Positions 1 to 50,069 of a DNA stretch of 50,069 nucleotides are shown here, piece by piece; the first letter of the stretch is position 1; each line of letters starts with the position of its first letter. This DNA is from Planctomycetota bacterium (GTDB lineage: Bacteria > Planctomycetota > MHYJ01 > JACPRB01). The translations under genes and the position numbers were made by a program. The DNA lies in contig DATLZA010000111.1 of the NCBI GenBank assembly GCA_035574235.1, positions 1 through 50,069 of the forward strand, read 5' to 3'. Under the pieces are notes generated by a model. The model saw only the letters and a program-made list of their open reading frames with translations, was not told where the DNA came from and did no database searches.

Positions 1-304
1 GCAGGCGCGCGTGCCCCTCGGCGCTCGAGAGGCGCTCGTCCCAGAGAACGACCGGCACCCTCACGCGCGTCCGGAGCTCCTCGGCGAAGTCCATCGCCCG
101 CCGGGCGCTCGGCCCCACCGTGCCGTCCATGTTGAGCGGCAGCCCCACGAGGACCTCCTCCGCCTGATGCTCCTCGGCCACGCGGGCGACGTCCTCGGCG
201 GTGGCGTCCTCGAGCGTCGGAAGCGCCATCGCCAGGCGCCCCTCCGGATCGCTGATCGCCAGCCCCGTGCGCCGCCCGCCCAGGTCCACCGCCAGAACCT
301 TCAT
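1..304 (-). CDS. ruvX: Putative Holliday junction resolvase / pre-16S rRNA nuclease RuvX (YqgF), 3' end missing
   Basis: The frame read leftwards from ATG at 304 gives MKVLAVDLGGRRTGLAISD at the N-terminus, the RNase H-like fold with the first catalytic Asp at residue 7. It continues with VGLPLNMDGT and VVLWDERLSS, the other conserved YqgF/RuvX blocks. About 101 of the usual 135-150 residues lie in the window, and the C-terminus with the last catalytic Asp is cut off at position 1. Family members process the 5' end of 16S rRNA and were first proposed as Holliday junction resolvases. The start codon overlaps the manC stop by one base (TGATG), so it is the distal, translationally coupled gene of a manC-ruvX transcript. 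Confidence 0.9.
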   Translation of the reverse strand, partial: MKVLAVDLGGRRTGLAISDPEGRLAMALPTLEDATAEDVARVAEEHQAEEVLVGLPLNMDGTVGPSARRAMDFAEELRTRVRVPVVLWDERLSSAEGHARL

Positions 305-1371
305 CAGAGGTACGTCTCCAGCCCCCGCCGCCGGATCTCCTCGATGAGCGTCTTGAGCTCGTCGGCGCGGTCCTTCGGACAGACGAGCGTCGCGTCCGGC
401 GTGTGCACCACGACGAAGCCCTCCAGGCCCAGAACGGCGACCAGGTGGCGCGGATCGGAAGAAAGAACCAGGGAGCCCTTCGTCTCCGCCGCCACGCACG
501 CGCCCTCCAGCGCGTTGCCCGCCGCGTCCTTCGGACGCCGCCCCAGCGCGGCCGCCCAGGACCCCACGTCGTCCCACTCGAAGCCGGCCTCGAGCATCAC
601 GACCCGCTCGGCCTTTTCCATCACCCCGTAGTCGATCGAAATCCGGGGGAGTCCCGCGTAGACGCGCTCCAGGACCTCCGGCAGGCGGCTCGTCCCGAAC
701 GCCGCGCGGACCTCCCGCAGCCCCGCGGAGAGCGCCGGCAGGTGGCGGTCGATCTCGGCGAGGATCGCCCGCGCGGACCAGACGAACATTCCGCTGTTCC
801 AGTAGTAGTCCCCCGCGGCCACGAACCCGCGCGCGGTCTCCGGATCGGGCTTCTCGCAAAACCGGCGCACGCGGAAGCCGTTGCCTTCGCGCGCTCCGCG
901 GTGCAGGTAGCCGTAACCGGTCGCGGGATGGCGCGGCCGCACGCCCAGGGTCACCAGCGCCCCCGCCCGCGCCGCCTCGCGCGCCTCCCGGAGGCTGCGG
1001 TGGAATTCGTCCGGCGGATGGATGTCATGGTCGGCCGGGAGCGTCGCGAACACCGCTTCGGGATCCCGCCACTCGAGAAACGCGGCCGCCAGCCCCACCG
1101 CCGCGGCGGTGTCCCGCCCCGCGGGCTCGTCGATGACGTTCTCGGGCGGGAGCAGATCCAGGTCCTCCCGCACCGCCTCGGCGTGCTCCCGCGCGGTCAC
1201 CACGAACACCTGCGCGGGCTCCAGAAGCGGGAAGAGACGCTCGACCGTCCGGCGCACCATCGAGCGGCCGCCCAGAATCGGAAGAAGCTGCTTGGGCCGG
1301 GACCGGCGGGAAAGCGGCCAGAAGCGCGTCCCGCTGCCCCCGGCCAGGACGACGGCGTAGAAATGGCGCAT
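304..1371 (-). CDS. manC: Mannose-1-phosphate guanylyltransferase
   Basis: A 355-residue nucleotidyltransferase, the usual length for the stand-alone GMP-type enzyme without the isomerase domain. The N-terminus holds the nucleotide-binding signature LAGGSGTRFWPLSR (residues 9-22) with Lys27 downstream. Later come LPADHDIH (about 111-118), a metal- and substrate-binding block, and FCEKPD (about 171-176), the variant of the family's F-x-E-K-P motif. It makes GDP-mannose from mannose-1-phosphate and GTP for glycan synthesis in the cytoplasm. An upstream in-frame extension exists, but the homology begins exactly at the ATG at 1371. There is no Shine-Dalgarno; a TATAAT lies 10 nt upstream, so the mRNA is probably leaderless or nearly so. 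It is followed by ruvX with a one-base overlap. Confidence 0.92.
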   Translation of the reverse strand: MRHFYAVVLAGGSGTRFWPLSRRSRPKQLLPILGGRSMVRRTVERLFPLLEPAQVFVVTAREHAEAVREDLDLLPPENVIDEPAGRDTAAAVGLAAAFLEWRDPEAVFATLPADHDIHPPDEFHRSLREAREAARAGALVTLGVRPRHPATGYGYLHRGAREGNGFRVRRFCEKPDPETARGFVAAGDYYWNSGMFVWSARAILAEIDRHLPALSAGLREVRAAFGTSRLPEVLERVYAGLPRISIDYGVMEKAERVVMLEAGFEWDDVGSWAAALGRRPKDAAGNALEGACVAAETKGSLVLSSDPRHLVAVLGLEGFVVVHTPDATLVCPKDRADELKTLIEEIRRRGLETYL

Positions 1372-1381
1372 GCGGGGGGCT

Positions 1382-1387
1382 ATTATA
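1382..1387 (-). promoter_or_regulatory. -10 element TATAAT of manC, probable leaderless start
   Basis: On the minus strand TATAAT is followed by ten bases and the manC ATG. A start site 6-8 nt after the hexamer would leave a leader of only 2-4 nt. No Shine-Dalgarno sequence fits in between. No convincing -35 is visible upstream. Confidence 0.6.
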
Positions 1388-1516
1388 GCACCCCCTCGTC
1401 CTCTGGGCCTGCCGGACATGCCGCCGGGAGGCGCGCTCGCCCGCCGGAATCGCCCATGAGGGCAAGGAACATGACCCCGCGGCCGTCCGGAAATGGGGGG
1501 ATCGGGCGCCCCTCCC

Positions 1517-1534
1517 CACGGCGGGCCCGCCGTG
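1517..1534. repeat. Perfect 18-bp GC palindrome in the manC / FHA-protein intergenic region
   Basis: CACGGCGGGCCCGCCGTG is a perfect inverted repeat lying between two divergently oriented genes. It could be a regulator binding site or a chance GC palindrome; nothing else in the sequence assigns a role. Apart from this, the manC -10 element and the palindrome at 1590-1606, the 316-nt region 1372-1687 shows no gene. Confidence 0.35.
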
Positions 1535-1589
1535 AAGTAGCGGGCCGGTGACAACCCCGGCCCCCCCCGGAACGTATCACTATAGGAGG

Positions 1590-1606
1590 GTTCAGGCCGC
1601 CTGAAC
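1590..1606. promoter_or_regulatory. Operator-like palindrome GTTCAGG-CCG-CCTGAAC
   Basis: A perfect 7-bp inverted repeat with a 3-bp centre sits about 80 nt before the FHA-protein start codon and just after the AT-rich stretch TATCACTATAGG, the only promoter-like sequence in the area. The position fits a repressor or activator site controlling the Cys-rich cluster. No regulator gene adjoins it, so the binding protein is unknown. Confidence 0.4.
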
Positions 1607-1687
1607 GTCGACGGCACGAATCGCGCCCGGCGATCCGTTCCGCGGACGTTCACGGAAAACCGGAAGCCCTTGGGGCCGGAGGAGCGG

Positions 1688-3448
1688 ATGATCAGATTGC
1701 TGGTAAAATCGGAGGGCGAGTCGCGCGAGGTGGAGCTGGCCGATTCGGTGGTCACGCTCGGCCGTTCGGCGGAGAACCTCGTCGCGCTGGCCGACAAGAA
1801 GGCTTCCCGCAAGCACGCCAAGATCGAGAAGACCGACTCGGGTTACGTCCTGACGGATCTCGATTCCGGCAACGGCACGCGCGTCAACGGCAAGGACGTC
1901 AAGACGTACGTCCTGGCCAAAGGGGACGAAATCCAGATCGGGCTGACGAGTCTCTTCGTGCTCGAGCTGGACGGCCCGGCGCCGGTGACGGCGGCGGCGC
2001 CCGTCCCTGCGCCGGCTCCCGCCGCGTCCCCGGCCCCTGCGCCGGCCGCTCCCGCCCCGCAAAAGCCCGCCGTTCCGGAGTTCAAGCGCCGGATCACGCG
2101 CCGGGCGTTCTCGTCGCGGTCGGCCGCGCCGGGCCGCGCCGTCGCCGTGGCCGCGATCTTCATCATTCTGGGCGCCGTGGCGTACGCCTTCGTCTTTCAT
2201 CACCACGAGATTCTGCCCAAACCGGCCGTCCATGCGCACCGGCCGGCGGCCGCCCCCAAGGCCGAACCTTCCCGCGCGGAGGCGGAAAAGGCGCTCGAGG
2301 AGCTGCGCGCCCGGGCCGCCGCCGGCCCGGTCACCGACGCCCTGGTCCGCGAAGCGGAGGAGCAGGCGGAGCGCTTCGAGGCCGTGGCGCCCGGGTTCGC
2401 CGCCCTCCGGGACGACCTCAAGCGCCGTCGCTCCGAAGACATCGCGAAGATGACCTTCGCGGACGTGGAGCGTCTGGTCCAGGAGCACCTCCAGAATCAC
2501 CGGTACGGAGAGGCGATCCACGCGCTCAAGGCCCTGTCGGGCACTCCGGAGGAAGGGGCCGCGTCGTCGCTCCTCGAGCGGATCACCGCGCAGGTCCGCG
2601 CCGACCGCGAGGCGGTGGACGAAGCCGGCAAGAAGCTCGTCGAGGCCAAACGGTATTCGGAAGCGGCGGAGCATTACCGGAAAAACGCTCCGCGCTTCCG
2701 GGGGACGGAGCACTACAGCTATCTGGCCGGCAAGCCGGAGCGCCTCATGCTCCTGGCGGAAGCGGATCTGGCCGCCTCCAAGGCGAAGGCGGAGCGTCCC
2801 GCGCCGGCGCCGGCGCCCGCCGCGCCTCCCAAGCCCGCGGAAGAGCCTCTGGCCAAGGCGATGCCCGCTCCGGAGCCCGCCAAGCCGGCGATGAAACCGG
2901 AGCCCATGAAGCCGGAGCCGGCCATGAAACCCGAGGCTCCCAAGCCGGAGCCCATGAAGCCGGAACCGATGAAGCCTCCGGCGCCCAAGCCGGAACCTCC
3001 GAAGCCGGAGCCGGCCAAGCCGGAACCCGCCAAGGCCGAGAAGGCCCGGCCCGCGTTCAAGAAGCCGCCGGTGCTTTGCGACATCAAGCGCACGGTCAAG
3101 GGAATGTTCTGCACGACGTGCGACCGCGTGCTGGACCCCGAGAATGACACGCGCCGCGGAGTCTGCAAGCGCTGCGAAGAAAAGCCCATGAAGATCGACA
3201 TGTGCGTGCGGCGCTACTTCCAGGCGGCCTGCCACCCCGAGAAGGTGAGCGACAAGCCCGTCTTCTGCTGAGGGAAGCTCCACGATACTCCGTTGGAGGA
3301 TCGGGCCCGGATCGTTTACTACTGCGAGTCCTGCGAACAGGTGGGGGACACTCAGGGCGACGTGCCCCATACCCCCGAATGCAAGAATCGATTCGGCGTG
3401 ACGAAGGTGTGCACGAAGTCGGGGCACGAGCCCCATTCGGGAAAATAG
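1688..3448 (+). CDS. FHA-domain membrane protein with periplasmic Cys-rich domain; in-frame UGA read as selenocysteine (candidate)
   Basis: The ATG at 1688 follows a GGAGGAG Shine-Dalgarno. Residues 1-100 form an FHA phosphothreonine-binding domain (GRS at 26-28, SRKHA at 41-45, NGT near 62). A Pro/Ala-rich stretch, one transmembrane helix (about 150-170), a charged helical region possibly TPR-like (about 190-365) and a Pro/Lys/Glu/Met linker (about 370-455) follow. The C-terminal domain holds CTTC, CKRC and a CHP motif. At residue 528 the frame meets UGA directly after a Cys, then runs on 58 codons to TAG at 3446. That extension (EDRARIVYYCESC) matches the gene at 3483 (EDRARIIYECSTC). If UGA were a true stop, 211 nt would separate the two genes; with readthrough the gap is 34 nt. 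FHA would be cytoplasmic and the Cys/Sec domain periplasmic. Sec is inferred; premature termination at 3271 remains possible. Confidence 0.72.
2860..3045 (+). repeat. In-gene repeat coding a Lys-Pro-Glu-Pro-Met linker
   Basis: Tandem degenerate units coding KPEPMKPEPA-like peptides produce a run of near-identical AAGCCGGAGCC words inside the FHA-protein gene. The peptide is extended and charged, suited to spanning periplasm or peptidoglycan between the helical region and the terminal Cys domain. Such tracts often vary in length between strains. Confidence 0.7.
3269..3271 (+). other. In-frame UGA, candidate selenocysteine codon (Cys-Sec pair)
   Basis: UGA follows a UGC codon, giving Cys-UGA-Gly. 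In the all-Cys paralogue at 4981 the same place is Cys-Cys-Gly within KPVRCCG, against KPVFC-UGA-G here. Homology resumes immediately after the codon. UGA aligned to Cys with conserved sequence on both sides is the classical signature of a selenoprotein gene. Confidence 0.72.
3281..3305 (+). promoter_or_regulatory. Candidate bacterial SECIS hairpin
   Basis: CTCC (3288-3291) pairs with GGAG (3295-3298) around the 3-nt loop GTT. The stem extends, after one A-G mismatch, through GAT/ATC (3284-3286 with 3300-3302) and C3283-G3303. The loop begins with G and starts 20 nt after the UGA, within the distance known for bacterial SECIS elements, whose apical loop has an early G contacted by SelB. Folding was done by eye. 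Confidence 0.5.
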
Positions 3449-3482
3449 GGACCTCCCCGGGCGGGGAGCGGAAAGGAGCGGG

Positions 3483-4301
3483 ATGATGAGCATGAGGAAG
3501 GCCGCGGGGGCGGTCTGCGCCCTCGTTCTGGCGGCGGGCGCCGCCTTCGCCCTGGCCCAGGCCAAGCCGGTCAACGCCAAGTGCCCCGTCAAGCCCCAGA
3601 ACGCCGCCAAGCCGGACATCACGGCGGCCTACAAGGGGCACACGATCGGCTTCTGCTGCGGCGGCTGCAAACAGCGGTTCGCCGGGGATCCGGACGCCTA
3701 CGCCGAACAGATCCCCGAGCTCTCCAAGGCCCCGGCCAGGCCGGACAACAAACCCATCAACGCCAAGTGCCCGGTCCGCCCGGACCAGCCGGCCAAGGCC
3801 GCCGTCACGGTCACGATCCAGGGCAAGGTCATCGGGTTCTGCTGCAAGTCCTGCCTGGCCAAGTTCTCCAAGAGTCCGGAAGCGTACCTCGCTTCGATTC
3901 CGGAGCTGCGGGTGCGCAACGGATCGTCCTCGGAAAAGACCGGTCCCTGCGAGGTGAACCGGACGGCCAAGGGATACTACTGCACCACCTGCAAGCGCGA
4001 GCTGGGGCCGGACGACGTGCGCGGCGGGCTCTGCAAGCGGTGCGAGAACAAACCCACCGAGATCGAGTATTGCGTCAAGCTCGTCCCCAAGCCCGTTCCG
4101 CCCAAGAACGGGAAGCCGCAGCCGCCGGAGATCGCCGAAGACCGCGCACGGATCATCTACGAATGCTCGACCTGCGGCGCCCGCGCGGACGTGGAGGCCG
4201 AGGTCAAGCATAAACCGGACTGCAAGCCGGTGCTTGGAGCCTCCTACAAGAAGATCTGCTCGAAGTCCGGCAAGCCGCCTCACGTGGGGGATGAGAAATG
4301 A
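3483..4301 (+). CDS. Secreted double-YHS, Cys-rich putative metal-binding protein
   Basis: A 272-residue protein with a signal peptide ending near AFALAQA. Two tandem YHS-like repeats follow, each starting NAKCPV and carrying a GFCC-x-x-C core (GFCCGGCKQRF and GFCCKSCLAKF). YHS domains occur in heavy-metal transport and sensor proteins. The C-terminal half is homologous to the C-terminus of the FHA protein just upstream: GYYCTTC, LCKRC, then EDRARIIYECSTC and a terminal CSKSGKPP block. It lacks the segment where the relatives carry Cys-Cys or UGA, having a Pro/Lys-rich stretch instead. A GGAAAGGAG Shine-Dalgarno precedes ATG-ATG at 3483; the ATG at 3492 is an alternative. The substrate is unknown; soft metal or metalloid binding is inferred from the Cys content. 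Confidence 0.85.
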   Translation: MMSMRKAAGAVCALVLAAGAAFALAQAKPVNAKCPVKPQNAAKPDITAAYKGHTIGFCCGGCKQRFAGDPDAYAEQIPELSKAPARPDNKPINAKCPVRPDQPAKAAVTVTIQGKVIGFCCKSCLAKFSKSPEAYLASIPELRVRNGSSSEKTGPCEVNRTAKGYYCTTCKRELGPDDVRGGLCKRCENKPTEIEYCVKLVPKPVPPKNGKPQPPEIAEDRARIIYECSTCGARADVEAEVKHKPDCKPVLGASYKKICSKSGKPPHVGDEK

Positions 4302-4342
4302 ATCCCCTCCGCCACGACGGCTGACGCGACGCGACGCTCCGC

Positions 4343-4360
4343 GCCCCCGGATCCGGGGGC
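4343..4360 (+). terminator. Possible terminator hairpin after the YHS gene
   Basis: GCCCCCGGATCCGGGGGC is a perfect palindrome 42 nt after the YHS stop codon, followed by TCTT only. A second, weaker GCGCCC/GGGCGC hairpin (4369-4393) is followed by TCCCCTTTA. The U-tracts are poor, so termination may be partial. The rest of 4302-4453 holds no gene. Confidence 0.4.
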
Positions 4361-4453
4361 TCTTCGAGGCGCCCGCCCGAGGGGCCGGGGCGCTCCCCTT
4401 TACGGACCGTCCTCGGTTTTCGTTTTCCCAGTCTTTTTTCAGGGAGGTGGCTT

Positions 4454-4873
4454 ATGCGAAAAGCGTGGTGGGTGGGGGCGCTCGCCGCGGCGATCGCGCT
4501 CGTGGCGGCGGCGCAGGCGCCCCCGCGGTGTACGGGGACTCCGTCCAAGAAGCCGTACTGCAAGACGTGCGACAAGTTGCTCGATCCCAAGACGGAGATG
4601 AAGGGCCGGAAGTGCGCCAAGGACGACACGGAAACGACGCTGGTCGACGTCTGCGTGAAGAAGACGCCGTACGTCAAGTGCCACCCGAACAAGGAGGGGC
4701 TCAAGGTCGGCGGAACCTGATGAGGGAATCCCGTCACCGAACAGGTGGATGAGGCCCGTGTGGTCTCGAAGTGCACGGGGTGCAACGCGGAGGCGCTCAG
4801 CCCGAAAGACCTCAAGCACGCGGACGACTGCAAGAAGAAGGCGCTGGCCCGGGGGTGCAAGCACGTCCTCTAG
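4454..4873 (+). CDS. Small secreted Cys-rich protein with tandem UGA-UGA, candidate Sec-Sec selenoprotein
   Basis: The ATG at 4454 follows GGGAGGTGG. A signal peptide (about residues 1-22) leads into PPRC, CKTC, a KC near 50, DVC and KCHP, the arrangement of the paralogue at 4981. After 88 residues the frame meets two consecutive UGA codons, then continues 50 codons to TAG at 4871. The extension has CTGC and DLKHADDC, against CEGC and ALKHADGC in the paralogue, so it is coding. UGA-UGA falls where the paralogue has Cys-Cys, both followed by Gly (one residue is inserted just before). A terminator begins 22 nt after the TAG, which marks the TAG as the true end. The full product is 139 residues with Sec at 89-90. 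Without Sec insertion an 88-residue truncated protein is made. Function unknown; metal or metalloid binding or redox in the periplasm is inferred. Confidence 0.72.
4718..4723 (+). other. Tandem UGA-UGA, candidate consecutive selenocysteine codons
   Basis: Two adjacent UGA codons replace the vicinal Cys-Cys of the paralogue at 4981. The eight bases TGAGGGAA starting at the second UGA are identical to those at the UGA of the FHA protein (3269-3276). Consecutive Sec residues are very unusual and would form a vicinal diselenol or diselenide. Confidence 0.68.
4734..4748 (+). promoter_or_regulatory. Candidate SECIS hairpin downstream of UGA-UGA
   Basis: CACC (4735-4738) pairs with GGTG (4744-4747) around the loop GAACA, with a flanking U-G pair and, beyond a small internal loop, one or two further C-G pairs. 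The loop starts with G, 15 nt after the second UGA and 18 nt after the first. It is weaker than the hairpin at 3281 and was judged by eye. Confidence 0.4.
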
Positions 4874-4895
4874 GCCGCTGCCGCAAGGATTCCGG

Positions 4896-4931
4896 AAGGC
4901 GCCCGGTCTCCCCTCGGGGACCGGGCGCCTT
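4896..4931 (+). terminator. Rho-independent-type terminator after the tandem-UGA gene
   Basis: AAGGCGCCCGGTC and GACCGGGCGCCTT form a perfect 13-bp stem with a 10-nt loop, followed by the T-rich TTCCCTTTCC. It begins 22 nt beyond the TAG at 4871 but 172 nt beyond the UGA pair, supporting the TAG as the natural end of the gene. Confidence 0.8.
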
Positions 4932-4954
4932 TCCCTTTCCCGCCCGGCGGGCCG

Positions 4955-4960
4955 TATAAT
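4955..4960 (+). promoter_or_regulatory. -10 element TATAAT of the small Cys-rich gene at 4981
   Basis: TATAAT lies 20 nt before the start, followed by a strong GGAGGAGG Shine-Dalgarno, so this gene has a short conventional leader. It comes directly after the terminator of the preceding gene, so the gene has its own promoter. No clear -35 is seen. Confidence 0.6.
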
Positions 4961-4980
4961 CTCTCGGAGGAGGTGACGCC

Positions 4981-5388
4981 ATGAAAGCCGTTCTCGCCGC
5001 GGCCGTCCTGGCCGTCGCGGCGGCGGTCCCGGCGCGACCGCCCTGCGAGATGAAGAACAAAGTGAAGCGGTGGCATTGCCCCAAGTGCGAAAAGCTCTAC
5101 CCTCCGAACGCCGTGAAGGCGCGAACCTGCCCCGAGGACAAGGCGTCCCTGGAGCAGGCGGAGGTGTGCGTGCGGGAGCGCTACGTGGCCGCCTGCCATC
5201 CGGACAAGGTGGGGGACAAACCCGTGCGCTGCTGCGGCGTGGAGTACACCAAGCCGACCCTGGACGAATCGGAGATTCTTTACGTCTGCGAAGGATGCGG
5301 GGTCAAGTCGAGGACCCTGGGCGCCCTCAAGCACGCCGACGGCTGCGCGGACCGCAAGGTCAAGAAGCGCTGCGGGCACGCCGCGTGA
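4981..5388 (+). CDS. Small secreted Cys-rich protein, all-Cys paralogue
   Basis: A 135-residue protein with a signal peptide (about 1-20, AAAVPARPPC). It has the same Cys skeleton as its neighbours: HCPKC, TC, EVC, ACHPDK, a vicinal Cys-Cys in KPVRCCGVEY, then YVCEGC and LKHADGC with a terminal RCGHAA. The two CxxC knuckles look like treble-clef or zinc-ribbon halves. It is uninterrupted and serves as the internal reference showing that UGA in the relatives replaces Cys. Translation starts after GGAGGAGG. No known family was recognised; periplasmic metal or metalloid binding is an inference from Cys content and from the neighbouring YHS protein and membrane protein. Confidence 0.85.
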   Translation: MKAVLAAAVLAVAAAVPARPPCEMKNKVKRWHCPKCEKLYPPNAVKARTCPEDKASLEQAEVCVRERYVAACHPDKVGDKPVRCCGVEYTKPTLDESEILYVCEGCGVKSRTLGALKHADGCADRKVKKRCGHAA

Positions 5389-5419
5389 ACGAATTCCTTG
5401 GTGCGCGCGGGCGAGGCGC

Positions 5420-5425
5420 TATAAT
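5420..5425 (+). promoter_or_regulatory. -10 element TATAAT, probable leaderless start of the gene at 5435
   Basis: TATAAT is followed by nine bases (CGCGCGCCC) and ATG. There is no room for a Shine-Dalgarno, and a start site 6-8 nt after the hexamer would fall 1-3 nt before the ATG. Confidence 0.62.
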
Positions 5426-5434
5426 CGCGCGCCC

Positions 5435-6055
5435 ATGGACAAACTGGCCGTCAGCCTGCTGTCCACCTTCACGGTCGCGCTTCTGCACACGCTGATCCCG
5501 AGCCACTGGCTGTGCTTCGTGGTTGTGGGGCGGGCGCAGGGCTGGCGGACGCGAAAGACGCTCGCGGTCGCGGCGGCCGCGGGGACGCTCCACGTGGCCT
5601 CCACGGTGGGGCTCGGGGTGGCGGTCGTGGCTTTCGGGAAGGCGTTTCTCGACCCTGAAAGCCCGGTCCTCGAAAAAGGCGGCGCGGCGATCCTGATCGC
5701 GCTCGGGCTTCTCTACCTGGCCTCGCACGTTCTGCACGCGGGCCACCGCCACGCGCACGACCAGTCCGTGACCGAAAAGACCGCGTTCGCGGCGCTCGTC
5801 CTGTCGCTCGTCTTTTCGCCCTGCTCGGCGGCCATTCCGTTCCTCGTGGCCGCCTCGCACACCCTGGGGACGGGGGCGGTGATGCTCCTCTCGGCCGTCC
5901 TTCTGGCGACGACGCTGGGGGTGATGATGCTTCTCATCGGGCTGACGACCCTCGGGATCGAAAAGCTCCAGTTCTCCTTCTTCGACCGCTACGAGAAGCT
6001 CATTCTGGGGCTGGTCCTGGCCGCGCTCGGGGGGCTTTCGCTGGCGGTTCATTGA
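5435..6055 (+). CDS. Polytopic membrane protein, possible NicO/RcnA-like metal transporter
   Basis: 206 residues with about six predicted membrane helices. The first helix carries HTLIPSHW, reminiscent of the H-x4-D/S-H motifs of nickel/cobalt exporters and LysE-type transporters. A cytoplasmic or periplasmic His-rich loop HAGHRHAH follows helix 3, and the fourth helix has FSPCSAAIPF, a Pro-Cys motif seen also in CcdA/DsbD-like proteins. No domain is conclusive. Its place directly after four Cys-rich metal-binding-like proteins suggests metal or metalloid transport, or electron transfer to them. Its C-terminus overlaps the convergent gene at 6049 by 7 bp. Confidence 0.75.
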   Translation: MDKLAVSLLSTFTVALLHTLIPSHWLCFVVVGRAQGWRTRKTLAVAAAAGTLHVASTVGLGVAVVAFGKAFLDPESPVLEKGGAAILIALGLLYLASHVLHAGHRHAHDQSVTEKTAFAALVLSLVFSPCSAAIPFLVAASHTLGTGAVMLLSAVLLATTLGVMMLLIGLTTLGIEKLQFSFFDRYEKLILGLVLAALGGLSLAVH

Positions 6056-6825
6056 CGGCGCAGGCGTTCCGCGGCCGCCCGGAAGGCGGCCCGGCCGGTG
6101 CGCTCCGCGGCGATTTCGAGGGCCCGGAGGACGCCGGGGCGCGGCCCCAGCGATTCCAGGCGGGAGATCTCCTCCGGTTCCACGAGGTGACCGAGCGCCT
6201 CGGCCGCTTCCTCCTCGCCGGCGGCGCGCTCCCAGAGCCGCTCGCGCACCTCCAGGGCCGTCCGGGGGGAGAGTCCCGGCAGGATCCTCACGAGGAGCCT
6301 CGGAGCGACGGCCGCCCGCGCCAGCGCATGGGCCGCGCGGTCGCGCCGGCCGGGGTCGCGAAGGCGTTCCAGGGCCACCTCGGCGAGCCCTTCCAGCCTT
6401 GCGGAATCCTCCGAGAGATTCTCCAGGGCGGCGGTCAGGGCTTCCTCCGCCGCGGCGCGGTCGCGGGCCAACGCTCCCTCGAGGGCCCGAAGAAACAGGG
6501 GAAGGGCGTCGGCGGTTCCGTGCCGCACAAGGAGATCCACGACGGCGCCGGGGGACAGTTCCGCGAGCGCCGCTTCGATCTCGCGCTCGAGGCGTTCGAG
6601 GTCCGCCGAAGGAACGCCGATCTCGCGCCCGCGCCGCCAGTCCGCCAGGAGCCGCTCGGCCGGGATCCGCGCGGGGGGCGCGGGAAGGGTCGAAGGCGCG
6701 GCAGGCGCCGGGCGCTCCGGAACGGCGCGGCGGCCCGAGATCCGCTCGAGCCCCAGGATTCCCGCGGCGAGGGCGAGGATCGCCCCCGCCCACGCCGCCT
6801 CGCGCGCCCCCGCCGGTCGCCCCAC
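6049..6825 (-). CDS. Hypothetical membrane-anchored alpha-helical protein
   Basis: A 258-residue protein starting at GTG 6825. One N-terminal membrane helix (AGAILALAAGILGL, about 12-28) is followed by a Pro/Ala-rich linker and an all-helical body rich in Ala, Leu, Glu and Arg, resembling HEAT-like repeats but without a clear consensus. The minus strand shows TATCCT six bases before the GTG, so it may be leaderless. No enzymatic motif was recognised. The body is probably extracytoplasmic. It converges on the membrane-protein gene with a 7-bp overlap. Confidence 0.65.
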   Translation of the reverse strand: MGRPAGAREAAWAGAILALAAGILGLERISGRRAVPERPAPAAPSTLPAPPARIPAERLLADWRRGREIGVPSADLERLEREIEAALAELSPGAVVDLLVRHGTADALPLFLRALEGALARDRAAAEEALTAALENLSEDSARLEGLAEVALERLRDPGRRDRAAHALARAAVAPRLLVRILPGLSPRTALEVRERLWERAAGEEEAAEALGHLVEPEEISRLESLGPRPGVLRALEIAAERTGRAAFRAAAERLRRQ

Positions 6826-6882
6826 GCCCCAAGGATACCCCGGGGCGTGAAAAATTGCACTATGCGGCGCGCGCCGGGGCGG

Positions 6883-8295
6883 CTACCGGCCGGCCGGACC
6901 GCCCGAAAGCGGCCCCGCCTTCTGCTCGCACCACGACTTCCACTTGGCCACCGCCGTCTTGCGCTCGGAGGCCGGAAGGTCGGGCCTGTATTCGAAGGTG
7001 TCCTTGACCCCCTTCTCGAGCGCCGCAAACGCCGCCCGCCGGACGTCCAGTTCCTCGTCGTCCAGGAGCAGAACGAGCGTCCACAGGACCAGCCGGTCTT
7101 CGTAATTCCCCAGAAGCATCAGCCGCACGGCGTGCCCCAGCGCCTCGATCGCCCGGACCCGGTCCGCGGGGGCCGTGCTCCTGCTCCGCGCCGCCCGCGC
7201 GAGCGCTTCCTGCGCTTCCGGATAACGCCAGTTGGCCGCCGCGCCGAGCGCCCGCCAGGCCGCCTGACGCACCTCCTCCGAACGGTCCCGCGTCAGCCGG
7301 ATCAGGTCCAGCACCGCCTCCCGCCCGTAGAGCGTGGATTCCGCCGTCGCCGCCGCGGCCCGCTTCGCCTCGGGGTCGGACGCGTCGAAGACGTGGGCCA
7401 CGATCTTCGCGCCGGGAATCCCCCCGATCCGCGCCGCTTCCGCCAGAATCGGTCCCAGGGCCTCCCCTTTCTCCGTCCGGGCCTTCCCCGCCAGAGCGGC
7501 CGCCTTCGTGCGCTCCTCCTTCGAAAGCGGAATCTCCTTGTGCCGGAGCGCGTGAATGAAACGCAGGTTGTCGTCGGCCACCTCCGGGACGCGGAAGATG
7601 CTGCCGTGATCGTGCCCCTCGAGCTCCCGGTACACGTACCGGTAGCCCAGCTCGCGCAGCTGCCGCACCGCCCGGCGCGAGGCATCCACCGCCACGTCCC
7701 GATCGTCCGTGCCGTGCACGAAGTACCACTCCGTCTTCGTCTCCGCCGGACCCAGCGGAGTTCCCGGCTTGCCCGTCCTGGGGCCGTTGGAGAAATCCAC
7801 GCCGCCCCCGCAGTACGGCGAAACCGTCGCGAAAAGGTCCTGGTGCTCCCACCCGAACCGCTTCACCATCCAGCCGCCGTTCGAAGCCCCCAGGATGTGC
7901 ACCCTCCGGAAATCGATCGGATACGTCTCCTTGATCCAGGCGATCCACGCCAGGACGTCCTTGTCGTCGCTGGTGGACCAGCCGGCGCCTTTGGATTTTC
8001 CGCCCGTAATGACATATTCGTCGGCGATGCCCACGCGCCGGGCGGCCTCCGTGACGAACCCGTACAGGCTGTTCTCGTTCCCGTTCATCCCGTGGAAGTA
8101 GACGATGAGTCCCAGGCGGCGCTCCTCCGGCAGCGCGGCCGGCGCGCGCATCCTGTAGCGCATGATGAGCGCCTTCGTTTTGGGGTCCTTGTACTCGTCG
8201 GTGAATTCCCCGGTGCGCGGCGGGGTCCGGGCTTCCTGAGCCCCCAACGCCCCCGCCCCCCAGAGCAACAGCGAAACGACGGCGTGAACCTTCAT
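6883..8295 (-). CDS. Secreted alpha/beta-hydrolase (esterase) with C-terminal HEAT-like repeats
   Basis: 470 residues, ATG at 8295 after GGAGGGG. A signal peptide (about 1-18, ending GALGAQ) leads into an esterase/PHB-depolymerase-like domain: YFHGMNGNE (oxyanion region), nucleophile in LGASNGG, HGTDD (acid) and GHDHGS (His). The last 200 residues are helical repeats such as VRQAAWRALG and VRRAAFAALE typical of HEAT. A paralogue of the same architecture lies at 13788. A TATAAG at 8351-8356 (minus) is the likely -10. The substrate is unknown; an ester of a polysaccharide or polyester is plausible. Confidence 0.85.
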   Translation of the reverse strand: MKVHAVVSLLLWGAGALGAQEARTPPRTGEFTDEYKDPKTKALIMRYRMRAPAALPEERRLGLIVYFHGMNGNENSLYGFVTEAARRVGIADEYVITGGKSKGAGWSTSDDKDVLAWIAWIKETYPIDFRRVHILGASNGGWMVKRFGWEHQDLFATVSPYCGGGVDFSNGPRTGKPGTPLGPAETKTEWYFVHGTDDRDVAVDASRRAVRQLRELGYRYVYRELEGHDHGSIFRVPEVADDNLRFIHALRHKEIPLSKEERTKAAALAGKARTEKGEALGPILAEAARIGGIPGAKIVAHVFDASDPEAKRAAAATAESTLYGREAVLDLIRLTRDRSEEVRQAAWRALGAAANWRYPEAQEALARAARSRSTAPADRVRAIEALGHAVRLMLLGNYEDRLVLWTLVLLLDDEELDVRRAAFAALEKGVKDTFEYRPDLPASERKTAVAKWKSWCEQKAGPLSGGPAGR

Positions 8296-8378
8296 GGCGA
8301 TCCCCTCCAACCGGACGCGCCTCCCTGCTTCGAAACGGCCGCGCCCCTTACTTATACGCCGGTCCCGCGTCCTCCGCG

Positions 8379-10310
8379 TCACTCCGGTCGGCCGCAACCG
8401 GATCCTTCACGGCCCTTCGAACCCGTGTGCCAGGGCCCCTCCGATCCGGCCTCCCTGGAGAACCGCCGCTCCGCGGCCGCCGGAACGTCCGCCGGCGCGA
8501 ACGGAAGCGGAAAAACCCGCTCCCGCCGCTCCTCTTCTTCCAGATGCTGAGCGCGGGCCTTGAGCAGATCGTTGAGCGTAACCATCCCCACGACACGGCG
8601 CGGGAATCCGGCCGTGACCACGGGAAGCCGCGTAAATCCCGTCCGTGCCATCCGGTAGACGACGTTCCGGAGCGGTTCGTGCGGAAGCGCCGTCACGGGG
8701 TCCGTCCGCATGAGGCGAGCCACCGGCGGCGCCGGCTCGTGCGGCACGCATTCGCGCAGGCGGCGCCGGGCCGCCTCCCGGGTCACCACGCCGGCCAGGC
8801 CGCCTTCCTTCCCGATCACGGGATACACGCGCTGCGCCCGAACATGGTCCTCCGTCTCGATCCGCCGCATCGCCTCCGACAACGGCAGGTCCGCGGGGAA
8901 CGTCACGATGTCGGGTCGCAGGACTTCCTCCACACGAAGCACCTCCAGCGGATCGATGGAGTACTCCCGCGTCACATGGAAACCCCGCCGCTCCACCTTC
9001 TCGGTCAGAATGGAACGTCGAAGCCACAGAGCCGTGAACGCATGAGCGCAGGTGACGGCGATGAGGAGGGGAAGAAGCGCACCGTAATCGTGCGTCAGCT
9101 CCAGCGTAAAGAGCACCCCCGTCAGAGGGGACCGCATCGTCCCTCCCAGAATGGCCCCCATGCTGATCAACGACCAGAAGCCGGGTCCGGCTTGGGGAAA
9201 AATAAGTTGCTCCAGCCCCCCCAACGACGCTCCCAGGATGAGCAGCGGCGCAAGCACCCCTCCGGAGGTTCCCGAACCCAGCGCCACAGCCCAGATGATC
9301 CACTTGACCGCCGCCACTTCCAGAATCTCGCCGGGCTGCATCCGCCCCGCGAGCAACGACTCGATGACGTCGTAACCGACCCCCAGCGCCCGCGGAGCGA
9401 CCAGCCCCCCCGCCCCGATGACGATGCCCCCCAGAACCGGCCACCACATCCAGTGGATCGGCAGCTTCTTGAAAACATCCTCCGCGCGGTACACCGAGTG
9501 GGTCAGCAGCGCCGACAGCCCTCCGGCCAGCAGACCCGAACCCGCGCAGGCCGCCAGGCCGGACACGCTCAGGAAGGGCGCATGCTCGGGAACCGGAAAA
9601 AGGGGACCCGGCCCCAGAAGCGGGCGCCGCAACGCCATGGCCGTCGCGCTCGCCAGAGCGACGGGAATGAAGCTCCTGGGCTTCCACTCGAAAAGCAGAA
9701 GCTCCACCGCCAGAAGCACGGCGGCCATCGGCGTGCCGAACGTCGCCGACATGCCGGCCGCCGCGCCCGCCACGAGGAGGGTCTTGCGCTCGGCGCTCGT
9801 GAGCCGGAAGAACTGAGCGATGAGAGATCCGAAGGCGCCGCCGGTCATGATGATCGGCCCCTCGGATCCGAAAGGTCCCCCGGAACCGATCGAGATCGCG
9901 GCCGAGAGCGGCTTGAGCAGCGCCACGCGCGGCTCCACCCGGCTGCCGCGGATCAGAATCGCCTCGAGCGCCTCCGGGATCCCGTGACCGCGGATCCTCT
10001 CGGAACCGAACCGCGCCAGGACGCCGATGATCAGAGCGCCGGCGACCGGGACTCCCAGGGACATCCACCCCAGGACGGCGTCGGCGGGGCGAACCGCGTC
10101 CAGCGACAGGCGGTGAAAATAAAAAAGGTTCGTGAACAGCGCGATCAGCCGCAAAAGAGCGTCCGCCACGAACGTGGCGACGGCTCCGATTCCGACCGCC
10201 AGGACCGCCAGCGGCAGAACCCGCGCCGTCAGCGTGAAATCCCCCGGCGGCCGGGGATCAGATCCCGATTCCGCGCGGATCGGAGGAGGAGCGGACAGAA
10301 TGTCGAGCAT
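8379..10310 (-). CDS. ClC-family chloride channel/transporter with two CBS domains
   Basis: 643 residues. The channel domain (about 1-440) has the selectivity-filter sequences GSGGPFGSEGP, containing the gating Glu, and GSGTSGGVLAP. Two CBS domains follow (about 465-525 and 535-595: EEVLRPDIVTF to VVTREAA, and RLMRTDPVTAL to MVTLNDLL), which usually sense adenine nucleotides. The presence of the gating Glu favours a Cl-/H+ antiporter or proton-gated channel. The ATG at 10310 lies inside the marR gene, 53 bp before its stop, so the two are translationally coupled. The tail after the second CBS is short, charged and low-complexity. Confidence 0.92.
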   Translation of the reverse strand: MLDILSAPPPIRAESGSDPRPPGDFTLTARVLPLAVLAVGIGAVATFVADALLRLIALFTNLFYFHRLSLDAVRPADAVLGWMSLGVPVAGALIIGVLARFGSERIRGHGIPEALEAILIRGSRVEPRVALLKPLSAAISIGSGGPFGSEGPIIMTGGAFGSLIAQFFRLTSAERKTLLVAGAAAGMSATFGTPMAAVLLAVELLLFEWKPRSFIPVALASATAMALRRPLLGPGPLFPVPEHAPFLSVSGLAACAGSGLLAGGLSALLTHSVYRAEDVFKKLPIHWMWWPVLGGIVIGAGGLVAPRALGVGYDVIESLLAGRMQPGEILEVAAVKWIIWAVALGSGTSGGVLAPLLILGASLGGLEQLIFPQAGPGFWSLISMGAILGGTMRSPLTGVLFTLELTHDYGALLPLLIAVTCAHAFTALWLRRSILTEKVERRGFHVTREYSIDPLEVLRVEEVLRPDIVTFPADLPLSEAMRRIETEDHVRAQRVYPVIGKEGGLAGVVTREAARRRLRECVPHEPAPPVARLMRTDPVTALPHEPLRNVVYRMARTGFTRLPVVTAGFPRRVVGMVTLNDLLKARAQHLEEEERRERVFPLPFAPADVPAAAERRFSREAGSEGPWHTGSKGREGSGCGRPE

Positions 10311-10761
10311 GGGCTTTCATCCTTTCGTTCCGCGGCACGGCCCCCTCGAGAACCGCCTCCAGCGCCTTCAGAAGGCGCGGCCCCATTTGCCGGAGCTCCT
10401 CCCGGTGGCGCAGGGAGAGCCTGCGGAGGAGCCTCTCTCCGGCGGCAGTCACCTCGCCCAGAACCCGGCGGCGGTCCCGGCGGCTCCGCCGACGGCGAGC
10501 CAATCCGCGCCGAACCAGTCGGTTCAAGAGCTCGACGGCGCTGTGATGACGGATCTGAAGCTGCGCGGCCAGCGCCCCCACCGTCGGCTCCACCCCCGGC
10601 GGAAGCCCCTTGATCGCCAGAAGCATCTGGTGTTGCTGCGGCCGCAACCCCACCCTTCGCGCCGCGCGTTCGCTGAACGCGAGAAAACCGCGGATGAGCC
10701 GCCGGAATTCCGCCAGGGCGCGATAATCGAGGGGAAAGCGTCTTCTCGGCCGGGACGGCAT
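10258..10761 (-). CDS. MarR-family transcriptional regulator
   Basis: A 167-residue winged-helix protein. The core (about 40-110) reads LRPQQHQMLLAIKGL, then VGALAAQLQIRHHSAVELLNRLVRRGLARR (recognition helix region) and the wing RSRRDRRRVLGEVTAAGERLL. The Arg-rich wing is characteristic of the family. It overlaps the downstream ClC gene by 53 bp, so the regulator and channel are co-expressed and the channel is the obvious target. It probably represses its own promoter at 10768-10795. The start at 10761 is only six bases after the -10 hexamer, so the transcript may be leaderless. Confidence 0.9.
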   Translation of the reverse strand: MPSRPRRRFPLDYRALAEFRRLIRGFLAFSERAARRVGLRPQQHQMLLAIKGLPPGVEPTVGALAAQLQIRHHSAVELLNRLVRRGLARRRRSRRDRRRVLGEVTAAGERLLRRLSLRHREELRQMGPRLLKALEAVLEGAVPRNERMKAHARHSVRSSSDPRGIGI

Positions 10762-10767
10762 CCCGGA

Positions 10768-10795
10768 ATAATATCGTATTGCGATGTAAAGTCAA
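10768..10795 (-). promoter_or_regulatory. marR-clc promoter with overlapping operator-like repeat
   Basis: On the minus strand TTGACT (10795-10790), a 16-bp spacer and TATTAT (10773-10768) make the best sigma-70 promoter of the window. The spacer contains ATCG-CAATA-CGAT, an inverted repeat of the size MarR dimers bind, placed to block polymerase. TATTAT ends six bases before the marR ATG. Confidence 0.7.
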
Positions 10796-10823
10796 GGAGG
10801 CGCGATCCCGGAGGCCCCACCGC

Positions 10824-11819
10824 TCACGGACGAGCCCGGCGCAGAAGCTCCTCGGCCTCCGATCTCTCCGGCCACCCCTCGCCGCCCGCGCGAAGCGCCT
10901 CCTCGAGATCCGCGGCGGCTCCGGCCGCGTCCCCCGCCTCGTGGCGAAGGCGCCCCCGCAGAAGCCACGCGTCCGCCCGCCGCGGGTCCCGTTCGATCGC
11001 ATGAGACGCGTCCGCCGCGGCCGCCGCCAGATCCCGGCGCTCCCGCCGCGCCCGCGCCCGCCCCAGGTACGCCTCCACGTCCCCCGCGTCCAGCTCCAGC
11101 GCCCGCGTGAAATCCAGGACCGCCCCCGCCGCGTCGCCCAGCTCCAGACGTGCCCGGCCCCTCAGACGGTACGCGCGTCCCTCCGACGCCCGCCGCGCGA
11201 CCAGCCGGTCCAGGTCCGAAAGAGCCCCGACCACATCCTTCTTGCGGGCGAGAACCCAGCCGCGCAAGGCCAGGGCCTCGGCGTCCTCCGGGTCGCGCGC
11301 CAGAGCCTCCGAACAGTCGGCCGCCGCGCCGTCGAGGTCTTCCCGCCGCTCCCGAAGCGCCGCACGCGCGCGCCACACCTCCGGCTCGCGCACCCCCGCC
11401 GCCAGCGCCCGCGTCAGAAGGGCGATTCCCTCCTCCGGGCGTCCCTCGCGGGCGGCCCGCTCCGCCCGCGCCACCCACTCGGCGGCCGGAACGTTGCTTC
11501 CGGAGGGCTGCCGGGCCGAATTCCACACGAAGAAGGCCGCCACCCCCAGGATCCCTGCAGCGGCCGCGATCGCCCCTCCGCGCCCCCCCTCCCTGCGGAC
11601 CGAGGGCAACGCCCGCACGATCTCCGCGTGACGCTCCGCCGTCAGCATCCCGCGAAGAAGCAGGAGATCCGCGAACGCCGGAAGCGCCGGATCCCCCTTC
11701 CTGAGCCGTTCGATGAACTCTCCCAGACAGGCATCCGCCCGCGCCCGGTCCACGTATCCTCGAGAGACCGCCTCGTGGCGGATCCGCCGGGCTTCCGCCT
11801 CGATCTCCGACGAGTTCAT
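10824..11819 (-). CDS. Membrane-anchored TPR-repeat protein
   Basis: 331 residues, ATG at 11819. An N-terminal soluble region (about 1-75) precedes one membrane helix (AIAAAAGILGVAAFFVW, about 80-97). Five or more TPR units follow, seen as repeats like AEALALRGWVLARKKD, AYRLRGRARLELGDA and AWLLRGRLRHEAGDA, ending in EELLRRARP. TPR domains mediate protein-protein contacts; the partner is unknown. The N-terminus resembles the short tails found on planctomycete kinases, but no kinase is present. A TATAAT lies ten bases before the ATG, with no Shine-Dalgarno. Confidence 0.8.
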   Translation of the reverse strand: MNSSEIEAEARRIRHEAVSRGYVDRARADACLGEFIERLRKGDPALPAFADLLLLRGMLTAERHAEIVRALPSVRREGGRGGAIAAAAGILGVAAFFVWNSARQPSGSNVPAAEWVARAERAAREGRPEEGIALLTRALAAGVREPEVWRARAALRERREDLDGAAADCSEALARDPEDAEALALRGWVLARKKDVVGALSDLDRLVARRASEGRAYRLRGRARLELGDAAGAVLDFTRALELDAGDVEAYLGRARARRERRDLAAAAADASHAIERDPRRADAWLLRGRLRHEAGDAAGAAADLEEALRAGGEGWPERSEAEELLRRARP

Positions 11820-11829
11820 TGGAACCGCG

Positions 11830-11865
11830 ATTATATCCTCGCCGCCCGCCCGCGCCGGGTATAAT
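11830..11865. promoter_or_regulatory. Divergent -10 elements for the TPR gene and the gene at 11899
   Basis: TATAAT on the minus strand (11835-11830) ends ten bases before the TPR-gene ATG. TATAAT on the plus strand (11860-11865) lies 33 nt before the ATG at 11899. The two face away from each other across 24 bp of GC-rich DNA. Neither has a good -35. Confidence 0.55.
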
Positions 11866-11898
11866 TTGCATGGTTGCCGACGACGGGGACCGCGCCCT

Positions 11899-12297
11899 AT
11901 GGACACGCACCTCATCAACAGCCAGTTCCTCTCCCGCCGGGACATCCGCGTCTGGTTCTGGGACGGCGGCCAGGAATACCTGGGCGAGTGCCGCGCGATC
12001 GCCGAAAACGGAATCCTCATGCACGTCAAGATGAAGCGCCCCGCCGACGGCACCGTGCCCGATCCCGCGAAGTTCCTCCCCGCCGTCCGCAAGTCCCTGG
12101 TGGGGAAAAAACTCGCCGTGGAGGCCAGCTCCCCGAAAACCCGCGGTGAACTGAAAATCCAGGTGGAGCAGGTGGACGTCGTCTCCGCGAAGAAGGAGCT
12201 TCTTTCCGTCGTGGGGACGTTCACCCAGACGCCCGACCCCCGGTTCCTGAAGCTCCTCCTGGAACCGGTGATTCTCAAGGCGCCGCGGAAGGAGTGA
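11899..12297 (+). CDS. Conserved-looking hypothetical protein, possible PilZ-like fold
   Basis: 132 residues, start chosen at ATG 11899 because it begins the coherent protein MDTHLINSQFLSRRDIRVWFWDG. It is soluble, mixed alpha/beta, with no membrane segment or Cys. The pattern of short strands (RVWFWDG, LGECRAIAENGILMHVK, LAVEASS, LKIQVEQVDVV) loosely recalls a PilZ or SH3-like beta barrel, but no RxxxR/DxSxxG cyclic-di-GMP motif is present. It converges on a receiver protein with a 12-bp gap. Function unknown. Confidence 0.7.
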   Translation: MDTHLINSQFLSRRDIRVWFWDGGQEYLGECRAIAENGILMHVKMKRPADGTVPDPAKFLPAVRKSLVGKKLAVEASSPKTRGELKIQVEQVDVVSAKKELLSVVGTFTQTPDPRFLKLLLEPVILKAPRKE

Positions 12298-12309
12298 AAC
12301 CCGGTCCCC

Positions 12310-12702
12310 CTACGGGGCTCCGCGCCCGGTCGCCCGCTCGACCGCCCGGCGAAGTTCCGCCCATCCGAAGGGTTTCTGGAGGAGCCCCAGGCGATACGCG
12401 AAGGCGAACGCCGCCGCCCGGCGCGCGCCTTCGGGCGCGGCCGCCAGGAGAATGATCGGCACGGCGTCCCCGCCGTCCCTCAGCTTCGCGACCACCTCCA
12501 GGCCCGTCTCCCGGGGAAGCGAGACATCGAGGATGAGAAGCGCATGAACGCCCGGCCGGTAGCGCCGCAGCACCTCGCGGCCGTCCGTGCAGGCTTCGAC
12601 GGCGTATCCCGCCCGCCCGAGGCCGCGGCAGAGGAAATCGCGCACGCCCGCCTCGTCGTCGCCGACCAGGACGCGTCCCGCCGATCCCCTCCGCCCGCTC
12701 AC
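12310..12702 (-). CDS. Single-domain response regulator (receiver)
   Basis: 130 residues, GTG start at 12702. It is a stand-alone CheY-like receiver: acidic pair in VLVGDDEAG, phospho-acceptor Asp in LLILDVSLP, and the conserved Lys in LLQKPFGW. There is no output domain, so it acts by protein contact or within a phosphorelay. Several Ala-rich substitutions (LLAAAPEG in place of the usual T/S loop) replace the switch Thr with Ala, which may weaken signalling. No kinase is adjacent; the hybrid kinase at 22688 is the nearest unpaired one. Confidence 0.88.
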   Translation of the reverse strand: MSGRRGSAGRVLVGDDEAGVRDFLCRGLGRAGYAVEACTDGREVLRRYRPGVHALLILDVSLPRETGLEVVAKLRDGGDAVPIILLAAAPEGARRAAAFAFAYRLGLLQKPFGWAELRRAVERATGRGAP

Positions 12703-12738
12703 TCGATAAGGTGTATCGGCAAGAAAGGCCCCGGGGGC

Positions 12739-13734
12739 TCACGCCTCGCCGCGCCGGCGGCGGGAGGCGTCCTCGAGAATCCGCCGTTCGCGCGCCGTGA
12801 GGGCGCCGATCCCCTGGCGGCTGACCTTCTCGAGGATGGCGTCCACCTCGGCCCGTTCGCGTTCCTCCCGCTCGCGCCGGCGCAGGGCCCGGACCTGCGC
12901 CCGGCGCTCGCGCCACCGCGCCCACCATCCCCTGCGGCGGCGCGAGGGTTCCCCGGGAAGGTAATCGAACTCGGATACCTCGGCGAACATAGGATGGGCG
13001 TGAACCTCGCCCAGCCGCGCCAGGCGCCGGATCTGGAGCGACTCGAAAATCACCCACACGCCCGTGAACGCCAGAAGGAAGTTCTGCTGGAGCAATCCCC
13101 ACAGAAGCAGCGCCACGCCCACCGGCGTGGACACGTAGCTCAGGATCGCCGCCGCGCGCTCGCGGCCGTGACGCATCACGAGGAGGTTGGCCAGGATGCG
13201 CCCTCCGTCCAGCGGATAGGCGGGCACCAGAAGGTTGAAGAGAAAGAGCACGACCTGGAGCTTGAGGACCCCGACGGCGAGGTTGACCCCGAAATGCTCC
13301 TCGAAGGGATGGAAGGGAGCCCAGGACCCCAGCGGATTCAGAAGCTCCCAGTCCCAGAATCCGGCCGGCACGAGCGCCCCCGCCGCGATCCCCGCCAGCG
13401 GCACGTGGACGAGCGGCCCGGCCGCCGCCACGCGGATGTCCGCCCGCGGCGTGCCCCGGTGGCCCACGTAGGAGAGGCCCCCGAGCGGCCAGAGCAGGAT
13501 CTCGTCGGCATGCCCGCCGGCGGCCCGCGCGGCGAAGCAATGGGCCAGCTCGTGCGCCAGGGTCGTCGCCACGAGCGCCGCCATCAGAAGCGCGCTCCAG
13601 AGCATGAACGACGTCCCCCCCTGAAGCTGGCCCTGGAGGATCTGCCAGGCGATCAGGATCGGGTAGAACCAGTGGATCCGAACGGGAATGCCGAAGATCC
13701 GGATGAAGGGAAAGGTCAGGTTGAGGACTTCGAT
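12739..13734 (-). CDS. M50-family site-2-type membrane metalloprotease, apparent AUC start
   Basis: The catalytic zinc motif HELAH and the third-ligand block NLLVPAYPLDGGR identify an S2P/SpoIVFB-like intramembrane protease with about five membrane helices and a charged C-terminal tail. The first ATG (13605) sits just before HELAH and omits a typical N-terminal strand-and-helix region, which is present in frame upstream (FPFIRIFGIPVRIHWFYPIL). Between the preceding in-frame TGA and that region there is no ATG, GTG or TTG. ATC at 13734-13732 lies seven bases after a perfect AGGAGG. I therefore place the start there (331 aa). A sequencing error changing ATG to ATC is the alternative. Substrate unknown. 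Confidence 0.8.
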   Translation of the reverse strand: MEVLNLTFPFIRIFGIPVRIHWFYPILIAWQILQGQLQGGTSFMLWSALLMAALVATTLAHELAHCFAARAAGGHADEILLWPLGGLSYVGHRGTPRADIRVAAAGPLVHVPLAGIAAGALVPAGFWDWELLNPLGSWAPFHPFEEHFGVNLAVGVLKLQVVLFLFNLLVPAYPLDGGRILANLLVMRHGRERAAAILSYVSTPVGVALLLWGLLQQNFLLAFTGVWVIFESLQIRRLARLGEVHAHPMFAEVSEFDYLPGEPSRRRRGWWARWRERRAQVRALRRREREERERAEVDAILEKVSRQGIGALTARERRILEDASRRRRGEA

Positions 13735-13787
13735 GGCGGCACCTCCTGGCCTTTTACTTAAACCGCGCGGCGCGCGACGTCAAGCCC

Positions 13788-15203
13788 TCACTTCGGCGCC
13801 TCCTCCGGACCGCATCGCTCGACGCACCAGGCCTCCCACCGCGCGCGCGCGTCCCGCCGCGCCGCCGCGGACGCCCCCGGCGAGTAGCCGAATCCGTCCT
13901 TGACGAACCGCGCCAGCGCCGCGAACGCCGCCTGCCGGAGCCGCGCCTCCTCGTCGTCCAGGAGCCTCACGAGCGCCCGGAACGCGACCCGCGCGTCCTC
14001 GAAGTTCCCCAGCCCCGCCAGCCGCGTCGCCCGGGCCAGCCCCTCCGCCGCCAGAAGCCGGTCGGCGAGCTTCCCCGATCGCCCCTCCGATCCGCCCAGG
14101 GCGATCCGCGCCAGAGCCGCCTGCGCCTCCGGATAATTCCACGTCGCGTACGCGCCCAGGGCGCGCAGCGCCGCCTGGGCCGCCCGGTCGGACTCGTCGG
14201 ACGCGGCCACGCGCGCCAGCTCCTCGCACGCCGCGCGCCCGAAGGAGACCGTCTCGCACGCCTCGGCCGCGGCCGCGCGCACCCCGGCGCTGCGCGAGCG
14301 CAGCGCCTGGACGATCACGGCGCCGGCCTGAGGTCCGCCGATGCGCTGCAGCGCCAGAAAGGTCGAGCGGCTCCCGAAGAGGCTCTCGGCCTTGGATTTG
14401 TTTTCGAACCAGGACAGCATCTCGCGGTCCCGCGGGGCCGGCTCCACCTGCTTGTGGCGCAGTCCGTGAATCCACAGCATGTAGTCGTCCCGCACGGCGT
14501 CCACCACGCTCTTGTCCGGATGCCCCGCCCCGTCCCAGATGTCCGTGTGGCCGTAGCCGTCGAGCTTCCGGAAGACGTACCGATACCCCATCTCGCGCAG
14601 CTGCCGGCAGGCGTTGCCCGAATTCTGCGGGTTGTCGTTGCCGCCGTGAACGAAGTACCACTCCGGCCGCGTCTCGGACGCCTCCTCCGGGCGGGCCGGG
14701 GCGGTGAAGTTGTAGTACCCGCAGTATCCGACGATGCCGGCGATCTTGTCCTGGTGCTGCCATCCGAACCGGCCCACGAAGCCGGCGCCGTTGGAGCTGC
14801 CCCAGAGGAACACGCGGCGCGGATCGATCGGATAGGTCTCCCGGGCCCAGTCGATGAGCCGCAGGATCACCGGGCCGTCGTCTTCGAGCGTCCATCCCGG
14901 TCCCTTCGACTTGCCGCTGATGACGACGTACTGGTCCGACAGCTTCAGGCGCTCCAGAGCTTCGAGGGTGCCGCCGATGTAGTTGCGTTCGTTGCCGTTC
15001 ATGCCGTGGAAGACGAGCAGGAGTCCCAGGACGCGCGCCCTCGGGTCCCACCGCTCCGGCGCCTGCATCGAGACCCGCAGAAGCGGCCCCTGCCGGTCCC
15101 GAAGCTCCCCTTCGTACCGCCCCGGCCCGCCGGGGCCCTGCCCCCGCGGCGGAGCCTGCACCGCCAGAAGCGCCGCCGCCCCGAACGCCGCGATCCACGT
15201 CAT
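13788..15203 (-). CDS. Secreted alpha/beta-hydrolase (esterase) with C-terminal HEAT-like repeats, paralogue of 6883
   Basis: 471 residues. A signal peptide (about 1-16) and Gly/Pro-rich linker precede the hydrolase domain: FHGMNGNERN, nucleophile in WGSSNGAGF, HGGNDN and the catalytic-His region GYGHTDIW. The C-terminal half is helical repeats, with blocks shared with the paralogue (YPEAQAALARIA, LLDDEEARLRQAAFAAL, FVKDGFGYSPG). It starts four bases inside the upstream esterase gene (ATGA), so the two are coupled. The common architecture across the two copies suggests the repeats hold substrate or partner proteins. Substrate unknown. Confidence 0.85.
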   Translation of the reverse strand: MTWIAAFGAAALLAVQAPPRGQGPGGPGRYEGELRDRQGPLLRVSMQAPERWDPRARVLGLLLVFHGMNGNERNYIGGTLEALERLKLSDQYVVISGKSKGPGWTLEDDGPVILRLIDWARETYPIDPRRVFLWGSSNGAGFVGRFGWQHQDKIAGIVGYCGYYNFTAPARPEEASETRPEWYFVHGGNDNPQNSGNACRQLREMGYRYVFRKLDGYGHTDIWDGAGHPDKSVVDAVRDDYMLWIHGLRHKQVEPAPRDREMLSWFENKSKAESLFGSRSTFLALQRIGGPQAGAVIVQALRSRSAGVRAAAAEACETVSFGRAACEELARVAASDESDRAAQAALRALGAYATWNYPEAQAALARIALGGSEGRSGKLADRLLAAEGLARATRLAGLGNFEDARVAFRALVRLLDDEEARLRQAAFAALARFVKDGFGYSPGASAAARRDARARWEAWCVERCGPEEAPK

Positions 15204-16384
15204 CGTTCCCGCTCCCGGGCGCCGCCGGGCGCCCTCTCCTTGAGAAAGTGCTCGAAAAAGAGACTCACGAGTTCGTTCGCTTCCGGAGTGATCTTGTGCG
15301 TCGGACGGTTGGCCATCCCCACCCGGTTCTCGAAGCCGAGCAGCCGGTGGACGGCCACGGTATGGTTGAGGGCCTTCCACCGCGAGGGCGGATCCTCGGA
15401 CCCGGCCGCCACGAAGAACGGACGCGGGGCGATGAGCGCGTGCACCTCGTGCAGATCCATGCCGCGCTCGATCATCGTCTTGTACGCCCCCGTGCGGGGA
15501 CTCTCCGGACGGATCACGCCGCGCGGGCGCGGCTCCCGGCCCGCCTCGTACCCCAGGTACCAGGGCTCCCAGTAGTTCACGTTCGGACGCGCCTCGTCGA
15601 AGACGATGCCGGGATCGGACACGGCCACGGCCGCGAACTTGTCCCAGAGCGCTCCCGCGAAGAGGGCCCATTTCCCTCCGTACGAGTGCCCCACGACCCC
15701 GATGCGCGCGGGGTCCACGTCCGGCCGCCGGGCCAGAACGGTGTACGCGTTGGCCGCGACGTACGCGAGGTGGGACAGCGGCTGATGCTGCGCCCGCTCG
15801 GCCGTCGGATAGTAGAGATCCGCGTTCGGCCGGGGAGGAGTCGGGTTCTGTCCCACGCACAGCGCCACGAAGCCGCGCCGGGCCAGCTGATAGCCGAAAT
15901 CGTTCTGGCCGCGCCGCGATTCCCGCAGGCCCGCCCCGTCGTCGGGATAATAAAAGACGTCCACGATCCCCGGAAACGGCCCTTTCCCCTTCGGGACCAG
16001 GAGATACGCGCTCGACTTGCGTCCCGGCGCCGTCTCGAATTCGATGCGGTGCCGCGTGAACTCCGGAAGTTCCTCCGTGTACTCGACGTCGACGGCGGGG
16101 TTCTCCAGAAGCGGCGGCCAGGGGCCCAGAAGCTCCGTCCACTCCCTCAGGATCTCCGCGCGGCGCTCGCGCCACTCCTCGGGCGTCCGCACCGGGCGCC
16201 CGTCCTTGAACTTCAGAAGCGGGCGGTAGGTTCCGAAGTCGTCCTTGAACTCGGGCGGCGGCGTAAAGCAGGGCGCCAGACGCGCCCATGTCTCGCGCCG
16301 CGCCGTCCCGTCGCGGGACTCCTGAGCCGCCCCGCCCGCCGCGGCGAGGATCCCGAGCGTAACCGCCGCCCACATTCGCCTCAT
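15200..16384 (-). CDS. Secreted alpha/beta-hydrolase, acetyl-xylan-esterase-like
   Basis: 394 residues with a signal peptide (about 1-20, ending GGAAQ). The N-terminal domain carries WRERRAEILREWTELLGPWP, typical of the acetyl xylan esterase / dienelactone-hydrolase-like secreted proteins common in Planctomycetes. The catalytic set is nucleophile Ser in VGHSYGG, Asp in AGSEDPP and His in RPTHKIT. It is first of a two-gene operon with the HEAT-esterase (ATGA overlap). It probably removes ester groups from polysaccharide; exact specificity cannot be read from sequence. Confidence 0.85.
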   Translation of the reverse strand: MRRMWAAVTLGILAAAGGAAQESRDGTARRETWARLAPCFTPPPEFKDDFGTYRPLLKFKDGRPVRTPEEWRERRAEILREWTELLGPWPPLLENPAVDVEYTEELPEFTRHRIEFETAPGRKSSAYLLVPKGKGPFPGIVDVFYYPDDGAGLRESRRGQNDFGYQLARRGFVALCVGQNPTPPRPNADLYYPTAERAQHQPLSHLAYVAANAYTVLARRPDVDPARIGVVGHSYGGKWALFAGALWDKFAAVAVSDPGIVFDEARPNVNYWEPWYLGYEAGREPRPRGVIRPESPRTGAYKTMIERGMDLHEVHALIAPRPFFVAAGSEDPPSRWKALNHTVAVHRLLGFENRVGMANRPTHKITPEANELVSLFFEHFLKERAPGGARERER

Positions 16385-16513
16385 CCGAGAATGTCCTTTC
16401 GCCGTTCCGCGCGTGCCGGTCCGACTCCCCCGGGCGATCGCCCGCCCCTATTCCATACGGCAGGCGGGCGGCCGGGGATTCCATTTTCCTGTCGACGCGG
16501 CGCGCCCGGCCGG

Positions 16514-16524
16514 TATAAATTGTA
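16514..16524. promoter_or_regulatory. Overlapping divergent -10 elements TATAAA / TACAAT
   Basis: On the plus strand TATAAA (16514-16519) ends nine bases before the CAP-lipoprotein ATG. On the minus strand TACAAT (16524-16519) shares a base with it and points at the esterase operon, leaving a leader of about 130 nt there. The plus-strand element is convincing; the minus one is tentative. Confidence 0.5.
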
Positions 16525-16528
16525 CGGG

Positions 16529-17110
16529 ATGCGCTTCGGGGTTCTCGCCCTGGCCCTCCTGGCCGCCGCGGGCTGCACGTCGGAGGACGAGCCGGACCTC
16601 CGCCGCGCCGTCGGATCGTACGACTCCGGAAGCTCCGGCGACGGGATGGAGGGCGCCACGCTCTCCTACTCCAACGGCCATCCGCTCAACTGGCTCACGG
16701 ACGATCCCGTCGCGCTCGCCTTCGAGGACGAGGTCCTGACGCTCGTCAACCGGCACCGCGTGGCGTCGGGGGCGCCGGCGCTCGTCATGGACGTCTCGCT
16801 GCGGCGCGCCGCCCGCGGACACAGCCGCCACATGCGCGCGGACAGTCACAATTTCTTCGCCCACACCAACCCCGAGGGGGATTCGCCCGGAACGCGCCTC
16901 ACCCGCAACGGAATCGTCTGGGAACGCATGGGCGAAAACATCGCCTCCGGATATCCGGACCCGGCGTCCGTCTTCGCCGGATGGATGAACTCCCCCGGCC
17001 ACCGCGCCAACATCGAGAACGCCGCCTGGACGCTCACGGGCGTCGGCTACCAGCCCGGCGCCGGTCCCGGCGACTACACGGATTACTGGACGCAGGTCTT
17101 CGTCCGCTGA
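16529..17110 (+). CDS. CAP/SCP-domain lipoprotein
   Basis: 193 residues. A lipobox LLAAAGC (Cys about 16) predicts a lipid-anchored envelope protein. The CAP domain (about 70-193) shows HNFFAHTNPEGDSPGTRL, GENIASGY and WMNSPGHRANI, the conserved cysteine-rich secretory protein motifs, and the cleft His and Glu are present. Bacterial CAP proteins are thought to act in envelope or matrix binding; no enzymatic role is established. The ATG follows a TATAAA by nine bases with no Shine-Dalgarno. A second CAP gene follows 44 bp downstream. Confidence 0.9.
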   Translation: MRFGVLALALLAAAGCTSEDEPDLRRAVGSYDSGSSGDGMEGATLSYSNGHPLNWLTDDPVALAFEDEVLTLVNRHRVASGAPALVMDVSLRRAARGHSRHMRADSHNFFAHTNPEGDSPGTRLTRNGIVWERMGENIASGYPDPASVFAGWMNSPGHRANIENAAWTLTGVGYQPGAGPGDYTDYWTQVFVR

Positions 17111-17154
17111 CCTCGCGGGCGTTGCCGCGGAACGTCCGCCGCCGGAGGGGATCC

Positions 17155-18399
17155 ATGAGGATGGAGGGCCGTCCCCGGACGGCCCGGCACGCCTTCGGCA
17201 TGGGCACGAACCGCCTCACGCCCTGGCTGGCCGCGGGAGTGCTGTTCGCCGGCGCGCCCCCCCGGCTTCCCGCGCAGCAATACGACCACGGGGACCCCAC
17301 GCCGGACGAACAGCTCGTCCTGGAGCGGATCAACCGCGCCCGCGCCAACCCGGACGCCGAGGGCGCCCGCCTGGGTCTGGACCTCCGCGAGGGCTTGCCT
17401 CCCGGGGAGGCCGCCGGTCTGGGCCCGCGCCCTCCGCTGGCCTTCCACGCGGCCCTGCTCGCCGCCGCCCGCGCCCACGCGCGCGACATGCACGCGCGCC
17501 ATTTCTTCGATCACGTCAATCCGGACGGACTCGGTCCCGGCGAACGCGCCCGCCGCGCCGGCTACGCGTGGACCCGCGTGGGGGAAAACATCGCCGCCGG
17601 CTCCAGCCCCGCCCTCCACACCCCGGCCTACCTCCAGGACCTCCTCATGATCGACGCCGGCGTCGACGGGCGCGGCCACCGGAGAAACCTCCTGGATCTT
17701 TCCGCCTCCACGCCCCCTCCGCCCGTCTTCCGGGAAATCGGCGTCGCCTACTTCGCTTCTCCGGAGCCCAATCTCCAGGGATTCCGCGCGTTTCTCACGC
17801 AGGATTTCGGACACCGGGCCGGCGCTCCGCCCCTGCTCGTGGGGGTCGTCTACGACGACCTCGACGGGGACGGTTTCTACGATCCCGGCGAGGGCATGCC
17901 GGGCGTCCGCATCGCGACCGATCGCGGCGCCGCCTTCGCCGTCACGTCCGCCTCGGGCGGCTACGCCTGCCCCGTGCCGGCCGACGGCGTCGTCACCGCA
18001 CGCCCCCTCGCGGAGGGAGCCGCCTGGGCCCCCTCCGTGGTCCGCAAGGCGCTCCTGACCGGCGAGAACGTGAAGCTCGACTTCCTGAGGAGCGACGCCG
18101 TGGACACGGACGCCGACGGCATGCCCGACGCCTGGGAACGCCGCCACGGGCTGGACCCCGCCGCCGCGGAGGACGCCCCGCGGGACGCCGACGGCGACGG
18201 CTTCGCCAACCTCGAGGAATTCCAGTTTGGAACTCTGCCGCGAGACTCGGCTTCGTTCCCCGGGGCGCCGCCGCCCCTCCCGCCGACCGGATCCCCGCCC
18301 CCGGAAGACGGCGGGACTTCGGGCCGCTGCGGCCTCCTGGGTCCCGAGGCTCTCCTGATTCTCCTCGGGGCGGCGCGGGGGCGCCGGAGGAGATCGTGA
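17155..18399 (+). CDS. Secreted CAP-domain protein with SdrD-B-like and calcium-binding repeats and a C-terminal sorting tail
   Basis: 414 residues, ATG at 17155 after GGAGGGG. The N-terminal signal segment is followed by a divergent CAP domain (FFDHVNPDGLGPGERA, GENIAAG, GRGHRRN). Next comes a Gly/Asp-rich beta domain (DDLDGDGFYDPGEGMPGV, about 240-310) like SdrD-B repeats, then thrombospondin type-3-like Ca2+ motifs (DTDADGMPDAWE, DADGDGFANLEE). The end is a Pro-rich linker, Cys in SGRCGLLGPEALLILLG, and a basic RRRRS tail, a layout like MYXO-CTERM or GlyGly-CTERM sorting signals. It is probably processed and lipidated or anchored at the surface. The stop overlaps the next gene (GTGA). Confidence 0.85.
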   Translation: MRMEGRPRTARHAFGMGTNRLTPWLAAGVLFAGAPPRLPAQQYDHGDPTPDEQLVLERINRARANPDAEGARLGLDLREGLPPGEAAGLGPRPPLAFHAALLAAARAHARDMHARHFFDHVNPDGLGPGERARRAGYAWTRVGENIAAGSSPALHTPAYLQDLLMIDAGVDGRGHRRNLLDLSASTPPPPVFREIGVAYFASPEPNLQGFRAFLTQDFGHRAGAPPLLVGVVYDDLDGDGFYDPGEGMPGVRIATDRGAAFAVTSASGGYACPVPADGVVTARPLAEGAAWAPSVVRKALLTGENVKLDFLRSDAVDTDADGMPDAWERRHGLDPAAAEDAPRDADGDGFANLEEFQFGTLPRDSASFPGAPPPLPPTGSPPPEDGGTSGRCGLLGPEALLILLGAARGRRRRS

Positions 18400-18935
18400 C
18401 GCCCGTCCGCACGCCCCGAACCGCGGCGGTCCTCATCCCGCCCGAGACGCAATGGGAGCCCATTCAGCGACTCCGGCGGATCCACGACCGCCAGGTGGGA
18501 CGCTGGATGCCGCACATCACGCTCCTTTTCCCCTTCCGCCCGGAGGAAACGTTTCCGGACCTTCTGCCCCGGGCGGCCGAAGCGGCCGCCTCGGTGCGGC
18601 GCTTCACCGTCACGCTGGCGGAGTTCCGTTTCTTCGATCACGGGGACGAGCGCTCGACGATCTGGCTGGCTCCGGAGCCGTCCGAGCCGGTCCGCCGCCT
18701 CCAGGCGGCGCTCCGCGAACGGTTCCCGGACTGCAACGACGTCGCGCGCTTCCCGCAGGGATTCACGCCCCACCTGAGCGTGGGTCAGGTCCGGGGCCGG
18801 GCGGCCCGGGACGCGCTCCTGGCCCGGCTGCGCGCCGAGTGGACGCCCCTCGAGTTCCCCGTCCTCGAGGTGGCCCTCATCGCGCGCCCGGCGGACGGTC
18901 CGTTCGCCGTGCGACACCGGCTGCCGTTGGGCTGA
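18396..18935 (+). CDS. 2H phosphoesterase (LigT / ThpR-like RNA 2',3'-cyclic phosphodiesterase)
   Basis: 179 residues, GTG start overlapping the CAP gene stop and preceded by GGAGGAG. Two catalytic H-x-T/S motifs are present: PHITLLFPF (about residue 40) and PHLSVGQV (about 128), spaced as in LigT/2'-5' RNA ligase-like proteins. Such enzymes open 2',3'-cyclic phosphates on RNA. The overlap with a secreted-protein gene is probably only compact packing. It may belong functionally with the phosphoesterase and nucleotidyltransferase downstream. Confidence 0.88.
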   Translation: MTPVRTPRTAAVLIPPETQWEPIQRLRRIHDRQVGRWMPHITLLFPFRPEETFPDLLPRAAEAAASVRRFTVTLAEFRFFDHGDERSTIWLAPEPSEPVRRLQAALRERFPDCNDVARFPQGFTPHLSVGQVRGRAARDALLARLRAEWTPLEFPVLEVALIARPADGPFAVRHRLPLG

Positions 18936-18992
18936 GCCCCGAATCCGCGTTGCACGGCGCCGAGCCGAGGATCCGTTCTTTCAGGGAACGCC

Positions 18993-19754
18993 ATGCCGCG
19001 CCGCCCGGGCCCCCTCCGGATCGCCGCCGTCGGCGACACGCACTGCCGAAAGACCTCCCACGGCGCCTTCCAGCGCCTGTTTTCGGCGATGGCGCAGGAA
19101 GCGGACGTGCTGTGCCTCTGCGGCGACCTGACCGACTTCGGGCTGCCCGACGAGGCGCGCGTCCTGGCCCAGGAGCTGGGGGCGGCCGGCAAAGCGCCGG
19201 TCGTGGCCGTGCTGGGCAACCACGATTACCAGTCCGGCAAGGAGGAGGACGTCCGCGCGATCCTGACGGAGGCCGGAGTGCGGGTCCTGGACGGAGATTC
19301 CTGGGAGATCGACGACGTCGGGTTCGCGGGCGTCAAGGGGTTCTTCGGCGGCTTCGGGGAGCGGATGCTTCAGGCGTGGGGGGAGGAAACCACCAAGCGG
19401 ATCGTCCACGAGGCCATGGAGGAGGCGCTCAAGCTCGAGTCGGCGCTGGCGCGTCTGAAGACGGCGCGGCGCGTGGTGCTCCTGCATTATGCGCCCGTGG
19501 CCGGCACGGTGGAGGGCGAGCCGCGGGAGATCTATCCCTTTCTGGGATCGAGCCGCCTGGAGGAGCCGCTCCACCGGCATCCCGTGAGCGCGGTCCTCCA
19601 CGGGCACGCCCACTACGGCAGTCCGGAGGGTCACACGGCGCTCCGCGTGCCGGTCTACAACGTGGCCCTCCCGCTGCTGCGGAGGATCCATCCCGAACGC
19701 CCGCCCTACCGGCTGATCGAGGTCGCGGGGAAGGCCAATCACCATGGACGCTGA
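18993..19754 (+). CDS. Calcineurin-like metallophosphoesterase
   Basis: 253 residues with the full metal-binding set: GDTH (about 14), CGDLTD (about 43), GNHD (about 72) and GHAH (about 206), plus a His in LLHYAP. No signal peptide, so it is cytosolic. The family includes phosphodiesterases of nucleotides and phosphoproteins; the specificity is not apparent. Its last 11 bases overlap the start of the next gene. Confidence 0.9.
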   Translation: MPRRPGPLRIAAVGDTHCRKTSHGAFQRLFSAMAQEADVLCLCGDLTDFGLPDEARVLAQELGAAGKAPVVAVLGNHDYQSGKEEDVRAILTEAGVRVLDGDSWEIDDVGFAGVKGFFGGFGERMLQAWGEETTKRIVHEAMEEALKLESALARLKTARRVVLLHYAPVAGTVEGEPREIYPFLGSSRLEEPLHRHPVSAVLHGHAHYGSPEGHTALRVPVYNVALPLLRRIHPERPPYRLIEVAGKANHHGR

Positions 19755-20517
19755 GGCGCGGCGCGCGTTCTACGGGCGGGCGCTGGAGGCCTTTCGCCGG
19801 GCGGGAATCCCGTTCCTGATCGGCGGGGCGTACGCCATGCGCTTTTTCGCCGACGTGCGGCGCGAAACCAAGGACCTGGACGTCTTCATCCGGGAGGCGG
19901 ACTGGCCGGTCGTGCGCGACCTCTTCGAGGGCCTGGGATACCGGACCCGGCTGGTCTCCCGTTTCTGGCTGGCCAAGGTCGCCGAGGGCGAGTGGGTCAT
20001 CGACCTCATTTTCGGATCCCGCAACGGCATCTGCGTCGTGGACGACGACTGGTTCGAGCACGCGGTCGAGACGGTCCTGTTCGACGCGCCCGTGCGGATG
20101 GTGCCTCTGGAGGAAATGATCTGGTCGAAGGCGTTCGTTATGGAGCGGGACCGCTACGACGGGGCGGACGTGGCGCACCTTTTCGTGCGGCGGGCGGAGG
20201 AGATCCGCTGGGCGCGCCTGATCGCCCGTTTCCGGGGACACGAGGCCGTGCTCCTGAGCCACCTGATTCTCTTCACCTTCATCTATCCCTCCGAACGCGG
20301 GCGCATCCCCGCGGACGTGTTCCGGACGCTCCTTTCGCGCTGGCGCCGGGCCGCGGCCCCGGAGGCTCCCCTGTGCCGAGGGACGCTCCTTTCACAGATT
20401 CAATATCTCCCCGACCTGCGCCGCGGATATCTCGACGCGCGCCTGCGGCCCTTCGGGAAGCTCGCCGCCGAGCAGGTGGAGGAGGAAGAGCGGGGATCCG
20501 CGCCCCACGCGGGGTAG
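19744..20517 (+). CDS. Nucleotidyltransferase-fold protein (MNT/AbiEii-like)
   Basis: 257 residues. The N-terminus reads IPFLIGGAYAMRFFADVRRETKDLDVFIRE, where GGA-x-A plus T-K-D-L-D-V give the G-G and D-x-D metal motif of minimal nucleotidyltransferases; a third acidic position appears in WVIDLIF. The rest is helical with IWSKAFVMERDRYDGADVAHL, typical of predicted nucleotidyltransferases of unknown substrate. It overlaps the metallophosphoesterase by 11 bp, so the two are co-translated. No cognate toxin or antitoxin partner is seen, so a toxin-antitoxin role is unlikely. Confidence 0.8.
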   Translation: MDAEARRAFYGRALEAFRRAGIPFLIGGAYAMRFFADVRRETKDLDVFIREADWPVVRDLFEGLGYRTRLVSRFWLAKVAEGEWVIDLIFGSRNGICVVDDDWFEHAVETVLFDAPVRMVPLEEMIWSKAFVMERDRYDGADVAHLFVRRAEEIRWARLIARFRGHEAVLLSHLILFTFIYPSERGRIPADVFRTLLSRWRRAAAPEAPLCRGTLLSQIQYLPDLRRGYLDARLRPFGKLAAEQVEEEERGSAPHAG

Positions 20518-20543
20518 GCCCCCGGGATACGGAAGAAATGTCC

Positions 20544-20573
20544 TTGCATTCGCGGTCCCCGGCGGGCTATAGT
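20544..20573 (+). promoter_or_regulatory. Promoter of the RRM gene
   Basis: TTGCAT (20544-20549), an 18-bp spacer and TATAGT (20568-20573) give a start near 20580 and an untranslated leader of about 95 nt ending in a TTTTAAGGATG Shine-Dalgarno region. Long leaders are common on cold-inducible RNA-binding protein genes; no specific structure was identified here. The remaining 20518-20674 sequence holds no gene. Confidence 0.6.
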
Positions 20574-20674
20574 GAGAAGCGTTGGGAAGTCCGGTTCGAC
20601 TGCTCGCGACGCACGTCTCGACGATCCGATCCCCTTCCCGTGGCAGTTTCTTTAACGTCCTTTTAAGGATGTAG

Positions 20675-20986
20675 ATGGTGAACATCTACGTGGGCAACCT
20701 GTCGTACGAGGCGACCGAGGACGACCTTCGCCAGGCCTTCGAGGCTTACGGCGAGGTTTCGTCCGTGGCCATCATCAAGGACAAGATGACGGGCCGGTCG
20801 CGGGGATTCGGTTTCGTGGAGATGCCCGACAAGGGGCAGGCTCAGGCCGCCATCCAGGCGCTGAACCTTCAGGAAGTGAGGGGCCGCGCCATGACGGTCA
20901 ACGAGGCCCGTCCGAAGAGCGAAGGCTCGCCGCGCGGCGGCGGAGGCCACGGCTTCGGCGGCGGCCGCGGCCGTCGTTCCTGGTAA
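20675..20986 (+). CDS. RRM-domain RNA-binding protein
   Basis: 103 residues: one RNA recognition motif with RNP2 IYVGNL (about 4-9) and RNP1 RGFGFVEM (about 48-55), then a Gly/Arg tail (GGGGHGFGGGRGRR). This layout matches the glycine-rich Rbp proteins of cyanobacteria, Planctomycetes and others, often cold-induced RNA chaperones. The start ATG follows AAGGA. It is monocistronic, bounded by its own promoter and a strong terminator, in keeping with high expression. Confidence 0.95.
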   Translation: MVNIYVGNLSYEATEDDLRQAFEAYGEVSSVAIIKDKMTGRSRGFGFVEMPDKGQAQAAIQALNLQEVRGRAMTVNEARPKSEGSPRGGGGHGFGGGRGRRSW

Positions 20987-21005
20987 GCACGCGCACGACC
21001 ATCCC

Positions 21006-21044
21006 GAAGGGGCGCTTCCGTCCGGAAGCGCCCCTTCTTTTTTT
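21006..21044 (+). terminator. Strong rho-independent terminator of the RRM gene
   Basis: GAAGGGGCGCTTCCG and CGGAAGCGCCCCTTC form a perfect 15-bp stem (21006-21020 / 21023-21037) around a TC centre, followed by seven T. It begins 20 nt after the RRM stop codon and is the best intrinsic terminator in the window. Confidence 0.95.
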
Positions 21045-21077
21045 CCCCCTGCGCCGGCCCTGCGCCGCCCTGCTACA

Positions 21078-21734
21078 ATGGAACCCGTGACGATCCCGTG
21101 GAGCCCCACCGACCCGGACGGCGTCCGCGGGTTCGAGGTCCCCGGCGAGCGCGCGTGGATCGGCCCCCCTCCCGGCGCCGCCGCCGGAGGCCCCGAGCCG
21201 GAGGGCCCCTTCATCCTCCCCCTGGCCCGCCGGGAGGCGGTCCACGACGTGCACGACCTCATCGAGGAGCTCTGGTCGCGTCTTCTCTTCCGCCTGTGGA
21301 CGTGCGGGCCGGAGCGGTTCCCCGCGTGGGAAGCCGGGACCGTGCTGGAAGCCCTCTGGAGCCTGGCCCGGCGCGACGAAATGCCGCCCGAGATCGCCGG
21401 GTGCTCGCTGCGCTACCTGGAGGAAGGCCGCGTCTGGAAACGTCCCGTTCGGGATTTCGGCGACGCCGTCTTCGAGATTCTCCGCGACGGAGGGCGGCGC
21501 GGACGGGGCGTGGGCGCGGAGCGGGCGGAGGATCTCACGAAGGTCTACCTGCGCGGACTGGCGGGGGACGCGCCCGCGTCCCAGGTCCACGCGTTCCAGC
21601 TCGACCCGGGCTTTTCCTGCTGGTTTCCCCGCGCGGGGCGGGCGGCCGCCTGGGCGATCGCGGGGGCGTCGGAATCGTGGCTGGCGCTCTTTCTGGCGGC
21701 CGACGAGGAGAGCGAGGAGGGGGCGCCGGAGTAG
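21078..21734 (+). CDS. Hypothetical soluble protein
   Basis: Up to 218 residues, no signal peptide or membrane helix. Trp-rich segments (ELWSRLLFRLWTCG, LEALWSLARRDEMP, PGFSCWFPRAG) and an acidic tail (DEESEEGAPE) stand out, but no family was recognised. Two starts are possible: ATG 21078, which overlaps the -10 hexamer TACAAT (21074-21079), and GTG 21087, seven bases after it. The second fits the leaderless pattern of other genes here and would give VTIPWSPTDPDG as N-terminus. It converges on the DUF421 gene with a 6-bp gap. Confidence 0.7.
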   Translation: MEPVTIPWSPTDPDGVRGFEVPGERAWIGPPPGAAAGGPEPEGPFILPLARREAVHDVHDLIEELWSRLLFRLWTCGPERFPAWEAGTVLEALWSLARRDEMPPEIAGCSLRYLEEGRVWKRPVRDFGDAVFEILRDGGRRGRGVGAERAEDLTKVYLRGLAGDAPASQVHAFQLDPGFSCWFPRAGRAAAWAIAGASESWLALFLAADEESEEGAPE

Positions 21735-21740
21735 GCGCCG

Positions 21741-22193
21741 TCAGGCCCCACTCCTTCTCGGAATCACCGCGATCCGCCCGTTCGTCTCCAGGATCGCATA
21801 ATCAATCTCGTCGAGCCGGCCGATCCCCAGGGATTGGCGGGCGGAGTCCAGAATATCCGCCTCGTCCACGCGCTCTTTCACCATGCGGTCCCGGCGAAGA
21901 CGGCCCGCCTCGATGAGGAGCACCGGGACGTTGTCGATGAGCTTCTCGATCTTCTCGAAGCGGCCTTTGAGAAAGAACGCCGCGATGTCCGCAAGGACGA
22001 ACGTGCCCCCTGCGATGACGGCCGCCGTCACGGAGCCGTTCCGCCCCATGAGCGCCTGCTGCGTTCCCTCGGCGATCGTCAGCACGAACACGAAGTCGAA
22101 AGCGGTCATGTCGCTCAGGCTCCGTTTCCCGGAGACCCGAAAGCACAGCAGGAGAAACGCATACACCGTCAGAGCGCGCAGGGCGGGTTTCAT
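21741..22193 (-). CDS. DUF421 (YetF-type) membrane protein
   Basis: 150 residues. Two to three N-terminal membrane helices contain the family signature FRVSGKRSLSDMTAFDFVFVLTIAEGTQQAL. The cytoplasmic C-terminal half (EKLIDNVPVLLIEAGRLRRDRM, then ESILD-like EADILDSARQ and YAILETNGRIAVIPR) is the typical DUF421 small domain. The ATG at 22193 overlaps the stop of the upstream small gene (ATGA). The biochemical role of the family is not established; some members affect spore germination or ion balance. Confidence 0.9.
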   Translation of the reverse strand: MKPALRALTVYAFLLLCFRVSGKRSLSDMTAFDFVFVLTIAEGTQQALMGRNGSVTAAVIAGGTFVLADIAAFFLKGRFEKIEKLIDNVPVLLIEAGRLRRDRMVKERVDEADILDSARQSLGIGRLDEIDYAILETNGRIAVIPRRSGA

Positions 22194-22489
22194 GGCACCC
22201 CCTGTGGGCAGACGAACGGGCGAATCTCGGTCGCCGGGACCCGCACGCGAACCTTGAGCCTTCCTTCCGCCTCGAGATGAATAAATCGCTCGAACCGGAC
22301 CTGGACGGGTTCGAGCCCTCCGCCCCGCATGACGGCGGAAAAAAGGCCCGGTCCGAGGAATCCGAGGCAGGCGGCCGGCACGAGGGCCGCCCGTATCCCC
22401 CAGCCCGCCCGTTCGAAGGTCCACAACCGGCGGGTAAACCGCGGGTCATCGGAGACGTCGATCCGCCCGACGCGATGGACGCCCGCCAT
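22190..22489 (-). CDS. Small membrane protein coupled to DUF421
   Basis: About 99 residues from ATG 22489 (an in-frame ATG at 22513 would add eight). One central hydrophobic segment (AALVPAACLGFLGPGLFSAVM) separates a basic, probably cytoplasmic N-terminus from an extracytoplasmic tail with the pattern PVQVRFERFIHLEAEGRLKV. A V-x-Y/F-E-R-F-x-H/R core of this kind is, from memory, found in small proteins encoded next to DUF421 in other bacteria, so the two probably form a complex. The ATGA overlap supports this. Function unknown. Confidence 0.65.
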   Translation of the reverse strand: MAGVHRVGRIDVSDDPRFTRRLWTFERAGWGIRAALVPAACLGFLGPGLFSAVMRGGGLEPVQVRFERFIHLEAEGRLKVRVRVPATEIRPFVCPQGVP

Positions 22490-22687
22490 GGGTGAGGCCG
22501 CCGGAAACCTCATCCGCAGGCGGCTGGAGCCGAAGGTCTCGCCCGGAGTTCGACCCGCCTGCGGCTCGCTCCCCCGGAGTCGCTTCCGGGACGCGCCTTG
22601 GGCGGGCGACCCCGGCGTCGGCTCCGCCCATTTCCTGGGATCCCCGGGGCGCAGGGGCGTTATCCGCGCCCGGGCGCCTCGCGGCCG

Positions 22688-24652
22688 TCATCCTCCTCGA
22701 AGCGCGCCCCGGACCGCTCCGAGCAGGGCCTCCGGCGCGAACGGCTTCTGGAGGAGCCGCGCGTCCGGCTCCAGCCCCTGGCGCATTGCCATCTCCTCCG
22801 AATACCCCGACATGTAGACGATTTTGAGCTCCGGCCGGTCCCGCCTCAACGCCCGCGCCACGGCGCACCCGCCCTGCCCGGGAAGAACCATGTCCGTCAG
22901 GAGAAGATCGATCCGTCCCCTCCATTCCCGGCCGATCCGTTCGGCATCCTCCGCCCGACCGGCCTCAAGGACTTCGTAGCCCTGCAACGTCAGAATGTGC
23001 CGGACGAGTTTCCGGAGACTCGGGTCGTCCTCGACAACCAGCACGATTCCCTTTTCCCCGTCGGGAGGCCCCGGAGCGCCCGCCGGCGCCGGAGCCTCCA
23101 CGGGACCGTCCACTCTGGGCAGGAAAATCCGGAAAACCGTCCCTCGCCCCACTTCGCTGGAAACGGAAATGTACCCTCCGCTCTGCTTGACGATCCCGTA
23201 CACCGTGGCCAATCCGAGCCCCGTGCCCTGCCCCGACGCTTTCGTCGTAAAGAACGGTTCGAAGGCCTGCGCCAGCACCTCGGGACTCATGCCGGTCCCG
23301 GTGTCGGACACCGAAAGCATCACGTACGGCCCGGAAGGCGCGTCCGCCGGCCGCGCCGCGTCGCGCTCGTCGAGATCCACATTGGCCGTGGCGATCCGGA
23401 GCGTTCCCCCGTCGGGCATGGCGTCCCGGGCGTTCAACGAGAGATTCATGATGACCTGCACCATCTGGTTGGCGTCCACCCGCACGGGCCCCAGGTCGGG
23501 CGCCGGCGCCGTCACAAGCTCAATGTGTTCCCCGATCAGGCGCCGGAGCATGCGCTCCGTCTCCGCCACGACGTCGTTGAGGCAGACCACGCGCAGGCTG
23601 AGGACCTGCCGGCGGCTGAAGGCCAGAAGCTGCGACGTCAGGGCGGCCGCGCGCCGGCCCGCCTTGAGGATTTCCCAGACCGGCTCGTGCAACGGATCGA
23701 TCTCGCCGAGCTGCCGGAGGACCATCTCGCTGTAGCCGTTGATCACGGTCAGGATGTTGTTGAAATCGTGCGCGATGCCTCCGGCCATGCGTCCGATGGC
23801 CTCCATCTTCTGCGCCTGGGCAAGCTGAGCCTGGGCCTTCCGCAGCTGGTCGTCGGCGCGCCGCCGCTCCGTGACGTCCCGGCTGACGCTCAGCACCGCC
23901 TCGATCCGTCCCGCGGCGTCCCGCAGGGGAACCGAATGCGTCTCCATCCACCGCTCTGTGCCCTTCAGCCCCCGCATCCGGAACTGGAGCGTTCCAGCCC
24001 GCCCCTCGCAGGAGGCGCGGTGAAGATTGAGGAACACTTCACGGTCCTCCGGGTGAACCAGGGGAAGGACCGGCTGCCCGGTCACGTCCTCCACACGCTC
24101 CGCTTCGAGGATCGACAGACCCGCGGGATTGATGTCCAGAAGCAGGCCGTCCGGAGAGACCACTTTCACGCATTCGGGTTCGTGATCGAGAATCGCCCGG
24201 AGCCATTCGCGGCTCTTGCGCAGATCGGATTCCGCCCGGCTCTCTCGATCCAGAAGGCGCCGTGCCTCCAGACGGGCCACGGCCAGCCGGGCCAGCGCGG
24301 CCAAAGCCTCCCGTTCCTCGCCTTCCAGGTCCCGCGCCGCCGTGTCGAGCACGGCAAGGAATCCGAAGCGCGTTCCGTCCGTCAGGAGAAGCGGCGCGGC
24401 CGCCAGGAACCGCAGGGGCGGACACGGCCCTGCGCCGTTCCCGCCGTCCGCCACGAGCAGGCGACCGGCCGAAAGGCATTCGTCCGCGATTCCGCAGCGC
24501 TCCAGACGCGTGGGACCCGGCCAGCCGGCCGCGGAAAGAACCCGGAATGCCCTGTCGGAGGCGGCGCACAGCAGCGCCGCCGGAGCGCGGCACGCGAGAC
24601 GGGCCAGCAGGACGAAATCCTCAAAGCCGCGGGAGATCGCGCCCCCACCCAT
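22688..24652 (-). CDS. Hybrid sensor histidine kinase (GAF-PAS-HisKA-HATPase-receiver)
   Basis: 654 residues, ATG 24652 after GAGGAAGG. A GAF-like domain (about 1-150) is followed by PAS (about 165-280, ending SVSRDVTERRR), HisKA with phospho-His in GGIAHDFNNIL, and the ATPase domain (N-box NLSLNARDAMPDGG, DTGTGMS, GTGLGLATVYGIVKQSGG). The C-terminal receiver has VVEDD, phospho-acceptor in LLTDMVLPG and Lys in LLQKPF. The whole protein is cytoplasmic. No output regulator is adjacent, so the signal must pass to a distant partner, such as the lone receiver at 12310 or another protein. Confidence 0.92.
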   Translation of the reverse strand: MGGGAISRGFEDFVLLARLACRAPAALLCAASDRAFRVLSAAGWPGPTRLERCGIADECLSAGRLLVADGGNGAGPCPPLRFLAAAPLLLTDGTRFGFLAVLDTAARDLEGEEREALAALARLAVARLEARRLLDRESRAESDLRKSREWLRAILDHEPECVKVVSPDGLLLDINPAGLSILEAERVEDVTGQPVLPLVHPEDREVFLNLHRASCEGRAGTLQFRMRGLKGTERWMETHSVPLRDAAGRIEAVLSVSRDVTERRRADDQLRKAQAQLAQAQKMEAIGRMAGGIAHDFNNILTVINGYSEMVLRQLGEIDPLHEPVWEILKAGRRAAALTSQLLAFSRRQVLSLRVVCLNDVVAETERMLRRLIGEHIELVTAPAPDLGPVRVDANQMVQVIMNLSLNARDAMPDGGTLRIATANVDLDERDAARPADAPSGPYVMLSVSDTGTGMSPEVLAQAFEPFFTTKASGQGTGLGLATVYGIVKQSGGYISVSSEVGRGTVFRIFLPRVDGPVEAPAPAGAPGPPDGEKGIVLVVEDDPSLRKLVRHILTLQGYEVLEAGRAEDAERIGREWRGRIDLLLTDMVLPGQGGCAVARALRRDRPELKIVYMSGYSEEMAMRQGLEPDARLLQKPFAPEALLGAVRGALRGG

Positions 24653-24726
24653 GGTGCCTTCCTCACGTTGCTTGCCGATCCCGGTAAACGGCAGCCGTTC
24701 GGCCCCTCCCCTCCGCGATCTGCAAA

Positions 24727-24755
24727 ACAATACTCCCTGGTCGGGCCCCTGGCAA
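24727..24755 (-). promoter_or_regulatory. Promoter of the hybrid kinase gene
   Basis: On the minus strand TTGCCA (24755-24750), a 17-bp spacer and TATTGT (24732-24727) give a start near 24720 and a leader of about 68 nt before a GAGGAAGG Shine-Dalgarno. The rest of the 313-nt divergent region 24653-24965 shows no gene and no clear promoter for the plus-strand M20 gene. Confidence 0.5.
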
Positions 24756-24965
24756 GGAGCCCCCTCGGCAACTCGAAAGGATTGACGAGAGCCCGGCAAT
24801 GCGGGTAGACCTTGGGTAACCGTTCCGGGGAGCGAAAGACGGATCGCGGGACGTCCCCTCCCTCCCGAGGGGGGATCTCCCGTCCTTCGTGGGCCGCCTT
24901 TCGCACCCTGTCCCTGAACGCCTGCGACCGTGAAGATCGGACGCGTCCAGGAGGAGGATCTTTCC

Positions 24966-26285
24966 ATGCGCATCCGAACCGTTCTCGCCGCCGCGCTCCT
25001 GGCCGGTTGCGCCGCCCCCGACTCCCGTCCCGCCGCGCCGCCCTCCCCGCCTCCCGAAGGACGCGCGGACGATCTCAACGGCCCCGTCTTTCGGGCGGTG
25101 GACGAAGAGCTCGGGTCGCTCCTCGAACTCTACAAATGGTTCCATGCGAACCCCGAGCTTTCCCTCCGGGAGGAGAAAACCTCCGCCCGCTTCGCGGCCG
25201 AGGTGCGCGCCGCCGGCTGGACCGTGACCGAGCGCCTCGGCGGGTACGGGGTCGCCGCCGTCCTCCGAAACGGAGAGGGCCCCGCCGTCCTGGCGCGGAT
25301 CGACATGGACGCCCTGCCCGTGCGCGAGGAAACGGGTCTGCCGTACGCGAGCACCACGGGCGCGATGCACGCCTGCGGCCACGACACGCATCTGGCCATG
25401 GGAATCGGACTGGCGCGCGTGCTCGCCCGGCTCAAGGACCGCTGGCGGGGAACGGCGATCCTCGTGGGACAGCCCGCCGAAGAGATCGGACAGGGGGCCA
25501 AGAGGATGCTCGAAGACCCCCGGTTCCACGCGGCCGTCCCGGCGCGCCCCGTCGCCTGCCTCTCGGTCCATAACTCCCCCGCCTTCCCGGCCGGCACGGT
25601 CGCCCTCTGCGCGGGCTACGCCGCGGCCCATGCCGACAGCGTGGACATCACGATCTTCGGCCGCGGCGGCCACGGCGCCTGGCCGCATCAGACGGTGGAC
25701 CCCGTCGTCATCGCGGCCGAGCTCGTCCTGGCGCTTCAGACGATCGTCAGCCGGAAGCTCGACCCGGCCCTCGAGCGGGGGGTCGTCACGGTGGGCGCCC
25801 TCCAGGGGGGCTCGAAACACAACATCATTCCCGACGAGGTCCGGCTCCAGCTCACCTTGCGCTCGTATCAGGACGCGACGCGCCTCAAGCTTCTCGAGGA
25901 GGTGCGGCACCTGGCCGGAAAGATCGCCGAAGCGCACCGCGCGCCCCGCCCGCCCGACGTCCGCGTCGCCCCCGACGGCTTCCCCGCCGTCTACCACGAC
26001 CCGGCGCTGACGGAGCGCCTGCGCCGCGTGTTCGCCGGACTCCTCGGGAAGGACCGCGTCCACGAGGCCTCGCCGGCCATGGGCGCGGAGGACTTCGGCC
26101 GGTTCTCCACCTTCTACGGCGTGCCGGGACTCCAGTTCAACGTGGGCGCCGCCCCCGCCGCGGCCGGCCCCGGACCGCGGCCGGGACTGCACTCCAGCCG
26201 ATGGGCCCCGGATCCGGAACCGACGCTCCGCACCGGCACGGCCGCCTTCGCGCGGGCGGTTCTCGATCTGCTGGAGCGCCCGTAG
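24966..26285 (+). CDS. Lipoprotein M20-family amidohydrolase
   Basis: 439 residues, ATG 24966 after AGGAGGATC. A lipobox LLAGC (Cys about 15) predicts an envelope lipoprotein, unusual for M20D hydrolases, which are mostly cytosolic. Metal-binding and catalytic blocks are present: MDALPVREETGLPYAS, MHACGHDTHLAMG, VGQPAEEIGQGAKRM, VHNSPAFPAGTV and AMGAEDFGRFS. Relatives cleave N-acyl amino acids such as hippurate. Extracytoplasmic location next to a GH5-like lipoprotein and sulfatase suggests an N-acyl or amide substrate from a glycan or peptide; this is inference. Confidence 0.9.
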   Translation: MRIRTVLAAALLAGCAAPDSRPAAPPSPPPEGRADDLNGPVFRAVDEELGSLLELYKWFHANPELSLREEKTSARFAAEVRAAGWTVTERLGGYGVAAVLRNGEGPAVLARIDMDALPVREETGLPYASTTGAMHACGHDTHLAMGIGLARVLARLKDRWRGTAILVGQPAEEIGQGAKRMLEDPRFHAAVPARPVACLSVHNSPAFPAGTVALCAGYAAAHADSVDITIFGRGGHGAWPHQTVDPVVIAAELVLALQTIVSRKLDPALERGVVTVGALQGGSKHNIIPDEVRLQLTLRSYQDATRLKLLEEVRHLAGKIAEAHRAPRPPDVRVAPDGFPAVYHDPALTERLRRVFAGLLGKDRVHEASPAMGAEDFGRFSTFYGVPGLQFNVGAAPAAAGPGPRPGLHSSRWAPDPEPTLRTGTAAFARAVLDLLERP

Positions 26286-26286
26286 A

Positions 26287-27381
26287 TCAGGGCCGTTCCC
26301 GGCGGGCTTCCTCGCGGAAGAACTCCAGCCACCGCGCCGTCAAGGCCTCCACGGGATCGGCCGATCCGGCCATCTCCCGCGGCGTCCGGCCCCAGTAGAA
26401 TCCGATCCAGCCGGCGACCCGTTCGCGACCCTCCCGCACCAGGGCCCGGAGCGTGTCGATCGAACAGTTCAGGGGAAAGTATTCCTCGACGAGAAGCGGC
26501 TTGCCCCGGGGAATCGAGTCGATCAGCGCGAGCGTCCGCGGGACCTCTCCCTCCTTCGGGTAGAGGTGCAGACTCCAGAAATCGAGCGCGGCCCCGAATT
26601 TCTCCGGGTCGGTCCCCAGCGTGAGCGCACCGGGCCGCTCGAAAAGGAAAAACATCCCCGCCGTCACCGGCCGCCGGGGATCGTGCCGCCGAACGGCCGG
26701 AAGAAGCGTCGCGATCCAGGCGCGGCTGATCTCGTCGCGCGAGCGCCCCGCCGGGTCCTTGGACAGGGCCTCCACGTAATGGAATCCCGCCAGCCCCGGC
26801 CCGGGCAGCCATTCCGAACCGGGCCCGGACGGGCTGACCGGCTCGTTCATGAGGTTGTAGCAGAAAACCGCGGGGCTGGCGGCGCACCGGACGGCAACGG
26901 CCTCCCAGAAGCGGGCCTGCAGGGCCCAACGCTCCTTTTCGGAGGCCGCGTCGTACCAGGCCGGAGACGCGCTCTTGCGGTAATTCCCCAGCCCCGTCAG
27001 GTCGAGGTAGATCCCCAGCTCCTCGGCCAGCCCCAGGAGACGCCCCAGACGTTCCAGCGCCGCCCCGTCCGGCTCGGCGGGCCCCTTCATGAACCGCCCG
27101 AACTGAAGATGCACCCGCACCACGTTGGCCCCCAGAGCCTTCATCTCGCGGAAGTCCTCCTCGACGCGGGACCATTCGGATTCCCAATAGTCTTCGAGAA
27201 GGCGCTTGTCGTGATCGCGGTCGTAGTTGAACCCCCACGGCCGGAAGGGACGCCCGGATTCCTCCAGGCGGAATCCTCGGCCGTCCGGGGCGATCCCGAT
27301 GCGCTCCAGGCGCGGCGCCCGCGCGGAAGGCTCCGCGCACGCCGCCGCGAAAAGCAGCCCGAGGGCGACGGAACGCCTCAT
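26287..27381 (-). CDS. GH5-like (clan GH-A) glycoside hydrolase lipoprotein
   Basis: 364 residues. A lipobox in LLFAAACAEP (Cys about 15) predicts a lipoprotein. The TIM-barrel features are WGFNYDRDHD near the N-terminus, VVRVHLQFGRF, the acid/base Glu in YNLMNEPVSP, HLYPKEG and the nucleophile Glu in PLLVEEYFP. These match endo-mannanase/cellulase-like clan GH-A enzymes. The start overlaps the sulfatase stop (ATGA), so the two are co-translated. The exact polysaccharide cannot be told from sequence. Confidence 0.85.
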   Translation of the reverse strand: MRRSVALGLLFAAACAEPSARAPRLERIGIAPDGRGFRLEESGRPFRPWGFNYDRDHDKRLLEDYWESEWSRVEEDFREMKALGANVVRVHLQFGRFMKGPAEPDGAALERLGRLLGLAEELGIYLDLTGLGNYRKSASPAWYDAASEKERWALQARFWEAVAVRCAASPAVFCYNLMNEPVSPSGPGSEWLPGPGLAGFHYVEALSKDPAGRSRDEISRAWIATLLPAVRRHDPRRPVTAGMFFLFERPGALTLGTDPEKFGAALDFWSLHLYPKEGEVPRTLALIDSIPRGKPLLVEEYFPLNCSIDTLRALVREGRERVAGWIGFYWGRTPREMAGSADPVEALTARWLEFFREEARRERP

Positions 27382-28844
27382 TTCCCCTCTTTCGCCCACC
27401 TCTTCATGAGCTCGATGTTGCGCCGCAGCTCCTCCGCCGCCGGCCCGCGGGATTCGGCCAGGTACACCGCCATGTCGCTGTCGTACATCGCTTCGGACTC
27501 CGGGACGCAGCCCCGGTCGCCCGTCTCCTCCATCCAGCGCTCCAGACGCGCCCGAAGCGCTTCGAGCGTTTTCCGATGAGCCGGGTCGCCGGCGAGATTC
27601 CGCGTCTCGTGCGGATCTTCCCGGAGGTCGTACAGCTCCTCCTCGGGGCGGGTCGGCGAGAACAGCAGCTTCTCCGCAAGCGCGTCCAGCTTTCCCTCGG
27701 CATGAAGCTCCCGGAGCCGCCGGACGATTTCCTTGTGGTCCTTGTACCGGTTCGGCTGAAGGTGCGGCCGGGCCGGGTGGAAATTCCGGATGTACTTGTA
27801 GCGCTCGGTGCGCACGGCGCGGATGCGATCGACGGTTTCATCGCAGCGATCCCGGGCGGAAAAGACTGCGTCGCGCGGACGGTATCCGTCGCCGAAGAGA
27901 TCGCGTCCCTGCAGGCCGGGGGGAATCCGGATCCCCGCCCGTCCGAGCGACGAGGCGGCCACGTCGATGTGCTCCACCAGGTCCTCGCGCACCCGGCCCC
28001 GCTCGATGCCGGGGCCCCGGACGACGAGCGGAACGTGAATCCCCTCGTCGTAGAGGAACTGTTTGCCGCGGGCGTGGCTGATCCCGTGGTCCGTCAGGAA
28101 GAAGATCACGGTCCGCTCGAGGAGCCCTTCCGCCTCCAGACGCGCCAGGACATCCCCCACCTCCCGGTCCGTCGTGCGGACCGTATCGAGATACTCGGCC
28201 CAGTCCTGGAGCAGCACGGGGTCGCGCGGGTAGTACGGCGGCAGCTCCACGCTCTCGGGGCTCGTCCCCGAGCCCCACTCCCGCTGGACGGTCTGGCTCC
28301 AGCCCCGGGCGTGCCGGTGCTTGCCCCCGTGAAGCTGAACCTGCATGAAGAAAGGCTGGCCCGGAGCCCGGCCGGACCAGTCGGTCCCGTCGTACATCGC
28401 CCGGTCCCATTCGAAGTTGTAGTCGGTCTTTCCCATGCCCTTGCCGCGGCCCGGAGCGTTGCCGATGCAGGTGTAATATCCCGCCTTTTTGAAGAGCACG
28501 GGGAGAGGAACTACGCCCTCCGGAAGATGAATCTTCTCGACGCCGCGGCCGCTCCGATGATGGTGCGCCCCGATGGACGTCTGATACATGCCCGTGATCA
28601 GCGCCGAGCGGCAGGGGGAACAGACCGGAGCCGTGACGAAGGCGCGCCGGAAGAGCGTCCCTTCGCGGGCGAGCCGATCCACGTGCGGCGTGCGGATCCG
28701 CGTCTCCCCGTAGCAGGAAAAGTTCGCGGACATATCGTCCACGACGATCCAGAGGATGTTCGGGCGGTCCCCTCCATCCTGGGTAACCGCCGGCGCCGCC
28801 GTTCCCGCCAGCGCCCAGAGCGCCAGCCATCGCATCCGGGACAT
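27378..28844 (-). CDS. Secreted S1-family sulfatase
   Basis: 488 residues, signal peptide (about 1-22), ATG after AAGGAG. The catalytic signature CSPCRSALITG (C-x-P-x-R, Cys converted to formylglycine by FGE) is at about residue 75. The metal-binding start NILWIVVDDMSANFSCYG, TDHG (metal Asp-His) and the C-terminal ELYDLREDPHETRNLAGDP are standard. It removes sulfate esters from polysaccharide or glycosaminoglycan. It leads the transcript containing the GH5-like gene and is divergent to a heparinase-like lyase. FGE itself is not in the window. Confidence 0.95.
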   Translation of the reverse strand: MSRMRWLALWALAGTAAPAVTQDGGDRPNILWIVVDDMSANFSCYGETRIRTPHVDRLAREGTLFRRAFVTAPVCSPCRSALITGMYQTSIGAHHHRSGRGVEKIHLPEGVVPLPVLFKKAGYYTCIGNAPGRGKGMGKTDYNFEWDRAMYDGTDWSGRAPGQPFFMQVQLHGGKHRHARGWSQTVQREWGSGTSPESVELPPYYPRDPVLLQDWAEYLDTVRTTDREVGDVLARLEAEGLLERTVIFFLTDHGISHARGKQFLYDEGIHVPLVVRGPGIERGRVREDLVEHIDVAASSLGRAGIRIPPGLQGRDLFGDGYRPRDAVFSARDRCDETVDRIRAVRTERYKYIRNFHPARPHLQPNRYKDHKEIVRRLRELHAEGKLDALAEKLLFSPTRPEEELYDLREDPHETRNLAGDPAHRKTLEALRARLERWMEETGDRGCVPESEAMYDSDMAVYLAESRGPAAEELRRNIELMKRWAKEGK

Positions 28845-28934
28845 GGAAATCTCCTTCGCGTCAATCCCCAGGAATCAACCCCCGAGCCTCCCCTCGGGTT
28901 CCGCGCCGGCGCCACGAGATCCGTCGAAACGCCT

Positions 28935-28944
28935 TATTATTGTA
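28935..28944. promoter_or_regulatory. Overlapping divergent -10 elements TATTAT / TACAAT
   Basis: TATTAT on the plus strand (28935-28940) ends eight bases before the lyase ATG, leaving no Shine-Dalgarno. TACAAT on the minus strand (28944-28939) overlaps it by two bases and faces the sulfatase gene, with a leader of about 86 nt. This repeats the arrangement at 16514. Confidence 0.5.
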
Positions 28945-28948
28945 GAGG

Positions 28949-31018
28949 ATGATCGCCGCCCTCCTTCATGTCCTTCTTTCCGGCGCGGCCGCGCAGGATT
29001 CCTACGCCGTCCGCGAGGGGCGTCCCCGGATCTTCATCGAGGACGTCCGGGCCGTCGCCCGCCGGTGCGCGGGGCCCCTGGCCGAAGACTACCGGATCGT
29101 CAAAGAACGGGCCGACCGGGCCGTCCGCCGCGGGGTCGAATTCATCGGCAACAAATGGGCGATTCCGGAAGACCTCCTCAATCTGGGCCTGGCCTACCTC
29201 GTGGAGCGCGAACGGGGCGCCCCGTGCCGGCCGTATGTGGAGGCGCTTCTTCGCGAATGGGGCGACGGATCCTCCCTCCAAAACCGCGAAGGGACCGCCT
29301 TCGGCTACCACGCGATCGCCTACGACTGGATTTACGACGCCCTCACCCGCGAGGAGCGGATCCGGTACGCCGACGCCCTCGGAACCTGGCTGCGCTGGTA
29401 CACGGGAACGCCCGAAATCGTCCTCCGGAACGGACATTGGGAGTACAACCAGACCTGGGGCCCGGTTCACCTCAACGTCATGCACAGCCGGGATGCGATC
29501 ACTCAGAAACTTCTGATCGCCCTGGCGATCCTGGGCTCGGGCTCCCGGCACGAGGCCGACGCCCGCGCGTTCCTGAGTTCGTGGCACCGCCGGATCCCGG
29601 CTGAGTGTCTTCCCGCCTTCGAGCGGATGGGCGGGGTGTGGTCCGAATCGATGGGCCACGGCGGATACGGCCCGGTCACGGTGATTCCCTACGCCTTCCA
29701 CGCCTGGCGGACGGCGACCGGGATCGATCTCTTCCGCGCCGGCAAGCCCTGGAGTTTCCCGAACGAAATGCCCCGCTGGGTGGCTTACACGATGATGCCC
29801 CACAACGACCGCACGGCCTGGATCGACGACGGCGATGGATCGCCCCCTTCGGCCTTCGCGCGCGCGGCCCCCATGATGCGCGATCCTCTCTCGCAATACT
29901 TCGCCGATCTCGGTCGGGCCTGGCTTCGGGAGCGCTGGCCGCGGGTGGCCTGTTACGATCCTTCCCTGCGGCCGGAAGGACCCGGGACGCTCCCGCTCGG
30001 CTATCTCTTCCCGGGAGCCGGCCACGTTTACGCGCGCAGCGCCTGGAACGATCCGAACGCCACCTGGGCCTTCTTCGGCGCGGGGCCCCAGTTCGCCGGC
30101 CATTCCCGCGACGACGAAGGCCACTTCCTGATCTGCCGCAAAGGGGCCGTCGTGTCCCGCGGCGGCGGACAGGGGGGAAACGACGACGATTTCTACGTGG
30201 GCGGGTCGCTCGTCTTCAACATCGTCACGATCTTCGACCCGGCCGAAAAGTTCCGCCGCGACCGGGGCAACGAAAACGACGGCGGCCTCCTGCGGCATGT
30301 GTACCGCGAAGGTCCCTGGCCCCGCGAGCGCGGGCGGATCACGGCCTACGGGCATGACCCGCGGTCGCACACCTATGCCGCCGCGGACCTCACCCCGGCC
30401 TACAGCGCCCACAAGGTCCGCGAAGTGACGCGCCAGTTCCTCTACCTGCGCGGCCCGCGCGAATTCTTCGTCCTCTTCGACCGGATCGAGGCCGCGCGGG
30501 CGGAATTCGCCCGCCACCTGTTTCTGCACGTCCCCACGGAGCCGTCGGTCGAAGGCCGCCGGTCCTCCTGGCTGAGCCTTCCGGAAGCCGACGGGGATCG
30601 GACCGTCCTTTCGCGGGGGCGTTCCCGGGCGTTTCTGCACACGCTGCTGCCGGAAAACGCGGCCGTCGTCCGGCGCGGCGGACGCGGCCGGGAAGCCTGG
30701 GGACATCCGCTCGAACCCACGGCCCAGTACAACCACGAATCGCCCGGCCGCCTCAAGCCTCCGATCTGCCCCTGGCGGATCGAAGTGGGCGATCCCGGAA
30801 CCGGGACGCGCACGCTCTTCCTCCACGTCCTGGAGGTGGTCGACGAGGAGATCCGGACGCCCTCGCGCGTCGAGTTCGTGCCGCCGGCGGGCGTGGATCT
30901 CGAGAACGGCCGCCGCGTGCGCTTCCACGCCGACGGACCCGTCGGCGGCACGCTCGACGGCCAGCCCCTCCCGACGGCGCCGCGGATCGACGGCCAGTAC
31001 GCCCCGGACCGGCGATAA
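28949..31018 (+). CDS. Secreted heparinase II/III-like polysaccharide lyase
   Basis: 689 residues with a short signal peptide (about 1-16, GAAAQ). The N-terminal alpha/alpha toroid contains WAIPEDLLNLGLAYL, YHAIAYDWIYDAL and HWEYNQTWGPVHLNVM (conserved Asn/Tyr-type residues). The beta-sandwich C-terminal part has AFFGAGPQFAGHSRDDEGHFLICRKGAVVSRGGGQ, with the His/Asp cluster of heparinase II/III domains. Such lyases cleave uronic-acid glycosidic bonds by beta-elimination. Divergent to the sulfatase and GH5-like genes, it likely helps degrade a sulfated uronate polysaccharide. It ends in a 16-bp convergent gap with the oxidase operon. Confidence 0.88.
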   Translation: MIAALLHVLLSGAAAQDSYAVREGRPRIFIEDVRAVARRCAGPLAEDYRIVKERADRAVRRGVEFIGNKWAIPEDLLNLGLAYLVERERGAPCRPYVEALLREWGDGSSLQNREGTAFGYHAIAYDWIYDALTREERIRYADALGTWLRWYTGTPEIVLRNGHWEYNQTWGPVHLNVMHSRDAITQKLLIALAILGSGSRHEADARAFLSSWHRRIPAECLPAFERMGGVWSESMGHGGYGPVTVIPYAFHAWRTATGIDLFRAGKPWSFPNEMPRWVAYTMMPHNDRTAWIDDGDGSPPSAFARAAPMMRDPLSQYFADLGRAWLRERWPRVACYDPSLRPEGPGTLPLGYLFPGAGHVYARSAWNDPNATWAFFGAGPQFAGHSRDDEGHFLICRKGAVVSRGGGQGGNDDDFYVGGSLVFNIVTIFDPAEKFRRDRGNENDGGLLRHVYREGPWPRERGRITAYGHDPRSHTYAAADLTPAYSAHKVREVTRQFLYLRGPREFFVLFDRIEAARAEFARHLFLHVPTEPSVEGRRSSWLSLPEADGDRTVLSRGRSRAFLHTLLPENAAVVRRGGRGREAWGHPLEPTAQYNHESPGRLKPPICPWRIEVGDPGTGTRTLFLHVLEVVDEEIRTPSRVEFVPPAGVDLENGRRVRFHADGPVGGTLDGQPLPTAPRIDGQYAPDRR

Positions 31019-31034
31019 AGCCCGCCGCCGGCCT

Positions 31035-31373
31035 TTACTTCCCTCCTCCCCACCGTCCTCCGAGGTCGAACGGCCCGTCCGCCGGCGTCCCCAGCCAGCC
31101 CCGCGTGAGGTAGTCGCTGAACGTCAGCGCCATCAGGATCCCCAGCCAGAAAAAGCCCGTCGCCGCGAAGACCCACACTACCCGCGAACCGCCCCGCAGA
31201 TGCATGAAGTACACGGCCACCAGCCCCCCCTTCGCTCCCGCGATCGCCAGGGCCAGCGCCGCGTTCAGCGGTCCCAGGTCCACGAAGGACACCCCCGTCG
31301 TCAGCGCGGTCAGCGCCACGAGCGCCCCAAATACCGCCAGGTAGGTGCGCGCGGAAGATTCCCCCGGACTCAT
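31035..31373 (-). CDS. ctaF: Cytochrome c oxidase subunit IV (caa3-type)
   Basis: 112 residues with three membrane helices ([50 protein letters not shown]). The pairing of LVAVYFMHL with three helices is typical of prokaryotic subunit IV. It is last in the operon, and the start overlaps the subunit III stop (ATGA). It stabilises the oxidase; no cofactor ligands are expected. Confidence 0.88.
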
Positions 31374-32020
31374 GCCCCATGCCTCCCCGGCAGGTAAAGA
31401 AGCGGGAAGAGAAAGATCCAGACCAGGTCCACGAAGTGCCAGTACAGCCCTACCCCCTCGACCGGGGTGAAATACGCCGGCCCGTAACGCCCCCGCCCCA
31501 CGCGCCCGGCGATCCATCCCACAAGCCCGATCCCGATCCCCAGATGCAGCGCGTGAAAGCCCGTCAGGACGAAATAAAAGATGAAAAAGAGCCTCGCCCG
31601 GGGCGCGTCCGGCCCCTCGTACCGGAAGTCCCCCCAGGGAATCAGACGCTCATGAGCCTTGTGCGCGTATTCGGTGAACTTGATGCCCAGGAACGCCGCG
31701 CCCAGGAGCGCCGTCGCCGCCAGGAACAGCGCCCCGCGCCGCCGCCCTCCCCGGCTCACCTCGCGGACGGACAGGGCCATCGTCAGGCTCGAGGCGATGA
31801 GCACGACCGTATTGACCGTCCCGAGCGCGAGATCCGTCCGAAGGCTTGCGGCCGCGAAGGGCCCCGGAAAGTGCGCCCGGTAGACGGCGTAGCCCGCCAG
31901 CATCGCCCCGAAGAAAAGCACCTCCGTGGCCAGAAAGACCCACACCCCGAGGACGGACGCCTCGCGCTGTTCCTCCGGCGTGTCGAAGGCCGCGGCCGGG
32001 GCGGCCGGAGAAGCCGCCAT
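31370..32020 (-). CDS. ctaE: Cytochrome c oxidase subunit III
   Basis: 216 residues with about five membrane helices, the short form of subunit [49 protein letters not shown] and [20 protein letters not shown] are the family's conserved blocks, including the Glu in the second helix. It starts one base after the subunit I stop. Confidence 0.95.
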
Positions 32021-32021
32021 C

Positions 32022-33623
32022 TCAGGTTTCCTCCCGCGACGGGTAGAAGTACGGAGGCTCGGTCACCACGGGCGTCTCCGCGAAGTTGTGCGCCGGCGGC
32101 GGCGAGGCGGTCCGCCACTCCAGCCCCGTGGCGTTCCAGGGATTGCGCCCCGCCGCCGGACCGTACCGCAGGGACCACAGGAGATAGAGCATCGGCAGCC
32201 CATAACCCGCCGCGAGAATGGAGGCGCCCGCCGAGGACATGACGTTGAGCACCTGGTACTCTTCCGGATAGGCGTGATACCGCCGCGGCATCCCCGCGTA
32301 CCCCAGGATGAACTGCGGAAAAAACGTCAGGTTGAACCCGATGAAGATCACGATCGCCGCGAACCGCCCCCATCCCTCCGGGTACCGGCGCCCCGTCATC
32401 TTGGGCCACCAGTAGTGCATGCCCCCGAGGTACGCCATCACCATTCCGCCCACCATGATGTAGTGAAAGTGCGCGATCACGAAGTACGTGTCGTGGACGT
32501 GCACGTCCACCGCCAGGGTCGCCAGGAAAAGCCCCGTGAGCCCCCCGATCGTGAAGAGGCCGATGAACCCGAGCGCATAAAGCATCGGCGTCTCGAACGA
32601 AATCGACCCCTTGTAAAGCGTCGCCGTCCAGTTGAAGACCTTCACCGCCGACGGAAGGGCCACGAGAAAACTCAGCAGCGAAAAGACCATCCCCCCGTAC
32701 AGGGACTGGCCGGCCACGAACATGTGATGCCCCCAGACGAGAAACCCCAGCACCGCGATCGCCAGGCTCGCGAACGCCACGAAGGCGTACCCGAAGAACC
32801 GCTTGCGCGAGAAGACCGGCACGATCTCGCTGACCACCCCCATCCCGGGCAGGATCATGATGTAGACCGCCGGATGGGAATAGAACCAGAAGAGATGCTG
32901 GAAAAGCACGGGGTCTCCGCCCAGCGCCGGATCGAAAATCCCCACTCCCGCCAGCCGCTCGATCCCCACGAGCGCCAGCGTCACCGCCAGAACCGGCGTC
33001 GCCAGCACCTGAATGAGGCTCGTGGCGTACAAGGACCACACGAAAAGCGGCAGCCTCATCCACGTCAGCCCCGGCGCCCGCAGCCGGTGCGTCGTCACGA
33101 TGAAGTTGAGCCCCGTCAGGATCGACGAGAACCCCGCCACGAAAATCCCCAGGACCGTCAGAACCACGTGGGTGTTGGAAAAGACCGAGCTGTACGGCGT
33201 GTAGAAGGTCCATCCCGTGTCCACTCCGCCGCTCAGAATCGCCCCGAGCGCCAGGAGCCCTCCCGCGTTGAAGAGATACCAGCTCGCCAGGTTCACCCGC
33301 GGGAACGCCAGATCGCGCGCCCCCAGCATGAGCGGCAGCATGAAGTTCCCGAGCACCGCGGGAATCGAAGGAATCAGGAAGAAAAAGACCATCACGATGC
33401 CGTGCATGGAGAACAGCTTGTTGTACGTCTCCGGCTGAACGAGATCTCCCGCCGGCGTCATCAGCTCCAGCCGCACGAGCGTGGCGAACGCCCCGCCCAC
33501 GAAGAAAAAGAAGGTGATGGAGAGAAGATAGAGAATCCCGATCCGCTTGTGGTCCGTGGTCAAAAGCCACGAACGCACCGAGTAATCCGCGTTCAGATAG
33601 TTCTCCGCCGGACGCGCGTCCAT
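32022..33623 (-). CDS. ctaD: Cytochrome c oxidase subunit I, A2-type (caa3)
   Basis: 533 residues, 12 membrane helices. Haem and CuB ligands: first haem-a His in [12 protein letters not shown], the CuB-His/Tyr helix in [17 protein letters not shown], His pair in GHHMFVAG, and [14 protein letters not shown] for the last haem ligands. The YSHP motif replaces the Glu of A1-type GHPEVY enzymes, marking the A2 proton-channel type found in Thermus caa3. K-channel Lys is in [19 protein letters not shown]. It is the catalytic O2-reducing, proton-pumping subunit. Confidence 0.97.
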
Positions 33624-33632
33624 GCTCGCCCC

Positions 33633-34571
33633 TCAATCGGCGGGCGGGCCTTCCGGAGCCGCGCCCAGGGATCGGATGTATTCGATCAGCGCAAGGATCT
33701 CCTCCTCGCCCACCCTCCCCCGGAACGACGGCATGATCGGCTCGAACCCTTCCACGACCCGGGCGGCCGGATCCAGGATCGATTCGCGCACGTACGCCGC
33801 GTCCGCCGTCGCCGTGCCTCCGCCCCGCAGCGGCACCCGGCTCCCGAAAAGGCCCTCGAGGCGCGGCGCCCGCGCCTCCGGCCCCCCCGTGTGACAGGTC
33901 GCGCATCCGAGGCTCAGGAAAAGCCGCCGCCCCTCCGCGGCGGGCGACCCCTCCGCCCCCCGTTCCAGCCACTCCTCGTAGCGCCGCGGCTCCAGCACCG
34001 CCACCCGCCCCACCATCCCCGAGTGCAGCGTCCCGCAGTACTCCGCGCAGAAGAGACGGTACTCCCCCGGCCGCGTCGCCTCGAACCAGGCCGTCGTGTA
34101 CCGTCCCGGCAGCGCATCCTGCTTGATCCGGAAGGCGGGCACGTAGAAGCTGTGAATCACGTCCTGCGAAGTCAGGTGGAGCCGGACCGGACGCCCCGTC
34201 GGCACGTGAAGCTCGTTGATCTCCCGCGCGCCGCTCGGATGCTGAACCTTCCACATCCATCGGCGGCCGATCACGTAAACCTCCATCGCCCCGGCGGGCG
34301 GCGTCTGGAGATCCACGAACAGGCTCGCCCCCCACGCGAACATGCCGAGCAGGATCACCCCGGGAATCGCGATCCAGATCACCTCGAGCGCGTTGTTCGT
34401 CGCCGTCTGCACGGCGCGCTCGCCGGGCGACCGCCGCCGGTACTTGACCGAGAAGGCCACGAGGCACGCCACGATCACGGCCGCGAAAAGCGCGCACACC
34501 CCGACGAGACAGCCGTAGAGCGCGTCCACCTGTCCCGCCATCGTCGAGGCCCGTTCCGGATAGAACTTCAC
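33633..34571 (-). CDS. ctaC: Cytochrome c oxidase subunit II with fused cytochrome c domain
   Basis: 312 residues from GTG 34571, which overlaps the SCO stop (GTGA); ATG 34541 is the alternative. Two N-terminal membrane helices anchor a cupredoxin with CuA ligands in VIHSFYVPAF (His) and CAEYCGTLHSGM (Cys, Glu, Cys, His, Met). A C-terminal class I cytochrome c domain has CATCH and a distal Met in EPIMPSF. The cytochrome c fusion defines a caa3 oxidase and removes the need for a soluble donor; complex III upstream in the operon is the probable electron source. Confidence 0.95.
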   Translation of the reverse strand: MKFYPERASTMAGQVDALYGCLVGVCALFAAVIVACLVAFSVKYRRRSPGERAVQTATNNALEVIWIAIPGVILLGMFAWGASLFVDLQTPPAGAMEVYVIGRRWMWKVQHPSGAREINELHVPTGRPVRLHLTSQDVIHSFYVPAFRIKQDALPGRYTTAWFEATRPGEYRLFCAEYCGTLHSGMVGRVAVLEPRRYEEWLERGAEGSPAAEGRRLFLSLGCATCHTGGPEARAPRLEGLFGSRVPLRGGGTATADAAYVRESILDPAARVVEGFEPIMPSFRGRVGEEEILALIEYIRSLGAAPEGPPAD

Positions 34572-35311
34572 GGCTCCCCCGTACGCCGGCGGCGCTCCCG
34601 GAACGCCATCAGCCCCACACCGAATCCCAGGGCCAGCGCCGTCAGGACCCCGAGCCCGCGCACCGCCGCCAGGACGCTCAGGCTGTACCGCCCCCGCGAG
34701 GGATCGTATCGGAAACACACCAGCAGCACGCGGTCCCGCAGGTTCCCCAGACGCCCCCCGCCGGCTTCCACGAGCGCCAGCCGCAGGTCCCGGGGCGGAT
34801 AATCGATCCCCGGGAAAAACGAAGACACGCGGCCGTCCGGCGTCAGGATCACCACGCCGGCCGCATGCGCGTACTGGTCCGAACGCGCGTCATAGGCGTA
34901 CCGAAACCCCACCGCCCCGGCGATTCGACGGATCGCCTCCTCCGAACCGGTCAGAAACCGCCACGCCTCCCCCGGCCGCCGCTGGTAACGCGCCTTCTTC
35001 TCCGCCGCCAGCCCCGGCGGTTCCCGCGGATCGATGCTGACGACCACCGCCTCGAACTCCCGCCCCGGGACCAGCCCCAGAACCCCGAACGCCCGGGCCA
35101 GTCCTCCGAGCACCTCCCCGCACACCAGGGGGCATCGGTAATAGACCAGCGCCAGGAGGCCGGGCTTTCCGCCCAGAACCTTCCGCAGCGAAACCTGCGC
35201 CTCCCCCTCGGTCAGCTCCACATCGAGCGGAACGCTCTCCCCGAGGCGGGGATCGAAGCCCACGTCGGACGGCCCGGCCTGAGCCCACGCCAGCGCGAGA
35301 ACGGCGATCAT
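34568..35311 (-). CDS. SCO1/SenC-type copper chaperone
   Basis: 247 residues, thioredoxin fold. The Cu ligands are the Cys pair in YYRCPLVCGE and the His in DQYAHAAGV; VSIDPREPPG and VVILTPDGRVSSFFPG are family blocks. It has a short N-terminal signal-like segment and an extra C-terminal membrane helix (VRGLGVLTALALGFGVGLM, about 215-235). It delivers copper to the CuA site of subunit II, the next gene, overlapping it by GTGA. Confidence 0.92.
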   Translation of the reverse strand: MIAVLALAWAQAGPSDVGFDPRLGESVPLDVELTEGEAQVSLRKVLGGKPGLLALVYYRCPLVCGEVLGGLARAFGVLGLVPGREFEAVVVSIDPREPPGLAAEKKARYQRRPGEAWRFLTGSEEAIRRIAGAVGFRYAYDARSDQYAHAAGVVILTPDGRVSSFFPGIDYPPRDLRLALVEAGGGRLGNLRDRVLLVCFRYDPSRGRYSLSVLAAVRGLGVLTALALGFGVGLMAFRERRRRTGEP

Positions 35312-35670
35312 CGCTCCTCCTTCCGGCGCACGGGCAACCCGCGTTCGGCCAGAAGATCCATCGCCCGCTCGATCGGAATCCGAAACACGCCGGCCCCGGG
35401 ATCCACGATGCCGTAACTCTCAAGGACGGCCCGTTCGGACGCCCGATGCCGGCGGAGATCGCCGGCCGGATCGGCCTGCAGGCGGGGCGGCGGAGGCGCG
35501 GGCCGTTCCCCCCGCGACGGCGGCCGGGGCCCGCGGCGTTCCAGGAGACCGGCGTAAAGCCCCCCGAGAGCGACGTGGATCACGGCCGCGCTCAGGACCA
35601 GAAACGCCGCAAAGAGGACAACCCCGCGGACGGGAAAATCGCGCCGTTCGTGACCCCGGCGCTCATCCAT
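35308..35670 (-). CDS. Hypothetical small membrane protein of the oxidase operon
   Basis: 120 residues. One membrane helix (VVLFAAFLVLSAAVIHVALGGLYAGLL, about 18-44) follows a charged N-terminus, then a Pro/Arg-rich linker and a C-terminal motif ILD-like ESYGIVDPGAGVFRIPIERAMDLLAERGLP. The GVFRIPI-x-x-AMDLL ending is shared, as far as I recall, by small proteins in ACIII or oxidase operons of other bacteria, where it sits before SCO. It overlaps actF by 8 bp and SCO by 4 bp. Probable assembly or accessory subunit; inference. Confidence 0.7.
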   Translation of the reverse strand: MDERRGHERRDFPVRGVVLFAAFLVLSAAVIHVALGGLYAGLLERRGPRPPSRGERPAPPPPRLQADPAGDLRRHRASERAVLESYGIVDPGAGVFRIPIERAMDLLAERGLPVRRKEER

Positions 35671-36853
35671 GGGCGCCCTCCTCGGAAGCGAAAAGCCGTT
35701 CGGTTCCCGGCGCGTGAACGGGCAGGAGCGGCGCCCGGCGAAGCAGCGCCGTCGCCGCCGCCAGCCAGAATCCGCCGATCCCGACGAGAGCCGCCGGAAG
35801 CGTCCATGCCAGGTGCGGGCCGGCCGCTCCGGCGCTCGGAATCACCTGCCAGAAAAGGTCGCCGAGGCGCGCCCCCAGAAGCCCCCCGGCCAGAATCATC
35901 ATCGCCCGGCGGCTCCGCTTCACCCGCTTCGAGAGGAGCAGGAAAAAGGGCGCCGCAAAGTGCACCGTCGCCAGGACCGCCGCGAACGCCCGCCAGCCCG
36001 GGGCGGAGCGGTGGAGGTACCAGTCGATTTCCTCCGGCAGGTTGCCCGACCAGATGATGAGGTATTGCGCGAACGACGTGTACGCCCAGAGCAGGACGAA
36101 CGTCAGGACCAGATTCCCCAGGTCGTTCAGGCGCCCCGGCGTCAGCGCCCCGGCCATCGGTTCGCGGCGGGCCAGGAGCGCCGCCGCCAGGACGCCCGCG
36201 CAGAGGCCCGACAGTCCCTGCCCCGCCATGAAGATCATTCCGAAAATCGTCGAGAACCAGTGCGCCTCGAGGGACATGACCCAATCGACCGCCATGAACG
36301 TGACCGCCAACCCATAGGCGATCAGGCCGGGCCCGCTCAGGAACCGCAGGCGGCGCGCCGCCGCGGGATCGGGCGTCCGGTCCAGGGCCAGGGATCCCCG
36401 GCGGAGGGCGATCGCCAGGACGGCCCAGACCCCGAAGTACGTCCCCGCGCGGGCGACGAAGAAAGGCGCGTTGAGATACGGGGTCCGATGGCGGACCAGT
36501 TCGTCCCCGCCGACCACCTCCGGCCGGCTCCAGGGATAGAGCGTCTCCAGGCCCCCGAGGAGCGGAAGGAAAAAAAGCGCCAGGATCGGCAGCGCCCCCG
36601 CGGCCGCTTCCTGGGGGCGCCGCACGAGCAGACCCCACGTCCCGCCCACAAGAAGGTGCAGCATCAGGACCGCCAGCGACCCCGCCGAGATCCCCGTCCA
36701 GAAAAGAAGCGCCACGAGGTACGCCGGAAAGAACGCCTCCGGAACCGTCACGGCCGCGGCCCCGCAAGCCGCCGCGCCGGCCAGGCCGGCCGCCGCCGCC
36801 CCGCGGATCAGGCGGTCCATCGCGTTTCCGGGATCCCGGCGCGTCTCGGTCAC
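35663..36853 (-). CDS. actF: Alternative complex III subunit ActF
   Basis: 396 residues from GTG 36853, which overlaps the actE stop (GTGA); ATG 36817 is the alternative. About ten membrane helices. Conserved stretches of the ActC/ActF NrfD-like family appear: AYLVALLFWTGISAGSLAVLMLHLLVGG, GLAVTFMAVDWVMSLEAHWFSTIFGM, LVLTFVLLWAYTSFAQYLIIWSGNLPEE. It is one of two quinol-interacting membrane subunits of ACIII, here the smaller, divergent one. Confidence 0.92.
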   Translation of the reverse strand: MTETRRDPGNAMDRLIRGAAAAGLAGAAACGAAAVTVPEAFFPAYLVALLFWTGISAGSLAVLMLHLLVGGTWGLLVRRPQEAAAGALPILALFFLPLLGGLETLYPWSRPEVVGGDELVRHRTPYLNAPFFVARAGTYFGVWAVLAIALRRGSLALDRTPDPAAARRLRFLSGPGLIAYGLAVTFMAVDWVMSLEAHWFSTIFGMIFMAGQGLSGLCAGVLAAALLARREPMAGALTPGRLNDLGNLVLTFVLLWAYTSFAQYLIIWSGNLPEEIDWYLHRSAPGWRAFAAVLATVHFAAPFFLLLSKRVKRSRRAMMILAGGLLGARLGDLFWQVIPSAGAAGPHLAWTLPAALVGIGGFWLAAATALLRRAPLLPVHAPGTERLFASEEGAHG

Positions 36854-37413
36854 GGCGCCTCGAGCCTCCTTAGAACATCCGGCGGCACGTCCTCCCGCCG
36901 GGCGCCCTGGCTGAGCTGGAGCGCCCGCACATACGCCACGATTTCCCACCGCCGCCGCGGCGCGATCAGGTCGTCGTACGCGGGCATCGCCCCCACGCCG
37001 CGCGTGATCACCTCGAAGAAATGTCCGGGCGGCGCCCGCCGGAGGCGGTCGGTATGAAAGGAAGGAGGCGCCCGGAAGCCCCGCTGGACGATCATCCCCG
37101 CCCCCGTTCCCACCGCGTCGTGACACGGCGCGCAGAAGACGCCGTACCGCGCGCGGCCGCGCTCAAGCGCCGCGCGGTCCACCGGAAACGGGAAGACCGG
37201 CGAAAGCTCCCCGCCGAGCCGCCCGGTCTCCAGGAGGGCGTCTCCCGAACGCTCGCCCCGGGCCACCGTCCCGGCCGGCCGCGGTCGAGCCGACTGACCG
37301 TATTCGAAGAAGGCGTTCCGCCCGAGCGGCTTGAGCCGGCCCTCGTCCGTCATCGCCTGCTCGCAGGCGACCAGAAAGGCGAAGGCGACGACGCCAAGGC
37401 GGCGCGCGACCAT
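36850..37413 (-). CDS. actE: Alternative complex III monohaem cytochrome c subunit ActE
   Basis: 187 residues with a lipobox in AFLVACEQ (Cys about 17), so a lipid-anchored periplasmic subunit. One haem-binding CAPCH with a distal Met in VGAMPAYDDLI, and GRARYGVFCAPCHDAVGTGAGM is the hallmark of ActE. It carries electrons from the ActA/ActB module toward the oxidase. It follows the actD stop directly (TAAATG). Confidence 0.95.
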   Translation of the reverse strand: MVARRLGVVAFAFLVACEQAMTDEGRLKPLGRNAFFEYGQSARPRPAGTVARGERSGDALLETGRLGGELSPVFPFPVDRAALERGRARYGVFCAPCHDAVGTGAGMIVQRGFRAPPSFHTDRLRRAPPGHFFEVITRGVGAMPAYDDLIAPRRRWEIVAYVRALQLSQGARREDVPPDVLRRLEAP

Positions 37414-37953
37414 TTATCGCTCCACGTCGTAGATCCCGACCGGGCGCAGCTCCGCCAGGAGCGTCCGGGTCCGGTCGGGATCGAAGCGGGGATCGTCCGC
37501 TTCCACGGACAGAAAGAACCGGTCCTGGCTGGCCAGCGCAAAGCGGGGGACGTTGAAGACGGGGTGATACGGCTGGGGCAGGCCGTTGAGGGCCAGCATG
37601 CCCAGGAGGGCGGACAGGCCCCCGAAGAGAATCGCAAGCTCAAAAGCGATGACGACGAAGGCCGGCCAGCTCGCCGTCGGACGCCCGCCGATGTTGAGCG
37701 GGTCATCGACGGCGGAGGCGAACACCTGCATGAAGAAGCCCCCCGCGGCGCCCGTGAGCCCCCCGGCCAGAACGACCCACGGAAGCCGCGTCCGATCCAT
37801 GCCCAGCGCTTCCGCGAGCCCCTCCACGGGGAACGGCGCGTACGCCTCCACCTTCCGGTAGCCCTCCGCGTGGACCTTCCGCGCCGCCGCGAGAAGGTCC
37901 TCCTTCCGCTCGAACTCGGCGAGCACGCCGAAGAGCCCTCCCCGCCCCGTCAT
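37414..37953 (-). CDS. actD: Alternative complex III subunit ActD (DUF3341)
   Basis: 179 residues, start overlapping the actC stop (ATGA). The DUF3341 signature is clear: [41 protein letters not shown], then two membrane helices ([42 protein letters not shown]) and [22 protein letters not shown]. It is an accessory membrane subunit whose exact role in ACIII is structural. Confidence 0.95.
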
Positions 37954-39298
37954 CCGCGCGCCTCCCCGGGCGCGGGCGGCACGAGCGCCCGCAGCTCGAA
38001 CATGGAAATGGACGGCAGCAGCCGCACGAAGAGGTGAAAGAGCGTCAGGAAGAGGCCGATCGTTCCCGCGAACGTGGCCCAGTCCCACACGGTGGGGTAA
38101 TACATGTGCCACGCCGAGGGGAGGTAATCGCGGTGGAGGCTCTGGACCACGATGACATAGCGCTCCAGCCACATTCCCACGTTGATGACGAGGGCCGCAC
38201 CGAAGAGAGGCAGCGGCCGGCGCCGCACGGCCCGAAACCAGAGCGCCTGAGTCGCCAGCACGTTGCACGCGAGCGTCCCCCAGTACGCGGGGGCGTACGC
38301 GCCCCCGAGCCGGTCGGCCATCATGGCCGCCTCGTACCGGCTCCCGCCGTACCAGCTGAAGAAGGTTTCCATGAGATAGCCGTAGGCCACGACGAGTCCC
38401 GTCGCCAGCATCACCTTGCCCATGTTGTCGAGGTGACATTCCGTGATGAAATCCTCCAGCCCGTACGCCTTCCGCAGCGGCACGGCGAGCGTCACGACCA
38501 TCGCGAAGCCCGAGAAGATCGCGCCGGCCACGAAATAGGGCGGGAAGACCGTGCTGTGCCAGCCCGGGAGGATCGAAATCGCGAAATCGAAGCTCACGAC
38601 CGTATGGACCGAGACCACCAGAGGCGTCGCCAGCCCGGCCAGGAGGACGTACGCCGTTTCGTACCGCAGCCAGTGCCGGGCCGCGCCGCGCCAGCCCATG
38701 GCCAGGAAGCCGTAGACCGCGCGCGCGAACCGCCCCCGCGCCCGGTCGCGCATCGTCGCCAGGTCCGGGATCAGGCCCATGTACCAGAAAAGGAGCGACG
38801 TCAGCCCGTAGGTGAAAACCGCGAAGACGTCCCAGACGAGGGGACTCCGAAACTGCGGCCACAGGCCCATCGTGTTGGGATACGGGAACAGCCAGTACCA
38901 GAACTTCGGCCGCCCCAGATGCAGCAGGGGATACACCGCCGCGCAGGCGACCGCGAAGAGCGTCATGGCCTCCGCAAACCGGTTGATCGACGTCCTCCAG
39001 GACTGGCGCATCAGAAGCAGAATCGCCGAGATCAGCGTTCCCGCGTGGCCGATTCCGATCCACCAGACGAAATTGACGATCGCGAAGCCCCAGGAGACCG
39101 GGACGTTCACGCCCCAGATGCCGATCCCCGCCGAAAAGAGCAGGCCCACCGCGTAGAAGAACAGCAGCACAAGCGCCAGCCCCGCCGCCGCCCCCGCCGT
39201 CCAGCTCCGCGGCATCCGGCCCGAAAGGACGACGGCGCTGATCTTCTCCGTGACGGACGCGTACGTGTGGCCGGGCCGGACGACGGGCGGTCGCGGGG

Positions 39299-39302
<4 letters not shown>
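37950..39302 (-). CDS. actC: Alternative complex III subunit ActC (NrfD/PsrC-like)
   Basis: 450 residues from GTG 39302 overlapping the actB stop (GTGA). Ten membrane helices. Characteristic blocks: [72 protein letters not shown] and [20 protein letters not shown]. It is the main quinol-oxidising membrane subunit. Confidence 0.95.
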
Positions 39303-42177
<2,875 letters not shown>

Positions 42178-42181
<4 letters not shown>

Positions 42182-42828
42182 CGGTGACAGACCGAGCAAT
42201 CCCGGGGCTTGCGGATTCCGTACTCACGAACCAGCGCCCGGCCGCGGGCCTCCTGATCCTCGGGCGGCTCCCAGTCCATGTCGAACACGGCTTCCCGCGG
42301 GCGCACGTACCGTTCGGGACGTTCGTGGCAGTCGAGGCACCATTTCATGAACAGAGACTCGGTCTTCCAGATCAGCGGCATCTCGTCCACCCGTCCGTGG
42401 CAGGTCGAACAGCCGATTCCCTGGCGGACGTGAATCGAGTGGTCGAAGTAGGCGAAGTCCGGAAGATCGTGCACGCGGTTCCAGGCGATGGGCCGCCCCG
42501 TCGCGAAGCTCTCCCGCACGGGAGCCAGGAAGGGGCTTTCGGCCCAGACCTGCGCGTGGCAGTTCATGCACGTGCGGGTCGAAGGCATGCCGGCGAAAGG
42601 GCCTTCCTCGACGCCCGGGTGGCAATACCGGCAGTCGATCCCCAGGCCGCCCACGTGGTGAGCATGGCTGAACTGGACGGGTTGCTCGCGCGCGACGTAG
42701 ACGCCCGTGGAATACGGCGCGTTGTACAGAAACGCGCCCGCCCCGAACGCCGCGGCCACCATCAGGAGCGCTCCGAACACGCTCGCCTTGGCGACCGGGT
42801 TCAGGGCGGGGTGAAAAACCTGGGCCAT
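42178..42828 (-). CDS. actA: Alternative complex III pentahaem cytochrome c subunit ActA
   Basis: 216 residues with an N-terminal membrane anchor (about 14-34). Five CxxCH sites are visible: CRYCH, CMNCH, CSTCH, CLDCH and CSVCH at the very C-terminus. FSHAHHVGGLGIDCRYCHPGVE and FDHSIHVRQGIGCSTCHG give distal His ligands, as expected for ActA. First gene of the 12-gene operon, with a GGAGGGAACC Shine-Dalgarno. The 154-nt gap 42829-42982 holds no gene; CATAAC (minus, 42898-42893) is the only promoter-like hexamer. Confidence 0.96.
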
Positions 42829-42982
42829 GAGGTTCCCTCCGGCGGGCCGATCCGGTCGCCGTCGAAACGGCTGAGCCCCGGCGGAGGGAAACGTTATGAG
42901 CGCCGCCGGCCCCCTTGCGGAATCGAGCCGGAGGCTCGACGCGGGCGGCGCGGCGGCGAACCGGCGAATCGCGGACGTCCGC

Positions 42983-43741
<759 letters not shown>

Positions 43742-43763
43742 GCTGTGTCCCTCCTGCGCGCCG

Positions 43764-43769
43764 AGTATA
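43764..43769 (-). promoter_or_regulatory. -10 element TATACT of the TerC gene
   Basis: TATACT on the minus strand gives a start near 43757 and a leader of about 15 nt containing GGAGGG, so this gene has a short but conventional leader, unlike the leaderless group. No yybP-ykoY manganese riboswitch, often found before terC-like genes, fits in the space. Confidence 0.5.
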
Positions 43770-43891
43770 GCTCATCCCCCTGTCCGGCTTCCTGAACATC
43801 GGCTCGGTCTCCCTTCCCCCGCGGGCGATCCCGTCGATTTCCCGGCCACAAAATGCGCCTCCCGGGCTTTATCCTGCGGGAACTGAAGCCT

Positions 43892-45214
43892 ATGAGAACG
43901 CCGATGACCGATTTCGTTTCCCCTTGCAAGGGGCGTCCTTCCCGGCGCACGTTTCTGACGGTGAGCGCCTGGGGCCTGGGAAGTCTCGCGGCGCCGAAAC
44001 TTCTCCGGGCGCGCGCGCGGGGGGCCAATCCCCGGGCGTCGGTCCTCTTCGTCCACCTGGCCGGAGGGCCTTCGCATCTGGAGACGTACGACCCCAAGCC
44101 CGACGCTCCGATCGAAATCCGCGGCCCCCTGGGCACCGTGCGCACGAGCCTGCCCGGCGTCCGCTTCGGGGAGCTCCTTCCCGAGCAGGCGCGCGTCGCC
44201 CACCGCCTCGCCGTCGTGCGCTCCGTCGCCCACGACCAGACGCAGCACGCCGGCGGCGACCACATCATCCAGACCGGCGTCCCGCTGCGCCGGGCCGCGG
44301 GGGACGACGAGGCCGCGCCCGAGGCCCCCGCGGTCGGATCCTTCGTGGCCCGGTTCCGCGGATCCGGCGTCCGCGGACTCCCGGCGTATGTCGCCGTCCC
44401 GCGCGCCGACCGGTTCGCCGGCCCGCATTTCCTGGGCGCGGCGTACGCTCCCTTCGAGACCGGCGGATATCCGGAAAGCGACGGGTTCCGTGTCCCCGCC
44501 CTGGTCCTGTCCAAGTCGCTCGATCGCCGTCGGCTCGAAGAACGCCTGGCGCTGCGGCGCCGCCTGGAGGAGGGCCGCCTCCTCGACGATCCTCGAGGGG
44601 TGGCCGAAGGCATGGACCGGTTCGCCGAGCAGGCCTTCGAGATCCTGGCCACCGGACGCGCCGAACAGGCCTTCAACATCCATGCGGAAGACCGCGCCGT
44701 GCGCGAACGCTACGGACGGACTCACTTCGGCCAGTGCCTTCTTCTGGCCCGCCGCCTCGCGGAGGCCGGAGTCCCGTTCGTCACGGTCCGCGACCCCGGG
44801 TGGGACCACCACGCCGACCTTGTCCGCGGCATGCGCGACCGCATGCCCCCCGTGGATCGCGCCCTCGCGGCGCTCGTCGCCGACGTCTACGAACGCGGGC
44901 TCGATCGCGACATCTTGATCGTGGTGACCGGGGAATTCGGACGCACCCCGCGCATGAACGCCGATGGCGGCCGGGACCATTGGCCCGGGGCCTACAGCGT
45001 CGTCTTCTCCGGAGGGGGCCTCAAGGTCGGCCAGATCGTCGGGGCCACTACGCGCGACGGAGCGTCTCCCGCCTCCGACGCCTACGGGCCCCAGGATGTC
45101 CTGGCGATGATCTATCGCCACATGGGCATCGATCCGGGCGCCACGGTGGAGGACGCCCTCGGCCGGCCGATTCCCCTCCTGGAGCGCTGCCGCTTCATCC
45201 GGGAACTGCTCTGA
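43892..45214 (+). CDS. DUF1501 family Tat-exported protein
   Basis: 440 residues from ATG 43892; ATG 43853 and 43904 are alternatives in frame. The Tat signal SRRTFLTVSAWGLGSLAAPKLL is near residue 20. Family blocks: VLFVHLAGGPSHLETYDPKPDAP, VRSVAHDQTQHAGGDHIIQTG, VTVRDPGWDHHADL, VVTGEFGRTPRMNADGGRDHWPGAYSVVFSGGGLKVGQIVGAT and YGPQDVLAMIYRHMGID. The fold is alkaline-phosphatase-like; role not established. In Planctomycetes it usually pairs with a PSD1/DUF1553 cytochrome-like gene, absent here. A TATCCT (43870-43875) is a possible -10. Confidence 0.93.
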   Translation: MRTPMTDFVSPCKGRPSRRTFLTVSAWGLGSLAAPKLLRARARGANPRASVLFVHLAGGPSHLETYDPKPDAPIEIRGPLGTVRTSLPGVRFGELLPEQARVAHRLAVVRSVAHDQTQHAGGDHIIQTGVPLRRAAGDDEAAPEAPAVGSFVARFRGSGVRGLPAYVAVPRADRFAGPHFLGAAYAPFETGGYPESDGFRVPALVLSKSLDRRRLEERLALRRRLEEGRLLDDPRGVAEGMDRFAEQAFEILATGRAEQAFNIHAEDRAVRERYGRTHFGQCLLLARRLAEAGVPFVTVRDPGWDHHADLVRGMRDRMPPVDRALAALVADVYERGLDRDILIVVTGEFGRTPRMNADGGRDHWPGAYSVVFSGGGLKVGQIVGATTRDGASPASDAYGPQDVLAMIYRHMGIDPGATVEDALGRPIPLLERCRFIRELL

Positions 45215-45363
45215 TCGGCCGCCTCCACCGTTCCACGGACGAAACCCATGGCGGACCCAACGTGCCGGAAACGGAACGCCTGCGCCTCGTCGTGCGCCCT
45301 CCTCGCCTGAGGACAACCCCTCTGATATGATTGGTCCGGCTTTTGCGGCCCAGGAATCGGCCG

Positions 45364-47628
45364 ATGCCCTACGAAACCGACGCCCTGTCCCCGACGCTCC
45401 GTCAGCAGGAAGCCTTTCTCGCGCTGGCGGAAACGCTTCCGGTTCTGATCGCCCTCATCCAGGGCGACAAGCTCGTCTACGTCAATCCCGCCGGGTGCGC
45501 CATGCTGGGGTATCCGCCCGGATACTTCGTGGGACGGAACTTCTGGGAGGCCGTCTCGCCGGCCGATCAGGAAGCGGCCCGGGAGCGCGGGCGCGCGCGG
45601 CAGGCGGGAGTTCCCCAGCCCCGCCGGTTCGTTGAGCGCCTCCGCCATGCCGACGGCCGCGACGTCTGGATCGATTACTCCGTGGACCTCCTCACGCTGG
45701 ACGGGAAGATCACCACGCTCGTGACCGGCCAGGACGTCACCGAGCGGCGCCGCATGGAGGACGAGCTTCGCCGAAACGAGGAGCTCTTCCGGAGCGCCTT
45801 CGAACATGCGGCCGCCGGAAAGGCCCTCATCGGATCGGACGGACGCTTTCTCCGCGTGAATCCCTCCCTGTGCCGCATGGTCGGGCTTTCGGAAGAGGAG
45901 GTCCTCGCCTCGCCCGTCGAGGCCCTGATTCATCCCGAGGAGCGCGAAGCGATTTTCCGCCTGGTCACCGGTCTGCTGACATCGGGCCGCCCGTCGGCCT
46001 CCCGGGAAACCCGCCTGATCCGCAAGGACGGCCGCCCCGCCTGGGCGCTGCTGAACGTCACCCGCGTGGGGAGCGAGGAGTGCTGCGTCCCCCACCTCCT
46101 GGTCGAGTTCCACGACGTCACCGAGCGCCGCGAGGCCGAGCGGCTTCTGAAGGAAAGCGAGGCCCGCCTGGCGGAAGCCCAGCGCATCGGCCGCCTGGGA
46201 AGCTGGGAGTGGGACGTCGCGCGCGACCGGATTCTCTGGTCGGAGGAAATGTACCGGCTCTTCGACATCGACCCGTCCGAGTTCCGCCCGTCGTACGAGG
46301 GCTACTTGTCGCTCCTTCACCCGGACGATCGCCCGAGGGCCGCGCGCGTCGTGGAGGAAGCCTTCCGGACGGGACTGCCCTTCGAGTTCGAGCATCGGAT
46401 CCTCCTGAAGGACGGACAGCTCCGACGCATTCGGGGCCGAGGCGAAGTCTTCCGAAACGACCGCGGAGAGATCGTCCGGATGGCCGGCACCGGACAGGAC
46501 GTGACGGAGCTGCGGCGGGCGGAAGAAGCCTTGCGGGAGAGCGAGGAGCGTTACCGGGCCCTCGTCGAACACGCCCCCCAGGCCATCGTCGTGGGCGACG
46601 CCGACACGGGGAAGTTCGTGGAGGTGAACCCCCGCGCGCTGGCGCTTTTCGGAATGTCCCGCGATCAGCTCCTGGCGATGGGGCCGGAGGACTGCTCCCC
46701 CCCGTTCCAGCCGGACGGCCGCCCTTCGAGCCGGGCCGCCCGGGACTACATGGAACGGGCCCTCCGCGGCGAGGCCCCGGTCTTCGAATGGGTTCATCGG
46801 AACGCCGCGGGCCAGGAGATCTACTGCAGAATTCACCTCGCCCGGCTTCCCGCCGCCGGCCGCAACCTCGTCTGCGCCACGATCAACGACGTCACGGACG
46901 AAAAGCGCCTCCAGGAGCGGCTCCGTCACCAGGACAAGATGGCCGCCATCGGTCTTCTGGCCGCGGGTGTGGCCCACGAAATCGGAAACCCCCTGCAAGC
47001 GCTCTCCATGGCCGCCCAGAGCCTCGACAAACGCCTCTCCGACGACTACGGCCGGCGCAAACTCGCCCTCATCGGAGAGCACATCGACCGCCTTTCGCGG
47101 ATCGTGCGCCAGATGAGCGATCTCGCCCGCCCGCAGAACGCGCAGGCCGCGACCTGCGATCTCAACGCCGCGATCCGCCGCGCCCTGGAAGTGGTCCGCT
47201 ACGACCGGCGGTCCCGGGAGGTCGAGTTCGTCTTCGATCTGGCTCCGGACGCTCCCGCCGTCACCGCCGTGGAGGATCAGCTGACGCAGGTATTCCTGAA
47301 CCTCGCGTTCAACGCCCTGGACGCCATGATCGCCAATCCCCCGGAACGGCCGCGCCGCCTGCGCGTTTCGACGCGCCGCGAGGACGGCGCGGACGGCCCC
47401 CGCGTCCGCGTGGCCTTCGAGGATACCGGGCCGGGAATCCCCGAGGCGCTGCGACACCGCCTCTTTCAGCCCTTCTTCACCACCAAGGACGCCGGTCGCG
47501 GCACGGGGCTGGGACTCTCGGTGAGCGACCGGATCGTCGTGGAGCACGGCGGCCGCCTTCGCTTCGAACCGGCCGAAGCCGGCGGCGCGCGCTTCGTCTT
47601 CGAACTTCCCGCCCGGGAGGGCCGATGA
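45364..47628 (+). CDS. Multi-PAS sensor histidine kinase of an NtrB/NtrC-like pair
   Basis: 754 residues, ATG 45364 after AGGA. Four PAS/PAC units precede the kinase core (about 12-130, 135-260, 265-390 and 395-520), each ending in a DVTERR/DVTE-type PAC motif. HisKA has phospho-His in AAGVAHEIGNPLQAL; the ATPase domain shows NLAFNALDAM, DTGPGIP and GTGLGLSVSDRIVVEHGG. No membrane helix, so sensing is cytoplasmic. The stop overlaps the regulator gene (ATGA). A TATGAT (45326-45331) is the probable -10. Signal unknown; PAS domains often bind haem, flavin or small ligands. Confidence 0.93.
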   Translation: MPYETDALSPTLRQQEAFLALAETLPVLIALIQGDKLVYVNPAGCAMLGYPPGYFVGRNFWEAVSPADQEAARERGRARQAGVPQPRRFVERLRHADGRDVWIDYSVDLLTLDGKITTLVTGQDVTERRRMEDELRRNEELFRSAFEHAAAGKALIGSDGRFLRVNPSLCRMVGLSEEEVLASPVEALIHPEEREAIFRLVTGLLTSGRPSASRETRLIRKDGRPAWALLNVTRVGSEECCVPHLLVEFHDVTERREAERLLKESEARLAEAQRIGRLGSWEWDVARDRILWSEEMYRLFDIDPSEFRPSYEGYLSLLHPDDRPRAARVVEEAFRTGLPFEFEHRILLKDGQLRRIRGRGEVFRNDRGEIVRMAGTGQDVTELRRAEEALRESEERYRALVEHAPQAIVVGDADTGKFVEVNPRALALFGMSRDQLLAMGPEDCSPPFQPDGRPSSRAARDYMERALRGEAPVFEWVHRNAAGQEIYCRIHLARLPAAGRNLVCATINDVTDEKRLQERLRHQDKMAAIGLLAAGVAHEIGNPLQALSMAAQSLDKRLSDDYGRRKLALIGEHIDRLSRIVRQMSDLARPQNAQAATCDLNAAIRRALEVVRYDRRSREVEFVFDLAPDAPAVTAVEDQLTQVFLNLAFNALDAMIANPPERPRRLRVSTRREDGADGPRVRVAFEDTGPGIPEALRHRLFQPFFTTKDAGRGTGLGLSVSDRIVVEHGGRLRFEPAEAGGARFVFELPAREGR

Positions 47629-48974
47629 AGCTGCGCGTGCTCGTGGCGGACGACGAAGCGGCCATCCGCGCGGAGCTCGAGGAAGCCCTTCAGGAGGCCG
47701 GCTTCGAGACGCGCGCGGTGGCCGACGGGCGGGCCGCCGCCGAGGCGGCGATGGAAACCTCGTTCGACCTCTGCGTCAGCGACATCCGCATGCCGGGCCT
47801 CGACGGAATCGAGCTCCTCAAGCGCCTGGCGCAGGTGAGCCCCGAAACGATGGTGCTCCTCATGACCGCCCACGCGGATCTCGGAACGGCCATCGACGCC
47901 CTGCGGCACGGCGCCGTGGATTACCTCCTGAAGCCCTTCCGCCTGGAGGAGCTCCTGGCCAGGATCCGCCGCCTGGCCGAACACCGCGCGCTCGTCCTGG
48001 AAAACCGGAATCTCCGGCGGCTCGTCGAAGCCGCGGCGGGGGCGACCGCGATCCGGATGGTCGGAGAAAGCCCCGCCATGAAGAAGGTGCTCGAGACGGT
48101 GGATCGGGTCGCGCCGCTTCCGAGCAGCGTGCTCATCTCCGGAGAGAGCGGCACCGGCAAGGACCTCGTCGCGCGCGCTCTTCACGAGCGCAGCGGGCGC
48201 GCCCGCGCGCCGTTCGTCCCCATCAACTGCGCCGCCATCCCCGAAGCGCTTCTGGAAAGCGAGCTTTTCGGCCACGTGCGGGGCGCCTTCACCGGCGCCG
48301 TGGAAGCCAAGGAGGGACTCCTCAAGACGGCCGGCGACGGGACGGTCTTTCTCGACGAGCTGGGAGAAATGCCGCTCCCTCTGCAGGCCAAGCTCCTGCG
48401 GGCCCTCGAAAGCCGCGAGATCCAGCCCGTCGGCTCCACCCGCCGCGTCCCCGTCCAGGCCCGCTTCGTGGTGGCCACGAACCGCGACCTCCGCGCCGAA
48501 ATCCGCGCGGGACGCTTCCGCGAAGATCTCTACTTCCGCCTCGCGGTGGTCGACATCCGCGTGCCGCCGCTTCGCGAACGCCGGGAGGATATCCCCCTCC
48601 TGGCGAACCATTTCCTCGAGAAATACGCCCGCGAACTGGGACGCCCGGTCCGAGGAATCTCCCGCGAGGCGCTGCGGCGGCTGGCGGGACACGACTGGCC
48701 CGGAAACATCCGCGAGCTGTCCAACGTCGTCGAGCGCGCCGTGATCTTCGCCTCCGGCGAGGAGATCGTCCCCGCGGATCTTCCCGAGCCGATCCGCGGC
48801 GCCGTCCCCCGGGACCCCGAACTGCCCGTCGACCTCCGGCAGGCGACCCGCGCGTTCGAACGCGCCCATATCCTGCGCGTCATCGAGCAGTGCGGGGGAA
48901 ACAAGCGCAAGGCCGCGCGCCTCCTGGGCCTGGGAACCACGTCCCTTTACCGCAAACTGGGAGCCTCCGAGTAG
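47625..48974 (+). CDS. Sigma-54-dependent NtrC-family response regulator
   Basis: 449 residues. Receiver domain (about 1-120) with VADDEAA, phospho-acceptor in VSDIRMPGLDG and YLLKPF. The AAA+ domain has Walker A GESGTGKD, the sigma-54 contact RGAFTGAVEAKEG, Walker B GTVFLDELGEM and the arginine finger region ATNRDLRAEIRAGRFREDLYFRL. A Fis-type HTH ends the protein (CGGNKRKAARLLGLGTTSLYRKL). ATGA overlap makes it the cognate regulator of the kinase. Two sigma-54 promoters lie just downstream, at 49064 and 49882, and are obvious targets. Confidence 0.96.
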   Translation: MKLRVLVADDEAAIRAELEEALQEAGFETRAVADGRAAAEAAMETSFDLCVSDIRMPGLDGIELLKRLAQVSPETMVLLMTAHADLGTAIDALRHGAVDYLLKPFRLEELLARIRRLAEHRALVLENRNLRRLVEAAAGATAIRMVGESPAMKKVLETVDRVAPLPSSVLISGESGTGKDLVARALHERSGRARAPFVPINCAAIPEALLESELFGHVRGAFTGAVEAKEGLLKTAGDGTVFLDELGEMPLPLQAKLLRALESREIQPVGSTRRVPVQARFVVATNRDLRAEIRAGRFREDLYFRLAVVDIRVPPLRERREDIPLLANHFLEKYARELGRPVRGISREALRRLAGHDWPGNIRELSNVVERAVIFASGEEIVPADLPEPIRGAVPRDPELPVDLRQATRAFERAHILRVIEQCGGNKRKAARLLGLGTTSLYRKLGASE

Positions 48975-49063
48975 AACCCGGCGCCTTCCCGCCTTCGGAA
49001 CGCGCGCCGCGATTCCGTCCCGATTTCGGTCCGCCCCGGGGAGGCGTGCAGGCGGCGCTTCGA

Positions 49064-49079
49064 TGGCACGGCGGTTGCT
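49064..49079 (+). promoter_or_regulatory. Sigma-54 (-24/-12) promoter of the cytochrome c gene
   Basis: TGGCACG-GCGG-TTGCT matches the sigma-54 consensus TGGCACG-N4-TTGC[A/T] at every defined position. It lies 49 nt before the cytochrome ATG and starts 90 nt after the regulator stop codon. The leader between contains a hairpin (CGGAACGC 49091-49098 with GCGTTCCG 49104-49111) directly ahead of the AAAGGAG Shine-Dalgarno. Confidence 0.9.
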
Positions 49080-49127
49080 CCCTCCTTCCGCGGAACGCCC
49101 CGCGCGTTCCGGAAAGGAGAGCCCCCA

Positions 49128-49697
49128 ATGACCCTGAAGGCGGCGACGGCGTTGCTGGCCGCGGCCTCGCTGGCGGGGTGCGGAAAGTCGGAAGCGGCGG
49201 CGCCGACTCCCGCCCGCCCCGAAGACCGCATCGCTCGAGGAAAGTACCTGGTCGAGACCATCGGCTGTTCCGATTGTCACACGCCGTTCAAGATGGGATC
49301 CGCCGGGCCCGAGAAGGATCTCTCCCGCTATCTCTCCGGCCACCCCGAAACGGTCCGTCTGAGCGCCCCGCCCGCGGTCCCGCCGCCGTGGTTCATGGTC
49401 ATGGACGCCACGGGAACCGCCTTCGCCGGCCCCTGGGGCGTCTCCTATGCGGCCAATCTCACTCCCGACGTCAACACCGGACTTGGATTGTGGACCGAGG
49501 ACATGTTCCTTCGCGCCCTCCGGGAAGGAAAACATTGGGGACAGTCCCGTCCCATCATGCCGCCGATGCCGTGGGATGCCTACCGCCACCTGACCGACGA
49601 GGATCTCAAGGCCGTCTTCGCCTACCTTCGAAGCATCCCGCCGGTGGTCAACCACGTGCCGGACTATCAGCCTCCTCCGACGAAGAAAGACGAATAG
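49128..49697 (+). CDS. Monohaem cytochrome c lipoprotein
   Basis: 189 residues. A lipobox in AAASLAGC (Cys about 18) predicts a lipid-anchored periplasmic protein. Haem c is bound at CSDCHTPF (about residue 47), with a distal Met probably in QSRPIMPPMPWD. The region ARGKYLVETIGCSDCH and DEDLKAVFAYLRSIPPVVN is shared with c-type cytochromes linked to dehydrogenases and diheme proteins, though only one CxxCH is present. The gene is driven by a sigma-54 promoter under the adjacent NtrC-type regulator, so it is an induced electron carrier. A terminator follows. Confidence 0.92.
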   Translation: MTLKAATALLAAASLAGCGKSEAAAPTPARPEDRIARGKYLVETIGCSDCHTPFKMGSAGPEKDLSRYLSGHPETVRLSAPPAVPPPWFMVMDATGTAFAGPWGVSYAANLTPDVNTGLGLWTEDMFLRALREGKHWGQSRPIMPPMPWDAYRHLTDEDLKAVFAYLRSIPPVVNHVPDYQPPPTKKDE

Positions 49698-49722
49698 ATC
49701 CCCATACCCTACACCCCGCAGG

Positions 49723-49750
49723 AGCCCCCGGGAACACCCTCCCGGGGGCT
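49723..49750 (+). terminator. Terminator after the cytochrome c gene
   Basis: AGCCCCCGGGA and TCCCGGGGGCT form a perfect 11-bp stem with a six-base loop (ACACCC), followed by the pyrimidine-rich TCTCCCTCTTCT. It begins 25 nt after the stop codon and isolates the cytochrome gene from the next promoter. Between this terminator and the promoter at 49882 no gene was seen. Confidence 0.8.
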
Positions 49751-49881
49751 TCTCCCTCTTCTGATCGGCGTCCGACGCCGCCCTGGGCTCCGAAGTGCCG
49801 GCATGCCAAAACCCGAATCCTCGACCTCGAAGCGTTCCGGAATCGGGACGCCGCCCCGGCCGCCCGCGATGGGGTCGGATG

Positions 49882-49897
49882 TGGCATGGGCTTTGCT
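49882..49897 (+). promoter_or_regulatory. Second sigma-54 (-24/-12) promoter
   Basis: TGGCATG-GGCT-TTGCT differs from the promoter at 49064 only by C to T at the sixth base and in the spacer, and keeps the exact GG/GC spacing. It lies about 28 nt before the ATG of the last gene, so that gene is probably co-regulated with the cytochrome. Confidence 0.8.
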
Positions 49898-49925
49898 CTA
49901 GCCGTTCCCTCGAAGGGCAAGAGGG

Positions 49926-50069
49926 ATGGGCATGAACGCGCATCTTCGTCGAGCAATCGGTTCGTTCCTTGTCCTGGCGGCGGTCGGCGGCGTCGCGGCC
50001 GGACTGGCCGCCTGGAAGGCGCAGGCGAAGCGCCACGCCGAAGCGGCGGGCGCCCATCTTCCCGAACCC
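49926..50069 (+). CDS. N-terminal fragment of a membrane-anchored protein, cut by the window edge
   Basis: ATG 49926 or, more likely, ATG 49932 (after AGAGGGA) starts MNAHLRRAIGSFLVLAAVGGV, a short basic N-terminus and one membrane helix or signal anchor, then a charged KAQAKRHAEAAGAHLPEP region. Only about 46 residues are visible. The layout would suit a periplasmic adaptor of an efflux system or another anchored periplasmic protein, but no family can be assigned. It is preceded by a sigma-54 promoter. Confidence 0.6.
   Translation, partial: MGMNAHLRRAIGSFLVLAAVGGVAAGLAAWKAQAKRHAEAAGAHLPEP

Follow-up and report, generated by a model that had tools for sequence, protein, structure and literature searches.

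Adjacent in-frame UGA codons and predicted selenoproteins in a conserved envelope gene cluster of a Planctomycetota bacterium

Introduction

To insert selenocysteine (Sec), bacteria need a hairpin directly 3' of every UGA, and SelB has to reload ahead of the following codon. What, then, is a bacterial gene doing with two in-frame UGA codons side by side? A conserved UGA-UGA raises two questions: can one hairpin serve two adjacent codons, and what is the behaviour of a vicinal diselenol? In the literature, no description of adjacent selenocysteines was found for any bacterium, and the sole report found is algal. The gene in question belongs to a group of Cys-rich genes of a Planctomycetota bacterium (assembly GCA_035574235.1, contig DATLZA010000111.1, positions 1 to 50,069); this whole stretch of 50,069 nucleotides is referred to as the window. 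The cluster puts predicted Sec into a small-protein domain without a named family, in an envelope setting.

Organization of the cluster

The features are as follows, with G001 denoting a genome of a related genus.

304..1371, minus strand: divergent flanking gene, presumably mannose-1-phosphate guanylyltransferase-like; it marks a conserved chromosomal site, as a similar gene adjoins the membrane gene in G001, G002, G003 and G004
1688..3448, plus strand: FHA-protein gene, 586 aa, translated with TGA=U; TAG stop at 3446-3448
3269..3271, plus strand: in-frame UGA, second residue of the predicted vicinal Cys-Sec pair VFCUGK; same codon in G001 (L039, position 5144)
3280..3305, plus strand: possible bSECIS hairpin whose GUU loop lies 21 nt from the UGA (script count); 30% of background codons fold equally well
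3483..4301, plus strand: YHS-protein gene, secreted, 272 aa, two YHS domains and a Cys domain
4454..4873, plus strand: Sec-Sec gene, small secreted Cys-domain protein, 139 aa, U89 and U90; TAG stop at 4871-4873
4718..4723, plus strand: tandem UGA-UGA, predicted adjacent selenocysteines GGTUUGN; equivalent in G001 at L039 6416-6421
4894..4933, plus strand: terminator-like hairpin 3' of the Sec-Sec gene, with a T-rich tail behind it; -38.7 kcal/mol, z -5.6
4981..5388, plus strand: all-Cys counterpart gene, small secreted Cys-domain protein, 135 aa, vicinal Cys-Cys RCCGV at codons 5230-5235
5435..6055, plus strand: membrane-protein gene (P0006), polytopic, 206 aa, with HTLIPSHWLCF, SPCSAAIP and a His-rich loop

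The FHA protein consists of an FHA domain (PF00498, 61.1 bits against a Pfam cut-off of 20.7), one transmembrane segment, a long Pro/Lys/Glu-rich linker and a C-terminal Cys domain bearing the Cys-Sec pair (U528); the transmembrane segment and the topology were read by eye. In the YHS protein (PF04945, 47.8 bits against a cut-off of 30.3), both YHS domains carry a vicinal CC. Its G001 counterpart (P0009) is 57% identical, carries Sec in the Cys domain as well as in a YHS-like one, and gave no Pfam match at 0.001; the YHS match of a protein of L041, at 21.4 bits, also falls below the Pfam cut-off.

An earlier note on this DNA had described one Cys skeleton recurring in four neighbouring genes. 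The Cys domains of the four genes do align, but that of the YHS protein has neither the CHP motif nor a vicinal pair, and the KHxxxC motif claimed for all four reads PHTPEC in the FHA protein. The front ends named there, FHA plus transmembrane segment and two YHS domains, with a polytopic membrane protein following, are borne out. At the vicinal site the note had listed Cys, Sec or neither; across the cluster we find Cys-Sec (in-frame UGA), Sec-Sec (UGA-UGA), Cys-Cys, or no pair, so that Sec stood and the doubling had gone without mention.

G001 also has an equivalent of the hairpin at 4894..4933 (z -5.4); the window hairpin itself was not reported by a consensus structure scan. Since so strong a terminator-like hairpin follows the third gene, the cluster may comprise more than one transcription unit.

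Selenocysteine reading of the UGA codons

The order FHA, YHS, Sec-Sec and membrane protein is kept in G001, with UGA at the same codons. The FHA protein is 50% identical to its counterpart there (P0008), the UGA falling in the same alignment column, and the Sec-Sec protein is 53% identical to a G001 protein carrying the same tandem UGA. The UGA columns are kept, although identity in the flanks has fallen to about 50-60%. G001 has three further Cys-Sec sites, of which two fall within YHS domains, and all 9 in-frame UGAs of the cluster genes in the two genera lie at the vicinal-pair location. The UGA positions align with Cys in relatives; the all-Cys counterpart at 4981..5388 fixes this alignment, and both tandem UGAs align with its Cys-Cys.

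Downstream of the UGA, comparison with G001 gave dN 0.32 and dS 1.62 in the FHA gene (dN/dS about 0.20, 58 codons), and dN 0.39 and dS 0.91 in the Sec-Sec gene (dN/dS about 0.43, 47 codons). In frame, 34/58 and 26/47 residues following the UGA are identical, respectively; the other frames give 25/56, 20/57, 17/46 and 17/44. Judged by these comparisons, the post-UGA sequence is conserved and under purifying selection. General recoding of UGA was rejected, as many other called genes of the window end at UGA.

The genome itself is equipped for Sec. It encodes SelA (568 bits), SelB (above cut-off), a tRNA-Sec with UCA anticodon, SelD including a Sec form, and a formate dehydrogenase with in-frame UGA lying under Rfam SECIS_3 (RF01989, 81 bits). 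In G001, SelD is complete, SelA is a contig-end fragment only, and the tRNA-Sec search found none, the best match being a tRNA-Ser. The Rfam SECIS models do not match the cluster genes, whereas the formate dehydrogenase control matches RF01989. With a home-made hairpin rule, hairpins of fitting geometry occur 3' of the UGAs, none of them above 2334 background codons; the rule also failed to separate the formate dehydrogenase control, and no claim is based on it.

Taken as a prediction from conserved in-frame UGA, the UGA-bearing cluster genes very probably encode genuine selenoproteins, and both UGAs of the tandem are likely to be read as Sec. The Sec version is known from two genomes only, both fragmented draft assemblies. 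More such genes may be hidden, because standard annotation truncates these genes at UGA.

The Cys domain as a family

The Cys skeleton is present in 10 of 119 relatives at E<=0.001 and in 9 of 392 genomes of the phylum at E<=1e-6, the own genome being counted in both; with these counts, it represents a family well beyond chance. Neither Pfam nor NCBIfam has a model naming the domain. No model at all of NCBIfam release 20.0 reaches its cut-off on the domain, and no selenoprotein model does so for proteins of the window or of G001. Among 25 members, NCBIfam gave weak matches to CxxC_Se_CxxC (E=0.0089) and GDCCVxC (E=0.085), and at E<=1 zinc-ribbon likeness appears as Zn_ribbon_6 in 9 members and HMBD in 4.

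A zinc-ribbon fold had been suggested as a check on the domain. The predicted structure is confident (pLDDT 92.4); the fold has no PDB match at E<=0.001. A second PDB fold comparison returned zinc knuckles of methionyl-tRNA synthetase (Z<=4.7), which on the predicted model we read as a common zinc-knuckle arrangement only. The PDB sequence search reached RPA12 at E=9e-5, probably a zinc-ribbon resemblance. Membership of MetRS-like, HypA-like and other zinc-ribbon families was rejected, all matches being below cut-off.

All-Cys relatives elsewhere are scattered single genes with no shared neighbourhood, as judged by eye from gene calls at 16 loci. This had been named as an outcome speaking against a dedicated system, and it holds in part: besides these relatives, the membrane gene of G003 and G004 has no Cys-rich neighbour, although the cluster order is kept in the second genus. 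No relative of the Sec-Sec protein was found on viral contigs, and in the plasmid search with the FHA protein the best 5 of 9 records match the FHA domain only.

The membrane protein and its relatives

The membrane gene is found in all five genomes of the family. In G003 and G004 (two of the five), it occupies the same chromosomal place. A contig search with the protein gave 5 loci, including G001, G003 and G004; Marinobacter and Streptomyces loci were dropped as short matches. Distant relatives sit in heavy-metal efflux clusters on 4/4 plasmids; a heavy-metal P-type ATPase is annotated next to the relative on three of these, and unannotated neighbouring ORFs of the fourth carry what we take to be P-type ATPase motifs.

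P0006 matches neither PF13386 (DsbD_2) nor PF02659 (Mntp) at E<=10. Mntp similarity is weak (E=0.0016, in one of five membrane-protein members), and it is distant relatives (G011:C33, G019:C357 and G008:C10) that match DsbD_2 above cut-off, so that likeness to either family is transitive or weak only. The structure model was too uncertain for use (pLDDT 63.6).

Proposed function and its alternatives

By sequence comparison, this is a conserved cluster of predicted cell-envelope proteins that share one zinc-ribbon-like Cys domain. Because the membrane protein has distant relatives within heavy-metal efflux clusters, periplasmic capture of a soft metal or metalloid is the most likely task, and a Sec-containing envelope cluster for such capture is the explanation we lean towards, at slightly better than even confidence. 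In the periplasm, the vicinal thiol/selenol pair of the secreted proteins would capture an ion of a soft metal or metalloid (Hg, Cd, Cu, As, Te or Se species), which these proteins would then hand on. The YHS protein would be a partner in the same ion-handling task. Passage of the ion (or of reducing equivalents) through the inner membrane would fall to the LysE/DsbD-superfamily-like membrane protein. With its N-terminus cytosolic and its Cys-Sec domain outside, the FHA protein would hold the site at the membrane and might act in signalling; a putative report to a Ser/Thr kinase, as had been proposed, would fit the eye-read topology.

That metal handling is the main role we regard as an evenly balanced proposition. 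Counted toward it were the YHS domain, the zinc-ribbon likeness of the Cys domain and its confident structure model, the plasmid relatives, and the metal or organometal link of most CU-motif families in a 2026 inventory of selenoproteins (PMC13188914). The dedicated soft-metal or metalloid system of the earlier note thus keeps its conserved gene order and its metal-linked distant relatives, but Pfam and NCBIfam name no metal pump, regulator or named-family metal transporter among the genes at 1688-6055. The last point and the lone membrane genes of G003 and G004 were counted against the explanation as a whole, together with the two draft genomes, the lack of a SECIS above background and the tRNA-Sec and SelA gaps of G001.

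A periplasmic selenol/thiol redox relay is the main alternative, which we consider rather doubtful. The Cys-Sec and Sec-Sec pairs would reduce peroxides, disulfides or oxidised metalloids, turning into a selenenylsulfide or diselenide and back to the reduced form in each cycle, and the membrane protein would pass cytosolic electrons like CcdA/DsbD, with Cys in an early and in a middle helix as conduit. The CUG motif resembles the GCUG with which animal thioredoxin reductase ends, 5/5 close membrane proteins have both C27 and C130, and the DsbD_2 matches of the distant relatives suit an electron conduit. Yet the plasmid and most distant relatives keep C130 and have Pro for C27, the plasmid ones lie in metal efflux clusters, the Cys domain looks like a zinc ribbon, and within the cluster Pfam and NCBIfam reveal no known redox partner, of thioredoxin fold or otherwise. 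In the available part of the 2026 inventory (PMC13188914), known selenoproteins are mostly thought to be redox proteins, which favours the relay and counts against the metal role.

The UGAs may also be read differently. A selenium-responsive switch, in which UGA or UGA-UGA stops translation at low selenium and is read through at plenty, would give short and full proteins with different jobs in a cluster managing selenium. In the FHA gene the UGA comes late, in the Sec-Sec gene the tandem is beyond the midpoint, the conserved tail can be separated from the rest, and Se was among the ligands listed in the earlier note. Nevertheless, the all-Cys counterpart has no such break, and the G001 YHS protein, with early and late Sec sites, would lose most of its length by truncation; we consider the switch improbable. 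Improbable, too, is that only one UGA of the tandem encodes Sec, its neighbour being skipped or decoded as a different amino acid (near-cognate or suppressor): the missing bacterial precedent in the literature speaks for this, but both UGAs persist across genera and pair with the counterpart's Cys-Cys. That the UGAs are plain stop codons of decaying genes, or errors of assembly, draws some colour from the draft assemblies and from chance open frames in GC-rich sequence but is most improbable, since independent assemblies of two genera agree in all UGAs of the FHA and Sec-Sec genes, dN/dS stays below 1 after the UGA and UGA is confined to vicinal-pair positions.

Returning to the Sec-containing capture cluster, we hold with reasonable confidence that bacteria can insert two Sec at adjacent codons, apparently with one SECIS, and so equip a metal-handling protein of the envelope with a vicinal diselenol. 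On the same reading, the site would have evolved from Cys-Cys through Cys-Sec to Sec-Sec within one cluster, and recurs in zinc-ribbon-like and YHS domains.

Comparison with known systems

Animal thioredoxin reductase has a GCUG redox end, a vicinal Cys-Sec followed by Gly, on the flexible C-terminus of a flavoenzyme. Here, Cys-Sec-Gly would lie inside a zinc-ribbon-like domain, and no flavoprotein is near. The algal PDI_e selenoprotein, with a GUGUU motif, is described in the available text as the first selenoprotein to have two Sec residues in succession (PMC7539508). It is a eukaryotic PDI-type protein with a eukaryotic SECIS, whereas the cluster protein is bacterial, zinc-ribbon-like and of the envelope, and its SECIS would have to be of bacterial type and follow the codon.

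The 2026 inventory covers 119 prokaryotic selenoprotein families, and its available part lists no adjacent Sec-Sec (PMC13188914). By our own count of that part, six of seven families with CU in the motif are named for, or belong to systems of, metal or organometal chemistry (PMC13188914). Two of its entries, MbdU (NF045648, metal-binding double selenoprotein) and SaoC (Cys-Cys-COOH selenoprotein), have a CU pair and are metal-related by name or system (PMC13188914); neither gave an NCBIfam match to the cluster proteins. The YHS domain selenoprotein NF041384 likewise has Sec in a YHS-type protein, but its listed motif is GxU with one Sec (PMC13188914), against FCUGGC or FCUNGC for the YHS Sec motifs here, and it is absent among the NCBIfam matches of the cluster proteins at E<=10 and E<=1.

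Close parallels are the SAO (Sec-assisted organometallic) and Tso operons of Haft and co-workers, which like the cluster have adjoining selenoprotein genes and vicinal CU motifs, SAO also sharing the metal or organometal theme (PMC13188914). None of the SAO/Tso signature families occurs among the cluster proteins in a search of these proteins with NCBIfam release 20.0. As the available part of the inventory describes them, SAO and Tso proteins belong to other families, namely ABC transporter parts, a MerB-like lyase and rhodanese fusions, with no adjacent Sec-Sec listed (PMC13188914); the cluster places its predicted Cys-Sec and Sec-Sec pairs in zinc-ribbon-like and YHS domains instead.

Gene Cluster and Its Cysteine-Rich Domain

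The 4.06 Mb draft genome that holds the window contig carries five plus-strand genes in a run, and a domain of about 115 residues is common to the four soluble proteins, which bears out the earlier note's claim of four co-located Cys-rich proteins with a membrane protein.

1688-6055, + strand: five-gene run (FHA protein, two-YHS protein, two small secreted proteins, membrane protein)

The domain skeleton reads, in order, CxxC, CxxC-like, CV, CHP, vicinal pair, CxxC and HxxxC. The variation at the vicinal site (Cys, Sec or neither) reported in that note was recovered as CU, UU, CC or no pair, but the full skeleton that it gives for all four genes does not extend to the YHS protein, which has CC in both YHS domains and a Cys domain without the pair. 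Profile searches gave no Pfam or NCBIfam name for the domain. Structure prediction, proposed as a check for a zinc-ribbon fold, returned a confident model (pLDDT 92.4), and single members of the family resemble double zinc ribbons; a whole-length PDB match to the model was not found.

The window also contains the following genes:

31035-42828: respiratory gene run with a SCO1/SenC protein (SCO1 and 4Fe-4S domains by profile match) and what we take from sequence to be caa3-type oxidase subunits and alternative-complex-III-like genes
42983-43741, - strand: TerC family membrane protein (PF03741, 151 bits)
22688-24652: hybrid histidine kinase with PAS domains and a receiver

Predicted Selenocysteine Sites

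Reading through UGA gives the FHA protein a CU pair and 58 more residues, and gives the third gene a UU pair, encoded by TGATGA, and 49 more; the fourth has CC. G001 (contig JAHFOZ010000113, isolate nzgw515), from another genus of the same family, keeps the order FHA, YHS, Sec-Sec, membrane, lacks the CC gene and has one extra Cys-rich gene upstream. Its FHA protein has CU, its small protein UU, and its YHS protein two Sec sites (FCUGGC in a YHS-like domain, MCUGR in the Cys domain); FCUNGC occurs in a further YHS-type protein, encoded on a different contig. Across the window and G001 genes, all nine in-frame UGAs fall in a vicinal pair.

L041:3258-3818 (second G001 contig): second YHS plus Cys-domain selenoprotein, FCUNGC; Cys domain without the CHP and vicinal-pair segment

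Between the two genomes, the sequence after the UGA shows dN 0.32 and dS 1.62 in the FHA gene (58 codons), and dN 0.39 and dS 0.91 in the Sec-Sec gene (47 codons). In-frame identity there is 34/58 and 26/47, against 17-25 of 44-57 in other frames, an excess that is support rather than proof, as GC-rich frames correlate. The own genome encodes SelA, SelB, tRNA-Sec with anticodon UCA, two SelD, and a formate dehydrogenase whose in-frame UGA falls within QSRIUHGPTVASL, on which Rfam SECIS_3 matches at 81 bits.

G000:C10:1530-2444 and G000:C165:30105-31013 (own genome): SelD genes, one all-sense, one a Sec form with in-frame UGA

G001 has a Sec formate dehydrogenase, a Sec SelD and a SelA fragment at a contig end; tRNA-Sec was not found in this assembly (87% complete). 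Each cluster UGA is followed by hairpins of suitable geometry, which do not stand out from background. Given the conservation and the machinery, the cluster UGAs are strongly predicted to encode Sec.

In the window and in G001 alike, a strong hairpin (z -5.6 and -5.4, respectively) and a T-rich tail stand 3' of the Sec-Sec gene, so FHA-YHS-SecSec is probably one transcription unit and the membrane gene another. A consensus terminator scan included this hairpin among 8 sites in G001 (shuffle mean 4.2), but not among 5 in the window (shuffle mean 5.1).

Distribution of the Domain and Possible Origin of the Pair

At E<=0.001, 10 of 119 relatives carry the domain, and at E<=1e-6 so do 9 of 392 genomes of the phylum; the two sets overlap, and each counts the own genome. 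Only G000 (the own genome) and G001, among the 392, have an in-frame UGA before the domain end; a UGA was also flagged in the window's Cys-Cys gene, where it is the terminal stop. The gene order is shared with G001; elsewhere the relatives are secreted, all-Cys and each encoded singly, and gene calls read by eye around their loci showed no shared neighbours. At three of these relatives' loci (L042, L043, L046) a vicinal CC stands where others have CxxC. This pattern suggests a zinc knuckle that lost two residues as the source of the pair, with Sec replacing Cys afterwards.

L055:2933-3863 (relative G007): two adjoining all-Cys members; second knuckle an ordinary CxxC

Membrane Protein and Possible Function

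The membrane protein is present in 5/5 genomes of the family (~340 bits), with remoter matches in 12 more of 59 genomes. Its gene adjoins, in all five, what we take to be a mannose-1-phosphate guanylyltransferase-like gene; in G000, G001 and G002 the interval between them holds Cys-rich genes, and in G003 and G004 it holds none. C27 and C130 are invariant in the five; in other relatives C130 is widely kept and C27 becomes Pro. Bacteroidota plasmid homologues (31-35% identical) all lie inside heavy-metal efflux clusters (4/4), three directly followed by an annotated heavy-metal P-type ATPase. The fourth has a cation diffusion facilitator nearby, and two following ORFs bear what we presume to be P-type ATPase motifs.

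L180:6933-8929 (plasmid locus): P-type ATPase-like gene adjoining the homologue, in two overlapping frames, missing from the record's gene table

Metal or metalloid capture, an even prospect in our judgement, is the favoured function. It fits the YHS domains and the zinc-ribbon-like architecture, the metal-related neighbours found in the membrane protein family, and the link to metals among known CU selenoproteins (6/7 of the families that the PMC13188914 table lists with a CU motif, by our count). A redox relay would accord with the usual use of Sec and with the DsbD-like link of the membrane protein, whose distant relatives match DsbD_2 over cut-off; we consider it a less probable, tentative reading. 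The FHA protein might also signal to a Ser/Thr kinase, as the earlier note conjectured.

Comparison with Known Selenoproteins

The 2026 review PMC13188914 tabulates 119 prokaryotic selenoprotein families or subfamilies, and adjacent Sec-Sec is absent from its motif column, in which some rows are blank. Passages from PMC9312934 and PMC10096412 hold no further adjacent-Sec case, nor was a bacterial one found in searches of an open-licence library, a scope outside which the primary SAO/Tso papers fall. Two consecutive Sec are reported for an algal PDI_e in PMC7539508, which presents it as the first such case.

Follow-up and report, generated by a model that had tools for sequence, protein, structure and literature searches.

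The operon and the gene with two adjacent UGAs

The window, meaning the whole stretch of 50,069 nucleotides analysed here, comes from a Planctomycetota MAG (G000) of 99% completeness and carries on its forward strand an operon in which several products share a Cys-rich module. In the gene at 4454-4873, the frame opens at ATG 4454, which is preceded by GGAGGT, runs through 88 codons to a tandem TGA-TGA at 4718-4723, and continues for 49 sense codons to a TAG at 4871-4873. Read through, it comprises 139 codons and would encode a secreted, Cys-rich protein with a signal-peptide-like N-terminus followed by a double-ribbon-like domain, in which residues 89-90 are read as Sec-Sec (U89-U90) in the context T-U-U-G. 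At 4894-4933, 21 nt past the TAG, comes a strong terminator-like hairpin (z = -4.6), in keeping with the terminator that a first-pass annotation of this DNA had placed there.

The sister genes carry related modules, and the operon is retained in the same gene order in a second Planctomycetota MAG (G001, nzgw515) of the same family and a different genus. Lying upstream in the operon, the gene at 1688-3451 encodes a protein that combines an FHA domain with the Cys-rich module at its C-terminus, and the gene is interrupted by one TGA (3269-3271) that is read as Sec beside a Cys (KPVFC-U-G); the same CU with its TGA is kept in G001, and this gene, overlooked by the first-pass annotation, would be a second selenoprotein gene. 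In a GC3-based scan of the window for further readthrough genes, the FHA site alone was convincing, and the other candidates were judged to be wrong-frame or chance. The gene at 3483-4301, which has no UGA, codes for a secreted protein in which two YHS/TRASH-like repeats (GFCCGGC and GFCCKSC) are combined with the C-terminal Cys-rich module, and its orthologue in G001 (L040:3421-4107) contains two UGA sites, GFCUGGC and SMCUGRM. Another YHS/Cys-rich gene in G001 (L036) carries GFC-U-NGC. Downstream of the double UGA follow an uninterrupted Cys-Cys paralogue (4981-5388) and a conserved membrane protein of 206 residues (5435-6055) with an HxxxPxH motif, a His-rich loop and an SPC motif. Elsewhere in the window, minus-strand genes at 32022-42199 resemble, by eye, those for cytochrome c oxidase subunits and alternative complex III, which suggests aerobic respiration.

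In a MAFFT alignment, the TGA-TGA falls on the Cys-Cys of the paralogue, and it also aligns with the Cys-UGA of the FHA gene. The coordinates and motifs given by the first-pass annotation are right. The domain is uninterrupted in the Cys-Cys paralogue and in every Cys homologue, and the segment past the UGAs is its second half.

Conservation of the double UGA and its extension

The orthologue in G001 (L040:4149-4568) likewise has 139 codons, carries TGA-TGA at the homologous place and encodes a protein 53% identical to that of the window, with 51% identity upstream of the UGAs and 55% downstream. Because an open frame of 49 codons is common in GC-rich DNA, the openness of the extension was given no weight and its conservation was tested instead. 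In frame 0 the two extensions score 129, against a mean of 26 and a maximum of 59 for shuffles, and the other frame pairs and antisense comparisons reach at most 87; downstream of the UGAs, dN is 0.39 versus a dS of 0.91. The segment past the double TGA is under purifying selection. In G001, too, a strong hairpin, followed by TTTTT, lies downstream of the TAG, and the placement of these hairpins in both genomes indicates that the transcript is built to take in the extension.

Across 20 aligned family members, the vicinal pair is found as UU, CU or CC, or else in spaced or incomplete form. The first-pass annotation had proposed a search for homologues with such variants at the site, and UU was found in G001, CU in the FHA gene, and CC in the syntenic gene of a further genome (G002) that precedes the same membrane gene. 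Apart from the UGA-bearing genes of G000 and G001, the homologues are Cys-only. Among the 392 phylum genomes searched, UU occurs solely in these two, with no third case; a related-locus search of the genome contigs matched only the G001 contig, and tblastn of the protein against plasmids gave no match. Homologues that end at the UGA with nothing conserved beyond it, which the first-pass annotation had named as evidence against its reading, are not what was found, as the sole close orthologue has both the TGA-TGA and the conserved extension. Sequence comparison ordinarily recognises selenocysteine by Cys/Sec exchange at one aligned position, and just such an exchange, among CC, CU and UU, is seen at this pair within one operon and across two genera.

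Selenocysteine machinery and probable decoding of the UGAs

The window's genome encodes SelA (484 aa), SelB (642 aa), a tRNA-Sec with anticodon TCA (UCA) and two copies of selD, so the full set of selA, selB, selC and selD is present and the lack of selB and tRNA-Sec, the other counter-evidence named earlier, does not apply. One selD (L013:1480-2409, G000:C165) has an in-frame TGA at the usual Sec/catalytic site (SGG-U-AGK). The second selD, without a UGA, is on contig C10 together with redoxin genes and, at a contig end, a second, diverged SelB C-terminal half (L002); this half may belong to another Sec locus or stem from contamination, which is estimated at 4.66%. G001 encodes SelB plus a SelA fragment at a contig end. 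In the window's genome RF2 is present and other genes of the window end at TGA; therefore, UGA is not globally reassigned and otherwise serves as a stop. The anticodon of tRNA-Trp is CCA, and among the tRNA loci examined, a partial census, tRNA-Sec alone reads UGA.

According to published rules, a bacterial SECIS has a loop of 3-9 nt with a G within the first two loop positions and a spacing of 16-37 nt (PMC13188914). The segment where it would lie (4724-4785) has z = -0.6 over 63 nt, and its candidate loop, CGUGU, located 33 nt past the second UGA and 36 nt past the first, is background-like. In the SECIS prediction suggested by the first-pass annotation, this hairpin, like those near most of the UGA sites, fits the rules, yet so do 39-86% of the ordinary coding positions of the window, the range varying with the strictness of the loop definition, and scoring of all eight UGA sites, including that of selD as positive control, placed none above background. 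Given this pass rate, the SECIS prediction counts neither for nor against the Sec-Sec reading.

Three other readings of the double TGA were weighed. Were it an ordinary stop, the downstream segment could be a separate small protein starting at GTG 4745 or elsewhere, and an in-frame GTG does follow the UGAs in both genomes; this is very improbable, as the segment completes a domain whose two halves are joined without a break in the Cys-Cys paralogue and the Cys homologues, has neither a close ribosome-binding site nor a signal peptide, and stands in an operon where single UGAs occupy the same pair in the FHA and YHS genes of a lineage with the Sec machinery. Slighter still is the chance of a pseudogene or an assembly error, which the fragmented state of both MAGs and the low coverage of the G001 contig (2.36) might invite, since this hexanucleotide is shared by two independently assembled genomes whose proteins are about 53% identical, and purifying selection acts downstream of it. 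Readthrough by itself does not fix the identity of the residue, and UGA might be decoded as Trp, Gly or Cys through a code change or another tRNA; the TGA-terminated genes of the window, RF2, the CCA anticodon of tRNA-Trp and the tRNA-Sec-only reading of UGA in the partial census all stand against it, as does the alignment of the UGAs with Cys, and we regard it as very unlikely. Every comparative test run, namely the TGA-TGA in G001, the conserved extension and the Cys/Sec exchange, supports the consecutive selenocysteines proposed by the first-pass annotation, and it is highly probable from these sequence comparisons that 4454-4873 encodes a protein with U89-U90.

On this comparative basis, we propose that both UGAs would be read with Sec-tRNA brought by SelB and that termination would occur at the TAG at 4871. 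In bacteria, an RNA hairpin shortly past the UGA holds SelB in place. Tandem UGAs would therefore need two deliveries of Sec-tRNA in successive elongation cycles, and for the second of them the hairpin would have moved by one codon.

Relation to known selenoproteins and possible function

The protein matches no Pfam model and no NCBIfam model, including those of MbdU, SaoC, KCU-star and NF041384, and thus appears to be a selenoprotein family outside the models searched. Its structure model is nearly all beta with a mean pLDDT of 87, and a PDB fold search with it gave no E below 0.26 and no thioredoxin match. Two consecutive Sec residues are shared with the algal PDI_e, whose GUGUU motif was reported as the first Sec-Sec case (PMC7539508). 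However, PDI_e comes from eukaryotes and relies on their type of SECIS element and decoding, whereas the present protein is bacterial, secreted and ribbon-like; PDI proteins mostly have a thioredoxin-like fold, which neither Pfam nor PDB matches indicate here, and the GUGUU motif is absent, T-U-U-G having no third Sec. Among bacteria, the CU-motif selenoproteins SaoC, SaoL, HgcA, CopZ-like, MbdU and KCU-star (PMC13188914, Table 1) likewise place Sec in a vicinal pair, and several of them are linked to metals or organometals, but they have Sec beside Cys, one per pair, rather than UU. The YHS domain-containing selenoprotein NF041384 of the same table has Sec in a YHS-type metal-binding protein, like the GFCUGGC protein of G001, although the latter does not match that model and a YHS domain is absent from the Sec-Sec protein. 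Zn_ribbon_6 (PF07191) and the double zinc ribbons of RPA12 resemble the family in having two Cys-rich ribbon-like units, but the Sec-Sec protein is secreted, has an extra vicinal pair and lacks a significant structural match to them.

CU motifs but no UU appear in a 2026 inventory that covers 119 families or subfamilies of prokaryotic selenoproteins (PMC13188914), and full-text searches of the open-licence literature found no report of a bacterial Sec-Sec protein. The great rarity that the first-pass annotation ascribed to consecutive Sec needs qualifying by the algal precedent; in bacteria, Sec-Sec is apparently unreported so far.

As to function, sequence evidence makes soft-metal handling or a selenol redox relay likely. 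The membrane gene at 5435-6055 follows the Sec-Sec or the CC gene in G000, G001 and G002 and is conserved through its family, within which two cysteines in membrane segments, C27 and C130, are retained. Its product has no direct match to PF13386 or PF02683, and its structure model (pLDDT 52) is too poor for use; its homologues match DsbD_2 and DsbD_TM, one (L109) above the PF13386 cut-off and two (L115 and L116) more weakly, so that it may be described as distantly DsbD/CcdA-like. Two homologues, on Spirosoma and Runella plasmids, adjoin genes for heavy-metal P-type ATPases, and one of these also lies beside a CusA/CzcA RND pump gene. Zinc ribbons also come up in the profile comparisons: the FHA sister module has a weak Zn_ribbon_6 match, and the profile of the family hits the double zinc ribbon of RPA12 at E = 0.001.

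A pure extracytoplasmic thiol/selenol relay that reduces peroxide, disulfide or metalloid, driven by the DsbD/CcdA-like protein and carrying no metal cargo, would accord with the DsbD_2 and DsbD_TM matches, with the retention of C27 and C130, and with the view that most known selenoproteins are redox proteins (PMC13188914). The zinc-ribbon-like Cys spacing, the YHS/TRASH repeats and the metal-efflux neighbours of the membrane-protein homologues speak against it, and no thioredoxin fold is recognised by Pfam or the PDB fold search; this relay is possible, and we hold it only tentatively. The ribbon-like module, the YHS domains and the metal-efflux neighbours favour soft-metal handling, with redox cycling still possible, and from the neighbours and the weak family matches we give soft-metal handling rather than a pure redox relay about an even chance.

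Based on these findings, we propose that UU takes the place of a vicinal Cys-Cys in a zinc-ribbon-like domain whose sister modules have CC or CU. The extracytoplasmic UU pair could bind a soft metal such as Cu+ or Hg2+ or cycle between diselenide and diselenol, the first-pass annotation having likewise suggested a diselenide or a soft-metal site. Its partners would be the sister proteins with YHS repeats or an FHA anchor and the product of the neighbouring DsbD/CcdA-like membrane gene, and the latter could provide electrons or move metal. A secreted Sec-Sec protein with a metal or redox function is, taken as a whole, very probable. That it is the first bacterial Sec-Sec protein, with its UGAs decoded by SelB and an in-gene SECIS and with CC, CU and UU as graded soft-metal/redox centres, we consider probable. 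The gene would thus offer a natural, conserved substrate for testing how the ribosome reads two stops in succession, and the CC/CU/UU series in one operon would make the chemical value of one or two seleniums at one site measurable.
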